This document shows, piece after piece, positions 1 to 64,000 of a DNA stretch of 64,000 nucleotides (positions within the stretch are counted from its first letter, which is position 1; the number at the start of each line of letters is the position of its first letter). Position numbers and translations under genes: made by a program. Source of the DNA: Aeromicrobium sp. (GTDB taxonomy: Bacteria; Actinomycetota; Actinomycetes; Propionibacteriales; Nocardioidaceae); NCBI GenBank assembly GCA_025964895.1, contig JAOPXY010000033.1, forward strand, positions 1 through 64,000. Direction: 5' to 3'. Below the pieces are notes generated by a model. The model was not told the origin of the DNA. It saw nothing but the letters and a program-made list of their open reading frames with translations, and made no database searches.

Positions 1-826
1 GGTGCTGCTGCAGGGCCGTGGCGACCTTCTGCGCCGTGCCGGCCGGGTTTCCGAGATCCGCACCCGTGATATCCACCGTGCCGACGATCTTGCTGCCCTT
101 GCTCTTGGCGAGCTCGGACTTGTAGCCGGCCGTCTCGTACTGCGTGACGATGAAGTCTGGGTGCGTGATCAGGAGCACCTTCGCCTTGCCATCGGTCTTT
201 GCGATCGCATAGGCGGCCTTCAGCTCCCCCCACTTTGTACCAAACTCAGCGGGAGTACCGCTGGAGTTGATGACTGCCGAGTACAGCGACTCGCTGGCGC
301 CACCCTTCGGGTCATCGCAGTCATAGGCAAAGACTGACACCGTCGGGATGCCGGCCGTCTTGGCTGCGGCGAGCGACGACTTTGCCGCCGCACAGTCGAT
401 CGCGACGGTGATGATTCCGTCTGCCTTAGCTGCGACTGCCTGGTTGATGGCGGCCGTGTAGCCGGCGGGGCTTGCCTTGCCGTCAGCAATCTTGACCGTC
501 CAACCAAGTGTCTTCGCCGCTTCCTGCACCGCGGCCGCAGGCTCCGAGCATCCAAAGAGAGCCGTCGAGCAGGGCACGACCCAGATAGTCTTGCCCGTCT
601 GGGCTTTCGGGCCACCGGCAGTCGGCTTGCTGTAGAGCCCCTTGTAGGCGGCATCGACAGTCTTCTGTGCTGTGGCGGTGTAGCCATCGGACGAACCGCT
701 CGCCCCGGACGTGTCGCCCCCACCGGAGGAGTCGGACGAGGAGCATCCTGCCGCGAGCAGTGCCACGGTGGCCACTACCGCGACGAGTGCGACCTTCGAT
801 CGTCTCGTTGTCGTCGATTGCTTCAT
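1..826 (-). CDS. Sugar-type ABC transporter substrate-binding lipoprotein (3' end outside window)
   Basis: The reading frame opens with ATG at 826, preceded by an AGGAG ribosome site, and runs off the left edge, so only about 275 residues are visible. The first 28 residues form a lipoprotein signal: MKQSTTTRR, a hydrophobic stretch and a lipobox LAAGC with Cys28, then a Ser/Gly-rich linker. The body has the periplasmic-binding-protein type 4 (RbsB-like) look, with GYTAAINQAVAAKADGI and VAIDCAA segments. By family it captures a sugar or related small molecule outside the membrane for an ABC permease; the partner genes are not in the window. The ligand cannot be read from sequence. Confidence 0.85.
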   Translation of the reverse strand, partial: MKQSTTTRRSKVALVAVVATVALLAAGCSSSDSSGGGDTSGASGSSDGYTATAQKTVDAAYKGLYSKPTAGGPKAQTGKTIWVVPCSTALFGCSEPAAAVQEAAKTLGWTVKIADGKASPAGYTAAINQAVAAKADGIITVAIDCAAAKSSLAAAKTAGIPTVSVFAYDCDDPKGGASESLYSAVINSSGTPAEFGTKWGELKAAYAIAKTDGKAKVLLITHPDFIVTQYETAGYKSELAKSKGSKIVGTVDITGADLGNPAGTAQKVATALQQH

Positions 827-922
827 GGTTCTCCTTTGGTGCGATGTGCTGAAGCTCAATGGGAGGAGCCCACTGATGCTGGTGTTGGGCTTCCCCTGCC
901 CTTTTCCCTCGCGAGCCGACCC

Positions 923-938
923 TGTGACCGGGCTCACA
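923..938. promoter_or_regulatory. CRP/GlxR-like operator
   Basis: TGTGA, six bases, TCACA is an exact match to the CRP/GlxR consensus. It lies 97 bp upstream of the start codon of the sugar-type binding protein, a common place for CRP-family control of carbohydrate uptake. No regulator gene is visible in the window, and binding is inferred. Confidence 0.6.
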
Positions 939-1309
939 CGTTCGTAGTGCCGGGCAGACGCTAGCAACGCGGCTACACAGACGCAGCCACCTTCAGATCG
1001 TCGAATTGGAGCCGCATCCAAAGAACATGTTTGACAGTCCGGACGATCGCTGAATACGGCTCTTACCGGCGATATCAGGCGGCAGACCGCCCACCAGAGG
1101 TCGGACATCGACGACGCGAACCAGCACCGCCACAGCGGCAGAAGCATCCCCTCGCCCTCTACCGCTCAAAGACGGCACCCAGCAGATCACTTTTCTTGTG
1201 GAACCCCACGGATGACCGAAATTGCGCCGTCTCGAGCCTCGTTACGCTCGCACGGCCGGCTCACACCGCTTGAGAACCTGGCATCGCCTGCCGCACGAGG
1301 AGCACTGCA
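939..1309. other. Non-coding divergent intergenic region
   Basis: Roughly 370 bp between the CRP-like site and the acyl-CoA dehydrogenase start. Short open frames here have no recognisable protein features. A TTGACA box sits at 1031-1036, but the sequence 17-18 bp later is a poor -10 box. Nothing else convincing is seen. Confidence 0.5.
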
Positions 1310-2479
1310 ATGCTGAAGAACTTCTACGACGCCGACCACGAGGCCTATCGCGACAGCGTTCGTCAGTTCCTGCGTCGCGTCGTGGCCCCGAACTACGAGC
1401 AGTGGGAGAACGGCAAGCTCGTCGACCGGACGGCCTGGAAGGACGCCGGAGCCAACGGGATGCTCGGGCTGGCGATCGCCGGGGAGCACGGCGGAGGCGA
1501 CGTGGAGGACTACCGCTTCCGCATGGTGTTTGCAGAGGAGGCAGCCGCAGAAGGTTACACATCATTCGCCGCGGGTCTCAGCGTCCATGACGACGTCGTC
1601 GCTCCATACCTGATCGACCTCGCCACCGATGAGCAGAAGGCACGCTGGCTGCCGGGCATGGCCGCAGGCACGACCATCGGCGCCATCGCCATGACTGAGC
1701 CGGGCACCGGCAGCGACTTACAGGGCATCCAGACCAGCGCGGTCAGTGACGACGCGGGCGGGTGGGTCATCAATGGCCAGAAGACCTTCATCACCAACGG
1801 TATCCACGCCGACCTGGTCATCGTCGTCGTGCGCACGGACAAGAATCCCTCCGCCGGCTCCCGCGCGTTCACCCTCATGGTCGTTGAGCGGGACGCTCCA
1901 GGCTTCAGCCGGGGTCGCAAGCTCAACAAGGTCGGACTAGCAGCTCAGGACACCGCGGAACTCTCCTTCGAAGACGTCCACGTCGCCAGTTCGAACGTCC
2001 TCGGCGAGGTCGGCATGGGAATGATCTACCTCATGCAGCGCCTGCCTCGTGAACGCGTGTCCATAGCGGTCTCTGCACTCACCTCCTGCGAAGCGGCCCT
2101 GCGGTGGACGCTCGACTATGCCCACGAGCGCACAGCGTTCGGCAAGCGTATCGGCGACTTCCAGGCCACCCGGTTCGCGCTCGCGGAGATGGAGACCGAG
2201 GTCGAGGTGACGCGCGCCTACATCGAGAAGGCGGTGCTGTCCCTCAATGACGGAGCCCTGACCGCGGTTGAAGCCTCGAAAGCCAAGTGGTGGGCCAGCG
2301 AGCTGCAGCAGCGCGTCACTACCCGCTGCCTCCAGGTGTTCGGGGGCTACGGCTACATGCGCGAATATCCGATCGCGAGGGCCTACCAGGACGCTCGGGT
2401 CCAGACGATCTACGGCGGAACCACCGAGATCATGAAGGAGCTCATCGGACGCGACCAGGCGAGCCGTTACCGCACCTGA
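1310..2479 (+). CDS. Acyl-CoA dehydrogenase, FadE/short-chain type
   Basis: 389 residues, the normal length for a single-domain acyl-CoA dehydrogenase. It removes two hydrogens from an acyl-CoA at C2-C3, passing electrons through FAD to ETF. Visible signatures are MTEPGTGSDLQG in the FAD-binding middle domain, NGQKTFITNG, the C-terminal YGYMREYPIARAYQDARV and the IYGGTTEIMKELIGR segment that normally carries the catalytic Glu region. ATG at 1310 follows GAGGAG at good spacing. It stands alone, divergent from the sugar-binding protein and upstream of the tRNA scar, so its link to the catabolic island to the right is uncertain. Chain-length specificity is unknown. Confidence 0.9.
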   Translation: MLKNFYDADHEAYRDSVRQFLRRVVAPNYEQWENGKLVDRTAWKDAGANGMLGLAIAGEHGGGDVEDYRFRMVFAEEAAAEGYTSFAAGLSVHDDVVAPYLIDLATDEQKARWLPGMAAGTTIGAIAMTEPGTGSDLQGIQTSAVSDDAGGWVINGQKTFITNGIHADLVIVVVRTDKNPSAGSRAFTLMVVERDAPGFSRGRKLNKVGLAAQDTAELSFEDVHVASSNVLGEVGMGMIYLMQRLPRERVSIAVSALTSCEAALRWTLDYAHERTAFGKRIGDFQATRFALAEMETEVEVTRAYIEKAVLSLNDGALTAVEASKAKWWASELQQRVTTRCLQVFGGYGYMREYPIARAYQDARVQTIYGGTTEIMKELIGRDQASRYRT

Positions 2480-2680
2480 GGTCGCTGTCTTGTCCGGGCG
2501 CGGACGTCGTTGGACGGCATGCCAGCCGGGGGCATTAGGCAACACTGAGGCAACACCAGGACCGTACATCACCAATTACTGCCATAAGCGTCCGGCGACC
2601 ACATCGCAGCAAACTACGGCAATTTCAGTCGAAACTAGCGGTGACCGTGATCGTCCCATCAGGCTTCATTTCCACTTTCA
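2480..2680. other. Non-coding spacer before tRNA remnant
   Basis: About 200 bp of lower-GC sequence than the flanking genes, with no plausible gene. It separates the acyl-CoA dehydrogenase from the tRNA fragment and may include the foreign side of an old integration junction. Confidence 0.4.
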
Positions 2681-2718
2681 CGGCGGTAGCACGGGTTCGA
2701 ATCCCGTTGGGGGTGCCA
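2681..2718 (+). pseudogene. tRNA 3'-end remnant (possible attachment-site scar)
   Basis: Positions 2691-2707 form a perfect T-arm (ACGGG, TTCGAAT loop, CCCGT), followed by seven acceptor bases TGGGGGT, discriminator G and encoded CCA at 2716-2718. The 70 bases upstream contain no matching 5' acceptor strand (ACCCCCA or GCCCCCA), D-arm or anticodon arm, so this is not a whole tRNA. Fragments of a tRNA 3' end are the usual footprint left by tyrosine-integrase elements. Amino-acid identity cannot be assigned. No integrase lies in the window. Confidence 0.6.
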
Positions 2719-2761
2719 CTCACCGCGAGTTCCATACTGCGGACATGGCCACGAGCAACCG

Positions 2762-3196
2762 CTCGGCGCGTCAGTGGTCGTCGCGGAGAAGAACGAGAAG
2801 GTCCACGACTTCGCCCGCAGCCTCGGCATCGAGCACGTCGTGGCTGACGTCGACGACCTCGCCGGCAGCGACCTCGACGTCGTCCTCGACTTCGCCGGCT
2901 ACGGCACCACCGCCAACGGGGCCATCCACGCCCTGCGACGTGGCGGTCGCCTCGTCCTCGTCGGCCTCGGACAGGCCCAGGCCGAGATCGATCTCCAGGC
3001 AGTCGTGCTCAACGAGATCGAGATCGTCGGCTCACAGGCCGGCACCAAGGAGGACTGCGCCGCCGTCCTCGAGCTCATCAAGGACGGCAAGCTCACCTCG
3101 CGCATCACCGAGATCGGCTTCGAGGACATCGGCGACGGCGTGGGCAAGGTCGAGCGCGGCGAGGTCATCGGCCGACTCGTCGCCGCCTTCGACTGA
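2762..3196 (+). pseudogene. Zinc-type alcohol dehydrogenase, C-terminal fragment
   Basis: About 144 residues that match only the Rossmann and C-terminal part of a medium-chain alcohol dehydrogenase: LGASVVVAEKNEKV, VVLDFAGYGTTANGAIHALRRGG and LVLVGLG. The N-terminal GroES-like catalytic domain with zinc ligands is missing. Homology stops at about 2762, some 40 bp after the tRNA remnant, where the frame becomes unrelated sequence. A GTG at 2774 could start a 140-residue product, but it would lack the active site. The gene was probably beheaded by an integration or deletion at the tRNA fragment. Confidence 0.75.
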
Positions 3197-3291
3197 GCGC
3201 GTCCGCACCGCCGACCCCTAGCGTCGCAGGCGATGCTGAGGCGACACGAGAACCGAAACGCATCACGATCTGCCACAGATCTTCGTGTCGA

Positions 3292-3576
3292 TCATGAACG
3301 GCCCCATCTCGTCGGTGCCGTCGTGGCGTACTGACGGACGACCGCGAGGCACGACGTGCAGGAGGCGGCGGCCTGCGGGTCGAACGGCCGATCGAAGAAC
3401 AGGTGGCTGTGGCCCACGACTCCGCAGACAGGGACGGCCCGACCGATCTCGCGCGCATGGACAGTTCCCCATGGCTCCCACCTGCGCGGGTCAAAGGCCG
3501 ACCGCACGCGCGTGCCGGCCGACTCGTACCAGCGGACGGTGATGCGACGTGTCGAGACATGCACTGGACCGGACAA
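3292..3576 (-). CDS. Small Cys/His-containing protein downstream of BVMO
   Basis: Up to 94 residues, not a family I can name. The start is TTG at 3576, three bases after the monooxygenase stop, or GTG at 3564, giving MHVSTRRITVRWYE. Codon third positions are strongly GC, as in real genes here. It contains VCGVVGHSH and SCTSC, which together could form a small zinc site. Tight spacing puts it last in the SDR/BVMO operon. Role unknown. Confidence 0.5.
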   Translation of the reverse strand: MSGPVHVSTRRITVRWYESAGTRVRSAFDPRRWEPWGTVHAREIGRAVPVCGVVGHSHLFFDRPFDPQAAASCTSCLAVVRQYATTAPTRWGRS

Positions 3577-3579
3577 CGG

Positions 3580-5436
3580 TCAGCTCGGCTCGGCGTCGAG
3601 GGAGTATCCGTCCAGGGATCCCTCGGCCTCCCAGTCACGCAGCAGCGCGTAGTAAGCGAGCGGGCCACCCGGGTAACGACCGCCCGTGAAGAGATCGGCG
3701 GCCGTCTTGGCCGTGCCTTCTGCGTTGTAGTAGCCCGGCGTGCACTGCATGTAGAACTCAAACATCGCCTGGTTCTTGGGCGAGGTGACGATGTTGTCGA
3801 CCCACGCGTCGATCGCGTCGTGGTGCGCCTCGACCGTCCGCAGGCCCCGCGTGGTCGCTTCGCCGATGATGTGCGCGACGTACTGGGCCTGCTCGTCGAG
3901 CAGGTGCACCGCGTTGACGCTCGATGCGGTCTGCGGGTTTCCGCCGATGAAGAACAGGTTCGGGAACCGGTCGGTCGACATCCCGTGGAGCGTGCGCACA
4001 CCGTTCGCCCAGTGGTCCGACAGCTTGACGTCGCGACCCTCGAGCTCGAACCCCGTCAGGTGGGTGAACGAGATGCCCGACTCGAAGCCGGTGGCCATCA
4101 CGAGGCAGTCGAGCTCGTACTCGGTGCCGCCGACCACCACGCCCGTGCGGGTGAATCGCTCGACGCCCTGGCCGTGGGTGTCCACGAGCGTGACGTTCTC
4201 GCGGTTGAACGACTCGAGGTAGTCGTCGTGCCATCCCGGCCGCTTGCACCACCACTGGTACCAAGGCTTCAGCGCCTCGGCGGTGGCCGGATCCTTGACG
4301 GTGTCCTCGACCCGAGCGCGGATCTCGTTCATGGCCCGGTAGTCGTTGATGACTGACAGGTCTGCCATCTCCTCCGCCGTCGGAGCGCGACCGAGACGCT
4401 CCGCGACGACCGATTCGGGCTCCGCGAGGATCTCGAAGGCGGCGGTCCAACCGTCCGCCACGAGGTCCTTCTCGGGCCGGACAAACCCCGAGACACTGCC
4501 GAACTGGACGTGGGACTGGAAGTTCTCGCGGCGTTCGCGCTGCCAACCGGGCTTCGTCATGTCAGCCCAGTCAGGGCCGGTCTCCTGCTGGCCGCGGACA
4601 CCGACCGTCGAGGGGGTGCGCTGGAAGACCAGCAGCTCCTTCGCGTCCTGCGCGACCGCCGGGACGATCTGCAGGGCGGTGGCACCTGTGCCGACGACGC
4701 CGACGCGCTTGTCGGCAAGCCCGGTCATGTTACCCGCGCTGTCACCCCCCGTGTAGGCGTAGTCCCACCGGCTGGAGTGGAAGATGTGCCCCTCGAACTC
4801 GTCCACGCCCGGCAGGTTGGGGAGCTTCGGGAGGCTCTGTCGCCCACACGCGACCACGAAGTGGTCCGCGGTGACCGCATCACCGCGATCGGTCTCGACC
4901 AACCAGCGCGCGTCGTCCTCGTTCCACTTGGCGCCGGTGATCGACGTCTGGAACAGCACCTTGTCGTAGAGGCCGTACTCCTTGCCGATGCGCTGGCTGA
5001 TCTCGAGCAGCTCGTCTGCGTAGGCGTACCGGTGCTTCGGTGCGTAGCCCAGCTCCTCGAGCAGCGGCATGTAGATGTGGGCCTCGATGTCGCACATCGC
5101 GCCCGGATAGCGGTTCCAGTACCACGTGCCTCCGAAGTCGCCGCCGATCTCGATGATCCGGATGTCGGTGACGCCGGCGGCGTTCAGCCGCGCACCCATC
5201 AGCAGGCCACCGAATCCCCCGCCTGCGATGATGACCGAGCTGTGGTCGTCGAGCGCCGGGCGGGCGACGACCGTCTCGCTCCACGGATCGCTGCTGAAGT
5301 GCTCGAACCGGCCGGAGGCACCGACGAACTGCGCCTTCCCCTCGGGCCGGATGCGCTTGTCCCGCTCTTCCTCGTACTTGGCCCTCAGCGCCGCAGGGTC
5401 GAAGTCGATGGGGCCGGTGAGCTTCTCGTTGAGCAT
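3580..5436 (-). CDS. Baeyer-Villiger flavin monooxygenase
   Basis: About 618 residues from ATG 5436 (GAGGA four bases upstream); a longer frame to 5532 exists but would run through a hairpin and is less likely. An NADPH/FAD enzyme by family, inserting oxygen next to a ketone to make an ester or lactone. The first Rossmann motif GGGFGG is near residue 72. The Baeyer-Villiger fingerprint FEGHIFHSSRWD is near 214-225, with its Phe, Gly, His and Trp intact, and the second nucleotide motif VVGTGATA is near 248. The N-terminal extension resembles the longer HAPMO/CPDMO-like members. Sits downstream of an SDR and a CoA-transferase, suggesting alcohol-to-ketone-to-lactone chemistry. Substrate unknown. 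Confidence 0.9.
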   Translation of the reverse strand: MLNEKLTGPIDFDPAALRAKYEEERDKRIRPEGKAQFVGASGRFEHFSSDPWSETVVARPALDDHSSVIIAGGGFGGLLMGARLNAAGVTDIRIIEIGGDFGGTWYWNRYPGAMCDIEAHIYMPLLEELGYAPKHRYAYADELLEISQRIGKEYGLYDKVLFQTSITGAKWNEDDARWLVETDRGDAVTADHFVVACGRQSLPKLPNLPGVDEFEGHIFHSSRWDYAYTGGDSAGNMTGLADKRVGVVGTGATALQIVPAVAQDAKELLVFQRTPSTVGVRGQQETGPDWADMTKPGWQRERRENFQSHVQFGSVSGFVRPEKDLVADGWTAAFEILAEPESVVAERLGRAPTAEEMADLSVINDYRAMNEIRARVEDTVKDPATAEALKPWYQWWCKRPGWHDDYLESFNRENVTLVDTHGQGVERFTRTGVVVGGTEYELDCLVMATGFESGISFTHLTGFELEGRDVKLSDHWANGVRTLHGMSTDRFPNLFFIGGNPQTASSVNAVHLLDEQAQYVAHIIGEATTRGLRTVEAHHDAIDAWVDNIVTSPKNQAMFEFYMQCTPGYYNAEGTAKTAADLFTGGRYPGGPLAYYALLRDWEAEGSLDGYSLDAEPS

Positions 5437-5482
5437 GGTGTCCTCGTTCGTGTCGCCGCCCATCGGGCGGGGTGTTCGGGTG

Positions 5483-5499
5483 CGGAGCCCTTGGCTCCG
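5483..5499. terminator. Hairpin between SDR and BVMO genes
   Basis: CGGAGCC, three-base loop, GGCTCCG: a perfect 7-bp stem between the SDR stop and the BVMO start, with no T-run on either side. It could be a weak terminator, an attenuator or an RNA stability element that sets BVMO level. Confidence 0.35.
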
Positions 5500-5602
5500 G
5501 GTGTGACGTGGGTCGCGTCGTGTGTCAGTCAAGTCGCTTGGTGGGTGCCGTCGAAGCGACGCAGGTCTCGATCGGCCGAGACATTCGTAGCGCTGAATGC
5601 CC

Positions 5603-6388
5603 TCACACGACGGTGAATCCGCCGTCGACGACGATCGTCTGGCCCGTGACGTAGCCGCCGGCCGCGCTGAGAAGCCACATGACCGTTCCAGCCAGCTCTG
5701 CCGGGTCTCCCCAGCGACCGAGCGGGATGCGAGCGAGCTGGGTCTCGACGTAGGCGGGGTCGTACTCCGCCGTCATGTCCGTGGCGAAGAAGCCTGGAGC
5801 GACGGCGTTGACACAGATGCCCTTGCGACCGGACCACTGTGCCGCGAGGTCTCTGGTGAGCCCGTGGACCGCCGCCTTGCTGGCCGAGTACGCGGCCTGC
5901 GGGAGGCCTGTGGACGTGATGCCCAGGATGCTGGACACGTTGACGATCGAGCTGCCGGGCTGCATCACGCGGCCGCAGGCCTGGGCCATCCAGTAGGTCC
6001 CGGCCAGGTTGATGTCGACGATGCGGCGGAAGTGCTCCGGAGTCTCTCGCGTCGCCGGCGCAGCACCGGAGACCCCGGCGTTGTTGACGAGCCCGTCCAC
6101 CCGTCCGAAGCGCTCCATGGTCTCGGCCACGACCCGCTCGCAGTCGTCGGGCTCCGCCACGTCGGCGACGACCGGGAGCACTGCATGCCCGCGAGATCTC
6201 AGCGCGGCCGCTTCGGCCTCGAGCGGTTCACGGCGGCGCCCGGTGATGACGACCGACGCTCCTGCCTCGCCAAGCCGGTCGGCGATCGCCGCACCCAGCC
6301 CCATGGAGCCTCCGGTCACGATCACGACCGCTCCGGCGATGTCGAACATGCTCGTCATGCCCTCGCGCACCTCGGTGTCGGCGGTCAT
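5603..6388 (-). CDS. Short-chain dehydrogenase/reductase (classical SDR)
   Basis: 261 residues. TGGSMGLG near the N-terminus is the classical NAD(P)-binding motif; NNAG, a Ser in NVSSILG and YSASK give the catalytic set. The tail GGYVTGQTIVVDGGF is FabG-like. It probably interconverts a secondary alcohol and ketone in the cytoplasm. ATG 6388 overlaps the CoA-transferase stop in TGATG, so the two are translationally coupled; an internal ATG at 6358 is an alternative start. Followed by the BVMO gene, for which it could supply the ketone. Confidence 0.88.
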   Translation of the reverse strand: MTADTEVREGMTSMFDIAGAVVIVTGGSMGLGAAIADRLGEAGASVVITGRRREPLEAEAAALRSRGHAVLPVVADVAEPDDCERVVAETMERFGRVDGLVNNAGVSGAAPATRETPEHFRRIVDINLAGTYWMAQACGRVMQPGSSIVNVSSILGITSTGLPQAAYSASKAAVHGLTRDLAAQWSGRKGICVNAVAPGFFATDMTAEYDPAYVETQLARIPLGRWGDPAELAGTVMWLLSAAGGYVTGQTIVVDGGFTVV

Positions 6389-7587
6389 CAGCTCGTCACC
6401 TCGACCGGGGACGCGGCCACGTTCAGCTCAATGCGGATCGCCGCGCCGTCCTCGTCGAGGAAAGGCGCACGGCCACGGACGGCGGACGGCGTACGGCTGA
6501 GCTTGATGGGCTGCCCGGCGATGACGGCGCGGGTGTCGGATCCCGGGTTGTCGACGCGGACGAGCATGTCGCGCACCCATCCGTGAGGATCCTCGAAGAT
6601 GTCGTGCACGTCATTGACCGGCCCTACCGGCACCCGGCCGGCGAGCATCGACGTCACCTCGTCGCGCGTGTGCTCGGCCACCCAGACGGCCACGATCTGA
6701 CGGACCAGGGCCCGGTTCTTGGCGCGGAGCCCCTCGTGCAGGAATCGGGGGTCGTCGACGAGCTCCGGCTGGCCCATGATCGAGCAGAGGACCTTCCACC
6801 GGCCCTGGGTCGTGGCGGCGATGGCGATCCAGCCGTCCTTGGCCTCGAGCACGTCGAACGGGGTCAGGATCGGATGGGTGTTGCCGACGGGACGCGGAAC
6901 CTGTCCCGTGTACGAGTACTGGTAGACGATCCGCTCGCACAGGGCGAGGATCGCGTCGTACATCGCCACGTCGACCTGCTGGCCGATCCCGGACTCCTTC
7001 GCCTCCAGCAGCGCTGCGAGGATCCCCGACGAGAGCATGACGCCCGGGAAGATGTCACCGATGCCCGGTCCGATCTTGATCGGCTGGCCGTCCTCCGTGC
7101 CGGTGATGCTGAGGGCCCCCGCCATCGCCTGGATCGTGATGTCCATCGCCGGCCACTCGGCGTACGGACTGGCACCGGCCCAGGCTGCGCCGAACCCGGT
7201 CAGCGAGCCGTAGACGATGCGGGGATTGACCGCCTGGATCTCTGCGTAGGACAGACCCAGCCGGTCGATGACACCCGGGCCGAAGTTCTCGACGAAGACG
7301 TCCGCGGTGCGGACCAGGGCCAGCAGCTGGTGCCGACCGGCGTCCGTCTTGAGGTCGATCGCGATGCTGCGCTTGCCGCGGTTGATGCTCTGGAAATAGC
7401 CGCCCAGCGTCGGCTCACCACTCCCGTCCGGCTCGGGATCGGGCCCGACGCGGCGGGTGACCTCTCCCGCCGGCGACTCGATCTTGATGACTTCGGCGCC
7501 GAGATCGGCGAGCACCATGGTGCAGTACGGACCGGCGAGCGCAGCGGTCAGATCGAGGACGCGGATGCCGTCGAGGGGTCCGGGCAT
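6388..7587 (-). CDS. Class III CoA-transferase (CaiB/BaiF family)
   Basis: 399 residues, typical length. It begins PLDGIRVLDLTAALAGPYCTMVLADLGAEVIKIE, a hallmark CaiB/BaiF start, and AMDITIQAMAG carries the Asp usually acylated in this family. It moves CoA between carboxylic acids, for example from succinyl-CoA to a catabolic intermediate. AGGAG precedes the ATG. It is first in a transcript with the SDR and BVMO. In this island it is the only visible way to activate an acid to a CoA ester, since no acyl-CoA ligase is present there. Mesaconate/itaconate-type substrates are possible given the nearby lyase and MaoC genes, but this is inference. Confidence 0.88.
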   Translation of the reverse strand: MPGPLDGIRVLDLTAALAGPYCTMVLADLGAEVIKIESPAGEVTRRVGPDPEPDGSGEPTLGGYFQSINRGKRSIAIDLKTDAGRHQLLALVRTADVFVENFGPGVIDRLGLSYAEIQAVNPRIVYGSLTGFGAAWAGASPYAEWPAMDITIQAMAGALSITGTEDGQPIKIGPGIGDIFPGVMLSSGILAALLEAKESGIGQQVDVAMYDAILALCERIVYQYSYTGQVPRPVGNTHPILTPFDVLEAKDGWIAIAATTQGRWKVLCSIMGQPELVDDPRFLHEGLRAKNRALVRQIVAVWVAEHTRDEVTSMLAGRVPVGPVNDVHDIFEDPHGWVRDMLVRVDNPGSDTRAVIAGQPIKLSRTPSAVRGRAPFLDEDGAAIRIELNVAASPVEVTS

Positions 7588-7630
7588 GGGGAGTCTCCTG
7601 GGAGAAGGGCGGGCCGGAGCGCGCCGCTGA

Positions 7631-7677
7631 TGAGGACCGGCACCGGTCGACCTTGGGTCGACGGCGCCTCGTCCTCA
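7631..7677 (-). terminator. Imperfect long hairpin after kinase/regulator genes
   Basis: Outer arms TGAGGAC (7631-7637) and GTCCTCA (7671-7677) and inner arms GTCGACC/GGTCGAC can pair into one interrupted stem. It lies between the response regulator stop and the CoA-transferase start and may end the upstream transcript. No T-run follows. A further inverted repeat, GTGAC to GTCAC around 7690-7711, lies beside it and could be an operator. Confidence 0.35.
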
Positions 7678-7748
7678 GTCTGCAAGCCCTGTGACCCCCG
7701 CCACAGAGTCACGGGACCCGACGGCAGTACGTCAAATGTCGCGGCAGG

Positions 7749-8411
7749 TCACCGAGTGTCCTCGATCGACACGATGCCCTTGCGGAGGGCCCACAGAGCG
7801 GCCTGGATGCGCGAGTCCAGTCCGAGCTTCATCAGAATGTGGCTGACGTGCGTGCGCGCGGTCCGCTCGCTGATGAACAGCTCATCGGCGATCTCCTGGT
7901 TGCTCATGCCCTTCGCGACGAGGGCGACAATCTCGAGCTCCCGCTCCGACAGCGCCTCGGTGTAGCGCCCGTCGGTGCGGGTGCCCGCCAGAGCGCGGGC
8001 GGCGTTGGGGTCGAGGTAGAGCTCACCGCCGGCCGCCGTGCGAACAGCCTCCACGACGCGCTCAGCGCCGGACGACTTCTCGAGATACCCGCTGGCACCC
8101 GCGTTCAGCAGCGCCTTGACGCGTTCGGCCTCGACGAAGCTCGACAGCACCAGCACCGTGGCGTCCGGAACCTCGGCGCGGAGCTCGATCAGCGCCTGGA
8201 GCCCGTCCATCCGCGGCATCTGGACGTCCATCACGATGACGTCCGGAAACTCTCCCGACGCCGCCATGACCTTGAGCCTCTTGAGCGCGTCCGCCCCGTC
8301 GCCCGCCTCGCCGACGACCTCCAGGTCGTCCTGGATGCTGAGGAACGCGCGCAACCCTTCCCGGACGACCGTGTGGTCGTCGACGAGGAACACCGTCAGC
8401 ACGTCGGGCAT
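7749..8411 (-). CDS. LuxR/NarL-family response regulator
   Basis: 220 residues. The receiver domain has the acidic pair in FLVDDH near the N-terminus and the phosphoacceptor Asp62 in VIVMDVQMPRMDG. The output domain is a LuxR helix-turn-helix: LSERELEIVALVAKGMSNQEIADELFIS, then SHILMKLGLDSRIQAA. A DNA-binding transcription factor switched by the kinase whose stop lies 11 bases upstream. ATG 8411 follows GAGGT. Its place inside the island suggests it senses or tunes this pathway. Confidence 0.92.
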   Translation of the reverse strand: MPDVLTVFLVDDHTVVREGLRAFLSIQDDLEVVGEAGDGADALKRLKVMAASGEFPDVIVMDVQMPRMDGLQALIELRAEVPDATVLVLSSFVEAERVKALLNAGASGYLEKSSGAERVVEAVRTAAGGELYLDPNAARALAGTRTDGRYTEALSERELEIVALVAKGMSNQEIADELFISERTARTHVSHILMKLGLDSRIQAALWALRKGIVSIEDTR

Positions 8412-8422
8412 TGCAAGACCTC

Positions 8423-9922
8423 TCACTTCACGTCGATCGACTCTAGGGGCACCGTCAGCTCGATGCGTGTGCCGCCGGCACTCGGCGTGGCCACGTCCAG
8501 TCGCGCACCGAGCCGCTCTGCCCGCTCGCGCATGCTGGGGAGCCCGATGCCGAGCCGCTCGTGCGTAGGGCCGATGCCCCCGCCGTCGTCCGTCACGGAG
8601 ACGGTGAGGTGGTCGCCATGGACGTCCACCTGGACGACGACTCGCGATGCCGCCGCGTGCTTGCGGGCGTTGGTCATCGCCTCGGCCACGATCCGGTAAA
8701 CGTCCTCGGCCCGGTCGGGTGCAAGATCGATGACGTCCACCTCGCACCGCACGTCGATCGGCAGTCCTGCCTCGAGGCTGATCTCATCGGCCTTCAGCCT
8801 GACGGCCGGCATCAAACCGAGCTCGAACGGTTCCGGTCGATGGATGCGGGAGAGGAGGTCGCGCACCTGCGTGGAGCTGCTCTGCACGAGCCGCTCAGCC
8901 TCCGAGATCTCCTGCATCAGCTGCTCGGTGACTCCGTCGCGCAGACCGAGCGCACGGACGGTCTGGATGCGCAGCGCCAAGGAGTAGAGCGTCTGCGCGA
9001 CCGAGTCGTGAAGATCCTGCGCCACCCTGGTCCGCTCCCGCTCGATCGCCAGCAGACGAGCCGAGGACAGCAGGCGCGAGCTGTCGATGGCAGCGGCCGC
9101 GTGATCGGCCATGGCCGAGATGAACCGGAGGTCGTCAGGGGTGGGGTCGCGGTCGACCTGCAGGAATCCGGCCATCGCCCCGATCGACTCGCCGCGGACC
9201 ATCATGGGCACCGCGACGTACGTGTTCCACGGCAGGTCTCTGACGAAACCCCAAACGGACTCCCATCGGGGGTCCTCGAGGAACCGGGCGCGGAAGTTGC
9301 GGAACACGACCGGCTGCTTGCGCCTCTCCGCCTCCAGCGTGAAGGGCTGCGCGCCACGGTCAATCGCTGCTCCCACCCGATCGGCCCAGTCGTCGGGATA
9401 ACCCGCCTTGCCCAGAGCCTGATACTCCAGCGGCGGCGGCGCCGACACGAAGATCGTGCAGGTCGCGAAGCCCGTCACCGCCCGCACCTCCTCCGCCAGG
9501 AGATCGAGCGCACCGTTGAGGTCGGTGCCGAGAGCAACGGCTGAGGTCGACCGCATGAACGCATCGAGTCGTGCCCCTTGGTCGACGGTCTCCGTCACGT
9601 CCCGGAAGCGCATGCCCCACGGGGCCATGCCCCGCGACGGGAGTCTGAAGACGCCGACAGAGAACGTCCGCGCGAGGGTCGCGCCGGTCGAGTCGATGCG
9701 GCAGGTCCGTTCCTCACCTTCGACCGCATGGGCGAACAGGATGGACGACGAGCCGAGCAGTCGCGCCGGGCTCGTCCGGAGCAGCCGATAGGCTGCGTCG
9801 TTCGCCCACACGTAGACACCGGTGGCGTCGATCATCGCGTACCCCTCGTCAGAGGCGTTCAGCAGATTTCGTGCGTCGTCGCGGGACAGCATCGGTCCGA
9901 CGACGTGTTCCACCGATCCCAC
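8423..9922 (-). CDS. Soluble sensor histidine kinase with PAS and GAF domains (NarL-type partner)
   Basis: 499 residues without membrane segments. An N-terminal PAS domain (about 12-115) includes GVYVWANDAAYRLL. A GAF domain follows at about 130-285. The HisKA_3 dimerisation region has RVAQDLHDSVAQTL with the phospho-His near residue 305, and the HATPase domain shows EAMTNARKHA and DDGGGIGP. It autophosphorylates and passes phosphate to the adjacent response regulator. The signal is likely cytoplasmic, a ligand or redox cue bound by PAS or GAF. Start GTG 9922; an internal ATG at 9892 is also possible. It follows the MaoC genes by 25 bases and may share their transcript. Confidence 0.9.
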   Translation of the reverse strand: MGSVEHVVGPMLSRDDARNLLNASDEGYAMIDATGVYVWANDAAYRLLRTSPARLLGSSSILFAHAVEGEERTCRIDSTGATLARTFSVGVFRLPSRGMAPWGMRFRDVTETVDQGARLDAFMRSTSAVALGTDLNGALDLLAEEVRAVTGFATCTIFVSAPPPLEYQALGKAGYPDDWADRVGAAIDRGAQPFTLEAERRKQPVVFRNFRARFLEDPRWESVWGFVRDLPWNTYVAVPMMVRGESIGAMAGFLQVDRDPTPDDLRFISAMADHAAAAIDSSRLLSSARLLAIERERTRVAQDLHDSVAQTLYSLALRIQTVRALGLRDGVTEQLMQEISEAERLVQSSSTQVRDLLSRIHRPEPFELGLMPAVRLKADEISLEAGLPIDVRCEVDVIDLAPDRAEDVYRIVAEAMTNARKHAAASRVVVQVDVHGDHLTVSVTDDGGGIGPTHERLGIGLPSMRERAERLGARLDVATPSAGGTRIELTVPLESIDVK

Positions 9923-9947
9923 CGCCTGACTCGATCCTCTGGGGAGA

Positions 9948-10442
9948 CTACCGTTTGGTGGCCGGACGGCGCCTGACGAGTACGGACCGCTCCACCCGGC
10001 ACACCATGACGCCGTCGGCGCGGAACCCCCAGTGCTGGAAGGTCACGATGCCGGCGTCCGGGTCGTCAGAGGCGGTCGTCGCAAGCACCTCGGTGCAGGC
10101 GTAGACGGTGTCGCCGTGGAAGACCGACGTCATGAGTCGCAGGTCGTCCAGACCGAGCTCGGCGATGGCGTTCTCCGACGCGTCCTGGCTCGCCAGGCCG
10201 ATGACTGTCGATGCCGTCACCAGACCGAAGACGATCCGCGACGCCCCCCATGGGGAGTCCTTCATGGAGTCGTCGTTCCAGTGCTCCTGCGCCGTGTTCA
10301 TGACCAGCTTCGAGATGAGCTGATTCTCGGCCTCGCCGATGGTCGTCCCCCTGGCGGACCTCCATCGACGACCGACTTCGAAGTCCTCGAAGTACGTGGC
10401 CGGGTCCGTCCGGGCCGGGGCCGTCACCGTCTGCTCCGCCAC
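9948..10442 (-). CDS. MaoC-like hydratase subunit, probably catalytic
   Basis: 164 residues, a single hot-dog domain (YFEDFEVGRRW start). The expected active-site helix reads NTAQEHWNDD and keeps the His that normally helps add water to a 2-enoyl-CoA. It continues with GDTVYACTEV, usual for the family. Its start lies one base after the stop of a second MaoC gene. Full-length mesaconyl-CoA hydratases have two hot-dog domains in one chain, so the pair may form a two-subunit equivalent. Substrate unknown. Confidence 0.82.
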   Translation of the reverse strand: MAEQTVTAPARTDPATYFEDFEVGRRWRSARGTTIGEAENQLISKLVMNTAQEHWNDDSMKDSPWGASRIVFGLVTASTVIGLASQDASENAIAELGLDDLRLMTSVFHGDTVYACTEVLATTASDDPDAGIVTFQHWGFRADGVMVCRVERSVLVRRRPATKR

Positions 10443-10443
10443 G

Positions 10444-10938
10444 TCAGGCCTCTACCTTCATCAGATTGCTGCGTCTGTAGTCCAGCACCCGCTCGTCACG
10501 CTGGTTGAACGCCTCGGTGTGCCACGTGACGATGCGGTGCCCGGGACGGCTGGAGGACTCCCGCACGTTGATCACGGTCGATCGCGCCGTCACGGTGTCC
10601 CCGTCGTACATCGGCCGTTCGAAATGACAATCTGTGATCGACAGGAAGGGGCCGGCCGACTCACTGAGGTCCTCGACCGAAAGCCCGAACACGGTGCACA
10701 GCACCAGGTAGGGGTGGATGACACGCCCTGGGTGACCGGCCGCCCGTGCCGACTCGACATCGAGCACCAGCGGGGACCACGAGCACGTCAACGATGCGAA
10801 CAAGGCGCTCTCTGCGTCGGTCATCGTGCGGGCCCAGTGGTGGTCGAGCTCGACGCCCTCGGCGAATCCCGGGATGTCGGGCCCGCGCCGCCAGAGCGGG
10901 AAGTCGTCGAGCGTCGGTTCGGGACGATTCGTCATCAC
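10444..10938 (-). CDS. MaoC-like protein, probable non-catalytic partner
   Basis: 164 residues, again a single hot-dog domain. Where catalytic MaoC proteins have an N-P-L-H pattern, this one reads SWSPLVLDVESAR: the His is replaced by Val and the Asn by Ser. The substrate-channel part HPYLVLCTVFGLSVEDL and DGDTVTARSTV remain. It most likely pairs with the next gene product, as catalytic and structural subunits do in heteromeric ChsH1/ChsH2-type hydratases. It lies seven bases downstream of the lyase gene, in one operon. Loss of activity is inferred from motif comparison. Confidence 0.8.
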   Translation of the reverse strand: MMTNRPEPTLDDFPLWRRGPDIPGFAEGVELDHHWARTMTDAESALFASLTCSWSPLVLDVESARAAGHPGRVIHPYLVLCTVFGLSVEDLSESAGPFLSITDCHFERPMYDGDTVTARSTVINVRESSSRPGHRIVTWHTEAFNQRDERVLDYRRSNLMKVEA

Positions 10939-10945
10939 GCCGCGA

Positions 10946-11896
10946 TCATGCCGGCGTGAAGCGGGACTCGTCGGTCCGCGGGAGGTTCGCGCTGCGTCCC
11001 TTCTCGGCGGTCGCCAGGGCCAGCTTGCGGCTCGCCTCGTCGATCATCTCGTCGCCCAGCATGACCGCGCCGATGCCACCGCCGGCCGCGGACGTGTAGT
11101 ACTCGTAGGCGTCCAGGATGAGCTCCGAGCGGTCGTAGTCCTCTTGGGTCGGCGTGAAGACCTCGTGAGCGACATCGATCTGCTTGGGGTGCAGCACCCA
11201 CTTGCCGTCGAAGCCGAGCGCCCATGCCTTCTTGGCGACGACACGGTAGGAGTCGCTGTCATGCACCTTCGGAAAGGGTCCGTCGATCGCCTGCAGGCCG
11301 TGGGCGCGCGCAGCCGAAAGGATCGTCATGAGGACGCTCTCGAACGGGTCGGCGTGCTCGTTGACCACGCCGATCGTGAGCGAGGGGATGCGCATGTTCG
11401 CCATGAAGTCGCCCGGGCCGAAGATCAGCGTCTCCAGACGCGGCGACGCGGCGGCGATCTCGTCGATGTTGCGCAGGCCCCTGGGACCCTCGATCTGCGC
11501 CTCGATGCCAATCGTCCCCTCCACCATCCCGAGCTCACGCTCGAGGAGGGTCAGGGTCAGGTCGAGCCACTGGACGTCCCGCGCCGACTCCGCCTTCGGC
11601 AGCATGATGCAGTCGAGGTGGGATCCCGCTCCCCTCACGATCTCGGTCACGTCCTCGAGCGCCCACGGGGTGTCGACGTCGTTGATGCGCACCACCTTCG
11701 TGCCGGCCAGCCAGCTGTCGTCGTGCAGGGCCTCGATGATCTTATGCCGGGCGGCCGGCTTCTCGATCGGGGCGACAGAGTCCTCCAGGTCGAGGAAGAC
11801 CTGGTCGACCTGCAGGCCTTGGGCCTTCTTCAGCATCTTCTCGCTGCTGCCGGGAACTGCCAGGCAGGATCGGCGCGCGCGGGCCGGTCGGGACAT
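10946..11896 (-). CDS. HpcH/HpaI-CitE family CoA-ester lyase
   Basis: 316 residues. RSCLAVPGSSEKML, VFLDLEDSVAP, CIMLPKAES and IEAQIEGPRGLRNI are the signature blocks of malyl-CoA, beta-methylmalyl-CoA and citramalyl-CoA lyases: Mg-dependent enzymes that split a 3-hydroxyacyl-CoA into an acyl-CoA and a 2-oxo acid. FGPGDFMANM follows at the metal region. With the two MaoC genes directly after it, the order is hydration then C-C cleavage. Possible substrates are itaconyl/mesaconyl-type CoA esters. A GTTGG-N3-RCAAS motif sits 35 bp upstream, suggesting its own regulated promoter within the longer operon. Confidence 0.87.
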   Translation of the reverse strand: MSRPARARRSCLAVPGSSEKMLKKAQGLQVDQVFLDLEDSVAPIEKPAARHKIIEALHDDSWLAGTKVVRINDVDTPWALEDVTEIVRGAGSHLDCIMLPKAESARDVQWLDLTLTLLERELGMVEGTIGIEAQIEGPRGLRNIDEIAAASPRLETLIFGPGDFMANMRIPSLTIGVVNEHADPFESVLMTILSAARAHGLQAIDGPFPKVHDSDSYRVVAKKAWALGFDGKWVLHPKQIDVAHEVFTPTQEDYDRSELILDAYEYYTSAAGGGIGAVMLGDEMIDEASRKLALATAEKGRSANLPRTDESRFTPA

Positions 11897-11930
11897 GTCG
11901 TGCTCCTTCGTCGGGGTGGTTCTGATACTA

Positions 11931-11943
11931 GTTGGTCAACAAG
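11931..11943 (-). promoter_or_regulatory. Partial copy of island promoter element upstream of lyase
   Basis: GTTGGTCAACAAG matches the 13-bp -35-side block of the three composite promoters at 16622, 23470 and 26031. It lies in the 87-bp gap between the LivK gene and the lyase. On the minus strand it supplies TTGTTG, but 17 bp later there is no TATGAT-like box, and no TCACA block. It may be an operator half or a weak internal promoter. Confidence 0.45.
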
Positions 11944-11982
11944 AAACTTATGGGGCAGGGCGTACCGCACCGCCGTGAGGTG

Positions 11983-13176
11983 CTATTCGGGCTGCAGATC
12001 CCAGGACGTGCCGTTGAACTTCTGGAACTGGGCGTCCTCGATCGGCCGGAAGTCGTCCGGGCCCGTGGTGGCCTTGACGTCGTCGAGCAGCATCGGCACG
12101 TGCACGTCAAGGTTCTCGGCAGATTCCAGGAGGGCCTCGCGTGTCGGCTCCTCCATCCCCTGGAGCGCCGCGATCATCATCTGCATGTTGACGTAGCCGA
12201 GAATCGCGACCCGCTGGTTCGGGTCGACCTTCGGCGACGTCTTCTTCATCCACTCGAGGTACTTGACGACCTCGGGGTCGTCCTGGTTGCCCGGCGCGGC
12301 CGGATCCTTCCACCAGACCTCGCTGATCACGTTCTTGGCAGCATCACCGGCGTCCTTGAGCAGTCCGCCCTCGGCGCCGTTGTGCGGCACCAGCAGCGTG
12401 GGGGTCCAGCCCTGCGAACTCATCTCCTTGATCGCCTGCGTGACCGGCTGAGGCGACCCGACGTTGAGCACCGTGTCCGCGCCGGAGCGCTTGAGCTTGG
12501 CGACGAGCGGAGCGGTGGTCGGGGTCGTGATCTCGTACGACACCTTCTCGACGACCTCGATGCCGCTGCCCTCGACCGCCTTCTCGAAGGCCTCGGTCGG
12601 ATCGATGCCGGAGTCGTCGTTCTGGTACAGCACTGCGACCTTGGCGTCCGGCTTGGTGCGCTTCAGGTACTCGCCGAGGTTGGCACCGTTCGTGTCGCCG
12701 CTGGACACCGCGGAGAGGCTGTAGGGAAACTCTTCGTGCTCGGAGCTGAACGCCGTCGCAGCGGTGAAGATGAACAGCGCCGGGACCTTCTCGCCCTTCA
12801 ACAGCTTGCGGATGCCGAGCTGCTGGGCCGTGCCGACCGACCCGGTCAGGGCGAACACCTGGTCCTGGTCGATCAGCTTGCGCGTCTGCTGGACGGCGAT
12901 CGTCGGATCGTACTGGTCGTCCTCCGCGATGAACTCGAGCTTGCGGCCGTCGATGCCGCCGGCGGCGTTGACCTCCGCCACGGCGGCCTTGGCGCTCTCG
13001 GCGGCCTGACCTGCGACCGCGACCGGTCCACTCAGCGCGAACGTGCCACCGATGGTGATGGTGTCGTCGGTGATGCCGGGCGCGGTCGCCGAGCTGTCAC
13101 GGCCTCCGCCTCCGCAGGCGCTGGTGGCTCCGAGCGCCAGCACCGCGAGTCCTGCGGCGAGTCGTCGTGCGGTCAT
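11983..13176 (-). CDS. livK: Liv-type ABC substrate-binding lipoprotein (LivK family)
   Basis: 397 residues from ATG 13176, which overlaps the permease stop in ATGA. The N-terminal signal ends in a lipobox (ATSACGGGG), then comes TITIGGTFALSGPVAVAGQAAE, typical of the branched-chain amino-acid receptor family. In such systems the protein captures a carboxylate-bearing ligand outside the membrane. Here the four transport partners are just upstream. A close paralogue lies at 22229-23410, with matching blocks throughout, such as APLVAKLKRSGADTVLNVGS versus APLVSKLKRSGADTVLNVGS. In catabolic islands this family often carries aromatic, steroid-side-chain or dicarboxylic acids, so the symbol names the family, not the ligand. 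Confidence 0.88.
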   Translation of the reverse strand: MTARRLAAGLAVLALGATSACGGGGRDSSATAPGITDDTITIGGTFALSGPVAVAGQAAESAKAAVAEVNAAGGIDGRKLEFIAEDDQYDPTIAVQQTRKLIDQDQVFALTGSVGTAQQLGIRKLLKGEKVPALFIFTAATAFSSEHEEFPYSLSAVSSGDTNGANLGEYLKRTKPDAKVAVLYQNDDSGIDPTEAFEKAVEGSGIEVVEKVSYEITTPTTAPLVAKLKRSGADTVLNVGSPQPVTQAIKEMSSQGWTPTLLVPHNGAEGGLLKDAGDAAKNVISEVWWKDPAAPGNQDDPEVVKYLEWMKKTSPKVDPNQRVAILGYVNMQMMIAALQGMEEPTREALLESAENLDVHVPMLLDDVKATTGPDDFRPIEDAQFQKFNGTSWDLQPE

Positions 13177-14219
13177 GATGATGCTCTTTCTTTTCGGGGT
13201 GTCGCTTCGCGCACGGCCGAGCCGGCGGCAGGGATCGTGGATGTCGGGTGGCCAGGTGCGTCGGCCGGCTTCCTGCGGAACCGCGCGATGGCGTCCCGAC
13301 CGAGGCCCGCGAGACCGTCCGGGAAGAACCGGACAGCCAGGATGATGGCCGCGCCGAAGATCACCGACGTGAACGAGTCGTTGATGTTCGAGGCGTACTG
13401 CGGCACCAGCTGCACGAACGCCGCACCGATGATCGCGCCGGGGATCGTGGCGATGCCGCCGATGAAGGCGCCCGCGAAGAGCAGGAGCCCGAGGTGCATC
13501 CCGAAGGAGTCGGGAGACGCGTACCCGATCGCGAAGACGTAGAGGCTGCCGGCGATTCCCGCGTACATGCTGGCGATCGCAAAGGCCTGCGTCTTGATGC
13601 GGCTCGCGTCGACGCCGACAGCCTCCGCCACGATCTCGCGCTCGCGGATCGCGATCATCGCAGGGCCGTACTGGCTCCTCACGAGATTCCGGGCGGCCCA
13701 GAACAAGATGGCCGCAACGACCAGCGACACCAGATAGATCCACTGGTCGTCGTAGAGACCGCCGAGCGGCGTCGGGGTCGACACCGAGAGTCCCTCGGCG
13801 CCACCGGTCAGCTCCGGGAAGCGCTTCAACAGCGGCGACAGCAGGAAGGTGAGCGCGAGCGTGACGACCATCAGGTAGAAGCCCCGCAGTCGCAGCACCG
13901 GGATGGCGATCAGCCCACCCACGATCAGGCACAACAGTCCGGACAGCGGGATGCACAGTAGCGAAGGGACACCGACCCGGTCGAGCAGAAGGGCCGAGCC
14001 GTAGCCTCCGATGCCCAGGAAGAAGCTCTGGGCGACCGACAGCTGGCCGGTGTAGCCGGCGATCAGGTTCAGTCCCAGGATCGCGATCGCGAAGACGAAG
14101 ATGATCGTGATCCGACCGTTGTCGTACGGCCCTAGCTGGAACGGCACGATGGCGAGCACGACGATTGCGACCACGGCGACGAGCGTCGAGCGGTGGGCGA
14201 GAAGCGTGGAGACGTTCAT
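13173..14219 (-). CDS. livM: Liv-type ABC permease (LivM family)
   Basis: 348 residues with about ten hydrophobic segments. LNLIAGYTGQLSVAQSFFLGIGGYGSALL is the classic LivM block, and AVGVDASRIKTQAFAIASMYAGIAGSLY carries the coupling region that contacts the ATPases. ATG 14219 overlaps the LivH stop (ATGA), and its own stop overlaps the LivK start, so the five genes are translationally chained. The C-terminal 30 residues are polar and cytoplasmic. Confidence 0.92.
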   Translation of the reverse strand: MNVSTLLAHRSTLVAVVAIVVLAIVPFQLGPYDNGRITIIFVFAIAILGLNLIAGYTGQLSVAQSFFLGIGGYGSALLLDRVGVPSLLCIPLSGLLCLIVGGLIAIPVLRLRGFYLMVVTLALTFLLSPLLKRFPELTGGAEGLSVSTPTPLGGLYDDQWIYLVSLVVAAILFWAARNLVRSQYGPAMIAIREREIVAEAVGVDASRIKTQAFAIASMYAGIAGSLYVFAIGYASPDSFGMHLGLLLFAGAFIGGIATIPGAIIGAAFVQLVPQYASNINDSFTSVIFGAAIILAVRFFPDGLAGLGRDAIARFRRKPADAPGHPTSTIPAAGSAVREATPRKERASS

Positions 14220-15097
14220 ACGCGAGAGACCTCCTTGGCCCCGAAGAGGCCGGTGGGCTTGACCAACAGGACGGCGAAGATGATGACGAGCGGGACGACG
14301 ATCTTGAGGTCTCCGCCGATGAATCCGACCCGGTCGGACACGACGGCTTCGGCGACGCCGATGATCCAGCCGCCGACGACCGCGCCCACGGGGCTGCTCA
14401 GGCCACCCAGCGCGGCAGCCGCCAGGGCGTAGATGATGACGGCGACCATCATGGACGGGCTGACGTACACCGACTGGGCGATCAGCGCCCCTGCCAGTGC
14501 ACCGACAGCTGACGCGACGCCCCACCCGCACATGAGCAGGCGACTCACCGGCACACCCGCCAGTCGGCTCGTGGCGGGGTTGGACGCCGCAGCCTTCATC
14601 ATCAGCCCGAGGCGCGTGCGTTCGAAGAAGACGTAGAGCACCGCGACGGTCGCCAGCAGCACAGCGATGATGCCGAGGGACGTGTACGAGAGACGTACGG
14701 AGCCGACCTCGAGGGAGCGCTCGGGGAACATGCCCGGGAAGGTCTCCGGGTCGAGTCCCCAGATCCAACCCGCGATGCCGCTGAGTCCCAGGAACAGGCC
14801 CAGGGTGATGATCGACGGCGCGTGCTCGCTGCGACCCTGGACAGGTCGGATGAGCACCCGTTCGATCGCTGCGCCCAGCACGAAGGAGATGACCATCGAG
14901 CCGATGATCGCGATCACCAGAGGTGCGCCGGCCTTGTAGAGACCGAGGGTGACGAAGGTGCTGATCATCGCCAGCTCGCCCTGGGAGAAGTTCACGACGC
15001 CGGTGGAGCGGAAGACGAAGACGATGGCGAGTGCCAACGCTCCGTAGATGGAGCCAGAGGCCAGGCCGCTGACGAGCAGTTGCAGGAGATCGGTCAT
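14216..15097 (-). CDS. livH: Liv-type ABC permease (LivH family)
   Basis: 293 residues, about eight membrane segments. LVSGLASGSIYGALALAIVFVFRSTGVVNFSQGELAMI is the family's standard N-terminus, and MKAAASNPATSRLAGV is the ATPase-coupling loop. It forms the channel together with LivM. It starts two bases after the LivF stop. Confidence 0.92.
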   Translation of the reverse strand: MTDLLQLLVSGLASGSIYGALALAIVFVFRSTGVVNFSQGELAMISTFVTLGLYKAGAPLVIAIIGSMVISFVLGAAIERVLIRPVQGRSEHAPSIITLGLFLGLSGIAGWIWGLDPETFPGMFPERSLEVGSVRLSYTSLGIIAVLLATVAVLYVFFERTRLGLMMKAAASNPATSRLAGVPVSRLLMCGWGVASAVGALAGALIAQSVYVSPSMMVAVIIYALAAAALGGLSSPVGAVVGGWIIGVAEAVVSDRVGFIGGDLKIVVPLVIIFAVLLVKPTGLFGAKEVSRV

Positions 15098-15099
15098 GG

Positions 15100-15810
15100 T
15101 CAGTACCCCAGATACGCTTTGCGGAGGGACGTGTCGCCCTTGATGTCGTCAGCAGTGCCGGCCAGCACGATGCGGCCGGACTCGAGCACGTACGCGGTGC
15201 TCGCGAGGTCGAGCGCCAGCGAGGCGTTCTGCTCGACGATGAGCATCGCGACGGACTGCTCGTGGTTGATCTGCCCGAGAGCCGCGAACAGCTGACGCGT
15301 CAGGTTGGGCGCGAGTCCCAGTGACGGCTCGTCGAGCAGCATCAGGCGCGGTCTCAGCATGAGCCCCCTAGAGATGGCGAGCATCTGCTGCTCGCCGCCG
15401 CTGAGGTTGCCGGCCTGCTGCGTCCGCCGGTCCGCGAGGACCGGGAAGTAGTCGAAGCAGACCTTCATGGTCTCTTGGACCTCCGAGCTCGAGCGGAGGT
15501 ACCCGCCGACCCGCAGGTTGTCCTCGACACTCAGGTCGGTCAGGGTGCCCCGGCCCTCGGGCACGTGCGCCATCCCGTGGCGCGCCGTGGCCTCTGGATG
15601 CATGGACATGAGGTCGTCACCCTCGAGCTCGGCTCGGCCGCTGCGCCGCGAGAGCAGACCCGACAGGGACTTGAGCAGCGTCGTCTTGCCGGCACCGTTG
15701 GGACCGAGCAGGGCCACCACGCCGCCATCGGCGATCTGGAAGTCGAGGTCATGGAGGACACCCACGTCGCCGTACCCGGCCGAGAGTCCTTGAACGTCCA
15801 ACAGCGTCAT
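15100..15810 (-). CDS. livF: Liv-type ABC ATPase (LivF family)
   Basis: 236 residues. Walker A GPNGAGKT near residue 36, signature LSGGEQQML, Walker B LMLLDEPSLGL and a switch His after IVEQN are all present. It powers import with LivG. ATG 15810 overlaps the LivG stop in ATGA. Confidence 0.93.
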   Translation of the reverse strand: MTLLDVQGLSAGYGDVGVLHDLDFQIADGGVVALLGPNGAGKTTLLKSLSGLLSRRSGRAELEGDDLMSMHPEATARHGMAHVPEGRGTLTDLSVEDNLRVGGYLRSSSEVQETMKVCFDYFPVLADRRTQQAGNLSGGEQQMLAISRGLMLRPRLMLLDEPSLGLAPNLTRQLFAALGQINHEQSVAMLIVEQNASLALDLASTAYVLESGRIVLAGTADDIKGDTSLRKAYLGY

Positions 15811-16595
15811 GCCGCGCTCCCCAGGTATGCCTCGATGACGGCAGGATTCGCCTGCACCTCGGTCGGCGATCCTTCTGCGAGGACCCTGCCGAAGTCGAGG
15901 ACGACGACGTGGTCCGAGATGCCCATGACCATGCCCATGTGGTGCTCGACCAACAGGACGGTGATGCCGAACTCGCTACGGATGCGGCGGATCATCTCGC
16001 CCAGCTCGTCGACCTCGCCGTGGGTCAGCCCACCGGCCGGCTCGTCGAGCATCAGCAGGCGCGGACGCGCCACCAGCGCGCGGGCGAGCTCGATCCGCTT
16101 GAGCGTCGGGTACGGGAGGCCCGACGCCGGCAGGTCCTTGAGGTGTTCCAGGTCGAGTCGCGTGAGGATGTCAACCGCCTCGTCCTTGACGGCGGCGTGC
16201 TCACGTCGAGCGGACGGGAGTCCCACCATGCTCGAGAAGATGTTCGTGGAGCTGCGGTACTTCGCACCGAGGGCCACGTTGTCGAGCACCGTCAGGTCGG
16301 CGAAGAGGCCGAGGTTCTGAAAGGTGCGCACGATGCCGCGCGACACCACCTGATGAGGCTTGAGGGTCAGCAGATCGGCACCGTCGAACGTGATCGCTCC
16401 GGCCGTGGGCTGGTACAGGCGCGAGATGCAGTTGAACAGCGACGTCTTGCCGGCCCCGTTCGGTCCGATCAGGCCGCAGATCTCGCCGCCGGCGACGCCG
16501 AAGGAGACGCCGGTCAGCGCCTTCACGCCGCCGAACGTGAGCGCCACGTCGGCGAGATCGAGAAGCGGGACCCGGGGAGGGAGCACCGTATTCAT
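15807..16595 (-). CDS. livG: Liv-type ABC ATPase (LivG family)
   Basis: 262 residues from ATG 16595, which follows GAAAGG; an upstream in-frame extension to 16682 would cross the promoter and is rejected. Walker A GPNGAGKT, Walker B LLMLDEPAGGL and VEHHMGMVM are present. The signature motif region reads LPYPTLKRIELARAL, lacking the usual SGG, but LivG proteins commonly have such a degenerate form. First gene of the transporter operon, about 30 nt downstream of a predicted transcription start at the 16622-16661 promoter. Confidence 0.92.
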   Translation of the reverse strand: MNTVLPPRVPLLDLADVALTFGGVKALTGVSFGVAGGEICGLIGPNGAGKTSLFNCISRLYQPTAGAITFDGADLLTLKPHQVVSRGIVRTFQNLGLFADLTVLDNVALGAKYRSSTNIFSSMVGLPSARREHAAVKDEAVDILTRLDLEHLKDLPASGLPYPTLKRIELARALVARPRLLMLDEPAGGLTHGEVDELGEMIRRIRSEFGITVLLVEHHMGMVMGISDHVVVLDFGRVLAEGSPTEVQANPAVIEAYLGSAA

Positions 16596-16621
16596 GACGT
16601 GCCTTTCATCGTTGTCGAGCT

Positions 16622-16661
16622 TGTGATGGGGATCATACGCATAAAGTGGTTGGCTAGCAAC
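16622..16661 (-). promoter_or_regulatory. Composite island promoter before livG
   Basis: Read on the minus strand: -35 TTGCTA, 17-bp spacer, -10 TATGAT, both inside a 40-bp block shared with 23470-23509 and 26031-26070. Read on the plus strand, the shared bases are TGTGA-N4-GATCATA, exactly 11 bp, then GYTGG-N3-RCAAS. The conserved bases beyond the promoter boxes suggest one repressor or activator binds here. The start codon of livG is 27 bp from the edge. Confidence 0.75.
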
Positions 16662-16849
16662 AAAGTTTGTGATGTGAAACACGTGTGCCCCTTTTGACTG
16701 GCACGCAGGGCAGTTCAGCGCGGCGGCGGTGAACCTTGGCCTCCGTCGTCGATCAGGGCGTCAGTGAGACGCCCGTCACAGTCAACAGGGAAGCAGTCCT
16801 CCCCCGGGACCTGCACATGACGTAGCCGGAGCGCGACAAGTGTCGCGGG

Positions 16850-17491
16850 TCAGCTGATGGGGCAGTACACGAGCTCAAGGGTCTCGGCGTACGCCTCGAG
16901 AGCGCCCAGGACGTCGTAGGCCTCGACGTCGAGCAGCCAGAAGTAGGAGATGCCTCGCAGCGTGGCGCTGAACTGGTTGGCCACCCGCGCCGTGTCGAGG
17001 TCGTCGCGCATCGTGCCGGCGGACACCCCCGCCTCGATGAGCGACGCGACGCTGCGGCGATATACGTCGTTCATCTCGGCGAGGTGCTCGTGGATCTCCG
17101 ATGCGGGGTTGGCGGCCTCGAACATCAGCGCGTAGAAAGAACGAAGGGTGGCCGGTGAACGCTCGATGTCGGCGCGCACCTCGCGGACGATATAGGCCAG
17201 CGCCTCCGCGCCGGTACGACCCGCGACGGTCGCGAGCAGCTCGTCGTGACCGAACCGGCGGGCCATGCGGTCGATCAACGCCGACAAGAGGCCCGCCTTC
17301 GTGCCGAAGCGCTGGGTCACCAGGCCGTGGCTGTATCCCGCTCGTCGCCCGATGTCGGCGAGCGTCGTGCGGGCGTAGCCCTTCTCCGAGATGAGCTCGG
17401 CCGCTGCGTCGAGCAGCCGTTTGCTGGACATGGACGACCGCTGTGCCTGCCGACCGCCCGTCGGTGCAACCGCTTCGGTTTCGACGTTCAC
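16850..17491 (-). CDS. TetR-family transcriptional regulator
   Basis: 213 residues. After a polar lead, LLDAAAELISEKGYARTTLADIGRRAGYSHGLVTQRFGTKAGLLSALID is a TetR helix-turn-helix; the remaining helical part would bind a small ligand, often a CoA ester or pathway substrate. GTG 17491 follows GGATGGGA. It lies between the oxidoreductase genes and the importer, just upstream of the composite promoter, and is the obvious candidate to control the island. An 11-bp inverted repeat at 17516-17577 in its own upstream region may be its autoregulatory site. Confidence 0.9.
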   Translation of the reverse strand: MNVETEAVAPTGGRQAQRSSMSSKRLLDAAAELISEKGYARTTLADIGRRAGYSHGLVTQRFGTKAGLLSALIDRMARRFGHDELLATVAGRTGAEALAYIVREVRADIERSPATLRSFYALMFEAANPASEIHEHLAEMNDVYRRSVASLIEAGVSAGTMRDDLDTARVANQFSATLRGISYFWLLDVEAYDVLGALEAYAETLELVYCPIS

Positions 17492-17515
17492 GTCATCCCA
17501 TCCTTCGGTGCGCGG

Positions 17516-17577
17516 CCCCGAGTGCGCCGTATCGTGACCGGAATAGCGGCCACCCTATCGTTCGATCGCACTCGGGG
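17516..17577. promoter_or_regulatory. Spaced 11-bp perfect inverted repeat upstream of TetR gene
   Basis: CCCCGAGTGCG at 17516-17526 and its exact reverse complement at 17567-17577, 40 bp apart, fill the gap between the FAD-dehydrogenase stop and the TetR start. They could be paired operator half-sites, or an RNA stem closing a long loop. No T-run follows. Confidence 0.45.
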
Positions 17578-17590
17578 TGTGACATCTCAT

Positions 17591-19039
17591 TCACGACTCG
17601 ACGTGCACGATCTCCATCGTCGTGCCGACCCGGGAGGGCAGGAAGCGGCTGAGCGGAGACGTCGTGTGCGGCTTCGCGAGGTCGCCGGACGCGACGGCGT
17701 GACCCGCGATGCGCCCGAACGTCAGCCCACCGCCGATGTGGATGCCGCCTAGATCGGCGCACGGATTGAACCCCCCGACGCAGTCGCCGGCCGCGAACAG
17801 GCCCGGGATGGGATCGCCGAACACGTCGACGACCTGCATGGACGTCGTGACCTGGAACCCACCGGAGATGAAGCTGCACCCGGCGACCATGCGGCTCGCG
17901 AAAAACGGGCCGGTCCGGATGCCCCGCCGGTCGACCGGGAACGACACCCGCCCCTGCAGCGGGTCGACGGTGGCGCCCGACTCGAGGGTCTCGTTCCACT
18001 CGTCTACCGTGGCCACGAGCTGGTCCGCCGGGACACCGATGAGTTCTGCGAGGCCCTCCAGAGTCTCGCTGCTGACGGCCTCGTCAGGCATCTGCTCGAC
18101 GTATTGCGCCTTCTTCTCGGCCGTGACGCCGTCGAACACGTAGTAGGCCCACTGGTCGGGCTGGGCCAGCACCGCCGACACCCTGTCCTCGTAGACACCC
18201 GTCTCGTCGTGGAAGCGCCTGCCCTGACGGTCGATCGCGATCGACTCCTCCAGCATCGAGGACGCCACGATGACCAGCGACGGGATGAACGTCATGTTGA
18301 TGAGGTCACCGCCCACGGCGCCCCCCATGAGGTGCCCGTCGCCGCGGGCGGTGTCGATGCCCAGGTACGGCTTGGTCGACCGCGACTCCGGCTGGTACCT
18401 GGCGCGCATGTCGGGGTTCGCTTGGTATCCCCCTGCGCACAGCACCACGCCGCGACTTGCGATGACGTTCACCGTGGTGCCGTCATCCGTCGTGATCCGT
18501 GCCCCCACGACCGCGCCGTCGCTGTCGGTCAGCAGCCGGCGTGCGCTGCTGCGGTAGAACACGGTGACCTCGTCGGAGTCGAAGTCCGGCTGGTAGGCCG
18601 CCGCGAACATCTGCGTGTCCTCGACGGCCGCGACCCGGTCGAGCTGGTGCTGCTTCGGGCGATGGATGAACCGCGGGAAGCGGACGCCGCGCTCGATCAG
18701 CTGCCGGTACGTCTCGGCGCTCTCCTCACCGTAGATGCGGGCCAGCTTCTCGTCGTAGAGCACGCCGAAGTCACCGCGGCTGCGGTCGGCGATGACTCCG
18801 GCGTCCTCCAGGAACTCCTCGACATCGTCCTCGATGCCCTCGGCCCGCTGCATGGGCGTGTCCACGAAGACGACGTACCCGGTCGACCAGATTGCATTGC
18901 CTCCGATCCGGTCCTGCGCCTCGACCGCCACGACCGACGCACCGGACTCCCGCGCGGCCGCGACGGCGGCCATGCCCGCCGGCCCGGCACCGATGACCAG
19001 GACGTCGGTCTCGATGCTCTTCGTCTCTTCCTGTTGCAT
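17591..19039 (-). CDS. FAD-dependent dehydrogenase, fumarate reductase/KstD-like
   Basis: 482 residues. The N-terminal VLVIGAGPAGMAAVAAARE binds FAD, EAQDRIGGNAIWSTG follows, and the C-terminal PGLFAAGDCVGGFNPCADLGGIHIGGGLTFGRIAG is the closing FAD block of this superfamily, in which fumarate reductase, 3-ketosteroid dehydrogenase and urocanate reductase remove or add hydrogen across a C-C bond next to a carbonyl. No signal peptide. Third in the GMC-aldehyde dehydrogenase-FAD run. Exact substrate cannot be told. Confidence 0.87.
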   Translation of the reverse strand: MQQEETKSIETDVLVIGAGPAGMAAVAAARESGASVVAVEAQDRIGGNAIWSTGYVVFVDTPMQRAEGIEDDVEEFLEDAGVIADRSRGDFGVLYDEKLARIYGEESAETYRQLIERGVRFPRFIHRPKQHQLDRVAAVEDTQMFAAAYQPDFDSDEVTVFYRSSARRLLTDSDGAVVGARITTDDGTTVNVIASRGVVLCAGGYQANPDMRARYQPESRSTKPYLGIDTARGDGHLMGGAVGGDLINMTFIPSLVIVASSMLEESIAIDRQGRRFHDETGVYEDRVSAVLAQPDQWAYYVFDGVTAEKKAQYVEQMPDEAVSSETLEGLAELIGVPADQLVATVDEWNETLESGATVDPLQGRVSFPVDRRGIRTGPFFASRMVAGCSFISGGFQVTTSMQVVDVFGDPIPGLFAAGDCVGGFNPCADLGGIHIGGGLTFGRIAGHAVASGDLAKPHTTSPLSRFLPSRVGTTMEIVHVES

Positions 19040-19072
19040 GCTCGTGCCCCATCTCCTCGATGACGGTGACGG

Positions 19073-20536
19073 TCAGACGTTGTAGATCGACTTGTACGTG
19101 AAGTAGCTCGACAGGGCCTCCGGGCCCTGCTCGCGGCCCATCCCGCTGGACTTGACGCCGCCGAACGGCGACGCCGGGTCGTTGACGTACGAGTTGATGC
19201 CGATGCTGCCGGTCTTCACGTGGCGTGCCACGTCGATCGCGCGTGCCGTGTCCTGGCTCCAGACCGAGCCACCCAGGCCGAACTCGCTGTCGTTGGCGAG
19301 GCGGATGCCTTCTGCCTCGTCGGAGTAGCCGATCACGGTCAGGACCGGACCGAAGATCTCCTCCTGCGCGATGACCTGGTCGTTGGTCACGTCCGCGAAG
19401 ACCGTCGGTTGCACGAAGTAGCCGACGCCGTCGGGTCGTCCGCCGCCCGTCGTGACCCGTGCACCGTCCGCCCGGCCGCGGTCGACGTAGGACATGACCC
19501 GGTCACGCTGGCGCGCGGAGACCATGGGGCCGACCTGCGTCTCGGGATCGAGGGCGTCGCCGACCTTCATGGCCTTCACCATGTCGGTGATGTCGTCGAC
19601 GAACGCCGCGTACTTGCTGTGCGGCACCAGGATGCGCGTCGAGGCGTTGCACGTCTGTCCGTTGTTGGGCATCGTCGCGTTGAGGAACTGCGCGGCGTTG
19701 CCGACCAGGTCTGCGTCCTCGAGCACGAGGGCCGCAGACTTGCCACCGAGCTCCAGAGTCACCGGGCGCAGCAGCCCACCGCACACCGCGGCGATCTGGC
19801 GCCCAGCCGCCGACGATCCCGTGAAGGCGACCTTGTCGACGCCCGGGTGCGACACGAGGTAGGCACCGACCTCGCGGCCGGCCGGCACGATGTTCAGGAC
19901 ACCGGCCGGGAGTCCCGCCTCGATCGCTGCCGCGCCCACGATGAGCGAGTCGAGCACGGTCTCGGGCGACGGCTTCATGACCACGGTGTTGCCCATCGCC
20001 AGGGCGGGAGCGAGCTTCGTGAAGGCCAGGGCCTGGGGGAAGTTCCACGGGATGATCGCGGCGACGACACCCAGCGCCTCACGACGGACCGTCGTGAGGC
20101 CACCGAACATCGCCGGTCGGGTGGACTCGAGGAACCCCGGCTCCGCCACCAGACCGCTGTAGTAGCGCAGCAGGAGGCCGGGGAACGCGCTCTCCACGCT
20201 CGAGGACACACTCAGCGGCATCCCGTTCTGCCGGCTCACCGCCGACGCGGTCTCCGCGCCGCGGGCCTCGAGCGCGACGGCGAAGCGTTCGAGGACCTCG
20301 GCCCGCTGTCCGGGCGCCCACGTCGACCATCCGGTCGGGTCGTCGAACGCGGCACGCGCCGCGGCCACGGCCCGGTCCATGTCGCCCTCGGTGCCGTCGA
20401 CGACCGAGCCGATGGCCTCCTCCGTCGACGGCGAGGTGATGGTGATGCGCGCGGATCCCTCGGACGGGACCCACTCTCCGCCGATGTAGTTGTCGTTGCT
20501 GTCGACGAAGGTGTCGACGTTGTCAGTGATGCTCAT
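19073..20536 (-). CDS. NAD(P)-dependent aldehyde dehydrogenase
   Basis: 487 residues, full length. IIPWNFPQAL and FTGSSAAGRQIA form the cofactor site, LELGGKSA carries the general-base Glu, and NNGQTCNASTRILVP carries the catalytic Cys. It oxidises an aldehyde to an acid. The start is five bases after the GMC oxidoreductase stop, so the two likely act in series, alcohol to aldehyde to acid, giving an acid the CoA-transferase could activate. Confidence 0.92.
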   Translation of the reverse strand: MSITDNVDTFVDSNDNYIGGEWVPSEGSARITITSPSTEEAIGSVVDGTEGDMDRAVAAARAAFDDPTGWSTWAPGQRAEVLERFAVALEARGAETASAVSRQNGMPLSVSSSVESAFPGLLLRYYSGLVAEPGFLESTRPAMFGGLTTVRREALGVVAAIIPWNFPQALAFTKLAPALAMGNTVVMKPSPETVLDSLIVGAAAIEAGLPAGVLNIVPAGREVGAYLVSHPGVDKVAFTGSSAAGRQIAAVCGGLLRPVTLELGGKSAALVLEDADLVGNAAQFLNATMPNNGQTCNASTRILVPHSKYAAFVDDITDMVKAMKVGDALDPETQVGPMVSARQRDRVMSYVDRGRADGARVTTGGGRPDGVGYFVQPTVFADVTNDQVIAQEEIFGPVLTVIGYSDEAEGIRLANDSEFGLGGSVWSQDTARAIDVARHVKTGSIGINSYVNDPASPFGGVKSSGMGREQGPEALSSYFTYKSIYNV

Positions 20537-20541
20537 GGGTC

Positions 20542-22143
20542 TCAGCTCTCTTTCGCGGTGGTGGCCAGCTCGCGGTTCGCGGCCAGGATGAAGTCGGATG
20601 CGCGCTCGGCGATCATGACCGTCGGTGCGTGCGTGTTGCCGGACGTGACGCGGGGCATGACCGACGCATCGACGACCCGCAGGCCGTTCACGCCGTGGAC
20701 ACGCAGCTCGGGGTCGACGACCCCCTCGCCCTCAGATCCGATGCGGGCGCTGCACGACGCGTGGAACATGTGCTGCGCCTCGGCCCGCACCCAGGCGACG
20801 AGCTGATCACGGGTGAAGTCCTCGCCGGGATCGACGTGGTCGGCGAGCAGCTCCGCGAGCGGCTCCTGGTCGGCGACACCTTGCACGATGTCGATGGCAC
20901 GCAAGATCGCGTCGACCTCCGAGTCGTGGGTCAGGTAGTTGGTCCGGATGCGCGGTGCGTCAGCCGGATCGGCGCTGCGCAGACGGACGGACCCGCGCGA
21001 GATCGGCGTGTTGAGGGTCAGCGCGATCGTCATGCCGGGACGGGCAGGCTGGCGGAATCCGTGGTCCCAGAAGTAGCCGGGCACGAAGACGACCTGGAAG
21101 TCCGGGCTCTCCAGCTCGGGGCTCGAGCGCAGGAACAGTGCTGACTCCGCCGCATTCGTCGTGAGCATCCCGGTGCGGCTGTCGAGCCACTCCTCCATGT
21201 GCCGTGGGTCGCCGGCCTGGGCGAGAGTCAGGGCGCCGGGGGTGTCGTAGTGCAGGAAGACCTGCGGGTGGTCCTGCAGGTTCTGCCCCACCTGCGGCGA
21301 GTCGACCAGCGTCTCGATGCCGATCTCCTGCAGGTGCTCCTTCGGGCCGATGCCCGAGAGCATCAGCAGCTGCGGCGAGTTGTAGGCGCCGGCGCTCAGG
21401 ATGACCTCCCGGTCGGCCAGCGCCGTCACCACCTCGCCGTCGTGGCTGTACTCCACGCCGGTCGCGCGGCCGTCCTCGATGACGACGCGGTGCACCAGCG
21501 CGTCGGTGACGAGCTCCACGTTGTCACGCTCGAGCGCCGGGCGGAGGAAGGCGTCCGCGGACGACCAGCGGGAACCGTCGTGACCGGTGACCTGCATCAT
21601 GCCGGCACCGTCCTGCTGCGCCCCGTTGAAGTCGTCGTTGCGCGGGAATCCGGCCGCCTCGGCGGCCTCGATGAAGCGCTCGGCGTACGGCGAGATCCAG
21701 CGATCGGTCGTCACGTGGAGCGGGCCGTCGCTGCCGTGGAACTCGTCCTTGATGTTGGCGTTGTTCTCCGACCGGACGAAGTACGGGAGCACCTCGTCGT
21801 ACGACCAGCCGGTCGCACCGAAGTCGCGCTCCCACGCGTCGTAGTCCTGGCGGTTGCCGCGCACGTAGAACATCGCGTTGAGCGACGAGCTGCCGCCAAG
21901 CATCTTGCCGCGAGGCAGGAAGACGCACCGCCCGTGGTAGCCGGGCTCCGGGTCGGACGTGTAGTTCCAGTCGTTCGGGCCCTGGAACATTCCGCTCCAG
22001 ACCGCGGGGATCTTGACCCGCGGGTCGTCGTCCTGCCCCCCCGCCTCGAGGACGAGCACGCGGCTGCCGTCCGCGCTCAGACGATCGGCCAGCACGCAGC
22101 CAGCCGACCCTGCACCCACGATCACGTAGTCGTACCTGTTCAC
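20542..22143 (-). CDS. GMC-family oxidoreductase (choline/alcohol dehydrogenase-like)
   Basis: 533 residues from GTG 22143, preceded by GGAGAG; an ATG at 22155 lacks such a site. [18 protein letters not shown] binds FAD near the N-terminus. [22 protein letters not shown] is the GMC signature. Near the C-terminus, [13 protein letters not shown] and [15 protein letters not shown] hold the usual His and His/Asn active residues. It oxidises an alcohol to an aldehyde or ketone without NAD. First gene after a strong palindrome, coupled to the aldehyde dehydrogenase. PEG, choline and long alcohols are all known substrates of relatives. Confidence 0.92.
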
Positions 22144-22173
22144 GAATCTCTCCATCTGTTGGTTGTCTGGTTC

Positions 22174-22207
22174 GACGGGCCGGGAGCCGGCCGGCTCCCG
22201 GCCCGTC
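22174..22207 (-). terminator. 34-bp perfect palindrome after orphan livK
   Basis: Two 17-base arms, starting GACGGGCCGGGAG and mirrored without any spacer, lie 21 bp after the LivK-type stop and 30 bp before the GMC start. As RNA this makes a very stable GC hairpin, likely a transcription barrier or a processing site that separates receptor from enzyme expression. There is no T-run. Confidence 0.65.
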
Positions 22208-22228
22208 ATGGATGTCTCGTCGCAGCGA

Positions 22229-23410
22229 TCAGCTCAGGAGCTTCCAGCCGTCGCCGGTCCACTGCTGCAGCTTCTCGTCCTCGATGGGCAGGGGGTCGCC
22301 GTCTCCCGTCTTGACCTGCACGCCGTCCAGCAGCATGGGAAGGGTCGTGTCGAGATTCTGCGCCGCCTCGAGGAGGCCCGCTCGCGTCGGTTCCTTCATG
22401 GTCTTCAAGGCCTCGATCATCATCTGCATGTGCACGTAGCCGAGGATCGACACCCGCTGGTTCGGGTCGGTCTTGGGAGAGACCTTCTTGAGCCAGGAGA
22501 GGTACGTCGTGACGTCCTCGTCGTCGGCGAACTCGGGGTTGGACGGATCCTTCCACCAGATGTCGCTCAGCACGTTCTTGGCCGATTCACCGGCGTCCTT
22601 GAGCAGGGCCGACTCGGCGCCGTTCTGCGGCACGAGGATCTGCGGCGCCCAGCCGATCGCGCTCATCTCCTTGATGGCCTGGGTGACCGGCTGCGGCGAT
22701 CCGACGTTGAGGACCGTGTCCGCCCCGGACCGCTTGAGCTTGGAGACCAGAGGCGCCGTCGTCGGCGCAGTGACCTCGTACGGCACCTCGGCCACGATCG
22801 TGACCCCGGTTCCCTCGATGGCCTTCTTGAAGCCCTTCAGCGGATCGGTGCCCGAGTCGTCGTTCTGGTAGAGCACGGCAACCTTGGCGGTCGGGTTGGT
22901 CGTCTTCAGGTGCTCTGCGAAGTTCGCACCGGTCGTGCCGCCGAAGACGACCGCCGACATCGTCCACGGGTACTTGTCGTACTCGTCGCTCCACGCCGCG
23001 TGGGCGGCGAACATGAACAGCGACGGCACCTTCGCCTTGTTGATCTGCTCCCGCACGACGGGTTGCGACACCGATCCGGTCAGCGCGAAGACCCCGTCCT
23101 TCTCGATCAGCTTGCGGGTCTGCTGAACCGTGATGGTCGGATCGAACTCGTCGTTCGCGACGACGAACTTGATCTTGCGCCCGTTGACGCCGCCGTCGGC
23201 GTTGACCTGCGCGACGGCCGCCTTGGCGCCCTCGGCCACCTGACCGGCGATCGCGACCGGACCGCTGAGCGCGAATGTCCCACCCAGCGTGATGGTGTCG
23301 CCGGTGATGCCAGGTGAGCTGGCGTCAGAGTCTCGCCCGCCTCCACAGGCCGCGACGGTGAGCATCGCCGTGAGCGCCAGCGCGGCGGATGCCCGGGTTC
23401 GTACGTTCAT
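22229..23410 (-). CDS. livK: Orphan Liv-type substrate-binding lipoprotein (LivK paralogue)
   Basis: 393 residues from ATG 23410, with AGGAG five bases upstream. Signal peptide with lipobox VAACGGG, then TITLGGTFALSGPVAIAGQVAEGAKAAVAQVN. It is a clear paralogue of the 11983-13176 protein along its whole length. No permease or ATPase genes adjoin it, so it probably feeds the same LivGFHM machinery with a second ligand or at a different expression level. It has its own composite promoter (23470-23509) and a terminator-like palindrome behind it, so it can be made independently. Confidence 0.88.
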   Translation of the reverse strand: MNVRTRASAALALTAMLTVAACGGGRDSDASSPGITGDTITLGGTFALSGPVAIAGQVAEGAKAAVAQVNADGGVNGRKIKFVVANDEFDPTITVQQTRKLIEKDGVFALTGSVSQPVVREQINKAKVPSLFMFAAHAAWSDEYDKYPWTMSAVVFGGTTGANFAEHLKTTNPTAKVAVLYQNDDSGTDPLKGFKKAIEGTGVTIVAEVPYEVTAPTTAPLVSKLKRSGADTVLNVGSPQPVTQAIKEMSAIGWAPQILVPQNGAESALLKDAGESAKNVLSDIWWKDPSNPEFADDEDVTTYLSWLKKVSPKTDPNQRVSILGYVHMQMMIEALKTMKEPTRAGLLEAAQNLDTTLPMLLDGVQVKTGDGDPLPIEDEKLQQWTGDGWKLLS

Positions 23411-23469
23411 GCGTTCTCCTAGTGTGATGTTGCCCTTTACCCGATGTGTGCGACGACCCGAGTCGACAC

Positions 23470-23509
23470 TGTGACCTGGATCATATGGTAAATATAGTTG
23501 GGTAACAAG
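23470..23509 (-). promoter_or_regulatory. Composite island promoter between livK paralogue and fadE
   Basis: On the minus strand: TTGTTA, 17 bp, TATGAT, about 63 nt of leader before the LivK-paralogue start. The block has the same TGTGA-N4-GATCATA, 11 bp, GYTGG-N3-RCAAS layout as the sites at 16622 and 26031. It also lies 35 bp before the plus-strand acyl-CoA dehydrogenase start, so a bound regulator could affect both arms. Confidence 0.78.
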
Positions 23510-23543
23510 CAACTTTTTTAAGCATTGCGATTCAAGGAGAAAA

Positions 23544-25349
23544 GTGGCCCCCTCACCGTCCCGTCTCGTCTCACGAGCCGACATCGACTTCCTTCTGCAC
23601 GAGTGGCTGAACGTCGACGAGCTGACGCAGCGGCCCCGCTACGAGGAGCACTCGCGAGAGACCTTCGACGCGGTGCTCGACCTCAGCGAGGCGCTCGCCG
23701 AGAAGCACTTCGCCCCGCACAACCGGGACGGCGACACCCACGAGCCGCACATCGACGAGACGGGCCAGGCCGTCGTGCTGCCGGCCGTCGAGGCCGCCCT
23801 GCGCCAGTACACCGCCGCCGGCCTCCAGACCAGCACGTTCGACGCCGAGCTGGGCGGCATGCAGCTCCCCTTCGCGGTCCACCACGCGGCGTCGATGTTT
23901 TTCCAGGCCGCGAGCGCCGGCATGTACGCCTACCCGTTCCTCGCCGCCGGCAACGCCAACCTCGTGGCCGCTCAAGGGACCCCCGAGCAGGTGCAGACGT
24001 ACGCCGTGCCGATCATCGAGGGTCGCTTCTTCGGGACGATGTGCCTCTCGGAGCCTCAGGCAGGATCGTCGCTGGGCGACATCACGACCCGGGCAGTCCT
24101 GCAGGACGACGGCACCTACCGGCTCTTCGGCACCAAGATGTGGATCTCCGGCGGCGACCACCAGATGGGCGACACCATCGTCCACCTCGTGCTGGCCCGC
24201 ACCGGACCTGCCGAGCTCGGCGTCAAGGGCATCTCCCTGTTCATCGTCCCCAAGCACCTCGTGCGGGCGGACGGCACGGTCGGCGAGCGCAACGACGTGT
24301 CCCTCGTCGGACTGAACCACAAGATGGGCTATCGCTCCACCACGAACGCCCTGCTGAACTTCGGCGAGGGCGAGCACACCCCGGGCGGCTCCGCGGGTGC
24401 CGTCGGTCACCTCGTCGGCGTGGAGAACCGCGGTCTCGCCGCGATGTTCCACATGATGAACGAGGCCCGGATCTCGGTGGGCGCGGGGGCCGTGGCCCTC
24501 GGCTACACGGGCTACCTCAAGTCGCTCGACTACGCGCGGACCAGGACGCAGGGTCGCCCGGCCGATCACAAGGACCCCACCGCTCCCCCGGTCCCGATCA
24601 TCCGCCACCCGGACGTGCGCCGCATGCTGCTCGCGCAGAAGTCCTACGTCGAGGGCGGGCTCGCGCTGATCCTGTTCTGCGCACGACTCGTCGACGACAC
24701 CCGGTCCACGGACGGCCGCGCAGCCGACGACGCGGGCACGTTGCTCGACCTGCTCACCCCCGTCGCCAAGTCGTGGCCCTCGCAGTGGTGCCTGGCGGCC
24801 AACGACCTGGCGATCCAGGTACACGGCGGCTACGGCTACACACGCGACTACGACGTCGAGCAGCACTATCGCGACAACCGGCTCAACCCCATCCACGAGG
24901 GCACCCACGGCATCCAGGGGCTCGACCTGCTCGGCCGCAAGATCGGAGCCGACGGCGGTCGGGGGCTGCACCTCCTGACCGAACGCATGCGCCACACGAT
25001 CGAGCGCAGCAGCGCTGCCGGTGGTGACACCAAGGCCCATGGCGATGCGCTGGCCGCCGTCCTGGACGATCTGCTCGACGTCACTGCCGTGCTGGGCTCG
25101 ACACCCGACCGAGCCGTGGCCCTCGCCAACGCCTCCACCTACCTCGAGGCGTTCGGTCACGTCACGCTCGCCTGGCTGTGGCTCGAGCAGGAGCTCGTGG
25201 CGGCGGACCCGGTCAACGCCCTGCACCAGGGCAAGCTAAACGCCGCCGCGTACTTCTTCACCCACGAGCTACCGAGGGTGGGCCCGCAGCTCGACCTGCT
25301 GCGCAGCAGGAGCGACCTGCTGGTCCATCTCGACGACTCGACCCTCTAG
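23544..25349 (+). CDS. Large (600-residue) acyl-CoA dehydrogenase, FadE5/DmdC-like
   Basis: 601 residues, about 200 longer than ordinary acyl-CoA dehydrogenases, as in the FadE5/DmdC group with an added C-terminal domain. LSEPQAGSSLGDITTRA and the KMWISGGDHQ region form the FAD/substrate site, VHGGYGYTRDYDVEQHYRDNRLNPIHEGTHGIQGLDLLGRKI the C-terminal domain of the core. GTG 23544 follows AGGAG. First gene of the plus-strand arm, next to a composite promoter. It would introduce a 2,3 double bond in an acyl-CoA. Its TAG stop shares CTAG with the convergent EthD gene. Confidence 0.9.
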   Translation: MAPSPSRLVSRADIDFLLHEWLNVDELTQRPRYEEHSRETFDAVLDLSEALAEKHFAPHNRDGDTHEPHIDETGQAVVLPAVEAALRQYTAAGLQTSTFDAELGGMQLPFAVHHAASMFFQAASAGMYAYPFLAAGNANLVAAQGTPEQVQTYAVPIIEGRFFGTMCLSEPQAGSSLGDITTRAVLQDDGTYRLFGTKMWISGGDHQMGDTIVHLVLARTGPAELGVKGISLFIVPKHLVRADGTVGERNDVSLVGLNHKMGYRSTTNALLNFGEGEHTPGGSAGAVGHLVGVENRGLAAMFHMMNEARISVGAGAVALGYTGYLKSLDYARTRTQGRPADHKDPTAPPVPIIRHPDVRRMLLAQKSYVEGGLALILFCARLVDDTRSTDGRAADDAGTLLDLLTPVAKSWPSQWCLAANDLAIQVHGGYGYTRDYDVEQHYRDNRLNPIHEGTHGIQGLDLLGRKIGADGGRGLHLLTERMRHTIERSSAAGGDTKAHGDALAAVLDDLLDVTAVLGSTPDRAVALANASTYLEAFGHVTLAWLWLEQELVAADPVNALHQGKLNAAAYFFTHELPRVGPQLDLLRSRSDLLVHLDDSTL

Positions 25350-26023
25350 ACCTGGACCTCGAGCCGGTCGACCGCCGCGAGCTGCACGACCCCGCCGAGG
25401 AAGTTCGGAAGGTCCGCCCGCACCGCCGGCTTGTCCTCGAAGATCTGCCGGTCGTGCTCGGCCCAGGTGTCGAAGTCGGCGAACCGTTGCTCCGCCACCG
25501 CGTCCCACTGTTCGTCGTCGATCATGCTGACGACGTACCGGTCGAACAGCGGTCCCTGTGCCACGACCAGCGGGGCGTGGGTCTGCAGGTAGTGCGAGCG
25601 GAACTGCTCGTGGTCCAGGTGGGCCATCCGGCGGGCCATGGCGAAGCGGTACACGGCGTCGGGACGGGCCGCGTCCGACTCGACGAACACGTGCTGCTCG
25701 GTCACCCAGCACCAGCCGGTCCCCAGCCGAGCTCCCACGGCGCCGGTCAGAGCGACCGCCTCATCAGCACCCAGCCCCGGCACGTCGAGACCGATGGCGT
25801 GGGTCGGCAGCGCGGGACCGAGGCTCAGTCCCTGCTGGTCGAGGTTTCGGGTCAACGATTCCTGCCGGGGTGGGACTAGCCGCGCGACCCACGCCGCGCC
25901 GGAGCCGAACAGCTCGGAGACGAGCTCGCGCAGGCGCTCTGGATCGTGCCAACCGGGCGCGGAGGTCAGAGCGCGGACGGTCGATCGAGGGTAGGGACGG
26001 ACATCGGGAACAGGCATCGTCAT
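25346..26023 (-). CDS. EthD-domain protein
   Basis: 225 residues. The C-terminal half holds an EthD/dimeric alpha-beta barrel pattern: AHLDHEQFRSHYLQTHAPLV, then LFDRYVV and DFDTWAEHDRQIFEDK. The N-terminal half looks like a second, diverged copy. EthD-like proteins assist ether, aromatic or polyketide catabolism in ways mostly unknown. It converges on the large acyl-CoA dehydrogenase, and its start lies eight bases from the composite promoter at 26031, so it is likely co-regulated with the mycofactocin-type SDR; with so little upstream room its mRNA may be nearly leaderless. Confidence 0.75.
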   Translation of the reverse strand: MTMPVPDVRPYPRSTVRALTSAPGWHDPERLRELVSELFGSGAAWVARLVPPRQESLTRNLDQQGLSLGPALPTHAIGLDVPGLGADEAVALTGAVGARLGTGWCWVTEQHVFVESDAARPDAVYRFAMARRMAHLDHEQFRSHYLQTHAPLVVAQGPLFDRYVVSMIDDEQWDAVAEQRFADFDTWAEHDRQIFEDKPAVRADLPNFLGGVVQLAAVDRLEVQV

Positions 26024-26030
26024 AAACTAT

Positions 26031-26070
26031 CTTGTCAGCCAGCAACTTGCTACGTATGATCCGGATCACA
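26031..26070 (+). promoter_or_regulatory. Composite island promoter for SDR-cupin-fadE-hydrolase operon
   Basis: On the plus strand TTGTCA (26032-26037), 17 bp, TATGAT (26055-26060), a near-ideal housekeeping promoter. The -10 sits in TATGATCCGGATCACA, almost a perfect palindrome. The 40-bp layout is identical in spacing to those at 16622 and 23470, in opposite orientation. Predicted start is about 40 nt before the SDR ATG. Confidence 0.8.
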
Positions 26071-26108
26071 GATGCTGGCACAGCGGCACACCGACAAGGG
26101 AGTTCAGC

Positions 26109-26945
26109 ATGACCGGAATGGTCGAGGGCAAGGTCGCATTCATCACCGGCGCGGCGCGGGGCCAGGGGCGCGCCCACGCCGTCAAGCTCGCGGAGCACGG
26201 GGCGCGCATCATCGCGGTCGACATCTGCGAGTCCCTGCCCACTTTGCCCTATCCGGGACCGACGACCGACGACCTCGCCGAGACGGTCCGGCTCGTCGAG
26301 GAGGCCGGCAGCAAGGCGTACTCCGCCGTCGCGGACGTCCGCGATCTCGCTCAGCTCGAGACCGCGGTGTCCGCCGGCGTGGACCTCTTCGGCCGGCTCG
26401 ACGTCGTCGTCGCGAACGCCGGCATCATGGGCACGATGGACAAGGGCTGGCTCCTGTCCGAGGACGACTGGGACGCCACGGTGGGCGTCAACCTCACGGG
26501 CGTGTTCCTGACGATCAAGGCCACGATGCCGCATCTGCTTGCCCACGGCGACGGCGGTTCGGTCATCCTGACCAGCTCCATGGCTGGACTTCGGGGAGTG
26601 GGCAACATCGCGGACTACGCGGCCACGAAGCACGGGCTCGTCGGTTTGGCCCGGAGCATGGCGATCGATGCCGGCGAGCTCAACGTGCGGTTCAACACCG
26701 TCCACCCCGGCTCGGTCCCGACGCCGCTGATCAAGAACGACGCCGTCTACAAGGTCTTCCGCCCTGATCTCGAGTCCCCCACGTGGGAGGACTGCCAGGA
26801 AGGCTTCGACGGACTCAGCCTGCTGCCCGGACCGGTGCAGGAGCCCGAGGACATCGCCAACGCGGTGCTGTGGCTGGCCTCGGACCTGTCACGCATGACG
26901 ACCGGCACGACGCTCAGCGTCGACGGCGGGGCCTCCTACCGATGA
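26109..26945 (+). CDS. Mycofactocin-type SDR family oxidoreductase
   Basis: 278 residues. TGAARGQGRAHAVKLAEHGARIIAVDIC is nearly the textbook start of the mycofactocin-coupled SDR family, whose NAD stays bound and is re-oxidised through mycofactocin. NAGIMG, Ser in SSMAG and YAATK form the catalytic set, and the tail is TLSVDGGASYR. It would oxidise an alcohol in the island pathway. No mycofactocin synthesis genes are in the window, so they should be elsewhere in the genome. Its stop overlaps the cupin start (ATGA). Confidence 0.9.
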   Translation: MTGMVEGKVAFITGAARGQGRAHAVKLAEHGARIIAVDICESLPTLPYPGPTTDDLAETVRLVEEAGSKAYSAVADVRDLAQLETAVSAGVDLFGRLDVVVANAGIMGTMDKGWLLSEDDWDATVGVNLTGVFLTIKATMPHLLAHGDGGSVILTSSMAGLRGVGNIADYAATKHGLVGLARSMAIDAGELNVRFNTVHPGSVPTPLIKNDAVYKVFRPDLESPTWEDCQEGFDGLSLLPGPVQEPEDIANAVLWLASDLSRMTTGTTLSVDGGASYR

Positions 26946-27496
26946 GGCGCGTCGTCACGGGCATCGACGGCGCCGGACGAAGTGTCGTGGTCAGCGACGG
27001 CCCGATCGTCCCTGCCGTGCCACCCACCATGAGGGGCGTCGAGAACTTCGGCGCGTGGGCGACGGACGTCCTGCCGGTCGTGCCGACCAACGGATCCGAC
27101 CCGGCCGGCGGCGAGCAGCTCCGCTACGTCCCCGTCTCCGGCGGCGCCGTCCGGTTCAACATCTGCACCATCCCGGCCGACGCGGACGTCCTTCCGGAGC
27201 CCGAGGACGCAGCAGCAGCGGCCGCGGAGACCGAGCGGCTGCTGCCCGGCATGAACGACTTCGTGTCGGGCTCGGACGCGATGCACTTCACCCCGACTGT
27301 CGACCTGCAGTACATCATTGACGGGGAGATCGTCCTCGAGCTCGGCGACGGGTCCGAGACCGTGCTTCGCGCGGGTGACGTGCTCGTGCAGAACGGCACT
27401 AACCACTCGTGGCGCAATGCATCGAGCGCGTCGGTGACGTTCCTCATCGTCATGCTCGGCACGGAGATGGACCGTTCCCTCCACGCGACGTCATGA
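26942..27496 (+). CDS. Cupin-domain protein
   Basis: 184 residues. The last 70 hold the cupin motifs: DLQYIIDGEIVLELGDGSETVLRAGDVLVQNGTNHSWRN. Metal ligands would come from the Glu and the His of NHSW; the first motif's paired His residues are not evident, so catalysis is uncertain. It may be a dioxygenase-like, isomerase-like or ligand-sensing protein. ATG 26942 overlaps the SDR stop and its own stop overlaps the next start, placing it firmly in the operon. Confidence 0.8.
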   Translation: MRRVVTGIDGAGRSVVVSDGPIVPAVPPTMRGVENFGAWATDVLPVVPTNGSDPAGGEQLRYVPVSGGAVRFNICTIPADADVLPEPEDAAAAAAETERLLPGMNDFVSGSDAMHFTPTVDLQYIIDGEIVLELGDGSETVLRAGDVLVQNGTNHSWRNASSASVTFLIVMLGTEMDRSLHATS

Positions 27497-28700
27497 GGTC
27501 GGCGGAGATGATCGACCCACCCGACCTGACCGCGACATGGCGCACCCCCGAGCGCGAGAGCCTCGTGGAAGGGGCCCGCGAGTTCGCGGGCAGGCTCCGG
27601 CCCCTCGCCGACGAGCTGGACCGGACACAGTCCGACCTGCCCGCCGACGTGATCGCGGAGATGGGGCGACGCGGGTACTTCGGCGTCCTGGTCTCGCGCG
27701 ACCACGGCGGGCTCGGACACGGTGTGCTCGAGTACTGCTTGGTATCCGAGGAGCTCTCGCGGGCCTGGCTGAGTGCCGGGAGCATCATCGCTCGCGGCCA
27801 GGGGTTCGGCACCGGCGTGGCGGACGCCACCCGACGGGCCGAGCTGCTGTCGCTGAGCCCGACCGGTCGCTGGATCGGCGCGGCAGCATTCTCCGAGCCC
27901 GAGGCGGGATCGGACCTCGCCGCCATCACGACGACGGCCACCGTCGACGGAGACGACCTGGTCCTGTCGGGCCACAAGCGCTGGTGGGCAACGCGGTGGG
28001 CGCGCACTTCATCGTCGTCATGTGCCGCCTGGTCGACGGCTCTGGGTCCGAACGTGGGCCCATCCGCACCGTGCTCGTGGAGAAGGAGCCGGGGACGGTG
28101 CCGGTGGGCGTCACCGCCACCCCGATCGACAAGATCGGCTATCACGGCATGACCACCTACGACCTGCACCTCCAGGACGTACGCGTCCCCTCGTCCGCCG
28201 TCATCGAGGCGTTCGCCGCACCGGGCGCCGGTGGTCACGACTTCGCCGCCGTCGAGCGCGGTCTGAACATCGCGCGGGTCCAGACGGCGGCTCGCGCGGT
28301 CGGACTGGCCAGGGCGGCGGTCGAGGACACCGCCGCGTACCTCCTGCACCGTGAACAGTTCGGCCAGCCGCTCGCAAGCTTTCAAGCCGTTCGGTTCCAG
28401 CTCGCGCAGATGGCTGCACGAGTGCGCCAGGCCCGATCGTTCTACCTCGACGTGGCGGCATCCATGGACGCGGGCGACCTGTCGCCGGTCGATGCCGCCA
28501 TGGTCAAGCTGACCGCCACCGAGATGGCTGTCGACGTCACCGGTCAGGCGCTGCACCTGCACGGCGGCAACGGATACACCACCGAGCACAGCGTCGAGCG
28601 GTACTGGCGCGACGCCCGCCTGACGACGATCTTCGAGGGCACGAGCGAGATCCAGCGGCTCATCATCAGCGACCGGCTGTTGGGGAAGGTCCGCCCGTGA
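27493..28700 (+). pseudogene. Acyl-CoA dehydrogenase split by a one-base frameshift
   Basis: The first half (from ATG 27493, ATGA overlap with the cupin) encodes a good acyl-CoA dehydrogenase N-terminus through FSEPEAGSDLAAITTTATVDG to SGHKRW. At about 27984 the homology changes frame and continues NAVGAHFIVVMC through LHLHGGNGYTTEHSVERYWRDARLTTIFEGTSEIQRLI. Adding one G in the GGTGGG run restores a single frame of about 400 residues. The stop still overlaps the hydrolase GTG. So this is either a very recent mutation or a sequencing error; all other family features are intact. Confidence 0.85.
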
Positions 28701-29629
28701 ACGGTCATACGCCCTCATCCGGGCGTTCACGAGTCCGCAGCCCCGAGCTCACGGAGCTCGTCGACCGTCTGCGGTCGACCCCGTTCAGCGCGGACGTCGT
28801 GCCGATCGAGCAGCAGCGGGCGGCATTCGAGCGGTTCGCGGCGACGTTTCACGACCCGCCGCCGGTGACGCTGGAGCCGGTCACCGTCGCGGGCATCGCG
28901 GCGGAGTGGGCGCGTCCGGATGCTGCCAGTGACGAGTCGGCCGTCGTGTGGGTGCACGGCGGCGGGTTCACCCTCGGCTCGATCGCGTCCTACCGCGACC
29001 TCGCGGCGCGGGTCGCGACGCTCACCGGAGTGCCGGTGCTGACGTTCGAGTACCGGCTCGCGCCGGAGCACCCCTTCCCGGCTGCGCTGGACGACAGCGT
29101 TGCCGTCGTGCACGAGATCGTCGCGTCCACGCGCACGGTCGTCGTCGGGGGCGACTCGGTGGGTGGCGGGATCGCGGTGGCCGCTGCCGTCGCGATGCGG
29201 GAGCGGTACGGGAATGTGCCCGGTGGTCTCGCGGTCGTCTCGCCCAAGGCCGACCTGACCCAGAGCGGTCGAAGCATCCGCACCAACGCATCGGTCGATC
29301 CCGTCGTCAGCCCGGCGGGGACGACCGAGAACGCACGGCGGTACCTCGGCGCAGGCGGCGATCCGTGCGACCCGTTGGCGTCGCCGGTGTTCGCCGATCT
29401 CTCGGGCCTCCCCCCGACCTACATCGGCGTGGGCACCGCCGAGGTCCTCCTCGACGACTCCCTGCGCCTGGCACGCGAGCTGCGGGACGCCGGGGTGGTG
29501 GTCGATCTCGACGTGTGGCCCGACATGATCCACATCCTGCCGTTCTTCGCCTCACGGATCCCCGAGGCAGCGGACGCGATGGTCGCGTTAGCCTCAGCGA
29601 TCCGAGTGGTGACGGACGCGGGCGCCTGA
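28697..29629 (+). CDS. Alpha/beta hydrolase, hormone-sensitive-lipase type
   Basis: 310 residues. VWVHGGGFTLGS gives the oxyanion HGGG motif, VVGGDSVGGGIAVA the nucleophile Ser (GDSxGG), and the acid and base are probably Asp in VLLDDS and His in DMIHILP. It hydrolyses esters or lactones; here it could open the lactone made by the BVMO. GTG 28697 overlaps the preceding stop in GTGA. Last functional gene of the plus-strand arm. Confidence 0.88.
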   Translation: MNGHTPSSGRSRVRSPELTELVDRLRSTPFSADVVPIEQQRAAFERFAATFHDPPPVTLEPVTVAGIAAEWARPDAASDESAVVWVHGGGFTLGSIASYRDLAARVATLTGVPVLTFEYRLAPEHPFPAALDDSVAVVHEIVASTRTVVVGGDSVGGGIAVAAAVAMRERYGNVPGGLAVVSPKADLTQSGRSIRTNASVDPVVSPAGTTENARRYLGAGGDPCDPLASPVFADLSGLPPTYIGVGTAEVLLDDSLRLARELRDAGVVVDLDVWPDMIHILPFFASRIPEAADAMVALASAIRVVTDAGA

Positions 29630-29679
29630 CCGACCCGGCACAGAGGTGCACGCCGCTCGACGTCGTCCACGCGGGCCTA

Positions 29680-29813
29680 CATCAGCGAGTCCAGGGTCGC
29701 GTCAGCCGTCCTGGTCGACGATCGCGGTCACGCGAGCGCTCGTCCTGGATCTCCTCAGCGCAGCCGATCAGCGCTCACTGACTCGCCTGGCGACCAAGCT
29801 GCACCCTCAGTGA
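29680..29813 (+). pseudogene. Possible MarR-type regulator C-terminal remnant
   Basis: The final codons read RALVLDLLSAADQRSLTRLATKLHPQ and stop at 29811-29813, which resembles the dimerisation helix that ends MarR regulators. Upstream, a wing-like AVLV-DDRGHA segment is in a different frame, and no start or DNA-binding helix is found. It looks like a decayed tail. This rests on pattern resemblance only. Confidence 0.3.
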
Positions 29814-29860
29814 CGGCGTGCGGTCGACGCGAACGCCGGCACGGCGAGCTCAGGACACAC

Positions 29861-30700
29861 TCACCCCGTGGCGACGAGCGCGACAGCCACGGCGGCGACG
29901 AACAGGCCAAGACCCTGCCAGCGCTGGATCCTCTCGCGCAGCAGGACCGCGGCCAGCAGCACCGTGACGGCCGGATAGAGCGACGAGATCACCGACACGA
30001 CCGACAGCAGGCCGTGGTGCGTGGCGTACACGAAGCTGCCCTGCGCCGTCACGCTGAGCGGTCCCAGGACGGCTGCCGTCCACGGGGCACGCCCGCGAGG
30101 GAACCAGGCCTGGCGAAGAATCGCTGCCGTGACGATCACCGCGAACACCGAGGTCAGCTGCGACAGGGCGAGCGGGCCGAGTCCCGCGTCGTCGCCGATC
30201 TGGCCGAAGAAGACGAACAGCAGGCCGAACCCCAGCCCGGCGAGGACGCCGTCGATCACGCCACTGCGGTGCGCTGGGTCGCCGTCGTCGTTCGCGACGC
30301 GCGAGATGAGGACGATGGCCGGGAACGCGCAGATGACGCCGATGACCGCGACCGCCGAGGGGCGATCACCCGTCACGACCCCCACGACGACCGGGAGCAG
30401 TGCCGTGCCGATCGCGGACAGCGGCGCGACCACGCCCATGCGTGCCCTCGCCAGGCCCCGGTAGAGGAAGGCGGCGCCAAACCCGCCGCCCACGCCGGCG
30501 AACGCGCCGAACATCATGTCGTGCCCCGTCGGGGAGCCCGCCACGACGGCCGCAGCGACGAGGGCGATCACGCCCGCGGACGACTGGCTGACGACGGCGA
30601 CCTGCCACGGCGACACGCGCTTGGCGACGACGCCGCCCACGAAGTCCGAGAGTCCCCAGGCGAGGGCCGCGATCAGCGACAGGATGACGGCCACCCTCAC
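29861..30700 (-). CDS. EamA/DMT-family permease
   Basis: 279 residues made almost wholly of ten hydrophobic helices, with a repeat of two five-helix halves. LAWGLSDFVGGVVAKRV at the N-terminus and SLYPAVTVLLAAVLLRERIQRWQGLGL near the C-terminus are EamA hallmarks. It exports or exchanges an unknown small metabolite. Start GTG 30700. It stands alone, convergent with the end of the catabolic arm. Confidence 0.88.
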   Translation of the reverse strand: MRVAVILSLIAALAWGLSDFVGGVVAKRVSPWQVAVVSQSSAGVIALVAAAVVAGSPTGHDMMFGAFAGVGGGFGAAFLYRGLARARMGVVAPLSAIGTALLPVVVGVVTGDRPSAVAVIGVICAFPAIVLISRVANDDGDPAHRSGVIDGVLAGLGFGLLFVFFGQIGDDAGLGPLALSQLTSVFAVIVTAAILRQAWFPRGRAPWTAAVLGPLSVTAQGSFVYATHHGLLSVVSVISSLYPAVTVLLAAVLLRERIQRWQGLGLFVAAVAVALVATG

Positions 30701-30824
30701 ACCCTAGACGTCGAGCACGGCGGCCTCGCCGCCCACAGCTCGAGCACACCTCATCGGTGGCGACGTGTTGTGACGATTGACTCAGTTGAATAAACCGAAC
30801 AGACCGGGTTGAGACAGTCGCGTC

Positions 30825-30850
30825 GCGGTACTACCTAGCGGTACTACCTA
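30825..30850. repeat. Tandem 13-bp repeat before membrane-protein pseudogene
   Basis: GCGGTACTACCTA occurs twice head to tail, ending three bases before the ATG at 30854. It occupies the ribosome-binding region, where no good Shine-Dalgarno is seen, and may be a slippage product. Confidence 0.5.
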
Positions 30851-30853
30851 CCT

Positions 30854-31364
30854 ATGGGTAACCACGGTCAGGCTCCCAACCGCCCCCACACGAACTATGC
30901 GCCTCACCGCGCCGACCCCAAGGGCGCCTACATCGCCACAGCGGGTGTCGTCATCTTGGTCGTCGCGGCCTTCCTCGCCTGGATCGGCACCGACGACAAG
31001 AGCTTCAGCGGCTACGAGGCCGACACCGTCATCCCGTTCACCGCCTACCTCGGCGTCGGCTTCGCGGCCGCGCTCCTCTACGCCGCCAAGCGCGCCACCC
31101 GCCGCCAGCACCGTGGCCTCTCGCCCCCCTCGATGGCCGCGGGCGTGGCCGCTACCGGCTTGGCGCTGTCCTACCTCCTCAAGGTCCCCGGCGGCGCCTA
31201 GCAAGGCCGGGTTCGACACCGAGATCGGCGTCTACGTCGGACTCGTCGGAGCGATTATCTGGGCCGTCGGATCCTTCATGCGGACCACCGAGCCCGAGGG
31301 TGACGTCGAGCACAGCAACGACGACGACCGGGTCGATCGCACCACTGGAAACGTCAGCAACTGA
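30854..31364 (+). pseudogene. Small multi-helix membrane protein with a one-base insertion
   Basis: The first frame gives 115 residues with three hydrophobic segments (ATAGVVILVVAAFLAW, AYLGVGFAAALLYAA, MAAGVAATGLALSYLL) and stops at TAG 31199-31201. Removing one T there joins it to a second frame, SKAGFDTEIGVYVGLVGAIIWAVGSFM, with a fourth helix and a polar tail ending at 31364. The four-helix product would be about 170 residues. Family not recognised. Either a recent insertion or a sequence error. Confidence 0.6.
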
Positions 31365-31466
31365 CCCGCCCCCGCGCCGCCCTGCGACTACCCCACCGGG
31401 AGTCGCAGGGCGGTCACCACATGTCGCACGGTCACCGTCGTGGCTCCCGAACCTGAGAGCCTCGCG

Positions 31467-32175
31467 ATGAGGCCCTCGGAAGACCGGCCCACCGGCGGAC
31501 AGCACGGTCTGCGTCCCGCCGCGCCGACGTTCGACACCCTCGCGGTCCCTGCCACCGTCGCGCAAGCCGCCGGAAGCGTCGCTGACGTCGTGCACGATCG
31601 CGTCGCAGGGACCATGACCGAGATCAAGCCCCGCCTGCACGGGTGGCTTCACGCGGTGACAGCACCGCTCGCCTTCCTGTCATGTCTCGCCATCCTCGTC
31701 ACGGCTGACAGCACGCGAGCCCGGATCGGTGTGTCCGTCTTCATGATCAGCACCTTGTTGCTCTTCACGACGAGCGCGATTTATCACACCGGCACGTGGA
31801 GGCCCGCCACCTGCGGATCCTGAAACGTCTCGACCACGCCAACATCTTCGTGCTCATCGGGGGTTCGAGCACCCCCTTTGCGATGCTGCTGCTGACAGAC
31901 CCGCACGCCGTCATCCTCATGACCGTCATGTGGGGCAGGGCAGCCCTGGGAGTCGCCTTCAAGCTGATCTGGATCGACGCCCCGCGGTGGATGCATGTCC
32001 CCCTGTACGTGCTGCTGGGATGGGCCCCGTGGCCTCCGTGGGAGCGCTCGTCTACGGCATCAAGCGACCCGACCCGTCTCCGCCCCACTTCGGGTTCCAC
32101 GAGGTCTTCCACAGCCTCACGGTCGCCGCGTTCACGATCCACTCCATCGGCATCGGCTTGCTGGTGCAGAGCTGA
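31467..32175 (+). pseudogene. Hemolysin III/TrhA-family protein, frameshifted and internally deleted
   Basis: Three pieces in three frames: IKPRLHGWLHAVTAP to FTTSAIYHTGTW; then HLRILKRLDHANIFVLIGG to DAPRWMHVPLYVLLGW; then VGALVYGIKRPDPSPPHFGFHEVFHSLTVAAFTIH. The first junction, near 31810, needs one extra C. The second, near 32030, lacks about 30 residues normally found between these blocks, so it is a real deletion. The conserved family His residues are present, but no full protein can be made. Confidence 0.85.
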
Positions 32176-32257
32176 CACCGGACCGTGCTGCAGGTCGGGA
32201 TGGGCCACGGCGTCAAGATCCCGGTGGCGCGGCCGGCTCGCGCCTACATTGGGACGA

Positions 32258-34213
32258 GTGACCTCCACCCACTCCCCCGGCACCCCCAGCGAGCGAGACC
32301 GACCGGAAGGACCGCACGGCAGGCGTGACGTCCTGCGCCTCGCCGTCGTCGTCGGAGCCCTCGGTGTCGTCTTCGGCGACATCGGCACGAGCCCGATCTA
32401 CACGATCCAGACCGTGTTCAACCCCGACGACCCCCACCCGGTCCCCGTCAGCGACCCCAACGTCCTGGGCGTGGTGTCGTTGATCCTGTGGTCAGTCACG
32501 GCCATCGTCACCACCACCTATGTCCTGCTCGCGATGCGCATCAACCACGACGGCGAGGGCGGCATCATGGCGCTCATCTCGCTGCTGCGGCGCTGGGCCG
32601 GCGACCGCAAGGCCGGGGCCACAGTGGCGCTCGCGGGGCTGGGTCTGTTCGGCGCCGCGCTGTTCCTCGGCGACAGCATGATCACCCCGGCCATCTCGGT
32701 GCTGTCCGCGGTTGAGGGCTTCAAGACGATCGAGCCGGGCTTCGAGCCATGGGTCGTCCCGGTCACCGCGGTCATCATCGTGGTGCTGTTCTCGGTGCAG
32801 AAGCTCGGCACGGCGGTCGTCGGCAGATTCTTCGGGCCCGTCATGATCACCTGGTTCGTCACGATCGGCGCGTGCGGCGCGTGGGGCATCGCGAAGGACG
32901 CCGCGATCCTCAAGGCGGTCTCGCCCACGTACGCGATCGACTTCCTGGCCGGCAACTTCGAGTACGCCTTCTTCGCCCTGGCCGCCATCGTCCTGGCGGT
33001 CACGGGTGCCGAGGCGCTCTACGCCGACATGGGCCACTTCGGTCGCAGACCCATCTCGGTGGGCTGGATCTTCCTGGTCTTCCCGGCCTGCGCCCTCAGC
33101 TACCTCGGGCAGGGCGCACTGATCCTCGCCGACCGCGACAACATCAGCGCACCGTTCTTCCTGCTCGCCCCCGAGTGGGCGCGCATCCCGCTCATCGTGC
33201 TCGCCTGCGCCGCGACCGTCATCGCCTCCCAGGCCGTCATCACCGGCGCCTTCTCCGTCGCGTCGCAGGCCGCCCAGCTCGGCTACCTGCCCCGCCTGCG
33301 CATCCTCCACACCTCGCGTTCGGCGCGGGGGCAGATCTACGTTCCGTGGGTCAACTGGCTCCTGCTCGTCTCGGTGCTGACGCTGGTGTTCGCCTTCCGC
33401 ACCTCGGCCGCACTCGCGTTCGCCTTCGGCATGGCGGTCACGGGCACCATCACGATCACCACGATCTTGTTCTTCTACGTCGCACATCGCACGTGGTCGG
33501 CACCCGCGTGGCTCCTGGCCCTCGCCGCGGTGCCGCTTCTGGCATTGGACGCGCTGTTCATCGGCGCCAACCTCACCAAGCTGGTCCACGGGGCGTGGCT
33601 GCCGCTGGCGATCGCCGTCACGTTCTTCACGGTGATGATCACCTGGCAGCGCGGCCGCGAGGTCGTCACGTCGACCCGGGAGGACATGGAGGGGCCGTTG
33701 CGCGAGTTCGTCGCCGAGCTCGATACCGGGGACGACGCACCGGCGATCGTGCCGGGCACCGCGATCTTCCTGAACCGCGGCACCACGACTCCGCTCGCGC
33801 TGCGGGCCAACGTCGAGCGCAACCGGGTCCGGCACGAGCACGTCGTCATCGTGACCATCGAGATCGAGGCCGTCCCCCGCGTCACGGTCGCCGATCGCGT
33901 GCAGGCCGACGCGCTGGGTCCGCCCGAGGACGGCATCACCCACGTGATCGTCCGCTTCGGCTACGCCGAGACCGCCGACGTGCCGGCCGCCCTGGCTCTG
34001 CTCACCCCCGAGCAGACCGAGGGCGTGCTCGACTTGGAGGACGCCACCTACTTCCTGTCCCGCATCGAGCTGCGGGCCGGCAGCGAGCCCACGATGGCGC
34101 GGTGGCGCAAGCGACTGTTCATCGCGACGTCACACGTCACCGCCGACGCGGCGGACCACTTCAACCTGCCCCGCGACCGCGTCGTCCTGCTCGGGTCCCA
34201 CGTCGAGGTGTGA
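32258..34213 (+). CDS. kup: Kup-type potassium uptake permease
   Basis: 651 residues from GTG 32258. GALGVVFGDIGTSPIYTIQTVF is the Kup signature. About 12 membrane helices follow, then a cytoplasmic C-terminal domain of some 150 residues ending LGSHVEV. It brings in K+ with protons. Start chosen because the upstream extension runs through the hemolysin III pseudogene. Stands alone. Confidence 0.95.
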   Translation: MTSTHSPGTPSERDRPEGPHGRRDVLRLAVVVGALGVVFGDIGTSPIYTIQTVFNPDDPHPVPVSDPNVLGVVSLILWSVTAIVTTTYVLLAMRINHDGEGGIMALISLLRRWAGDRKAGATVALAGLGLFGAALFLGDSMITPAISVLSAVEGFKTIEPGFEPWVVPVTAVIIVVLFSVQKLGTAVVGRFFGPVMITWFVTIGACGAWGIAKDAAILKAVSPTYAIDFLAGNFEYAFFALAAIVLAVTGAEALYADMGHFGRRPISVGWIFLVFPACALSYLGQGALILADRDNISAPFFLLAPEWARIPLIVLACAATVIASQAVITGAFSVASQAAQLGYLPRLRILHTSRSARGQIYVPWVNWLLLVSVLTLVFAFRTSAALAFAFGMAVTGTITITTILFFYVAHRTWSAPAWLLALAAVPLLALDALFIGANLTKLVHGAWLPLAIAVTFFTVMITWQRGREVVTSTREDMEGPLREFVAELDTGDDAPAIVPGTAIFLNRGTTTPLALRANVERNRVRHEHVVIVTIEIEAVPRVTVADRVQADALGPPEDGITHVIVRFGYAETADVPAALALLTPEQTEGVLDLEDATYFLSRIELRAGSEPTMARWRKRLFIATSHVTADAADHFNLPRDRVVLLGSHVEV

Positions 34214-34243
34214 GCGTGCGACGGCTGTGAGGAGGGCGGGGCA

Positions 34244-34660
34244 CTAGCCCGTGTGGCGGTCCAGGATCGCGATGAACTCATCGGCCATCTCCAGCTGGCG
34301 CGCCAGCCTCAGACGGCGCTCGACGGCCTCGTCCCGCACGCCGGCCAGGTGGGCCGCGGCGCGTTCGCGATCGGCGTCGGCCGTGCCGCCGTCACGCAGG
34401 ACCTCGAGGTGGGCCAAGGCCTCCTTCATCTCGTCCAGCGTGAACCCGAGCGGCTTCATGCGGCGGACGGCCAGGATCTTCTCGACGTCACGCTCGGTGT
34501 AGAGGCGGAACCCGCCGTCGGTGCGGCCCGACGGCGTCAGCAGACCGACCTCCTCCCAGTGCCGAAGGCTGCGGATGGACAGCTCGGTGCGGGCGGCGAC
34601 CTCACCGATGTGCATCGCCGCGGAGGTATCGGGACCCGCGGGTGTCGACTCGGCGACCAC
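34244..34660 (-). CDS. MerR-family regulator
   Basis: 138 residues from GTG 34660, preceded by GAGAGGGG. MHIGEVAARTELSIRSLRHWEEVGLLTPSGRTDGGFRLYTERDVEKI is a full MerR winged helix; a coiled-coil effector part follows without Cys clusters, so it is not a metal sensor of the classic kind. It is divergent from the SulP transporter and separated from it by a 20-bp inverted repeat, which it probably binds to control both. Confidence 0.9.
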   Translation of the reverse strand: MVAESTPAGPDTSAAMHIGEVAARTELSIRSLRHWEEVGLLTPSGRTDGGFRLYTERDVEKILAVRRMKPLGFTLDEMKEALAHLEVLRDGGTADADRERAAAHLAGVRDEAVERRLRLARQLEMADEFIAILDRHTG

Positions 34661-34692
34661 GGTGACCCCTCTCACTCGACTGTGGCGCAACC

Positions 34693-34712
34693 CTACCCTG
34701 ACGTAAGGGTAG
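34693..34712. promoter_or_regulatory. MerR-type operator between regulator and SulP gene
   Basis: CTACCCT, six bases, AGGGTAG: a perfect 7-bp inverted repeat of 20 bp total, the size MerR regulators use when they bind between promoter boxes. It sits in the divergent MerR/SulP gap, 90 bp before the SulP start. Confidence 0.65.
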
Positions 34713-34801
34713 AGTTGGACCAGGCCTTCTCCCGACCGGCGACGCACGCGTGTCTGCTGCCGGCGACCCCCTCATCCTCCCAGCCCGTACGGAGCGCACC
34801 C

Positions 34802-36325
34802 GTGACCACCTCTGCCCCCGGCACCACCTCCCCGGCAGCGCACGAACCGCAACCGACCGTCCGCCATGCGTTCCGGTCACCCCGGCTCCTGCGCACCGAG
34901 GTGCTCGCGGGCCTCGTCGTGGCCCTGGCGCTCATCCCCGAGGCCATCTCGTTCTCCATCATCGCCGGCGTCGACCCGCGCGTCGGGATCTTCGCGTCGT
35001 TCACGATGGCGGTGGCCATCTCGTTCCTGGGTGGACGTCCGGCCATGATCTCGGCCGCGACCGGCGCCGTCGCCCTGGTCATCGCACCGGTCATGAAGGA
35101 GCACGGCTACGACTTCCTCATCGCGACCGTCCTGCTCGGTGGCGTCATCCAGGTCGTCCTCGCCGTGGCCGGCGTCGCCAAGCTGATGCGGTTCATCCCA
35201 CGGTCGGTCATGGTCGGCTTCGTCAACGCCCTTGCCATCCTCATCTTCGAGGCCCAGATCGCCCACATGACCGACGTCCCGTGGGCGGTCTACCCGATGA
35301 TCGCGATCGGCATCGCCGTCATCGTCGGGTTCCCCCGCATCAACGCCGTCATTCCTGCCCCACTGGTCGCCATCGTCGCGCTGACCGCGTTCACCATCGT
35401 CAGCGCCATCAACATCCCCAACGTCGGCGACGAGGGCGAACTGCCCGACAGCCTGCCCTCGTGGTTCGTGCCCGACGTGCCGTTCGATCTCGAGACGCTG
35501 AAGATCATCGCCCCCTATGCCGTCGCCATGGCCCTGGTCGGCCTCCTGGAGTCGCTGCTGACCGCCAAGCTCGTCGACGACATCACCGACACGCACTCCA
35601 ACAAGACGCGCGAGGCCTGGGGCCAGGGCGCGGCCAACGTCATCACGGGCTTCTTCGGCGGCATGGGCGGCTGCGCCATGATCGGTCAGACCATGATCAA
35701 CGTGAAGGTGTCCGGCGCCCGCACCCGCCTGTCCACCTTCCTGGCCGGCGTGTTCCTGCTCATCCTCGTCGTCGGCTTCGGCGACGTCGTTGCCCTGATC
35801 CCGATGGCGGCCCTCGTGGCCGTCATGGTCATGGTCTCGGTCGGCACGTTCGACTGGCACTCGATCCGCCCCAGCGCCCTGCGCCGGATGCCCAAGAGCG
35901 AGACCGCCGTCATGGTCGTCACCGTCGTCGTCACGGTCCTGACCCACAACCTGGCGATCGGCGTCGTCGTCGGCGTCCTGGTGGCCATGACCCTGTTCGC
36001 GCGCCGGGTCGCGCACCTCACCGGCACCCACCGCGTGGTCGAGGACGACGCGGACGGCACGACCCGCGCCGTCTACACCGTCGCCGGGGAGCTGTTCTTC
36101 GCCTCCAGCAACGACCTCTACACCCAGTTCCAGTACGCCGATGATCCCGAGCACGTGGTCATCGACCTGTCGCGGTCACACATCTGGGACGCCTCCACCG
36201 TCGCGTCACTCGATGCCATCACGACCAAGTACGAACGCAGGGGCAAGACCGTCGAGATCGTCGGACTGGACGACGCCAGCGCCGAACGCCACGGCCGCCT
36301 GACCGGCGGTCTCGCCGGACACTGA
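34802..36325 (+). CDS. SulP-family anion transporter with STAS domain
   Basis: 507 residues from GTG 34802. VLAGLVVALALIPEAISFSIIAGVDPRVGIFASF is the SulP start; about 11-12 helices follow, then a STAS domain (about 400-507) with VYTVAGELFFASSNDL and VVIDLSRSHIWDASTVASLDAI. By family it carries sulfate, bicarbonate or organic anions. Probably controlled by the divergent MerR protein. Confidence 0.92.
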   Translation: MTTSAPGTTSPAAHEPQPTVRHAFRSPRLLRTEVLAGLVVALALIPEAISFSIIAGVDPRVGIFASFTMAVAISFLGGRPAMISAATGAVALVIAPVMKEHGYDFLIATVLLGGVIQVVLAVAGVAKLMRFIPRSVMVGFVNALAILIFEAQIAHMTDVPWAVYPMIAIGIAVIVGFPRINAVIPAPLVAIVALTAFTIVSAINIPNVGDEGELPDSLPSWFVPDVPFDLETLKIIAPYAVAMALVGLLESLLTAKLVDDITDTHSNKTREAWGQGAANVITGFFGGMGGCAMIGQTMINVKVSGARTRLSTFLAGVFLLILVVGFGDVVALIPMAALVAVMVMVSVGTFDWHSIRPSALRRMPKSETAVMVVTVVVTVLTHNLAIGVVVGVLVAMTLFARRVAHLTGTHRVVEDDADGTTRAVYTVAGELFFASSNDLYTQFQYADDPEHVVIDLSRSHIWDASTVASLDAITTKYERRGKTVEIVGLDDASAERHGRLTGGLAGH

Positions 36326-36358
36326 GCGAGCTGCCTCAGAGCGCCGCTGCTCGGGCGC

Positions 36359-38641
36359 TCACGTGTCGCGCACGATACGCAGCCGCGGGTGGCGCACGGG
36401 CTCGACCCCGTCGAGGACGGCGGCGGACGTCAGCGGACGGGCGAAGAGGTAGCCCTGCGCCGCGTCGCAGTCCAGCGCCTTCAGCAGCATCAGCTGGTCG
36501 TCCCGCTCGACGCCCTCGGCGACCACGAGCATCCCGCAGGCATGGGCCGCGGCGGTCATCAGCGCGATGAGCTCGGACGATCCCGGCTCGGACAGCGACA
36601 GGAAGCTGCGGTCGATCTTGATCGTGTCGACGGGGAGGTGCCGCAGCTGGCCGATCGACGTGTATCCCGTGCCGAAGTCGTCGAGACTGATCGTGACGCC
36701 CAGCGCCCGCAGCGCGTCCAGCTGGATGACGGCCCGGGGCTCGTCGACCAGCACCATCTCGGTGACCTCGATGACCAGGTGGTGCGACGCGAGGCCCGAC
36801 GCGTTGAGGGCGGCGGCGACGTCGGTGACGATCCGTCGGTCGGCCAGGTGGCGCCCGGAGATGTTGACCGCGATGGTCAGCGACGAGAACCGGACGGGAT
36901 CGCGCTCGAGCCACGCCGCGAACTGCCCCGTCGCGCTCATCAGCACCCAGCGGCCGAGCTCGCAGATCAGATCGGACTTCTCCGCGATCGGGATGAACTC
37001 ATCCGGCATGCCGAGGACGCCGCTGGGTCGGCGCCAACGGACCAGGGCCTCGTACCCGTCGACTACGGCGGCGCTCACGCTCACGACCGGCTGGTACCGC
37101 AGCTCCAGCGCGTCCTCGTCGATCGCCGCCCGCAGCTCGTGCTCGACCGCCTTCCGCTCCGCGACTTCCCGGCGCAGGTTGCTGTCGAACACCTCGAACG
37201 TCCCGGCCGCCGCCAGCTTGGCCCGCCGGCTGGCGATGAGCGCCTGGTGCAGCAGCTCGGAGGCGTCGGTGCTGCCGTCGAGGCCGAGGGTCAGGCCGAT
37301 CCGCACGACGACGCGCACCGCACCGTGCGCGGTGTCGTGCCGCACCAGCAGGGTCGACGCCAGCGCACCGGCGATCCGGGGCGTGAGATCCTCGGCGTCG
37401 GCGTGCTCGACGAGGACGACGAACTGGTCGCCGCCCAGCCGCCCGACAGGGTGGGCCGCTCCCACCGTGTCGCTGATCCGGCGGGCGGTCGCGATGAGGA
37501 CGTCGTCCGCAGCCGCCGGCCCGACGGCGTTGTTGACGCTCGCGAAGTCGTCCAGGTCGATGACGATCAGGCCGGTCGCCGCGCCGGTCGACCCGGCGCG
37601 GCGCAGCGCGCCCTGGATGATGCGAAGCATGTACGCGCGGTTGAACTGACCCGTGAGCGGGTCGTGGGCGGCGCGGCGCAGGAGCTCTTCCTGCAGCCGG
37701 TCGCGCTGCTGGGCCGTCAGCCGGATCTCGGCGATGCCCGAGGCCATGCGCAGGACCACAAGGACCGTCAGCACGATGGCCCCGCCCAGCAGGACCCACG
37801 GGTCCATCGAGTGCCCGAAGGCCAGCGCCACGCCCGCCGTGAGCGTCGGCAGGACGGCAGCGGCCCCCAGCACGACGACGCGGCGCACCGTGAACAGGTC
37901 GTCACGCGCCCGGGAACGGCGCGAGATCTCGCTCATCTGCGGATGGAGCGCGCACGCGCCCCACAGGACGTACGACGCCAGCCACAGACCGTCCAGCTCG
38001 CTCGCGTAGTTCCAGGACTCCGATACGCCCGCGGCGCGCCCGGTGTCGGCCACGACCTGCAGGATCACGGCTCCCGCGAGCAGGCGCAGGGCGATCGACG
38101 AGACGCCGGGTGCCCCGACCAGCCTCACCAGCATGGCCATCAGCAGGATGTCGCCCACCGGGTACGCGACGGCGATGATCCGGTCGAACAGCGGGACGTC
38201 GGCGTTCTCCACCATGGGGCGCGCGATCCACGCCCACGACACCAGGCCGAGGCTCACGACCACGATGCCGCTGTCGATCAGGCCCCGGAGGTCGAACCGG
38301 CGGCCACCGCGGCGGATCAGCAGAGCAATGCCGGCCGCGAGCAGGGGGTAGGCCAGGAGGTAGGCGACATCGGCATTCGACGGGAACGGCGAGACGTGAC
38401 GGACGTCCTGGTCCCAGCTGTAGATCATGTCACCGAGCACCCACGCCCCCTGGCCGCCGGCCAGCAGGTACCACGGCGCCCGGGCCACGGGGCGGTGCCG
38501 GCGCACGCCGAGCACGATCGCGGCGACGCAACCCAGCCCCACCGCGAGGTACACGGCGTCGCGGGACAGCCCCGAGGGCAGCACCGCATAGAGCCCGATG
38601 AGAGCAGCACCTGCCAGCAGCGGTGCGCGAACCGGTGTCAT
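36359..38641 (-). CDS. Membrane-bound GGDEF/EAL protein, likely c-di-GMP phosphodiesterase
   Basis: 760 residues from ATG 38641 (AAGGAG upstream). The first 300 form eight or nine membrane helices. The GGDEF-like domain (about 330-490) has GRLGGDQFVVLVE: the key Glu is Gln, so cyclase activity is doubtful. The EAL domain (about 510-750) keeps YEALVRW, NISGRHL, EVTEMVL, DDFGTGYTS, KIDRSF and EGVE, so it can probably hydrolyse c-di-GMP. The GGDQF site may only bind GTP. Confidence 0.9.
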   Translation of the reverse strand: MTPVRAPLLAGAALIGLYAVLPSGLSRDAVYLAVGLGCVAAIVLGVRRHRPVARAPWYLLAGGQGAWVLGDMIYSWDQDVRHVSPFPSNADVAYLLAYPLLAAGIALLIRRGGRRFDLRGLIDSGIVVVSLGLVSWAWIARPMVENADVPLFDRIIAVAYPVGDILLMAMLVRLVGAPGVSSIALRLLAGAVILQVVADTGRAAGVSESWNYASELDGLWLASYVLWGACALHPQMSEISRRSRARDDLFTVRRVVVLGAAAVLPTLTAGVALAFGHSMDPWVLLGGAIVLTVLVVLRMASGIAEIRLTAQQRDRLQEELLRRAAHDPLTGQFNRAYMLRIIQGALRRAGSTGAATGLIVIDLDDFASVNNAVGPAAADDVLIATARRISDTVGAAHPVGRLGGDQFVVLVEHADAEDLTPRIAGALASTLLVRHDTAHGAVRVVVRIGLTLGLDGSTDASELLHQALIASRRAKLAAAGTFEVFDSNLRREVAERKAVEHELRAAIDEDALELRYQPVVSVSAAVVDGYEALVRWRRPSGVLGMPDEFIPIAEKSDLICELGRWVLMSATGQFAAWLERDPVRFSSLTIAVNISGRHLADRRIVTDVAAALNASGLASHHLVIEVTEMVLVDEPRAVIQLDALRALGVTISLDDFGTGYTSIGQLRHLPVDTIKIDRSFLSLSEPGSSELIALMTAAAHACGMLVVAEGVERDDQLMLLKALDCDAAQGYLFARPLTSAAVLDGVEPVRHPRLRIVRDT

Positions 38642-38811
38642 GCGCGCTCCTTCCTGCCGGGGGACGCCAGGGTTGAGACATTCGTCCCACTGTGGGTTGC
38701 CCCACCATAACCACTGCACCGGTCCGGTGAACATCGAAAGTTCTTGGACACTTTCGTACCGATCACCTCGATCGATCGGTACAGGGGTGTCCAAGACACT
38801 GCGCCGGCCGG

Positions 38812-39801
38812 TCAAGCGTCGTCGCGCACCGGGACCTCCGACGGTGACAGGTCGGGCCGGATCCGCACGAGCCTCGTGGGGTGGCGCCACCGGCCGTCCT
38901 GCACGGTGCTGTCCGTGGAGACCTCGACGACGACCGTCGCCAGCACCGAGATCAGCGCGCGCTTGCCGTTCACACCCCAGCGGACCGACTCAGCGCCGTC
39001 CGGCAGCCACGGGTGGTGGGCGACCGCGGCCCGCAGCAGCGGCGCGACGTCGGCGCGCTGCTGAGCGGTCAGCTCGGTCGTCGTCCCGGCGAAGTGCAGC
39101 TCGCCGTCGCCGTCGGGCAGCGCCAGCACGAGGTGGCCCGGCGCGTCGAGGGAGCCGCTCACGGCGCCGACGACGACCTCGACGGTGTCGCGCTCCCGGT
39201 ACTTCAGCCACTCGCGGGCGCCGCCCCGGTAGGTCGTCTGGCGGCCCTTCGCGACGAGGCCCTCGATGCCGACGTCGGCCGCCCGATACTCGGCCATCCA
39301 CGCGCCGGCCTCCTCCGGGTCGGCGGTCTGCGGGCACAGCTGCACCGCGGCCGGCGCGTCCTCGAGCACCGCCTCCAGCAGCTGGCGCCGGACGGTCAGG
39401 GCCGCACTCCGCACGTCGTTGCCGGCCGCCGCGAGGAGGTCGAAGGCCACGAACGAGGCCGGCGCCTGCCGGATCCGCCGCTTGCTCCCGTGCCCCACCC
39501 GGCGCTGCAGCTCCCCGAAGTCGAACCCGCCGCCGACCCACACGACCAGCTCCCCGTCGATCACGAGCCCTTCCGGCAGGTGCTCGGCGGCGATGTCGGC
39601 GACGTCCCGGAAGGCATCGGTGATGTCGTGGCCGCGCCTGGACTGCACGCGGCAGCCGTCCTCGGTGACGAACAGCAGGGCGCGATACCCGTCGAACTTG
39701 GGCTCGTAGACGCACCCGCCGCGCAGCGCTGACGGACCTGGCATCGCCGACACGTGGCGCGCCAGCATGGGGTCCTGGGGGAAGTCGAGCACGCGACACA
39801 A
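38812..39801 (-). CDS. ATP-dependent DNA ligase, LigC-like
   Basis: 329 residues. EPKFDGYRAL is motif I with the Lys that takes AMP; SFVAFDLL, EGLVAKGR and REWLKYRERD are motifs IIIa, IV and V. A small OB-fold part follows. It lacks the extra domains of LigD and fits the LigC-type short ligases used in repair. Start TTG 39801, or more likely GTG 39792 (MLDFPQDPML). Divergent from a small zinc-ribbon gene. Confidence 0.9.
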   Translation of the reverse strand: MCRVLDFPQDPMLARHVSAMPGPSALRGGCVYEPKFDGYRALLFVTEDGCRVQSRRGHDITDAFRDVADIAAEHLPEGLVIDGELVVWVGGGFDFGELQRRVGHGSKRRIRQAPASFVAFDLLAAAGNDVRSAALTVRRQLLEAVLEDAPAAVQLCPQTADPEEAGAWMAEYRAADVGIEGLVAKGRQTTYRGGAREWLKYRERDTVEVVVGAVSGSLDAPGHLVLALPDGDGELHFAGTTTELTAQQRADVAPLLRAAVAHHPWLPDGAESVRWGVNGKRALISVLATVVVEVSTDSTVQDGRWRHPTRLVRIRPDLSPSEVPVRDDA

Positions 39802-39854
39802 AGTACCCCGCCGCCCGTGGTTGATCGTTCATGTTCATGTGGCACTCTCCCCCC

Positions 39855-40025
39855 GTGACCAACGCGCCCGCCGTGACCAACGAGACGCCGACCTGGTGGT
39901 GCCCGGAGTGCGAACAGGGGCGACCCACGACGTTCACCTTCGCCCGTGAACGCAACCCCGACGGCACCCGCCTGGCCACATCGGCCGTGTGCGACCGAGG
40001 GCACTCCTTCAGCCCGTACGAGTAG
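39855..40025 (+). CDS. Small zinc-ribbon-like protein
   Basis: 56 residues from GTG 39855 (two in-frame ATGs at 39831 and 39837 are alternatives). WWCPECEQGRP and AVCDRGHSFSPYE supply Cys/Cys and Cys/His pairs that could bind zinc. No family name known to me. Coding bias is GC-rich at third positions. Sits alone between two minus-strand genes. Confidence 0.5.
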   Translation: MTNAPAVTNETPTWWCPECEQGRPTTFTFARERNPDGTRLATSAVCDRGHSFSPYE

Positions 40026-40049
40026 CGCAAGCCCACCCGCTGACGGTCG

Positions 40050-40538
40050 TCAGCCGATCCGACGCTCGCGGGCCGGCACGGCGACCCAGACCACGAGGAC
40101 GAACGTGGCGATCGTCGACACGACGGCGGCCGCGATCCACCACGGACCGATCAGCTCCAGGATGAACCAGACGACGCCGACGATGGCCACGGTCTGGGCA
40201 CCGAGACCCCATCGGGCGAGCCGGTCGGCCGTCTCGACGAGCCACGGCCGGGCACCCCGGTGGAACAGCGCGCGGTGCAGCGCGACGGGTGTCATGAGCA
40301 GCAGCGTCGCCGCTACGGCGCAGCACAGCACCGCGCCGTACACCGCGTGGCGGGTCGATCCCAGCTCCTCGAATCGTGGCGTGAACGGAATCGTCAGCAG
40401 GAAGCCGGTCAGGATCTGCACGCCCGTCTGGGCGACCCGCAGCTCCTGGAGCAGCTCCTGCCAGTTGCGGTCCAGGCGGCGCTCCGACGGGGCCCCGCGT
40501 CCGCTCTCGGACTTGCCCGTCGATCCCATGGCTGGCAC
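40050..40538 (-). CDS. DUF6328 membrane protein
   Basis: 162 residues. NWQELLQELRVAQTGVQILTGFLLTIPFTPRFEEL is the DUF6328 signature, followed by four hydrophobic helices in total. Function unknown. ATG 40538, or ATG 40529 one turn inside. Confidence 0.85.
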   Translation of the reverse strand: MPAMGSTGKSESGRGAPSERRLDRNWQELLQELRVAQTGVQILTGFLLTIPFTPRFEELGSTRHAVYGAVLCCAVAATLLLMTPVALHRALFHRGARPWLVETADRLARWGLGAQTVAIVGVVWFILELIGPWWIAAAVVSTIATFVLVVWVAVPARERRIG

Positions 40539-40643
40539 GCCTCCCTCGCCGGCCCCGCGCTCGGGCCGGTGAGTATGTACCCTGCGGACCCCATGTCACG
40601 CGTACGATTCACGGGACCCTCCCCTTCCCGCCAGAGGCCCCCG

Positions 40644-41342
40644 ATGCTCCGAACCCTCATGCCCCGAACTCTCGCCCTGTCCGTCGCGGCAGCGCTCATG
40701 TCGACCCTCGCCGTGGCGGGACCGGCCGCCGCGGAGGACGTGGCGTCGGCCGGCGGGCCCAGCATCACGGTGGTCGGCGACTCGATCACCTCCTGGTTCC
40801 GCGACGAGCCCGGCAGCGTGTCCCAGGGCTGGTGGTCGATGATGGGCCGCGACCTCGGCGCGTCGGTCGTGACGTACGCCGAGGGGGGCTCGGGCATGAA
40901 CATCCGCGGCAACAACTGCCACGGCACGACGTTCGGGCAGCGGCTGCGGGCCATGCGGACGACCGACTACGTCATCATCCAGGGCGGACGCAACGACATG
41001 TCGACCTGTGGCGCCGACGGCGCGAAGAAGGCCCTGACTCCGGCCAAGCAGAAGGCCGGCATCACGCGGTACCTCGCCCGGCTCGGCGATCGCGTCGATG
41101 CGCTCGGCATCCCTCGCAGCCACGTCCTGGTGGTGAGCCCCTGGGGCAAGTCCGACCGGGCGCGCGGCTACAAGATCCAGGGCTGGTTGCGCCTGTTCTC
41201 CAACCGCAACCATGAGGGATTCACGTACGTCGAGACCAAGACCCTGCCCAGCCGGTCGACGTTCGACAACAAGCACCCCAACCGCGAGGGCAGCCTCTAC
41301 CTGGCGCGCGTTATGGAGCGCGCGATCCAGGCGACCTCGTAG
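40644..41342 (+). CDS. Secreted SGNH/GDSL hydrolase
   Basis: 232 residues with a signal peptide (MPRTLALSVAAALMSTLAVAGPAAAED). Block I is VVGDSITSW with the nucleophile Ser, block II has Gly in YAEGGSG, block III is QGGRND and the C-terminal HPNREG supplies the His. It should cleave esters outside the cell. ATG 40644 was chosen for the signal peptide; ATGs at 40572 and 40593 are possible. Confidence 0.82.
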   Translation: MLRTLMPRTLALSVAAALMSTLAVAGPAAAEDVASAGGPSITVVGDSITSWFRDEPGSVSQGWWSMMGRDLGASVVTYAEGGSGMNIRGNNCHGTTFGQRLRAMRTTDYVIIQGGRNDMSTCGADGAKKALTPAKQKAGITRYLARLGDRVDALGIPRSHVLVVSPWGKSDRARGYKIQGWLRLFSNRNHEGFTYVETKTLPSRSTFDNKHPNREGSLYLARVMERAIQATS

Positions 41343-41352
41343 CGTCCCGCCC

Positions 41353-41796
41353 ATGACCGTCCTCCGTGCCGGGCTCGCCGACGTCGCCGACGCCGCACCG
41401 CTGTTCGCCGCGTACCGCGACTTCTACGGCGCGCCGTACGACTTCGATGCCGCGGCGTCGTTCCTGACCGAGCGCCTGGAACGCGACGAGTCGGTCGTGC
41501 TGCTGTCCCACGACGAGAGCCACGCCGTCGGGTTCGCGCAGATCTACCCGCTGTTCTCCTCGACGCGGCTCGCCCCGGTCTGGCTCCTCAACGACCTGTT
41601 CGTCGCCGAGTCCGCGCGCGGCTCCGGTGCCGTCGACGAGCTGCTCGACGCCGCCGCGACCGCTGCCGCCGAGGCCGGCTGCGTCGCGATCGAGCTCAGC
41701 ACCGCACACAGCAACGCCCGGGCGCAGGCCGTGTACGTCCGCCACGGGTACCAGCTCGACGAGGTCTACCGCTCGTACGAGAAGCCGTTACGGTGA
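41353..41796 (+). CDS. GNAT acetyltransferase
   Basis: 147 residues. LNDLFVAESARGSGAVDELLDAA is the acetyl-CoA motif (R-G-S-G), then AIELSTAHSNARAQAVYVRHGYQLDEVYRSYEKPL closes the fold. Acceptor unknown. Its stop overlaps the GluQ start in GTGA. Confidence 0.88.
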   Translation: MTVLRAGLADVADAAPLFAAYRDFYGAPYDFDAAASFLTERLERDESVVLLSHDESHAVGFAQIYPLFSSTRLAPVWLLNDLFVAESARGSGAVDELLDAAATAAAEAGCVAIELSTAHSNARAQAVYVRHGYQLDEVYRSYEKPLR

Positions 41797-42665
41797 GCGC
41801 CGGCCGGTTCGCCCCGTCGCCGTCGGGTGACCTGCACGTCGGCAACCTGCGGACGGCTCTCGTGGCCTGGCTGTGCGCGCGCCGGTCGGGACGGGACTTC
41901 CTCCTGCGGGTGGAGGACCTCGACCGCGTCCGCGAAGGTGCCGAGCAGCGCCAGCTCGACGACCTGGTGACGCTGGGGTTGGACTGGGACGGTCCCGTGG
42001 TCCGCCAGTCCGAGCGGGCCCGGCTCTACGACGCCGCGCTCGCCTCGCTGGCCGGACGCGGGCTCGTCTTCGAGTGCTTCTGCACGCGTCGAGAGATCCA
42101 CGACGCCCCGTCGGCACCGCATGGCCCGCCCGGCTCGTATCCGGGCACCTGCCGCGACCTGACGGACGTCGAACGGGAGGTGCGGCGCCGGGAACGTCCC
42201 GCCGCCCTGCGGCTGCGCGCGCGCACGGACTCGTTCGCGATCGAGGACGCACTGCACGGCACGTACGAGGGGCCCGTCGACGATCTCGTACTCCGCCGCG
42301 GCGACGGCGCGATCGCCTACAACCTCGCGGTCGTCGTCGACGACGCGCAGCAGGGCGTGGACCAGGTGGTGCGCGGCGACGACCTGCTCAGCTCCGCGCC
42401 CCGCCAGGCGTACCTCGCCACGCTGCTGGCCGCGACACCGCCCACCTACGTGCACGTCCCCCTGGCGCTCAACGCCGGCGGCCAACGGCTCGCGAAGCGG
42501 GACGGCGCCGTGACCCTGGCCGATCTGGCCGAGCGCGGCATCGAGGCGTTCGGGCTCATCGCGGCATCCCTCGGCCTGACGGGCGCGACCCCCGCGGACC
42601 TGCTGGCGGTCTTCGACGTGACCCGCATCCCCCGCGAGCCGTGGGTGTTCGTCCCGCCCGCCTGA
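41793..42665 (+). CDS. gluQ: Glutamyl-Q tRNA(Asp) synthetase
   Basis: 290 residues, the short form of glutamyl-tRNA synthetase without the anticodon-binding domain. FAPSPSGDLHVGNLRTAL holds the HIGH-like site, ECFCTRREI and GTCR supply zinc ligands, and QRLAKRDG is the KMSKS equivalent. It attaches Glu to queuosine in tRNA-Asp. GTG 41793 is coupled to the GNAT gene. Confidence 0.9.
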   Translation: MSAGRFAPSPSGDLHVGNLRTALVAWLCARRSGRDFLLRVEDLDRVREGAEQRQLDDLVTLGLDWDGPVVRQSERARLYDAALASLAGRGLVFECFCTRREIHDAPSAPHGPPGSYPGTCRDLTDVEREVRRRERPAALRLRARTDSFAIEDALHGTYEGPVDDLVLRRGDGAIAYNLAVVVDDAQQGVDQVVRGDDLLSSAPRQAYLATLLAATPPTYVHVPLALNAGGQRLAKRDGAVTLADLAERGIEAFGLIAASLGLTGATPADLLAVFDVTRIPREPWVFVPPA

Positions 42666-42684
42666 CTCCAGGCTCCCGTCCCCG

Positions 42685-42771
42685 TCAGGACGACTGCAGG
42701 TACGCGATGACGGCCTTGACCCGGCGGTTGCTGTCGTCGTCGTCCGGGTCGAGGTCGACCTTCGACGACGG
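42685..42771 (-). pseudogene. Possible C-terminal gene tail at a fusion junction
   Basis: The minus strand reads SKVDLDPDDDDSNRRVKAVIAYLQSS and a stop, with codon choice like real genes, but upstream it runs into antisense of the MMPL remnant. It may be the tail of a lost gene. Family not recognised; low certainty. Confidence 0.3.
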
Positions 42772-42774
42772 CAG

Positions 42775-43466
42775 GACGCTGGTCCTGAACTTCCCCGCCC
42801 CGCACCCCGAGGGCGACGACCGCAACGAGCCGATCGTCGTGAAGCTGCGCGACTCGATCGTCCCGGCCGCGATCGGCGACCTCGCCGGCACGACGTCGGC
42901 GGTCGGCGGCGGGCCCGCCGAGACGTACGACGTCAGCCATCAGAGGTCGCGGCTCCCGCTCGTGATCGGCTTCGTGCTGGTCCTGACGATGCTGATGATC
43001 GCCTGGACGTTCCGCAGCGTGACGCTGGCGCTCCTGACGACGGCGCTCAACCTGGTGTCGGTCGGTGCGGCGTTCGGCGTCCTGACGCTGGTGTTCCAGC
43101 ACTCGTGGGCCGACGGCCTGCTCGGCTACACGTCATCGGGCTTCGTGATCGACTGGATCCCGCTGTTCTGCTTCGTCGTGCTGGTCGGCCTGTCGATGGG
43201 CTACCACGTGTTCGTCATGAGCCGGGTGCGCGAGGGACTGCGCCGCCGCGGTCATGGTGTCGGTCTTCGCGGTATTCGCGACACTCGACATGCTGGAGAT
43301 GAAGCAGATGGGCGTCGGGCTGTCGGTCGCGATCCTGCTCGACGCGACCCTGGTGCGGCTCGTGCTGCTCCCGGCGCTGCTGCTGGGCTTCAGGGGCCGG
43401 CTGCAGAACCTCGGCGGCGTCCGCCGTGCCGAGGACGCATACGAGCCCGAGCTCCAGCCAGCCTGA
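42775..43466 (+). pseudogene. MMPL-family transporter remnant (C-terminal part, deleted)
   Basis: The plus strand from about 42775 encodes LVLNFPAPHP, SHQRSRLPLVIGFVLVLTMLMIAWTFRSVTLALLTTALNLVSVGAAFGVL and FVVLVGLSMGYHVFVMSRVREGL, the last membrane block of an MMPL (RND-like) exporter. Near 43245 the frame changes to MVSVFAVFATLDMLEMKQMGVGLSVAILLDATLVRLVLLPALL, with about 25 residues lost in between. The N-terminal two thirds are absent. The gene is dead. Confidence 0.85.
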
Positions 43467-43486
43467 GGTCGGCGCAAGGAGACGAC

Positions 43487-43516
43487 GTCCGCCCGGGTGA
43501 GATCCCCCGGGCGGAC
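43487..43516. terminator. Bidirectional terminator hairpin
   Basis: GTCCGCCCGGG, 8-base loop, CCCGGGCGGAC: an 11-bp perfect stem just below the stop of the osmolyte-binding protein. It ends that minus-strand operon and possibly the MMPL remnant transcript. Confidence 0.7.
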
Positions 43517-43526
43517 AACGTGCAAC

Positions 43527-44453
43527 CTAGATCAGGCCCTTGGCGGTCAGCCACTCCTTGGCCAGGACGTCCGGGGCGGTCTTGTCGTCGCCCCGGTTCT
43601 TGCCGTTGAGATCGAGCAGGTCCTGCGTGGTCAGCTGTGCCGAGACGGCGTCGAGGACGTCCTCGACGGTGCCGCTGGCCTTCTTCTCGTTGATCAGCGG
43701 AAGCACGTTCTGGGCCGCGATGAGGCTCTCGGGGTCCTCGAGCGTGACCAGGTTGTTCTCGGTGATCGACGGGGTCGTGGAGTAGATGTCGGCCACGTCG
43801 ACCTTGCCGTCGAGCAGCGCCTTCAGCGTCGCGGGTCCGCCGCCGTCGCTGAGCGAGGTGAACTCGATGTCTGTGATGCCGTAGACCTTCTCCAGACCGG
43901 GGATCCCGTACGAGCGGGTCTTGAACTCGGGGTTGGCGCCGAGCTTGAGGCCGTCGACGTTCTTGAGGTCGGCAATGGTCTTGAGGTTGTTATCGGCCGC
44001 AAAGTCGGACGTCACGTTGAGTGAGTCCTTGTCCTCGGCGGCGGATGCGTCGAGCACCTCCAGGCCCTCGGGCAGCGCGTCGTCGAGCGCCGCGTCGACG
44101 TCCTCGGACGACGTCGCGGTCGCCTCGGCGTCGAAGTACGTCAACAGGTTGCCCGAGTACTCCGGGACGAGATCGATCTCGCCGTTCTGGAGCGCCTTGA
44201 CGTACACCTCGCGCGCGCCGATGTTGAGCTTCTTCTCGACCTTCACGCCCTTGGCCTCCAGGGCCTGGGCGTAGATCTCGGCGAGGATCTCGTTCTCGGG
44301 GAAAGCCGCCGAGCCAACCGTGATGGTGTCGGTCGACGAGCTGCTGTCGGGGGCGTCCGAGGACGCCTCGGTCGGGTCGTCGCTGCCACAGGCGGCGAGC
44401 GAGAGGCCCAGGGTCGTGGCCGCGGCGAGGGCGGCGAGCTTGCGGAGGGTCAT
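43527..44453 (-). CDS. Glycine betaine/osmolyte-binding lipoprotein (OpuAC/ProX family)
   Basis: 308 residues. Signal peptide and lipobox SLAACGSD, then TITVGSAAFPENEILAEIYAQALEAKGVKVE, IGAREVYVKALQNGEIDLVPEYSGNLLTYF and the C-terminal LLDLNGKNRGDDKTAPDVLAKEWLTAKGLI, as in OpuCC/ProX proteins that catch betaine, choline or carnitine. Last gene of the four-gene OpuC-type operon. Confidence 0.92.
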   Translation of the reverse strand: MTLRKLAALAAATTLGLSLAACGSDDPTEASSDAPDSSSSTDTITVGSAAFPENEILAEIYAQALEAKGVKVEKKLNIGAREVYVKALQNGEIDLVPEYSGNLLTYFDAEATATSSEDVDAALDDALPEGLEVLDASAAEDKDSLNVTSDFAADNNLKTIADLKNVDGLKLGANPEFKTRSYGIPGLEKVYGITDIEFTSLSDGGGPATLKALLDGKVDVADIYSTTPSITENNLVTLEDPESLIAAQNVLPLINEKKASGTVEDVLDAVSAQLTTQDLLDLNGKNRGDDKTAPDVLAKEWLTAKGLI

Positions 44454-44519
44454 GATTCGTCCTTCATTGTGTGGGGCTTCGGTGGGGGTGGGAAGACGGA
44501 TGGGGGTAGGAGGAGCAGG

Positions 44520-45197
44520 TCAGGCGGCGGAGGGCTGTGCGGCCGGACGACGTCTGGTCGCCGCGACCTGGAGGCTTGCGAAGAGCGCGTCGAGCACGAG
44601 GGCCAGCGCGATGACGAGCACCGATCCGCCGGCCATCTGGGCGTAGTCGCTGATGGCCTGGCCGTCGATCAGGTAGCGACCGAGCCCCCCCAGACCGACG
44701 TAGGCCGCGACCGTGGCGGTGGCGACGACCTGCAGGACGGCCGACCGGAAGCCGCCGACGATGATCGGCAGCGCCAACGGGATCTCGACCTTGCGCAGGA
44801 TCTGCAGCTCGGTCATGCCCATTGCGCGGGCCGCATCGATCGTCTGGCGGTCGACAGACTCCAGGCCCGAGTAGGCGCCGGCCAGCAGCGGCGGGACGGC
44901 CAGCACGGTCAGCGCGATCAGCGTCGGCGTGAGGCCGATGCCGAGGAACAGGACGATCATGATCAGCAGGCCCAGGGTCGGCAGCGCGCGGAAGGCACCC
45001 GTGATCGCGACGGCGGCGCTGCGGAAGCGTCCGGTGTGGCCGATCCACAGGCCGATCGGGATGGCGATGACGGCCGCGATCGCGATCGTCTCGGCCGTGT
45101 AGCCCAGGTGCTCGACCAACCGGTGGACGAACCCGTCCGGACCGGTGCGGTTGATCGGGTCGGTGAGCCAGTCGATCGTGTCGGAGACGACGCTCAT
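44520..45197 (-). CDS. Osmolyte ABC permease (OpuCB/OpuCD-like)
   Basis: 225 residues, five or six helices. AFRALPTLGLLIMIVLFLGIGLTPTLIALTVLAVPPLLAGAYSGLESVDRQTIDAARAMGMTELQILRKVEIPLALPIIVGG is the binding-protein-dependent permease core with EAA-like loop. ATG 45197 shares a base with the stop of the other permease. Confidence 0.92.
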   Translation of the reverse strand: MSVVSDTIDWLTDPINRTGPDGFVHRLVEHLGYTAETIAIAAVIAIPIGLWIGHTGRFRSAAVAITGAFRALPTLGLLIMIVLFLGIGLTPTLIALTVLAVPPLLAGAYSGLESVDRQTIDAARAMGMTELQILRKVEIPLALPIIVGGFRSAVLQVVATATVAAYVGLGGLGRYLIDGQAISDYAQMAGGSVLVIALALVLDALFASLQVAATRRRPAAQPSAA

Positions 45198-45889
45198 CAG
45201 GCACCACGCGCCTTCACGGCGATCTTCGAGGCGGCCCCGGGCCGCACCGCCGTGCGCTGCGCCGACGCCCATGGCATCAGGAGCCGCCCGGCGAGGTTCA
45301 GCAGTAGGTCGAGCACCACCGCGAGCACCACGATGCCGATGATGCCGATGACGATCTCGGTGAGGAAGTCGCGGCGGAAGCCGTCGGTGAACAGCGATCC
45401 GAGGTTGCTCACCCCGATCAGGCTGGCCACGCTCAGCATGCTGACGGTGCTGACCGACACGACGCGCAGGCCGGCGAGGAGCACGGGCCCGGCCAGGGGC
45501 AGCTCGACGCGGAACACACGCTGCGACGTCGAGAAGCCGGCGGCCGTCGCGGCATCGAGCACCGCGGGCGACACCGATCCGAAGGCGTCGGACGCGGTGC
45601 GCACCATGACCGCGGCGGCGTACACCGACAGCGCGATGATGACGTTGGTGACGCTGAGGAATCCCGTTCCGAGGATGCCTGGCAGAAGGATGAACAGGGC
45701 GATCGACGGGATTGTGTAGAGCACGCCGAATCCGGTCACGCTGACGCCGCCCAGCCGCGGGTGCCGGTTGGCGTACCAGCCCACCGGCAGCGCGAGTGCG
45801 AACCCGATGAGGGTCGAGACGACGCTGATCCACGCGTGCCGGACGAACAGCTCGCGCACGTAGTCGACGTTGTCGAGGAACCAGCTCAC
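45197..45889 (-). CDS. Osmolyte ABC permease (OpuCB/OpuCD-like), second subunit
   Basis: 230 residues, about six helices. GVLYTIPSIALFILLPGILG and DAATAAGFSTSQRVFRVELPLAGPVLLAGLR are permease core motifs. GTG 45889 overlaps the ATPase stop in GTGA. With its partner it forms the heteromeric membrane channel. Confidence 0.92.
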   Translation of the reverse strand: MSWFLDNVDYVRELFVRHAWISVVSTLIGFALALPVGWYANRHPRLGGVSVTGFGVLYTIPSIALFILLPGILGTGFLSVTNVIIALSVYAAAVMVRTASDAFGSVSPAVLDAATAAGFSTSQRVFRVELPLAGPVLLAGLRVVSVSTVSMLSVASLIGVSNLGSLFTDGFRRDFLTEIVIGIIGIVVLAVVLDLLLNLAGRLLMPWASAQRTAVRPGAASKIAVKARGA

Positions 45890-46698
45890 GCCTCGAGCAC
45901 CCCGGTGGCCTTGCCCGTGCCGTCGACGACGACGCGCACGCCGTCGCGGTCCTCGACGTGCAGCGTCCGGTGGCCCCTGTCCAGCCCCACGAAGCTGCGG
46001 ACGAAGTCGTCGGCGGGCTTCGCGAGGATGTCGGCGGGCGAGCCGACCTGCGCGACCTTGCCGCCCTTCTTGAGGATCACGACTTGGTCGCCGAGCAGGA
46101 ACGCCTCGTCGATGTCGTGGGTCACGAAGACGATGGTCTTGTCGAGCTCGCGCTGCAGGCGCAGCAGCTCGGCCTGCAGCTCCTCGCGGACGATCGGGTC
46201 GACGGCGCCGAACGGCTCGTCCATCAGCAGGATGTTGGGGTCCGACACCAGCCCGCGGGCGACGCCGACGCGCTGCTGCTGCCCGCCGGACAGCTGGCCG
46301 GGGTACTTCGTCGCGAGCGACGCATCGAGGCCGACGGTCTCCAGCACGGCGTACGACCGGTCGCGCGCCTCCTTGCGGTCGACGCCGTTGAGCCGCAGGA
46401 CCGTTGCCACGTTGTCGATGACCTTGCGGTGCGGCAGCAGGCCCGCGTGCTGCATGACGTAGCCGATGCTGCGCCGCAGCTCGACCCGGTTGCGGGTCGC
46501 GATGTCGACGTCGTCGATCAGCACCTGTCCCCGCGTCGGGTCGACCATGCGGTTGACCATGCGCAGCAGCGTCGTCTTGCCACACCCGGAGGAGCCGACG
46601 AGCACTGTCGTCGTGCGGGACGGCAGCACGAGGCTGAAGTCACCCACTGCCTCCGTCCCGTCGGCGAAGGTCTTGCCGATGGAGCGGTACTCGATCAT
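45886..46698 (-). CDS. Osmolyte ABC transporter ATPase (OpuCA/ProV-like)
   Basis: 270 residues. Walker A GSSGCGKT, signature LSGGQQQRVGVARGL, Walker B ILLMDEPFGAVD, switch FVTHD. The C-terminal regulatory CBS domains found in many OpuCA proteins are absent or reduced to about 30 residues (HVEDRDGVRVVVDGTGKATG). First gene of the operon, with CGGAGG upstream. Confidence 0.92.
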   Translation of the reverse strand: MIEYRSIGKTFADGTEAVGDFSLVLPSRTTTVLVGSSGCGKTTLLRMVNRMVDPTRGQVLIDDVDIATRNRVELRRSIGYVMQHAGLLPHRKVIDNVATVLRLNGVDRKEARDRSYAVLETVGLDASLATKYPGQLSGGQQQRVGVARGLVSDPNILLMDEPFGAVDPIVREELQAELLRLQRELDKTIVFVTHDIDEAFLLGDQVVILKKGGKVAQVGSPADILAKPADDFVRSFVGLDRGHRTLHVEDRDGVRVVVDGTGKATGVLEA

Positions 46699-46820
46699 GC
46701 GGTCCTCCGTTCGGCGACGGTGCGCCGCGACAGGTAGGTAGGCAAGGGCTCAGACTTCAGACAGTGTTGCGTGATCAACGTCCGGCGGCAATCGGAAAAT
46801 TCCCTCTGACACTGCCGGTC

Positions 46821-47258
46821 TCACGGTGCGGCGGCGACCACGTGCTCGGTCTCGGTCGCACCGGGCACCACCGGCAGCCCCGCGGCACGCCAGGCGTGGA
46901 TGCCACCGACGACGTCGGCGGCAGGGAGGCCCAGCGACACCAGGGCGGATGCCGCCAGCGACGAGGTGTACCCCTCGGTGCAGACGACGATCCATTCCTG
47001 ACCGTCCGTCGCCAGGGGCAGGCTCGTCCCGGACGCCGGATGGAGACGCCACTCCAGATGATTGCGCTCGACGATGACAGAACCGGGGATCTCCCCGTCC
47101 GTCGCGCGTTGCCAGGCCGGCCGGATGTCGACGATCAACGCCCCGGCGGCCACCCGCTCGTGTGCTTCGCGCGGTGACAGCCGCTCGATGCCCGCGCGCG
47201 CAGCGGCGAGCAGCTCGTCGACCGAGCCGAATCGGGCCGACGTGGTCGGCGCGGTCAC
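46821..47258 (-). CDS. Rhodanese-domain protein
   Basis: 145 residues, one rhodanese domain. LIVDIRPAWQRATDGEIPGSVIVERNHLEWRL and the loop VVCTEGYTSSLAA with the active Cys. It should carry sulfane sulfur. GTG 47258 overlaps the cysteine dioxygenase stop, so the two are made together; a common pairing for handling sulfur released from cysteine. Confidence 0.9.
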   Translation of the reverse strand: MTAPTTSARFGSVDELLAAARAGIERLSPREAHERVAAGALIVDIRPAWQRATDGEIPGSVIVERNHLEWRLHPASGTSLPLATDGQEWIVVCTEGYTSSLAASALVSLGLPAADVVGGIHAWRAAGLPVVPGATETEHVVAAAP

Positions 47259-47767
47259 GACGCCGCCCGCAGCTCGGGGGCCGGCGCCTCTGGGTCGTCG
47301 GTCCACATCGACGCCAGCCGGGTCAGCTGGTGCCCGTCGACGTCGTAGTAGTTCATGAGCGACAGCGGCGGTGAGTAGGCGTGCACGCTCACGGCGACCT
47401 CGGGACGGACGTTGCGCACGTCGTGGACGTAGTGCTCGCCGAAGATGACCGAATCGCCTTCTGACCGCGCGGACTCCTGCAGCACCTCGGCACCCGGCGT
47501 CCACACCGCCTCGCTGAGTTCGCCGCTCACGACGGTGAACGCGCCCGAGGAGCCGCCGTGGTCGTGCAGCTGCGTGCCCTGCTCCTCGGTCCAGCTGATG
47601 AGCCAGACGTCGACCTGGTCGTCACACAGCAGGCGCACGTGCCAGCGGCTCTCCTCGTCGGCGTGAACCTCGTAGAGGCCCGCGCGGACGTCGTCGGCGA
47701 CCGAGCTCGTCAGGGCGACGAGATCGGCCAGCGACATGGGCGCGACGGTGGTGGGGCGTGCGGTCAT
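47255..47767 (-). CDS. Cysteine dioxygenase
   Basis: 170 residues from ATG 47767 (GGAG nearby; GTG 47812 is a longer option). Cupin fold with iron ligands in QLHDHGGSSGAFTV and GEHYVHDVRN. It oxidises cysteine to cysteine sulfinate. Coupled to the rhodanese gene. Confidence 0.9.
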   Translation of the reverse strand: MTARPTTVAPMSLADLVALTSSVADDVRAGLYEVHADEESRWHVRLLCDDQVDVWLISWTEEQGTQLHDHGGSSGAFTVVSGELSEAVWTPGAEVLQESARSEGDSVIFGEHYVHDVRNVRPEVAVSVHAYSPPLSLMNYYDVDGHQLTRLASMWTDDPEAPAPELRAAS

Positions 47768-47920
47768 AGCTCCATGCAAGCGGAGATCCGGGGACAATCG
47801 GGACGTGTTCACGTTTCGGACAGCGCGCTCGCCGACGTCCGGGTGCGCTACGGGGAGCCCCGTTTTGTCCCCTGGAGGAGCCGTGCGTTAGAGTTGCATT
47901 CGCGGTTCACCGCACAGCAT

Positions 47921-47997
47921 GGCCCCGTGGCGCAGTTGGTTAGCGCGCCGCCCTGTCACGGCGGAGGTCGCCGGTTCGAGTCCGGTCGGGGTCGCCA
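47921..47997 (+). tRNA. tRNA-Asp (GTC)
   Basis: 77 nt including encoded CCA. Acceptor GGCCCCG pairs with CGGGGTC, T-arm CCGG-TTCGAGT-CCGG, anticodon GTC at 47955-47957 in a 5-bp stem. A terminator follows at 48008. Confidence 0.97.
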
Positions 47998-48007
47998 TGT
48001 GAAGAAG

Positions 48008-48044
48008 CCCACGTCCCTCTTCGGAGGGGCGTGGGATTTTCTTT
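48008..48044 (+). terminator. Rho-independent terminator of tRNA-Asp
   Basis: CCCACGTCCCTC, TTC loop, GGAGGGGCGTGGG, then ATTTTCTTT. Stem with one bulge and a clear T-tract, ten bases after the tRNA. Confidence 0.88.
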
Positions 48045-48068
48045 GCCCCCTCGGTAGTTGAAATTCGC

Positions 48069-48683
48069 ATGACTACTTCCACGATCACCACCCCCTTCGT
48101 CGTGCCCGACGACAGCCTCGACGTCCTGTTCCGCGAGGCGCGCAGCGTCAACAGCTTCAGCGACGAGCCCGTCACCGCCGAACAGGTGCGCGAGGTCTTC
48201 GAGCTGGTCAAGCTCGGCCCCACGATGATGAACATCCAGCCCATGCGCCTGCTGCTGATCGAGAAGGGTGAGGGCCGTGACCGGCTCATCCCCCACATGG
48301 CCGAGGGCAACCGGGCCAAGGCCGAGACGGCGCCGATCGTCGCCGTGATCGCCGCCGACACCGACTTCCACACCTCGATGCCGGCGCACTTCCCGCACAA
48401 CCCGACGGCCGGCGACATGTTCGCCGACAACACCTCGGTCCGCGCCGACATCGCGCGCTACAACACCGCGCTGCAGACCGGCTACTTCATCGTCGGCATC
48501 CGCGCGGCGGGCCTGCACGCCGGACCCGTGGGCGGCTTCGACGCCGCCGGCGTCGACGCGGAGTTCTTCGAGGGCACCTCGTGGAAGACGCAGCTGGTCG
48601 TCAACATCGGCCACCCGGGCGAGAACCCGTGGTTCGACCGTCTCCCGCGCATCTCCGCCGAGGACGCGGTCCGCGTCGTCTGA
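48069..48683 (+). CDS. RutE-like nitroreductase/malonic semialdehyde reductase family
   Basis: 204 residues. DVLFREARSVNSFSDEPVTAEQV is the nitroreductase N-terminus, KLGPTMMNIQPMRLLLIEKGE and ENPWFDRLPRIS fit the RutE branch (FMN, NADPH). No rut operon nearby, so the physiological substrate is open. No Shine-Dalgarno is evident before the ATG. Confidence 0.85.
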   Translation: MTTSTITTPFVVPDDSLDVLFREARSVNSFSDEPVTAEQVREVFELVKLGPTMMNIQPMRLLLIEKGEGRDRLIPHMAEGNRAKAETAPIVAVIAADTDFHTSMPAHFPHNPTAGDMFADNTSVRADIARYNTALQTGYFIVGIRAAGLHAGPVGGFDAAGVDAEFFEGTSWKTQLVVNIGHPGENPWFDRLPRISAEDAVRVV

Positions 48684-48716
48684 CCCGGAGTCGATCGGCC
48701 GTGCGAGGCTGAGGTC

Positions 48717-50051
48717 ATGACCGATCTCACCTCGCGCGTCCACGACCTCATGCCGTCTGTCCTGGACGATCTGGAGTCCCTGGCCCGCATCCCGTCGATC
48801 TGGGCGCAGCCCGAGCACCACGACGACGTCCGCCGGTCGGCCGTCGAGGTCGAGCGGTTGCTGCAGGAGGCCGGGTTCGCGCGGACGAAGATCGTCGAGG
48901 CCGGCGGGGCCCCCGCGGTGATCGCGCACCACCCCGCTCCCCCGGGCGCGCCGACCGTCCTGCTCTACGCGCACCACGACGTCCAGCCCACGGGCGATCC
49001 CGCGCTGTGGACGTCGCCGCCGTTCGTGCCCACCCGACGCGGCGACCGTCTCTACGGGCGCGGCACCGCCGACGACAAGGCCGGGCTCGCGGCGCACCTC
49101 GCCGCGTTCCGCGCCCACGGCGGCAATCCGCCCGTCGGGGTCACGGTCTTCGTCGAGGGCGAGGAGGAGTCCGGGTCGCCGAGCCTGGTGGCGCTGCTGG
49201 AGCAGCACCGCGACGAGCTGACCGCCGACGCCATCATCATCGCCGACTCGACGAACTGGGCGATCGGCGTCCCGGCGCTGACCGTCACGCTGCGCGGCAT
49301 GGTCGACTGCGTCGTCACGGTGCGAACACTCGACCACGCGGTGCACTCGGGCATGTGGGGCGGTGTCGTACCTGACGCCCTGACGACGCTGTGCCGGCTG
49401 GTAGCGACCCTCCACGACGCCGACGGGACCGTCGCGATCGAGGGGCTGCACCATGCCGTCGCCGCCGACCTGGAGTACCCCGAGGACCGGTTCCGCGCCG
49501 AGTCGTCGGTGCTGCCCGGCGTCGAGCAGATCGGCCACGGCTCGATCGTCCAGCGCCTGTGGGCCGAGCCCGCGGTCAGCGTCCTGGGCATCGACGCGAC
49601 GCCCGTCGCGACGGCGTCCAACACACTCTCGCCGAGCGCACGGGCCAAGATCGGCATGCGCGTGGCTCCCGGTGGCGACGCGGCCGAACACCTGGCCGCG
49701 CTCGTCGCGCACCTGGAGAAGCATGCGCCGTTCGGCGCGGAGGTGACGGTCGAGCGGGGTGAGATCGGCGAGTCTTACGCGGTCGACGCGGATGGTCCCG
49801 CGTACGACGCGGCACGATCGTCGTTCCGCGACGCATGGGACGGCACCGACCCGGTCGACATCGGTGTCGGCGGCTCGATCCCGTTCATCGCCGAGTTCGC
49901 CCGCATCTTCCCCGAGGCGGCCGTGCTGGTCACCGGCGTGGAGGATCCCGACACCCGCGCGCACGGCATCGACGAGGGACTGCACCTCGGCGAGTTCACG
50001 AAGGTCTGCATCGCGGAGGCTCTGCTCCTCCAGCGGCTGGCTGATTCGTGA
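48717..50051 (+). CDS. M20-family metallopeptidase (dipeptidase-like)
   Basis: 444 residues. VLLYAHHDVQPTGD and the RGTADDKAG region hold the first metal ligands, VFVEGEEESGSPSL the catalytic Glu pair, and THGIDEGLHLGEF (AHGIDEG) the last His. A zinc-dependent cytoplasmic dipeptidase or deacylase. Starts 33 bp after the nitroreductase. Confidence 0.93.
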   Translation: MTDLTSRVHDLMPSVLDDLESLARIPSIWAQPEHHDDVRRSAVEVERLLQEAGFARTKIVEAGGAPAVIAHHPAPPGAPTVLLYAHHDVQPTGDPALWTSPPFVPTRRGDRLYGRGTADDKAGLAAHLAAFRAHGGNPPVGVTVFVEGEEESGSPSLVALLEQHRDELTADAIIIADSTNWAIGVPALTVTLRGMVDCVVTVRTLDHAVHSGMWGGVVPDALTTLCRLVATLHDADGTVAIEGLHHAVAADLEYPEDRFRAESSVLPGVEQIGHGSIVQRLWAEPAVSVLGIDATPVATASNTLSPSARAKIGMRVAPGGDAAEHLAALVAHLEKHAPFGAEVTVERGEIGESYAVDADGPAYDAARSSFRDAWDGTDPVDIGVGGSIPFIAEFARIFPEAAVLVTGVEDPDTRAHGIDEGLHLGEFTKVCIAEALLLQRLADS

Positions 50052-50099
50052 CGGCCGCAGGCGATGCGATAAGGTGAACGTCGCTCGTTCGCGAGCGGT

Positions 50100-50173
50100 G
50101 GCCAGGTAGCTCAGTTGGTACGAGCATCCGCCTGAAAAGCGGAGGGTCGCCGGTTCGACCCCGGCCCTGGCCA
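50100..50173 (+). tRNA. tRNA-Phe (GAA)
   Basis: 74 nt to the discriminator A; CCA is not encoded. Acceptor GGCCAGG/CCTGGCC, D-arm GCTC/GAGC, anticodon GAA in a TCCGC/GCGGA stem, T-arm GCCGG/CCGGC. Confidence 0.97.
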
Positions 50174-50179
50174 CAGCAG

Positions 50180-50222
50180 AAAAGCAAGAAGCCCCGCGGG
50201 TTTTGCGGGGCTTCTTGCTTTT
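50180..50222 (+). terminator. Terminator of tRNA-Phe
   Basis: An 18-bp perfect stem with a 7-base loop (GGGTTTT), the 3' arm ending in TTTT. It begins six bases after the tRNA. Confidence 0.85.
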
Positions 50223-50256
50223 CTGGCGTGCCCGGGTCTGCAGGCGAGACGGCGGG

Positions 50257-50323
50257 CCTGGGGGTCCCCCCTGCTCGGAGCGCAGCGGAGAGCTTGGGGG
50301 AGTCGACCCCGGCCCTGGCCACA
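50257..50323 (+). repeat. Repeat copy 1 carrying tRNA-Phe 3' end
   Basis: Contains GGGGGTCCCCCC, TGCTCGGAGCG-AGCGGAGAGC and GGGGGA, then CGACCCCGGCCCTGGCCACA, the last 20 bases of the tRNA-Phe region repeated. The TCCCCC/GGGGGA and GCTC/GAGC pieces can fold. A second copy is at 50406. Confidence 0.8.
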
Positions 50324-50370
50324 AACGACGAAGAGGATTCCGCGGTTTTTGCGGGGTCCTCTTCGTCGTT
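50324..50370 (+). terminator. Second terminator-like hairpin after duplicated tRNA end
   Basis: AACGACGAAGAGGA and its exact complement (50357-50370) enclose CCGC-loop-GCGG. Same position relative to the duplicated tRNA end as the real tRNA-Phe terminator, but a different stem sequence. Confidence 0.65.
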
Positions 50371-50405
50371 CTTGGCGTGGGTCTGTCGGCGAGTCGGCGC
50401 TTTCG

Positions 50406-50465
50406 CCTGGGGGTCCCCCCTGCTCGGAGCGCTAGCGGAGAGCTTGGGGGAGTCGACCCCGGCCC
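50406..50465 (+). repeat. Repeat copy 2
   Basis: Matches copy 1 over 59 bases with one inserted base (GCTAGCGG against GCAGCGG), ending CGACCCCGGCCC, then diverging. Confidence 0.8.
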
Positions 50466-50492
50466 GGCGGTGAGAGGACAGGCTCGAGCTAG

Positions 50493-50849
50493 TCAGCGAA
50501 CCCTGGCCAAGGCGCGCGACCCGCGCCACGGCGACTTGATGACCAGCACAGCGCCCAGTGCCAACAGCAGCGTCGTCGCGGCCGCGCTGACCCAGATGGC
50601 CATGTCGAGCGTGAGATCGACCCGGGGCGATGGCTCGCGTCCGGCATCGGCCGCGTCGAACGCGGGACCCCACGCCCACCAGTAGACAGCGAGGGATCCC
50701 ACCACGACGGCACTCAGCACCGACGCGGCGACCTTCTCGCGCCGCGCGCTGCGCGTCGCGAGGACCGCCGTCAGGACCACTGTGACGACGAAGGGACCCA
50801 GGAAGACGCCGAGGACGAACGGCACGTCGTCCACGGTCATCAGGCCCAT
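50493..50849 (-). CDS. Small membrane protein
   Basis: 118 residues, three hydrophobic helices (VLGVFLGPFVVTVVLTAVL, VLSAVVVGSLAVYWWAW, MAIWVSAAATTLLLALGAVL). No recognised family. ATG 50849 or 50840. Confidence 0.65.
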   Translation of the reverse strand: MGLMTVDDVPFVLGVFLGPFVVTVVLTAVLATRSARREKVAASVLSAVVVGSLAVYWWAWGPAFDAADAGREPSPRVDLTLDMAIWVSAAATTLLLALGAVLVIKSPWRGSRALARVR

Positions 50850-50971
50850 CCGGGCACCGTACCGCTCGGCGCGCGACGAACTGGAGACGACGGACGAATC
50901 AGCGATTCGGCCTGTGGAAAACCGTGGAATGGCGGGAAACGTGTGTCTGAGGGCGTTCGTAGGTTGGAGAC

Positions 50972-52225
50972 ATGTTCGAAGCCACGGCACCGGGTGACCT
51001 CCTGGAGGAGGTGCGCGCCCACGACTTCGGTGCCCTGCCGGTGCTGGAGGCCGGACACGACCGCATCGACGCAATCGTGGCGCTCGACCGCGGGATCCGC
51101 GCGTTGCAGGCCGAGCAGACCCACCAGATCGGCAACCTGCACGCCGAACGCGTGACCATGATGGGTCTGGGTCAAGGAATCCCCGAGCTGTCGATCATCG
51201 GCGAGGTGTCCATGGCCCGCCACATCGGACCCTCCGCCGCCGGCACCCAGCTCGAGCTCGCGATCGGCATGAGGCGACTGCCGAACGTGTTCGCCCTGTT
51301 CGCCTCCGGCGTCATCTCCGAGCAAACCGCCCGCGCCGTCGCCCACGAGACCACCTACCTGACCGACGACGACGTGATGATCGCCGACCCCGTGATCGCC
51401 GAGAAGATCCCTGGCATGACCACCCACCAGGCCAAGCAGGCCACCGCCCGGATCGTGATCGGCATCGACACCGAAGCCGCCAACGAACGCGCCCAGGCCA
51501 ACCGCGCCGACCAGAGGGTCACCATGACCCCCGAGTCCGACGGCGTCGCGTCCCTGCACGTGCGTGGACCCGCCGAGCAGATCCTCGCCGCCTACCAGGC
51601 CCTCGACGACTGGGCCACCGGCCTACGGTCCACCGGCGACCCCCGCACCCGCGGCCAGATCATGACCCAGACCCTGGTCGAACGCGTCACCGGCCTGAAG
51701 TACGCCGACGACATCGACGTCGAGATCAACCTCGTCCTGGACGCCAAGACCCTCCTGGACGACGGCACGACCCCCGTCGATCTCGAGGGCTACGGCCCCC
51801 TCTGCCCCGAAGTCGCCGACGAGCTCATCGCCAAGGCCCGCACCGCATCGGTACGGCGCCTGCTCGTCGACCCCGTCGACGGCACCCTCATCGTGCGTGA
51901 ACCACGCCGCCGACGCTACGACCGCCGCACCAGCGCCCACGTCCGCACCCGCGACCGCCGCTGCCGCCAACCCGGCTGTGACAGCAAGATCCGCGACATC
52001 GACCACCCCCACGACTACCAGCACGGCGGAACCACCACCAAGGACAACGCCCAAGGCCTCTGCGAACGATCCCACCAGATCAAACACCAACCCGGCTGGA
52101 CGGTGACCGTCGAAGGAAACACCACCATCTGGCACACCCCCACCGGCCACGAATACCGCTCCGCCCCCCCACCAGTCCTGCCGAAGGACAACGTCGATCC
52201 AGGACCCGGACACCGACGCCAATAG
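50972..52225 (+). CDS. DUF222/HNH endonuclease-type protein (13E12 family)
   Basis: 417 residues. The N-terminal 280 are DUF222-like (RLPNVFALFASGVISEQTARAVAHET). The C-terminal HNH has CRQPGC, DIDHPHDYQHGGTTTKDNAQGLCERSHQIKHQPGW with metal and catalytic His residues intact. A mobile-associated nuclease family abundant in actinomycetes; role uncertain. GGAG precedes the ATG. Confidence 0.92.
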   Translation: MFEATAPGDLLEEVRAHDFGALPVLEAGHDRIDAIVALDRGIRALQAEQTHQIGNLHAERVTMMGLGQGIPELSIIGEVSMARHIGPSAAGTQLELAIGMRRLPNVFALFASGVISEQTARAVAHETTYLTDDDVMIADPVIAEKIPGMTTHQAKQATARIVIGIDTEAANERAQANRADQRVTMTPESDGVASLHVRGPAEQILAAYQALDDWATGLRSTGDPRTRGQIMTQTLVERVTGLKYADDIDVEINLVLDAKTLLDDGTTPVDLEGYGPLCPEVADELIAKARTASVRRLLVDPVDGTLIVREPRRRRYDRRTSAHVRTRDRRCRQPGCDSKIRDIDHPHDYQHGGTTTKDNAQGLCERSHQIKHQPGWTVTVEGNTTIWHTPTGHEYRSAPPPVLPKDNVDPGPGHRRQ

Positions 52226-52429
52226 GCCGACTCCGAGCTCACTGCAACACCACCACTCAGCGGGATCGTGACCCCAGTTCATCAACGAGCACCGCCACGC
52301 GGTTTCCTTCACGTCACCATCCGGACGCTGTGCCAGACGCTTGCGGACTCGTCGGTGTCCCTCGCGACGAGGCAGCCGGCCTCGCACGCCGTCCGATTGC
52401 CCGCCGCCCCCGCCGGGTACCCACCGCCG

Positions 52430-52930
52430 ATGCAGACCTTCCTCCCCTACGCCGACTTCGCCCGCTCCGCCCACGTGCTCGACCGGGCCCGGCTCGGGAA
52501 GCAGCGCGTCGAGGCCATCCAGGTCGTCCGGGCGATCACGATCCCGACCTACGGCTGGCGCAACCACCCAGCGGCCGTCATGTGGCGCGGGTACCTCGAG
52601 GGGCTCGGGGCCTACTCGCTGGCGATCACCGCTGAGTGGACGTCCCAGGGCTACGCCGACACCTGTGCGGCCACGATCACGGCGGATCTGGCGACCGCCG
52701 GCATCACCACCGTCCGGTCGCAGGACGAGCTTGCTGCGCACGGCCTGCTGCCGCCCTGGCTCGGCAACGAGGACGTCCACCGCAGCCACCAGTCGGCCCT
52801 GCTGCGCAAGCTGCCCGCGCACTACGGCCCGCTGTTCCCCGGCGTCCCGGACGACCTGCCGTACGTGTGGCCGACCGAGACCCCACCAACGACGGACGCG
52901 GTGGATCCGCAACCCCACGGTCGCCCATGA
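52430..52930 (+). CDS. MSMEG_6728-family protein
   Basis: 166 residues. MQTFLPYADFARSAHVLDRARLGKQRVEAIQVVRAI and the tail HRSHQSALLRKLPAHYGPLFPGVPDDLPYVWP match the MSMEG_6728 family, related to pyrimidine-dimer glycosylase-like proteins. A DNA repair role is possible, not shown. Confidence 0.8.
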   Translation: MQTFLPYADFARSAHVLDRARLGKQRVEAIQVVRAITIPTYGWRNHPAAVMWRGYLEGLGAYSLAITAEWTSQGYADTCAATITADLATAGITTVRSQDELAAHGLLPPWLGNEDVHRSHQSALLRKLPAHYGPLFPGVPDDLPYVWPTETPPTTDAVDPQPHGRP

Positions 52931-52962
52931 GGTTGCCGATCCACCGCGTCAGACGGTGAGGT

Positions 52963-53184
52963 TCAGCGCGGCGGGAGGTCGTCCCTGCGGACGACGTCGT
53001 CGCGCTGGCGAAGAGCGTTGTTGCGCTGGCCCTGGGCGACGAACGACAAGACGATGCCGATCACGCCTGCTGCCATGAGGATGTAGCCGATCACGACGAG
53101 GTCGACCTCGTTGATGTTGTCCCGGATCGCGAACGACATGATCGCGCCGATGGCGATGAGTGCAATGGATCCACCGAAGTACAT
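52963..53184 (-). CDS. DUF6458 small membrane protein
   Basis: 73 residues: GGSIALIAIGAIMSFAI, VDLVVIGYILMAAGVIGIVLSFV, two helices and a polar tail. DUF6458, unknown function. GAAAGGG precedes the ATG. Confidence 0.82.
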   Translation of the reverse strand: MYFGGSIALIAIGAIMSFAIRDNINEVDLVVIGYILMAAGVIGIVLSFVAQGQRNNALRQRDDVVRRDDLPPR

Positions 53185-53196
53185 GAGCAGCCCTTT

Positions 53197-53228
53197 CGTA
53201 GGTCACGACGACCGTAGGTCACGACGAC
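53197..53228. repeat. Perfect tandem 16-bp repeat
   Basis: CGTAGGTCACGACGAC twice, head to tail, just upstream of the DUF6458 ribosome site. Could be slippage or a paired operator. Confidence 0.6.
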
Positions 53229-53285
53229 GGTAGCGGTCCAGCACGCGGCGCGCTACTCCACGGATCGCGACCTAGGCTGAGCCGC

Positions 53286-54041
53286 ATGGATCTTGGACTC
53301 ACCGATCGCACCTATCTCCTCTCCGGCGCGTCCGGCGGACTCGGCTTCGCCACCGCCCGTCAGCTCGTGGCCGAAGGGGCCAACGTCGTCATCTCCTCAC
53401 GCAGCAGGGACGCCGTCGATCGCGCTGTCGCCGAGCTGGGGCCTCGGGCGGTCGGCGTCGCGGTCGACAACGCCGACGCGACCGCGCCCGCCCAGCTGAT
53501 CGCCGCCGCCCAGGACGCGTTCGGACGCATCGACGGCGCGCTCATCAGCGTCGGCGGGCCCCCGGCAGGACCGATCCTCGACCGCACCGAGGATGAGTGG
53601 CGCACGTCGTTCGAGTCGGTGTTCCTCGGCGCGATCCGGTTCGCCACGTCCGCGGCCGACGAGCTCGGCGCCGGCGGCTCGATCGCGTTCGTGCTGTCGA
53701 CGTCCGTCAAGGCGCCGATCGCGGGCCTCGGCATCTCCAACGGACTGCGACCCGGACTGGCCATGGCCGCCAAGAATCTCGCCGACGAGCTCGGACCGCG
53801 CGGCATCCGGGTCAACGGGCTGCTGCCGGGCAGCATCTCCACCGATCGCGTCAGACACCTCGACGCCGCCACCGGCGACGCAGCCGCGAGCCGTGCGGCC
53901 AAGGAGAAGGCCATCCCCCTGGGTCGCTACGGCGAGCCCGCGGAGTTCGGCCGAGTCGCCGCCTTCGTTCTGTCCCCGGCCGCGAGCTTCCTGACGGGCG
54001 TCATGGTGCCGGTCGATGGCGGGCAGACCCGCGCGCTCTGA
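53286..54041 (+). CDS. SDR-family protein lacking the usual catalytic Tyr
   Basis: 251 residues. SGASGGLGFATA binds the nucleotide and the tail is FLTGVMVPVDGGQTR. Where classical SDRs have Y-x-x-x-K, this reads SNGLRPGLAMAAK: the Lys is kept but Tyr is not evident. Such SDRs may use another residue or be non-enzymatic. Confidence 0.82.
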   Translation: MDLGLTDRTYLLSGASGGLGFATARQLVAEGANVVISSRSRDAVDRAVAELGPRAVGVAVDNADATAPAQLIAAAQDAFGRIDGALISVGGPPAGPILDRTEDEWRTSFESVFLGAIRFATSAADELGAGGSIAFVLSTSVKAPIAGLGISNGLRPGLAMAAKNLADELGPRGIRVNGLLPGSISTDRVRHLDAATGDAAASRAAKEKAIPLGRYGEPAEFGRVAAFVLSPAASFLTGVMVPVDGGQTRAL

Positions 54042-54061
54042 TCGACGACCCGTGAAGCCTC

Positions 54062-54967
54062 CTAGGACGAAGGTGCCGGCTCCGGCCCCACCCGCGGCTG
54101 CTCGGCCTCGTCCCTGCTCTCCCCCGGCTTCCAGCCCGGGGGCATGACGACGTACCCGATCTTGTCGCGCCAGCGATCTGCAGAACGGACGTCCCGGAAC
54201 AGCGCCGCGAACGGTCCGTACTGCAGCTTCAGGATGTTGTAGGTGGTCACCGGGACGGTCAGCCCGTACGTCGGGCGGTGCAGCTCCTTCTGGAAGGTGC
54301 CGAACATCCGGTCCCAGACGATGAAGATGCCCGCGTAGTTCTTGTCCAGGTACTCCGGGTCGCTGCCGTGGTGCACCCGGTGGTGCGACGGCGTGTTGAA
54401 CACCAGCTCGATGGGCCACCACATCGTGCCGATGCGCTCGGTGTGCTGGAAGAACTGGAACACCAGGTTGAAGCCGAACGCGACGTAGAGCATCCACGGC
54501 TCGAAGCCCAGCAGCGGAAACGGCGCCCAGAAGATCGCCTCGGCCCACGGATTCCACTTCTGTCGCAGCGCCGTGGAGAAGTTGAAGTACTCGCTCGAGT
54601 GGTGGGCCTGGTGCGCGGCCCAGCCGATCCGGACCCGGTGGACGAAGCGGTGCTGAAGGTAGAACGCGAGGTCGAGGCCCACGATCAACAGCGCCCACGA
54701 CCACCACGTGTCGGTGGGCAGGTGCCACGGGGCCAGGTAGACGCTGATCGCGACGAACGCCACGAGGGTCGTGACCTTGAAGACCGCGCTCGAGACGAGC
54801 GAGCCCAGGCCCATCAGGATGCTGGTGCGCGCGTCCTTCTTCTCGTAGCCGCGCATCGGGGTGTCGGTCTCGAGGTATCGGAAGGCGGCGATCTCGATCA
54901 GCAGCGTCAGCACGAAGAACGGCGCCGCGGCCAGGGTCGGATTCTTCAGCGGGTCCAATGTCTCCAC
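54062..54967 (-). CDS. Sterol desaturase/fatty-acid hydroxylase family protein
   Basis: 301 residues, four or five helices. Three di-iron His boxes: HRFVH, HQAHH and HHRVHH. A membrane oxygenase acting on lipids, carotenoids or ether lipids. Divergent from a TetR gene across an 80-bp gap with a palindrome. Confidence 0.9.
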   Translation of the reverse strand: METLDPLKNPTLAAAPFFVLTLLIEIAAFRYLETDTPMRGYEKKDARTSILMGLGSLVSSAVFKVTTLVAFVAISVYLAPWHLPTDTWWSWALLIVGLDLAFYLQHRFVHRVRIGWAAHQAHHSSEYFNFSTALRQKWNPWAEAIFWAPFPLLGFEPWMLYVAFGFNLVFQFFQHTERIGTMWWPIELVFNTPSHHRVHHGSDPEYLDKNYAGIFIVWDRMFGTFQKELHRPTYGLTVPVTTYNILKLQYGPFAALFRDVRSADRWRDKIGYVVMPPGWKPGESRDEAEQPRVGPEPAPSS

Positions 54968-55003
54968 GCGCTCCTCCTCGGTCAGCCAGGTATATGACTG
55001 CTG

Positions 55004-55014
55004 GGTAAGTTACC
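55004..55014. promoter_or_regulatory. Palindrome between sterol-desaturase-like and TetR genes
   Basis: GGTAAGTTACC, a perfect 11-bp palindrome, 33 bp before the TetR start and 36 bp before the divergent enzyme start. Likely the TetR operator. Confidence 0.5.
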
Positions 55015-55047
55015 ACGCGATCACATCATCGCGCTAGACTTCGACAC

Positions 55048-55662
55048 ATGGCTCGACCCAACGCAGGCACCAAGGGCGTCCCGCGGCTGGACCGGGAGAC
55101 ACAGATCCTGGACATCGCGTCCGAGCAGTTCGGCACGTACGGATTCGCCGCGACGTCCGTTGCCACGGTCGCCGATCTCGCCGGCATCTCCAAGCCGCTG
55201 ATCTACAACTACTTCGGCTCGAAGGACGGTCTGTTCGAAGCCTGCCTCGACCGCGGCGGGGCCCTCGTCGCGGACGAGATCGAGCGCATCGCCCGCGGCG
55301 ACGCTGTCGGCATCCAGCGCGGCATGGCGACCCTCGGCGGGATGTTCGCGCTGCTCGACGGCCGCCGTCACCTCTGGCGGCTGTTCTTCGACCCGTCGGC
55401 ACCGACCACCGGGCCCATCGCCGACTCCGTGACCGTGTACGCCGACCGGATCGGCAAGCTCGCCGAGGAGGGCGTGGCCGAGCTCATGGGCCTGGCCGGC
55501 AACGACGACCTGCTCGATATCTCGGCCATGACGTCGGTATGGCTCGGCATCGTCGACTCCCTCATGAACTGGTGGGTCGAGCACCCCAATGAGTCCGCCG
55601 AGCAGATGATGCAGCGGTGCCTGCGGCTTCTGACGGCGATCGTCGGCGAAGGGGAGAAGTGA
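55048..55662 (+). CDS. TetR-family regulator
   Basis: 204 residues. ILDIASEQFGTYGFAATSVATVADLAGISKPLIYNYFGSKDGLFEACLD is a standard TetR DNA-binding part. It probably represses the divergent oxygenase; the ligand may be a lipid. Confidence 0.92.
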   Translation: MARPNAGTKGVPRLDRETQILDIASEQFGTYGFAATSVATVADLAGISKPLIYNYFGSKDGLFEACLDRGGALVADEIERIARGDAVGIQRGMATLGGMFALLDGRRHLWRLFFDPSAPTTGPIADSVTVYADRIGKLAEEGVAELMGLAGNDDLLDISAMTSVWLGIVDSLMNWWVEHPNESAEQMMQRCLRLLTAIVGEGEK

Positions 55663-55975
55663 GCAGAGCGCAGATGCCGACAGGTGACGTCCGGGCCGCC
55701 GGGTGGACAATGGACCCATGACCAGCCAGTCCCCCGCAGAACAGCTCGCCGCGCTGCGCCGCGTGCAGCGAAGGGTCGGCGCGATCGCCTTCTTCGCCGT
55801 CGCGATCCACGGGGTGCTCGGCCTCATCGTCGTCGCCCACGTCGTGCAGGGCGAGGGACGTCGTGCGGATGCCGTGCTGCTGCTGGTGCTGTCGGCCGTC
55901 TTCGCCGTCGTGACCTACGTCGTCGTCAGGATCATCCTGGGCGCCCGGCTGTGGTCACCGGTGTGGATCGCCCTG

Positions 55976-57418
<1,443 letters not shown>

Positions 57419-57434
57419 CCCCTCAGCATAAAGC

Positions 57435-57448
57435 TGAGGAATTCCTCA
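57435..57448. promoter_or_regulatory. Perfect palindrome upstream of malic enzyme
   Basis: TGAGGAATTCCTCA, 14 bp, in the divergent gap between malic enzyme and valine dehydrogenase; close enough to the malic enzyme start to block it if bound. Confidence 0.5.
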
Positions 57449-57572
57449 TGTTTACTCGGTACCCTCCGGAAGCCGCCGCGAGTAGAGTCTTGGCCAGGCC
57501 GCAACACCCCGCGGCCCACCCGATGAGTCAGCCCACCACCGCTGGCCCGACACCCCGACAGAGAGCACTACC

Positions 57573-58655
57573 GTGACCCTTCGCAGCGATCCCCCCTCCG
57601 CCTTCGGCAGCCGGCACGAGCAGGTCGTCTTCTGCCACGACGAGGCCTCCGGCCTGAAGGCCATCATCGCGATCTACTCGACCGCGCTAGGCCCCGCACT
57701 CGGCGGCACCCGCTTCTACCCGTACGGGTCGGAGGCCGAGGCTCTGACCGACGTTCTCAACCTGTCGCAGGGCATGGCGTACAAGAACGCCCTCGCCGGC
57801 CTCGACCTCGGCGGCGGCAAGGCCGTCATCATCGGCGATCCGGCCGAGCTCAAGGGCGAGGCCCTGCTGCGGGCGTACGGACGCTTCGTCCAGTCGCTGA
57901 ACGGCCGCTACTTCACCGCGTGCGACGTCGGCACGTTCAGCGCCGACATGGACGTCGTCGCGCGCGAGTGCGACTTCGTCACGGGCCGCACGGTCCAGCA
58001 CGGCGGAGCGGGTGACTCGTCGGTGCTCACCGCGTTCGGCGTCTACCAGGGCATGCGCGCCTCGGCGCAGCACCAGTGGGGCGACACGTCACTGGCCGGC
58101 AAGCGCGTCGGAGTCGCCGGCGTCGGGAAGGTCGGACGCCACCTGGTCGGACACCTCGTCGACGAGGGCGCGCACGTCGTCGTCACCGATCCGTGTGCGC
58201 CGGCCGTCGCGGCGCTGGCGGACACGTACCCGTCGATCACGGTCGTCACCGACACCGACACGCTGATCCGCGAACCGCTCGACATCTACGCACCGTGCGC
58301 GCTCGGCGGCGCGCTCGACGACGAGTCGATCGAGGCGCTGACCGCGACGATCGTGTGCGGCGCGGCCAACAACCAACTGGCCCACGAGGGCATCGAGAAG
58401 CGGCTCGAGGAGCGCGGCATCACCTACGCGCCGGACTACTGCGTCAACGCCGGTGGCGTCATCCAGGTCGCCGACGAGCTCGAGGGCTTCGACTTCGACC
58501 GCGCCAAGCTGCGCGCGACGTCCATCTACGACACGACGCTGGGCGTGCTGCGACGGGCTGCCGCCGACGGCGTACCACCGTCGGTGGCAGCCGATCGCAT
58601 GGCCGAGCAGCGCATGCGCGAGATCGGCCGCCTCGGACAGGTCTACCTGCCGTAG
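57573..58655 (+). CDS. Valine/leucine/phenylalanine dehydrogenase
   Basis: 360 residues. [33 protein letters not shown] with the catalytic Lys, [12 protein letters not shown] for NAD and [14 protein letters not shown]. It deaminates branched-chain or aromatic amino acids to 2-oxo acids. GTG start. Divergent from malic enzyme. Confidence 0.9.
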
Positions 58656-58687
58656 TCCGAGACGGCTGGGACCCCAGTCAGCGAGCG

Positions 58688-58858
58688 CTAGCTCGCGGCC
58701 GGGTCTTCTCGTTCGAGGTCCCGGTACTGCTCGGGAATCGGCTCGCCGGATTCTCCGTGGAGCTCTCGCTGCAGGGTGTTGAAGTCTGTGTCCGGAGTCC
58801 GGTACTTCAAGTCGCGCGCAACTTTGGTCTGTTTGGCTTTCGCACGGCCGCGGCCCAT
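58688..58858 (-). CDS. DUF3073 small protein
   Basis: 56 residues: MGRGRAKAKQTKVARDLKY, then an acidic tail. DUF3073, unknown function, conserved downstream of purM in actinomycetes. Its stop lies in the palindrome GCGAGC-GCTA-GCTCGC-like sequence at 58681-58696, a possible terminator shared with valine dehydrogenase. Confidence 0.9.
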   Translation of the reverse strand: MGRGRAKAKQTKVARDLKYRTPDTDFNTLQRELHGESGEPIPEQYRDLEREDPAAS

Positions 58859-58961
58859 AAGGCTCGACCCCCTCGCAGAGAAATAGTCAGTTTGTCGTGC
58901 TGACCAGCCTACCCACAGGTCACCACGTTTCGCGCATCGACCCCCCGGAAGGTGTCGGGGA

Positions 58962-60017
58962 TTACGCGAAGGTGCCGGTGAGGCTGACGGTGCCGCCCTC
59001 GCCGTGAACCCCGGCGTCCTGCACGTCGCCGGCGACCCAGGCGTCGACGCCGTGCTGGGCCAGCAGGCGGAGTGCCGCATCGGCCGCATCGGGTGCCACC
59101 AGCGCGACCATGACGACTCCCATGTTGAGCGCCAGGTCGAGATCGGCCTGGTCGACCCCGCCCAGCGCGCCGACGAGCCCGAACACCGGCTGAGGCGTCC
59201 AGGTCGACCGGTCGACGCGTACCGAGACCGTCGGCGGGACGACGCGGGCCAGGTTGGCGGCCAGTCCGCCACCGGTGATGTGCGACATCGCGTGCACCTC
59301 GACGTCCTTGACCAGCGCCAGGCACGGCAGCGTGTACAGGCGAGTCGGCGTCAGCAGCTCCTCGCCGAGCGTCCGGCCGAACTCCGGCACGTCCCGGTCG
59401 AGCGACCACTTGGCCTGCTCGAAGAAGACGTGCCGCACCAGCGAGTAGCCGTTGGAGTGCAGTCCGCTCGATGCCATCGCGATGACGACGTCACCGGGTC
59501 GCACGAGCTCGGCGCCGATCAGCTGGTCGGCCTCCACGACGCCCGTCGTGGAGCCGGCGATGTCGTACTCGTCGACGCCCAGCAGCCCGGGGTGCTCGGC
59601 GGTCTCGCCGCCCAGCAGCGCCGTGCCCGACTCCGCACACGCCTGGGCGATGCCCTTGACGATGTCGGCGATGCGCTCGGGGACGACCTTGCCGCACGCG
59701 ATGTAGTCGGTCATGAACAAAGGCTCCGCGCCGCAGACCACGAGGTCGTCGACCAGCATGCCGACGAGGTCGAAGCCGATCGTGTCGTGCTTGTCCATGC
59801 GCTGGGCGATCTGCACCTTGGTGCCGACCCCGTCGGCGGACGTCGCCAGATACGGCCTGCGGTAGTCCTTGAGCGCGGAGGCGTCGAACAGGCCGGCGAA
59901 GCCGCCGATGCCCCCGACGACCTCGGGGCGACGGGCCTTGTCGACCCACTCCTTCATGAGCTCGACCGCGCGGTCGCCCTCCTCGATGGAGACGCCGGCG
60001 CTTGCGTAGGAGACCAT
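58962..60017 (-). CDS. purM: Phosphoribosylformylglycinamidine cyclo-ligase
   Basis: 351 residues. ATSADGVGTKVQIAQ, GFDLVGMLVDDLVVCGAEPLFMTDY and GGETAEHPG are PurM motifs. Fifth step of purine synthesis, making AIR. Its ATG directly follows the purF stop (TGAATG). Confidence 0.96.
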   Translation of the reverse strand: MVSYASAGVSIEEGDRAVELMKEWVDKARRPEVVGGIGGFAGLFDASALKDYRRPYLATSADGVGTKVQIAQRMDKHDTIGFDLVGMLVDDLVVCGAEPLFMTDYIACGKVVPERIADIVKGIAQACAESGTALLGGETAEHPGLLGVDEYDIAGSTTGVVEADQLIGAELVRPGDVVIAMASSGLHSNGYSLVRHVFFEQAKWSLDRDVPEFGRTLGEELLTPTRLYTLPCLALVKDVEVHAMSHITGGGLAANLARVVPPTVSVRVDRSTWTPQPVFGLVGALGGVDQADLDLALNMGVVMVALVAPDAADAALRLLAQHGVDAWVAGDVQDAGVHGEGGTVSLTGTFA

Positions 60018-61508
60018 TCAGAGCACCTCGAGGGGAAGCGTGTCCTGGACCTCGAGGAGGTGCTTGCCGATCACGTCGTCCTCCGGCAGGGCCACGGGGT
60101 AGATGCCGTCGAAGCAGGCCCGGCACAGGTTGTCCTTGGGGATGTTCGTGGCCTCGACGAGCTGGTCGAGTGTCACGTACGCGAGCGAGTCGGCCCCGAT
60201 CGAGCGGCAGATCTCGTCGACCGAGATGCCGTTGGCGATCAGCTCGGCGCGCGACGCGAAGTCGATGCCGTAGAAGCACGGCCACTTCACCGGTGGCGAC
60301 GAGATGCGCACGTGGACCTCGGCGGCGCCGAACTCGCGCAGCATGCGCACCAGCGCGCGCTGCGTGTTGCCGCGGACGATCGAGTCGTCGACGACGACGA
60401 GCCGCTTGCCCGCGATGACGTCGCGCAACGGGTTGAGCTTGAGTCGGATGCCGAGCTGGCGCAGCGTCTGCGACGGCTGGATGAACGTGCGCCCGACGTA
60501 GGAGTTCTTGACGAGACCGTGGCCGAACGGGATGCCCGACTCCTCGGCGTAGCCGATCGCTGCCGGCGTGCCCGACTCGGGCACCGGGATGACGAGATCG
60601 GCCTCGACGGGGAACTCGCGGGCCAGGCGGCGGCCGATCTCCGCGCGCACCGAGAAGACCCGCTGGTCGGCGATCGTGGTGTCGGGCCGGGCGAGATACA
60701 CGTACTCGAAGACGCAGCCCTTCGGCTCGGGCTTGGCGAAGTGCTCGGTGCGCAGCCCGTTCTCGTCGATCGCGATGAACTCGCCGGGCTGGATCTCGCG
60801 GATGAAGGAGGCGCCCACGATGTCGAGCGCCGCGGTCTCGCTCGCGACGACCCAGCCGCGATCGAGCCGGCCGAGCACGAGGGGCCGGATGCCCTGCGGG
60901 TCGCGGGCCGCGTACAGCGTGCCCTCGTCCATGAACACCAGCGAGAACGCGCCGCGCAGCTTCGGCAGCACCTCGAGCGCCGCCTCCTCCACCGAGCGGT
61001 CGGGGTAGGACGACAGCAGCGTCGCCATGACGGACGTGTCGCTCGTCGCGGTCTCGCCCTTGCCGAACGACGTGCCGGCCTCGGCATCGCGCTGGCGCAG
61101 CAGCTCGATGAGCTCGGCGGTGTTGGTCAGGTTGCCGTTGTGGCCCAGCGCGACGGAGCCCGACGCGGTAGGACGGAACGTGGGCTGCGCGTTGTGCCAG
61201 ACGCTGGAGCCGGTCGTGGAGTAACGCGCGTGGCCGATCGCGATCTCGCCCTTGAGCGACTCGAGCGTGGCCTCGTCGAAGACCTGCGAGACGAGTCCCA
61301 TGTCCTTGTAGACCAGGATCTGGCGGCCGTTGCTCACGGCGATGCCGGCGGACTCCTGGCCGCGGTGCTGCAGCGCGTAGAGACCGACGTAGGTCAGCTT
61401 GGCGACCTCCTCGCCGGGGGCCCAGACACCGAAGACGCCGCAGGCGTCCTGGGGTCCGGCGTCCTGGGGATCGAGGTCGTGGGTGAGGCGTCCATCTCCG
61501 CGGGGCAC
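60018..61508 (-). CDS. purF: Amidophosphoribosyltransferase
   Basis: 496 residues. A 22-residue propeptide precedes the catalytic Cys23 in ACGVFGVWAPGEE. The PRPP loop is VVVDDSIVRGNTQ, and NLCRACFDGIYP is at the Fe-S region. First step of purine synthesis. GTG 61508. Forms an operon with purM. Confidence 0.96.
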   Translation of the reverse strand: MPRGDGRLTHDLDPQDAGPQDACGVFGVWAPGEEVAKLTYVGLYALQHRGQESAGIAVSNGRQILVYKDMGLVSQVFDEATLESLKGEIAIGHARYSTTGSSVWHNAQPTFRPTASGSVALGHNGNLTNTAELIELLRQRDAEAGTSFGKGETATSDTSVMATLLSSYPDRSVEEAALEVLPKLRGAFSLVFMDEGTLYAARDPQGIRPLVLGRLDRGWVVASETAALDIVGASFIREIQPGEFIAIDENGLRTEHFAKPEPKGCVFEYVYLARPDTTIADQRVFSVRAEIGRRLAREFPVEADLVIPVPESGTPAAIGYAEESGIPFGHGLVKNSYVGRTFIQPSQTLRQLGIRLKLNPLRDVIAGKRLVVVDDSIVRGNTQRALVRMLREFGAAEVHVRISSPPVKWPCFYGIDFASRAELIANGISVDEICRSIGADSLAYVTLDQLVEATNIPKDNLCRACFDGIYPVALPEDDVIGKHLLEVQDTLPLEVL

Positions 61509-61622
61509 ATGTCCCAGTGTAGGGGCGGCGGCCCGGCAGCGACCAATTCCGGCGCGTGAAGCGGGGAACCTCGCCCGCCGACTGGGGTTGCGGGGCGGGT
61601 GGTCCGCCGGTCCAATGGGCCC

Positions 61623-62078
61623 ATGACCTCAGACCGCATCACCGTCGAGCGCACCGTCAAGGCGCCGGCCGACCGCATCTTCGCGCTCCTGTCCGACGCC
61701 GCGAAGCACTCCGAGTTCGACGGCTCCGGGACGGTCCGCGGCACCCGGCAGGCGTCGCGGCCGCTGAGCCTCGGCACACGGTTCGGCATGTCGATGCACA
61801 TGGGCGTCGGCTACCGGACGTCCAACGAGGTCGTGGAGTTCGAGCAGGACCGGCGCATCGCGTGGCGGACGACCGGCGCGAAGGGCCTGGTGGGCGGACG
61901 CGTCTGGCGCTACGAGCTCGAGCCCACCGCCGACGGCACGCGGGTCGCGGAGACGTGGGACATCTCGAAGGATCGGCAGCGGTTCTTCCTCAAGCGCACC
62001 ACGATGCCCGCGGCCGCCAAGAACGGGATGCGCCGCACCCTGGACCGCATCGCCGACACCCTGGAGGTCGGTCCCTAG
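61623..62078 (+). CDS. SRPBCC-family protein
   Basis: 151 residues. ITVERTVKAPADRIFALLSDAAKHSEFDGS starts a START-like fold; RIAWRTTGAKG and the closing amphipathic helix follow. Binds a hydrophobic ligand; exact role unknown. ATG 61623. Divergent from purF. Confidence 0.85.
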   Translation: MTSDRITVERTVKAPADRIFALLSDAAKHSEFDGSGTVRGTRQASRPLSLGTRFGMSMHMGVGYRTSNEVVEFEQDRRIAWRTTGAKGLVGGRVWRYELEPTADGTRVAETWDISKDRQRFFLKRTTMPAAAKNGMRRTLDRIADTLEVGP

Positions 62079-62103
62079 AACGGGTGGGTTGCCTCCTCTA
62101 TCC

Positions 62104-62125
62104 TGTTGTGACCCGTGTCACAACA
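62104..62125. promoter_or_regulatory. Operator palindrome before acyl-CoA synthetase
   Basis: TGTTGTGAC, CCGT, GTCACAACA: 9-bp perfect arms, 12 bp before the start. Typical TetR-type operator size. A bound protein would block the start of the gene. Confidence 0.65.
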
Positions 62126-62136
62126 GAGGAGCCTGC

Positions 62137-63702
62137 ATGCCCACCTCGATCCCCGACGCCACGTTCCTCCCCGACTTTCTCGCCGCCCGCGCCGCCGAAC
62201 GTCCCGACCGTGCCTGCTGGATCTTCGGCGACCGCACGTGGACGTGGTCGGAGGCGCGGGAGTCGACCCGCCGGGCCGCGGGTGCGCTGGCCGCGGAAGG
62301 GCTGCGGCGCGGTGACCGGGTCGCGATCCTGGAGAAGAACAGCCCGGCGGTCCTGCAGATCCTGCTGGGCGGCTGCAACCTCGGCGTCGCCACGACCGTC
62401 GTCAACTGGCGGCTCGCCGGCGACGAGCTCGACTACGTGCTGAACGACTGCGGCGCCCGCATCGTCTTCGTGGGCCACGAGCTGCTCGGCCAGCTCGAGC
62501 TCGTCCGCGACCGCCTCGAGCACGCCGAGCGGATCATCGTCATCGGCGGCGAGAACGACCAGCTCGAGGCGTGGCTCGCCGCCGCCACCCCGACCGACCG
62601 ACAGCCCGACGTCACACCGGACGACATCTGCGTCGTGATGTACAGCTCCGGCACGACCGGACGCCCCAAGGGCGTCCAGCTCAGCCAGCACGCGATGGTC
62701 GAGCACAGCGTCAACGGCCTGGGCGAGACGACGTACGGCGATGACGACATGCTGCTCGTGGCGATGCCGATGTTCCACGTCGGCGGCACGTCGTACGCGC
62801 TGCTGGGTCCCGTCGTCGGCGCCGCGGCGTACATCGTCCCCGAGGTCGACGGCGCCCTACTGGCCGCCGGGATGATGGCCGGCTGCACCCACGTCTTCCT
62901 GGTGCCCGCCGTCGTCGCCGCGCTGCTCGCCGCCGGACCCGAGGCCATGGCGCTTTTCAGCCGGCTCAAGGGCTTCGGCTACGGCGCCGCTCCCATGCCG
63001 TTGCCGGTGCTGCGCGCCGCGCTCGAGGCGTGGCCCGACACCGAGTTCCAGCAGGTCTACGGCATGACCGAGTTCGGCGGCGTCATCACGGCGCTCACCG
63101 ACGAGGCGCACCGCGACGAGTCCCACCCCGAGCGGCTCGTGTCTGCGGGACGCCCGATCAAGCACGCCGAGATGCGCATCGTCGACCTGACGACGCTCGA
63201 GGACGCCCCCACCGGCATGTCGGGCGAGGTGTGGTTCCGGACGCCGCAGGCCACCTCGGGCTACCTCGGCAAGCCCGAGGCCACCGCCGAGCTGATCACG
63301 CCCGACGGCTGGGTGCGCACCGGCGACATCGGGCGGGTCGACGAGGACGGCTTCTTGTTCATCGAGGACCGGATCAAGGACATGATCATCACCGGCGGGG
63401 AGAACGTGTACTCCCCCGAGGTGGAGCGGGTCCTCGCCGAGCATCCCGCGGTCGCCGAGATCGCGATCATCGGAGTGCCGGACGACCGGTGGGGCGAGAC
63501 CGTCAAGGCCGTTGTGGCCTTTCGGCCCGGGCAGACCGCGAACCCGGAGGAGCTCATGGCGTTCGCGCGCGAGCGGCTCGCCGGGTTCAAGGTCCCGTCC
63601 TCGATCGACGTCGTGGAGGCCCTGCCGCGCAATCCCTCGGGCAAGATCCTGAAGCGCGATCTTCGCAAGCCCTACTGGGGCGACGCGCGCCGCCAGGTCT
63701 AA
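62137..63702 (+). CDS. Acyl-CoA synthetase (AMP-binding)
   Basis: 521 residues from ATG 62137 (AGAGGAG upstream). YSSGTTGRPKGV is the ATP loop, VYGMTEFGG and GWVRTGDIGRVDEDGFLFIEDRIKDMIITGGENVYSPEVE the core, and SGKILKRDLR carries the adenylating Lys. It activates a fatty or aromatic acid. It lies 30 kb from the catabolic island, so no link is claimed. Confidence 0.93.
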   Translation: MPTSIPDATFLPDFLAARAAERPDRACWIFGDRTWTWSEARESTRRAAGALAAEGLRRGDRVAILEKNSPAVLQILLGGCNLGVATTVVNWRLAGDELDYVLNDCGARIVFVGHELLGQLELVRDRLEHAERIIVIGGENDQLEAWLAAATPTDRQPDVTPDDICVVMYSSGTTGRPKGVQLSQHAMVEHSVNGLGETTYGDDDMLLVAMPMFHVGGTSYALLGPVVGAAAYIVPEVDGALLAAGMMAGCTHVFLVPAVVAALLAAGPEAMALFSRLKGFGYGAAPMPLPVLRAALEAWPDTEFQQVYGMTEFGGVITALTDEAHRDESHPERLVSAGRPIKHAEMRIVDLTTLEDAPTGMSGEVWFRTPQATSGYLGKPEATAELITPDGWVRTGDIGRVDEDGFLFIEDRIKDMIITGGENVYSPEVERVLAEHPAVAEIAIIGVPDDRWGETVKAVVAFRPGQTANPEELMAFARERLAGFKVPSSIDVVEALPRNPSGKILKRDLRKPYWGDARRQV

Positions 63703-63710
63703 GACGTGAG

Positions 63711-63747
63711 GCGGCCCCGGTCATCCAGGGGTGGGGACCGGGGCCGC
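63711..63747 (+). terminator. Terminator after acyl-CoA synthetase
   Basis: GCGGCCCCGGTC and GACCGGGGCCGC pair across a 13-base loop (12-bp stem), starting nine bases after the stop, followed by ATGAAAAT. Confidence 0.75.
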
Positions 63748-63837
63748 ATGAAAATCGTAACGGGTTCGCGACCCCTCGTCCCACGCGCCACACCCGAACC
63801 GTGACAGACCTCTCACGAATCACATACCCTCGGGTCC

Positions 63838-64000
63838 ATGCGCCTGACCCCCCGGTGGTTCGCCCGCCAGTCCTCCCCCTCGCTCGTCCCGGCTGCGCTC
63901 CGCCCCGCGCGGCTCACCATGGTGGGTCTCGTGACCGGCCTCGTGGCGTCGGTGCTGCTGTCGGCCCCAGCACAGGCGGCCACCCCGCAGGCGCCCGGCG
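63838..64000 (+). CDS. Start of a secreted protein (3' end outside window)
   Basis: 54 residues visible from ATG 63838. A long signal peptide: polar N-region MRLTPRWFARQSS, hydrophobic MVGLVTGLVASVLLSA and cleavage after AQA (APAQAATPQ). Mature part not visible, so function unknown. Confidence 0.7.
   Translation, partial: MRLTPRWFARQSSPSLVPAALRPARLTMVGLVTGLVASVLLSAPAQAATPQAPG

Follow-up and report, generated by a model that had tools for sequence, protein, structure and literature searches.

A candidate split hydratase and its CitE-like lyase partner in a rare catabolic gene module of Aeromicrobium

Introduction

What do two small MaoC proteins do when only one of them carries the catalytic residues of its family and the gene for a CitE-like lyase adjoins them? 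This question is raised by a locus in a 64,000-nt stretch of Aeromicrobium sp. DNA (hereafter, the window). A sequence-only reading of the window had proposed that a catalytic and a structural MaoC subunit form a heteromeric hydratase, that the lyase splits the resulting 3-hydroxyacyl-CoA into an acyl-CoA and an oxo acid, and that a nearby CoA-transferase completes a set like that of itaconate or mesaconate breakdown. On balance, we favour a reading in which the trio performs the final two reactions of a catabolic sequence, a split relative of mesaconyl-CoA hydratase (Mch) being followed by a relative of malyl-CoA/beta-methylmalyl-CoA lyase (Mcl) and fed by a ketone route that a Baeyer-Villiger monooxygenase (BVMO) would start.

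Results and discussion

Locus organization

The trio lies head to tail on the minus strand in the order CitE-like lyase (10946-11896), MaoC-B (10444-10938, 164 aa) and MaoC-A (9948-10442, 164 aa), separated by 7 and 1 nt. All three are genuine genes by Pfam (HpcH_HpaI, 3e-41, for the lyase; MC_hydratase, 2.4e-25 for MaoC-B and 1.2e-19 for MaoC-A), and both MaoC proteins contain the Pfam MaoC domain. Coordinates, strand and Pfam match thus confirm that the MaoC pair adjoins an HpcH/CitE lyase. On the 3' side of MaoC-A, the same strand carries a GAF histidine kinase (8423-9922; Pfam and spacing, 25 nt downstream) and a LuxR-type response regulator (7749-8411; Pfam; 57-58% to the Rhodococcus island), then the CoA-transferase, a short-chain dehydrogenase (5603-6388; adh_short_C2, 1.6e-62) that overlaps the CoA-transferase by 1 nt, and the BVMO. 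On the other side of the trio, also on the minus strand, are a branched-chain-amino-acid-type ABC importer (11983-16682; binding protein, two permeases and two ATPases, assigned by Pfam for the binding protein and by the translations), a TetR regulator (16850-17491; Pfam; 43% to the Rhodococcus island) and a FAD-dependent dehydrogenase (17591-19039) that resembles flavocytochrome c and tricarballylate dehydrogenase in profile matches. Importers similar to that of the window adjoin the module in Variovorax and in genome G115, and no counterpart of the FAD-dependent dehydrogenase was seen in the Rhodococcus islands.

The MaoC pair

MaoC-A contains the motif NTAQEHWNDD, while MaoC-B reads SWSPLVLD where one relative has NWNPMHLN. 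The motifs therefore bear out the claim that one MaoC protein keeps the catalytic His and the other has it replaced; MaoC-B in fact lacks both residues of the dyad (Ser/Val). In the crystal structure of M. extorquens Mch, the proposed catalytic pair Asn226/His231 is located in the C-domain, and malate is bound at the interface of the N- and C-domains (PMC10164722). When aligned to the Mch structure 8hgn, MaoC-A has Asn226/His231 and MaoC-B has Ser/Val at the same columns.

The two-domain Mch family is the top Pfam profile for both proteins, with MaoC-B covering profile positions 25-164 and MaoC-A positions 224-351. Mch/MeaC (8hgn, 4e3e), which belongs to the ethylmalonyl-CoA pathway, the 3-hydroxypropionate bicycle and the methylaspartate cycle, consists of two hotdog halves with Asn/His in the C-half only, like the A/B pair. 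In a tree of 62 domains, the C-halves of fused Mch form a group with MaoC-A (99/92) and the N-halves one with MaoC-B (96/86); no single-domain MaoC protein falls within the latter, and the sister relation of window and Rhodococcus is recovered in both the A and B subtrees. Because the tree contains long branches and AU tests rejected neither the Mch halves as a clade of their own (p 0.16) nor A and B as a clade of their own (p 0.12), half-for-half orthology with fused Mch is the preferred reading and falls short of proof. Low-confidence AF2 models (pLDDT 64 and 66, from four-sequence alignments), which are adequate for the fold and not for the pocket or interface, show a hotdog fold in both proteins; their query-normalised TM-scores to Mch structures are 0.72-0.74 for MaoC-B and 0.68-0.69 for MaoC-A, and the top score of MaoC-B among the matches listed is 0.74, to 8hgn.

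Mch is one chain with a bridge, whereas MaoC-A and MaoC-B are encoded by two genes, 1 nt apart and in different frames, in a catabolic gene context. The pair also scores far below the cut-off of the Mch equivalog NF041625 (70 and 95 bits, cut-off 560), although single halves score low by construction on this haloarchaeal, full-length model. The RipB/Ich equivalog gives 77 and 58 bits (cut-off 340). Set against RipB/Ich and ChsH1/ChsH2, the two halves of Mch are the closest match to the pair. Judged by family placement and modelled fold, the pair is probably a two-gene counterpart of two-domain Mch, in which MaoC-B resembles the inert N-half, probably a substrate-pocket subunit, and MaoC-A the catalytic C-half.

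Heteromeric MaoC hydratases with one catalytic and one inert subunit are represented by the steroid side-chain hydratase ChsH1-ChsH2 and by HadAB/HadBC. By sequence and fold these are not the closest relatives of the pair, the structural match to ChsH1/ChsH2 being weaker than that to Mch. In ChsH2 the His is replaced by Tyr (PMC11321319), and several B proteins likewise have Tyr at this position. However, ChsH1/ChsH2 is partnered by a thiolase-like aldolase and the window pair by a CitE-type lyase, and the inert ChsH subunit carries a DUF35 domain while MaoC-B has MaoC-type domains only; no Ltp2-type aldolase was noticed beside MaoC-B.

The carboxylate-site residues Ser79 and Arg142 are kept in MaoC-B. 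We dropped them as proof of a malyl-type substrate, since Arg142 is also retained by single-domain MaoC proteins and does not discriminate.

Conservation and distribution of the module

The conservation of the pair was evaluated in 13 non-redundant loci. Besides that of the window, they are taken from an Acidimicrobiales MAG, from four further genomes within the same family as the window and from seven sources further afield (Rhodococcus sp. USK10, R. koreensis, Sphingomonas, Pseudosulfitobacter, Tistrella, Variovorax and the haloarchaeon Halomarina), with the near-duplicates R. opacus VOC-14 merged with USK10 and Paracoccus with Pseudosulfitobacter. These taxa comprise actinobacteria, alpha- and betaproteobacteria and one haloarchaeon. 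Genes for MaoC-A, MaoC-B and CitE co-occur in every locus (13/13), and a CoA-transferase is close by in all except the Acidimicrobiales MAG (12/13), whose contig is short. MaoC-A keeps both Asn and His in 13/13 loci, whereas MaoC-B has a complete dyad in the Acidimicrobiales locus only and elsewhere reads S/V, A/H, H/Y, S/Y, T/Y or N/Y. A dyad pattern of this kind, together with a gene set that recurs in all loci, is not expected by chance. MaoC-B repeatedly loses its catalytic residues and is never lost itself, which is the expected look of an obligate inert partner. The proposed catalytic/inert pair is thereby supported, with the refinement that it resembles the two halves of Mch.

It is unlikely, in our estimate, that MaoC-A and MaoC-B are separate homodimeric enzymes acting at different steps, with the altered motif of MaoC-B reflecting other chemistry or weak activity. 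MaoC homodimers are common, MaoC-B retains the His in four loci and the full dyad in the Acidimicrobiales locus, and several operons place a dehydrogenase or further genes between the two. However, the dyad of MaoC-B was lost through several different substitutions in 12 of the 13 loci while the gene was always kept with MaoC-A, which fits an inert partner better, and the N-half of fused Mch is likewise inert. Still less probable is decay of the MaoC-B gene of the window, which comes from a draft assembly, with loss of module function in this strain. The window is the sole locus of the 13 with Val at the His position and the operon dehydrogenase of its island is frameshifted, but the open frame of MaoC-B is intact, has a GC3 of 0.85 and is packed tightly between intact genes, and the remaining sequence is well conserved (58% to the relative locus L021). 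An inert partner subunit remains our preferred explanation of MaoC-B.

Among 396 genomes sampled across the phylum, only that of the window has an orthologue of MaoC-A at E<=1e-28; within the family, five of 342 do. Together with the occurrence of the genes in an archaeon and on plasmids, this points to a rare module that spread horizontally. In Tistrella, Pseudosulfitobacter, Paracoccus, Variovorax and Halomarina, the genes form an operon of MaoC-B, acyl-CoA dehydrogenase, MaoC-A and CoA-transferase with CitE and MmgE/PrpD genes. The Halomarina copy of this module is carried on a plasmid of the haloarchaeon (L081, 1665-9592), which suggests transfer between domains of life.

The CitE-like lyase

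The best PDB matches of the window lyase are the Mcl structures 5ugr (4.7e-59) and 4l9y (5.9e-52), and the R, E, D and D of the R. sphaeroides Mcl motifs are intact. In a tree of 41 rows, the window lyase falls in a 22-row branch of operon lyases (93/92) that is sister to, not nested within, the characterised malyl-CoA/beta-methylmalyl-CoA lyases (5ugr, 4l9y, 6kin) and serine-cycle lyases. The joint 28-row clade is well supported (100/99), with RipC, CLYBL, Rv2498c and Deinococcus CitE outside, so the enzyme stands among CoA-ester lyases. By tree and motifs, it belongs to the malyl-CoA/beta-methylmalyl-CoA side of the CitE family; its score misses the curated Mcl cut-off by a wide margin and also lies below the cut-off of the RipC/Ccl equivalog (140 bits, cut-off 375). 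Since Chloroflexus Mcl accepts citramalyl-CoA too (PMC5592240), the true substrates could include citramalyl-type esters.

Each Rhodococcus island has two such lyases, one orthologous to that of the window (60%) and one adjoining the MaoC pair (42%). In genome G805, the window-type lyase (64%) lies within an operon of MaoC-B, acyl-CoA dehydrogenase, MaoC-A, CitE and CoA-transferase, which argues that this lyase type belongs to the module.

These data bear on an itaconate/citramalyl-CoA module, in which itaconyl-CoA formed by the CoA-transferase would be hydrated by the MaoC pair to (S)-citramalyl-CoA and cleaved by the lyase to acetyl-CoA and pyruvate, as by P. aeruginosa ict-ich-ccl. The pseudomonad itaconate/methylsuccinate cluster (ich, mcd, mmgE, ict, ccl) follows a like logic, and its set of CoA-transferase, acyl-CoA dehydrogenase, MaoC, CitE and often MmgE/PrpD fits the operons described here (PMC12290011); moreover, the Variovorax and Rhodococcus operon lyases score slightly higher on RipC_Ccl than on citE models. 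The cluster differs, however, in having a single hydratase (Ich), a citramalyl-type lyase, acetyl-CoA and pyruvate as products, and no BVMO branch. The lyase tree, which covers RipC and Rv2498c and not P. aeruginosa Ccl, places these two outside and joins the operon lyases with Mcl, the RipB/Ich and RipC cut-offs are widely missed, and haloarchaeal Mch is inactive on itaconyl-CoA (PMC5592240). In the low-confidence models, the P. aeruginosa itaconyl-CoA hydratase PaIch also appears structurally further from MaoC-A than Mch is (TM-score <=0.49, compared with 0.69 for 8hgn). We therefore regard the itaconate module as improbable. Of the likeness proposed by the sequence-only reading, the itaconate side is weakened by the lyase tree and the family scores.

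CoA-transferase and acyl-CoA dehydrogenase

The class III CoA-transferase (6388-7587, minus strand) completes the set as had been proposed. Its best model is NF041294, succinyl-CoA:mesaconate CoA-transferase, at 440 bits and under the cut-off of 700, and it matches the Rhodococcus island gene at 69-70%. An acyl-CoA dehydrogenase is common to many of the operons and is conserved at 44-73% among operons and islands. In the window, its orthologue lies 17 kb from the trio on the plus strand (27514-28697; Pfam Acyl-CoA_dh_1) and was found by tblastn in frame 2 and then frame 1, at 50-61% to the Rhodococcus gene. The split near 27985 is either an assembly error in the 218-contig draft or a sign of a recent pseudogene. 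This dehydrogenase, like the alpha/beta hydrolase that follows it, had escaped the first reading. An MmgE/PrpD protein is encoded in most non-BVMO operons, and none was noticed in the window's island; in the pseudomonad cluster, the counterparts of the dehydrogenase and of MmgE/PrpD are methylsuccinyl-C4-CoA dehydrogenase and methylsuccinate isomerase (PMC12290011).

The BVMO island

The window BVMO (3580-5532, minus strand) scores 640 bits on the PtlE-type model, below the cut-off of 1100, and its nearest solved relative is 5mq6 (2.8e-125), which we take to be a polycyclic-ketone BVMO. It is 72-74% identical to the BVMOs of the Rhodococcus islands, 61% to that of Variovorax and 56% to that of Sphingomonas. 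A BVMO of 55% identity or more is encoded in four plasmid records, each with the MaoC pair within about 12 kb. The alpha/beta hydrolase (28697-29629, plus strand; Abhydrolase_3, 5.7e-50), a candidate lactonase or esterase, recurs in all four BVMO islands (51/51/42/42%). Genes for the GMC alcohol dehydrogenase/oxidase (20542-22209, minus strand; Pfam; 65% to Rhodococcus and 43% to Variovorax) and the aldehyde dehydrogenase (19073-20536, minus strand; Pfam; 65% to Rhodococcus) recur in Rhodococcus (65%) and Variovorax (40-43%), and a 601-aa acyl-CoA dehydrogenase (23544-25349, plus strand; Pfam) has counterparts in the Rhodococcus islands (60-61%).

The sequence-only reading had treated the BVMO, GMC and FadE genes as mere surroundings. 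This does not hold, as Rhodococcus, Sphingomonas and Variovorax carry these enzymes next to the same MaoC pair. Because the plasmid-borne relatives of the BVMO adjoin this pair in all three genera, the genes for the BVMO, the hydrolase, the GMC enzyme and the aldehyde dehydrogenase count, on the evidence of gene neighbourhood, as part of the module's pathway and not as bystanders. Their simplest reading is a route from ketone to ester or lactone, alcohol, aldehyde and acid that ends in a substituted succinate; that the starting ketone is a terpenoid is a guess. In the literature searched, we found no match for a cluster that joins BVMO, CoA-transferase, MaoC and lyase genes, for a jasmonate or cineole cluster of Rhodococcus, or for a heteromeric mesaconyl-CoA hydratase.

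The USK10 plasmid island (L065, 7024-36728) is a complete catabolic island, with genes for the BVMO, a thiolase, the 601-aa acyl-CoA dehydrogenase, a short-chain dehydrogenase, GMC and aldehyde dehydrogenase. It also encodes two lyases, the MaoC pair, the CoA-transferase and a two-component system; a P450, a ferredoxin reductase and a ferredoxin are extra genes of this island. An integrase-core (transposase-like) gene is found nearby (L065, 3606-5090).

Proposed pathway and significance

In the pathway that we propose, the BVMO, hydrolase, GMC and aldehyde dehydrogenase would probably convert a bulky, perhaps terpenoid, ketone through a lactone or ester to a substituted succinate. The CoA-transferase would turn the free dicarboxylate into a succinyl-type CoA ester, and the operon-type acyl-CoA dehydrogenase would put in a double bond to give a fumaryl-type CoA ester. 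MaoC-B and MaoC-A would then act as a heteromeric (R)-specific enoyl-CoA hydratase, in effect Mch cut in two, with MaoC-A giving the water-activating Asn/His dyad and MaoC-B, its own dyad lost, giving the facing pocket. This hydratase would convert a fumaryl-CoA-type (2-substituted) dicarboxylyl-CoA to a malyl-CoA-type 3-hydroxyacyl-CoA, which the Mg-dependent CitE-like lyase would cleave to an acyl-CoA and a 2-oxo acid, glyoxylate being the simplest case. The order of hydratase and lyase that had been proposed is supported. As the curated cut-offs for Mch, Mcl and the CoA-transferase are all missed widely, the actual substrate may well be something other than mesaconyl-CoA.

In a soil-type actinobacterium, this rare and mobile set of genes would probably serve to break down a bulky ketone to small acids. 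More tentatively, we suggest that the split Mch relative and the Mcl relative constitute an unrecognised, horizontally spread module for the conversion of substituted succinates to glyoxylate and an acyl-CoA, that in the branch of window, Rhodococcus, Sphingomonas and Variovorax it forms the lower half of a BVMO-started route for a bulky, probably terpenoid, ketone, and that the two-gene hydratase may predate the Mch fusion. The locus pairs a hydratase that is like Mch, but encoded by two genes, with a lyase like Mcl, and it does so in a catabolic context. Gene content, the kept and lost dyads, family placement and clustering conserved across phyla are observed; from them we infer the heteromer, the chemistry, the substrate class, the glyoxylate product and the ketone origin. 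If this is correct, alkylsuccinates would have a route to glyoxylate alongside the recently described one from methylsuccinate and itaconate to acetyl-CoA and pyruvate, and a function would be assigned to genes whose annotation in several phyla stops at "MaoC family dehydratase" and "CoA ester lyase". The split hydratase also lets the origin of inert partner subunits be tested cleanly, since the dyad of the inert subunit was lost by several substitutions while that of the catalytic one is unchanged, and the link to the BVMO makes the natural substrate searchable.

Related genes elsewhere in the host genome

On contig C68 (L074/L093) of the host genome, a further acyl-CoA dehydrogenase gene adjoins a gene for a fused, two-domain Mch-like protein. 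Many members of the genus carry similar fused genes, so besides the split pair the host has an ordinary fused relative. Two adjacent CitE-family genes lie on contig C116 (L094, 4116-6140); one groups with the Roseiflexus malyl-CoA lyase (100/100) and the other with the lyases of the Sphingomonas, Variovorax and R. koreensis loci.
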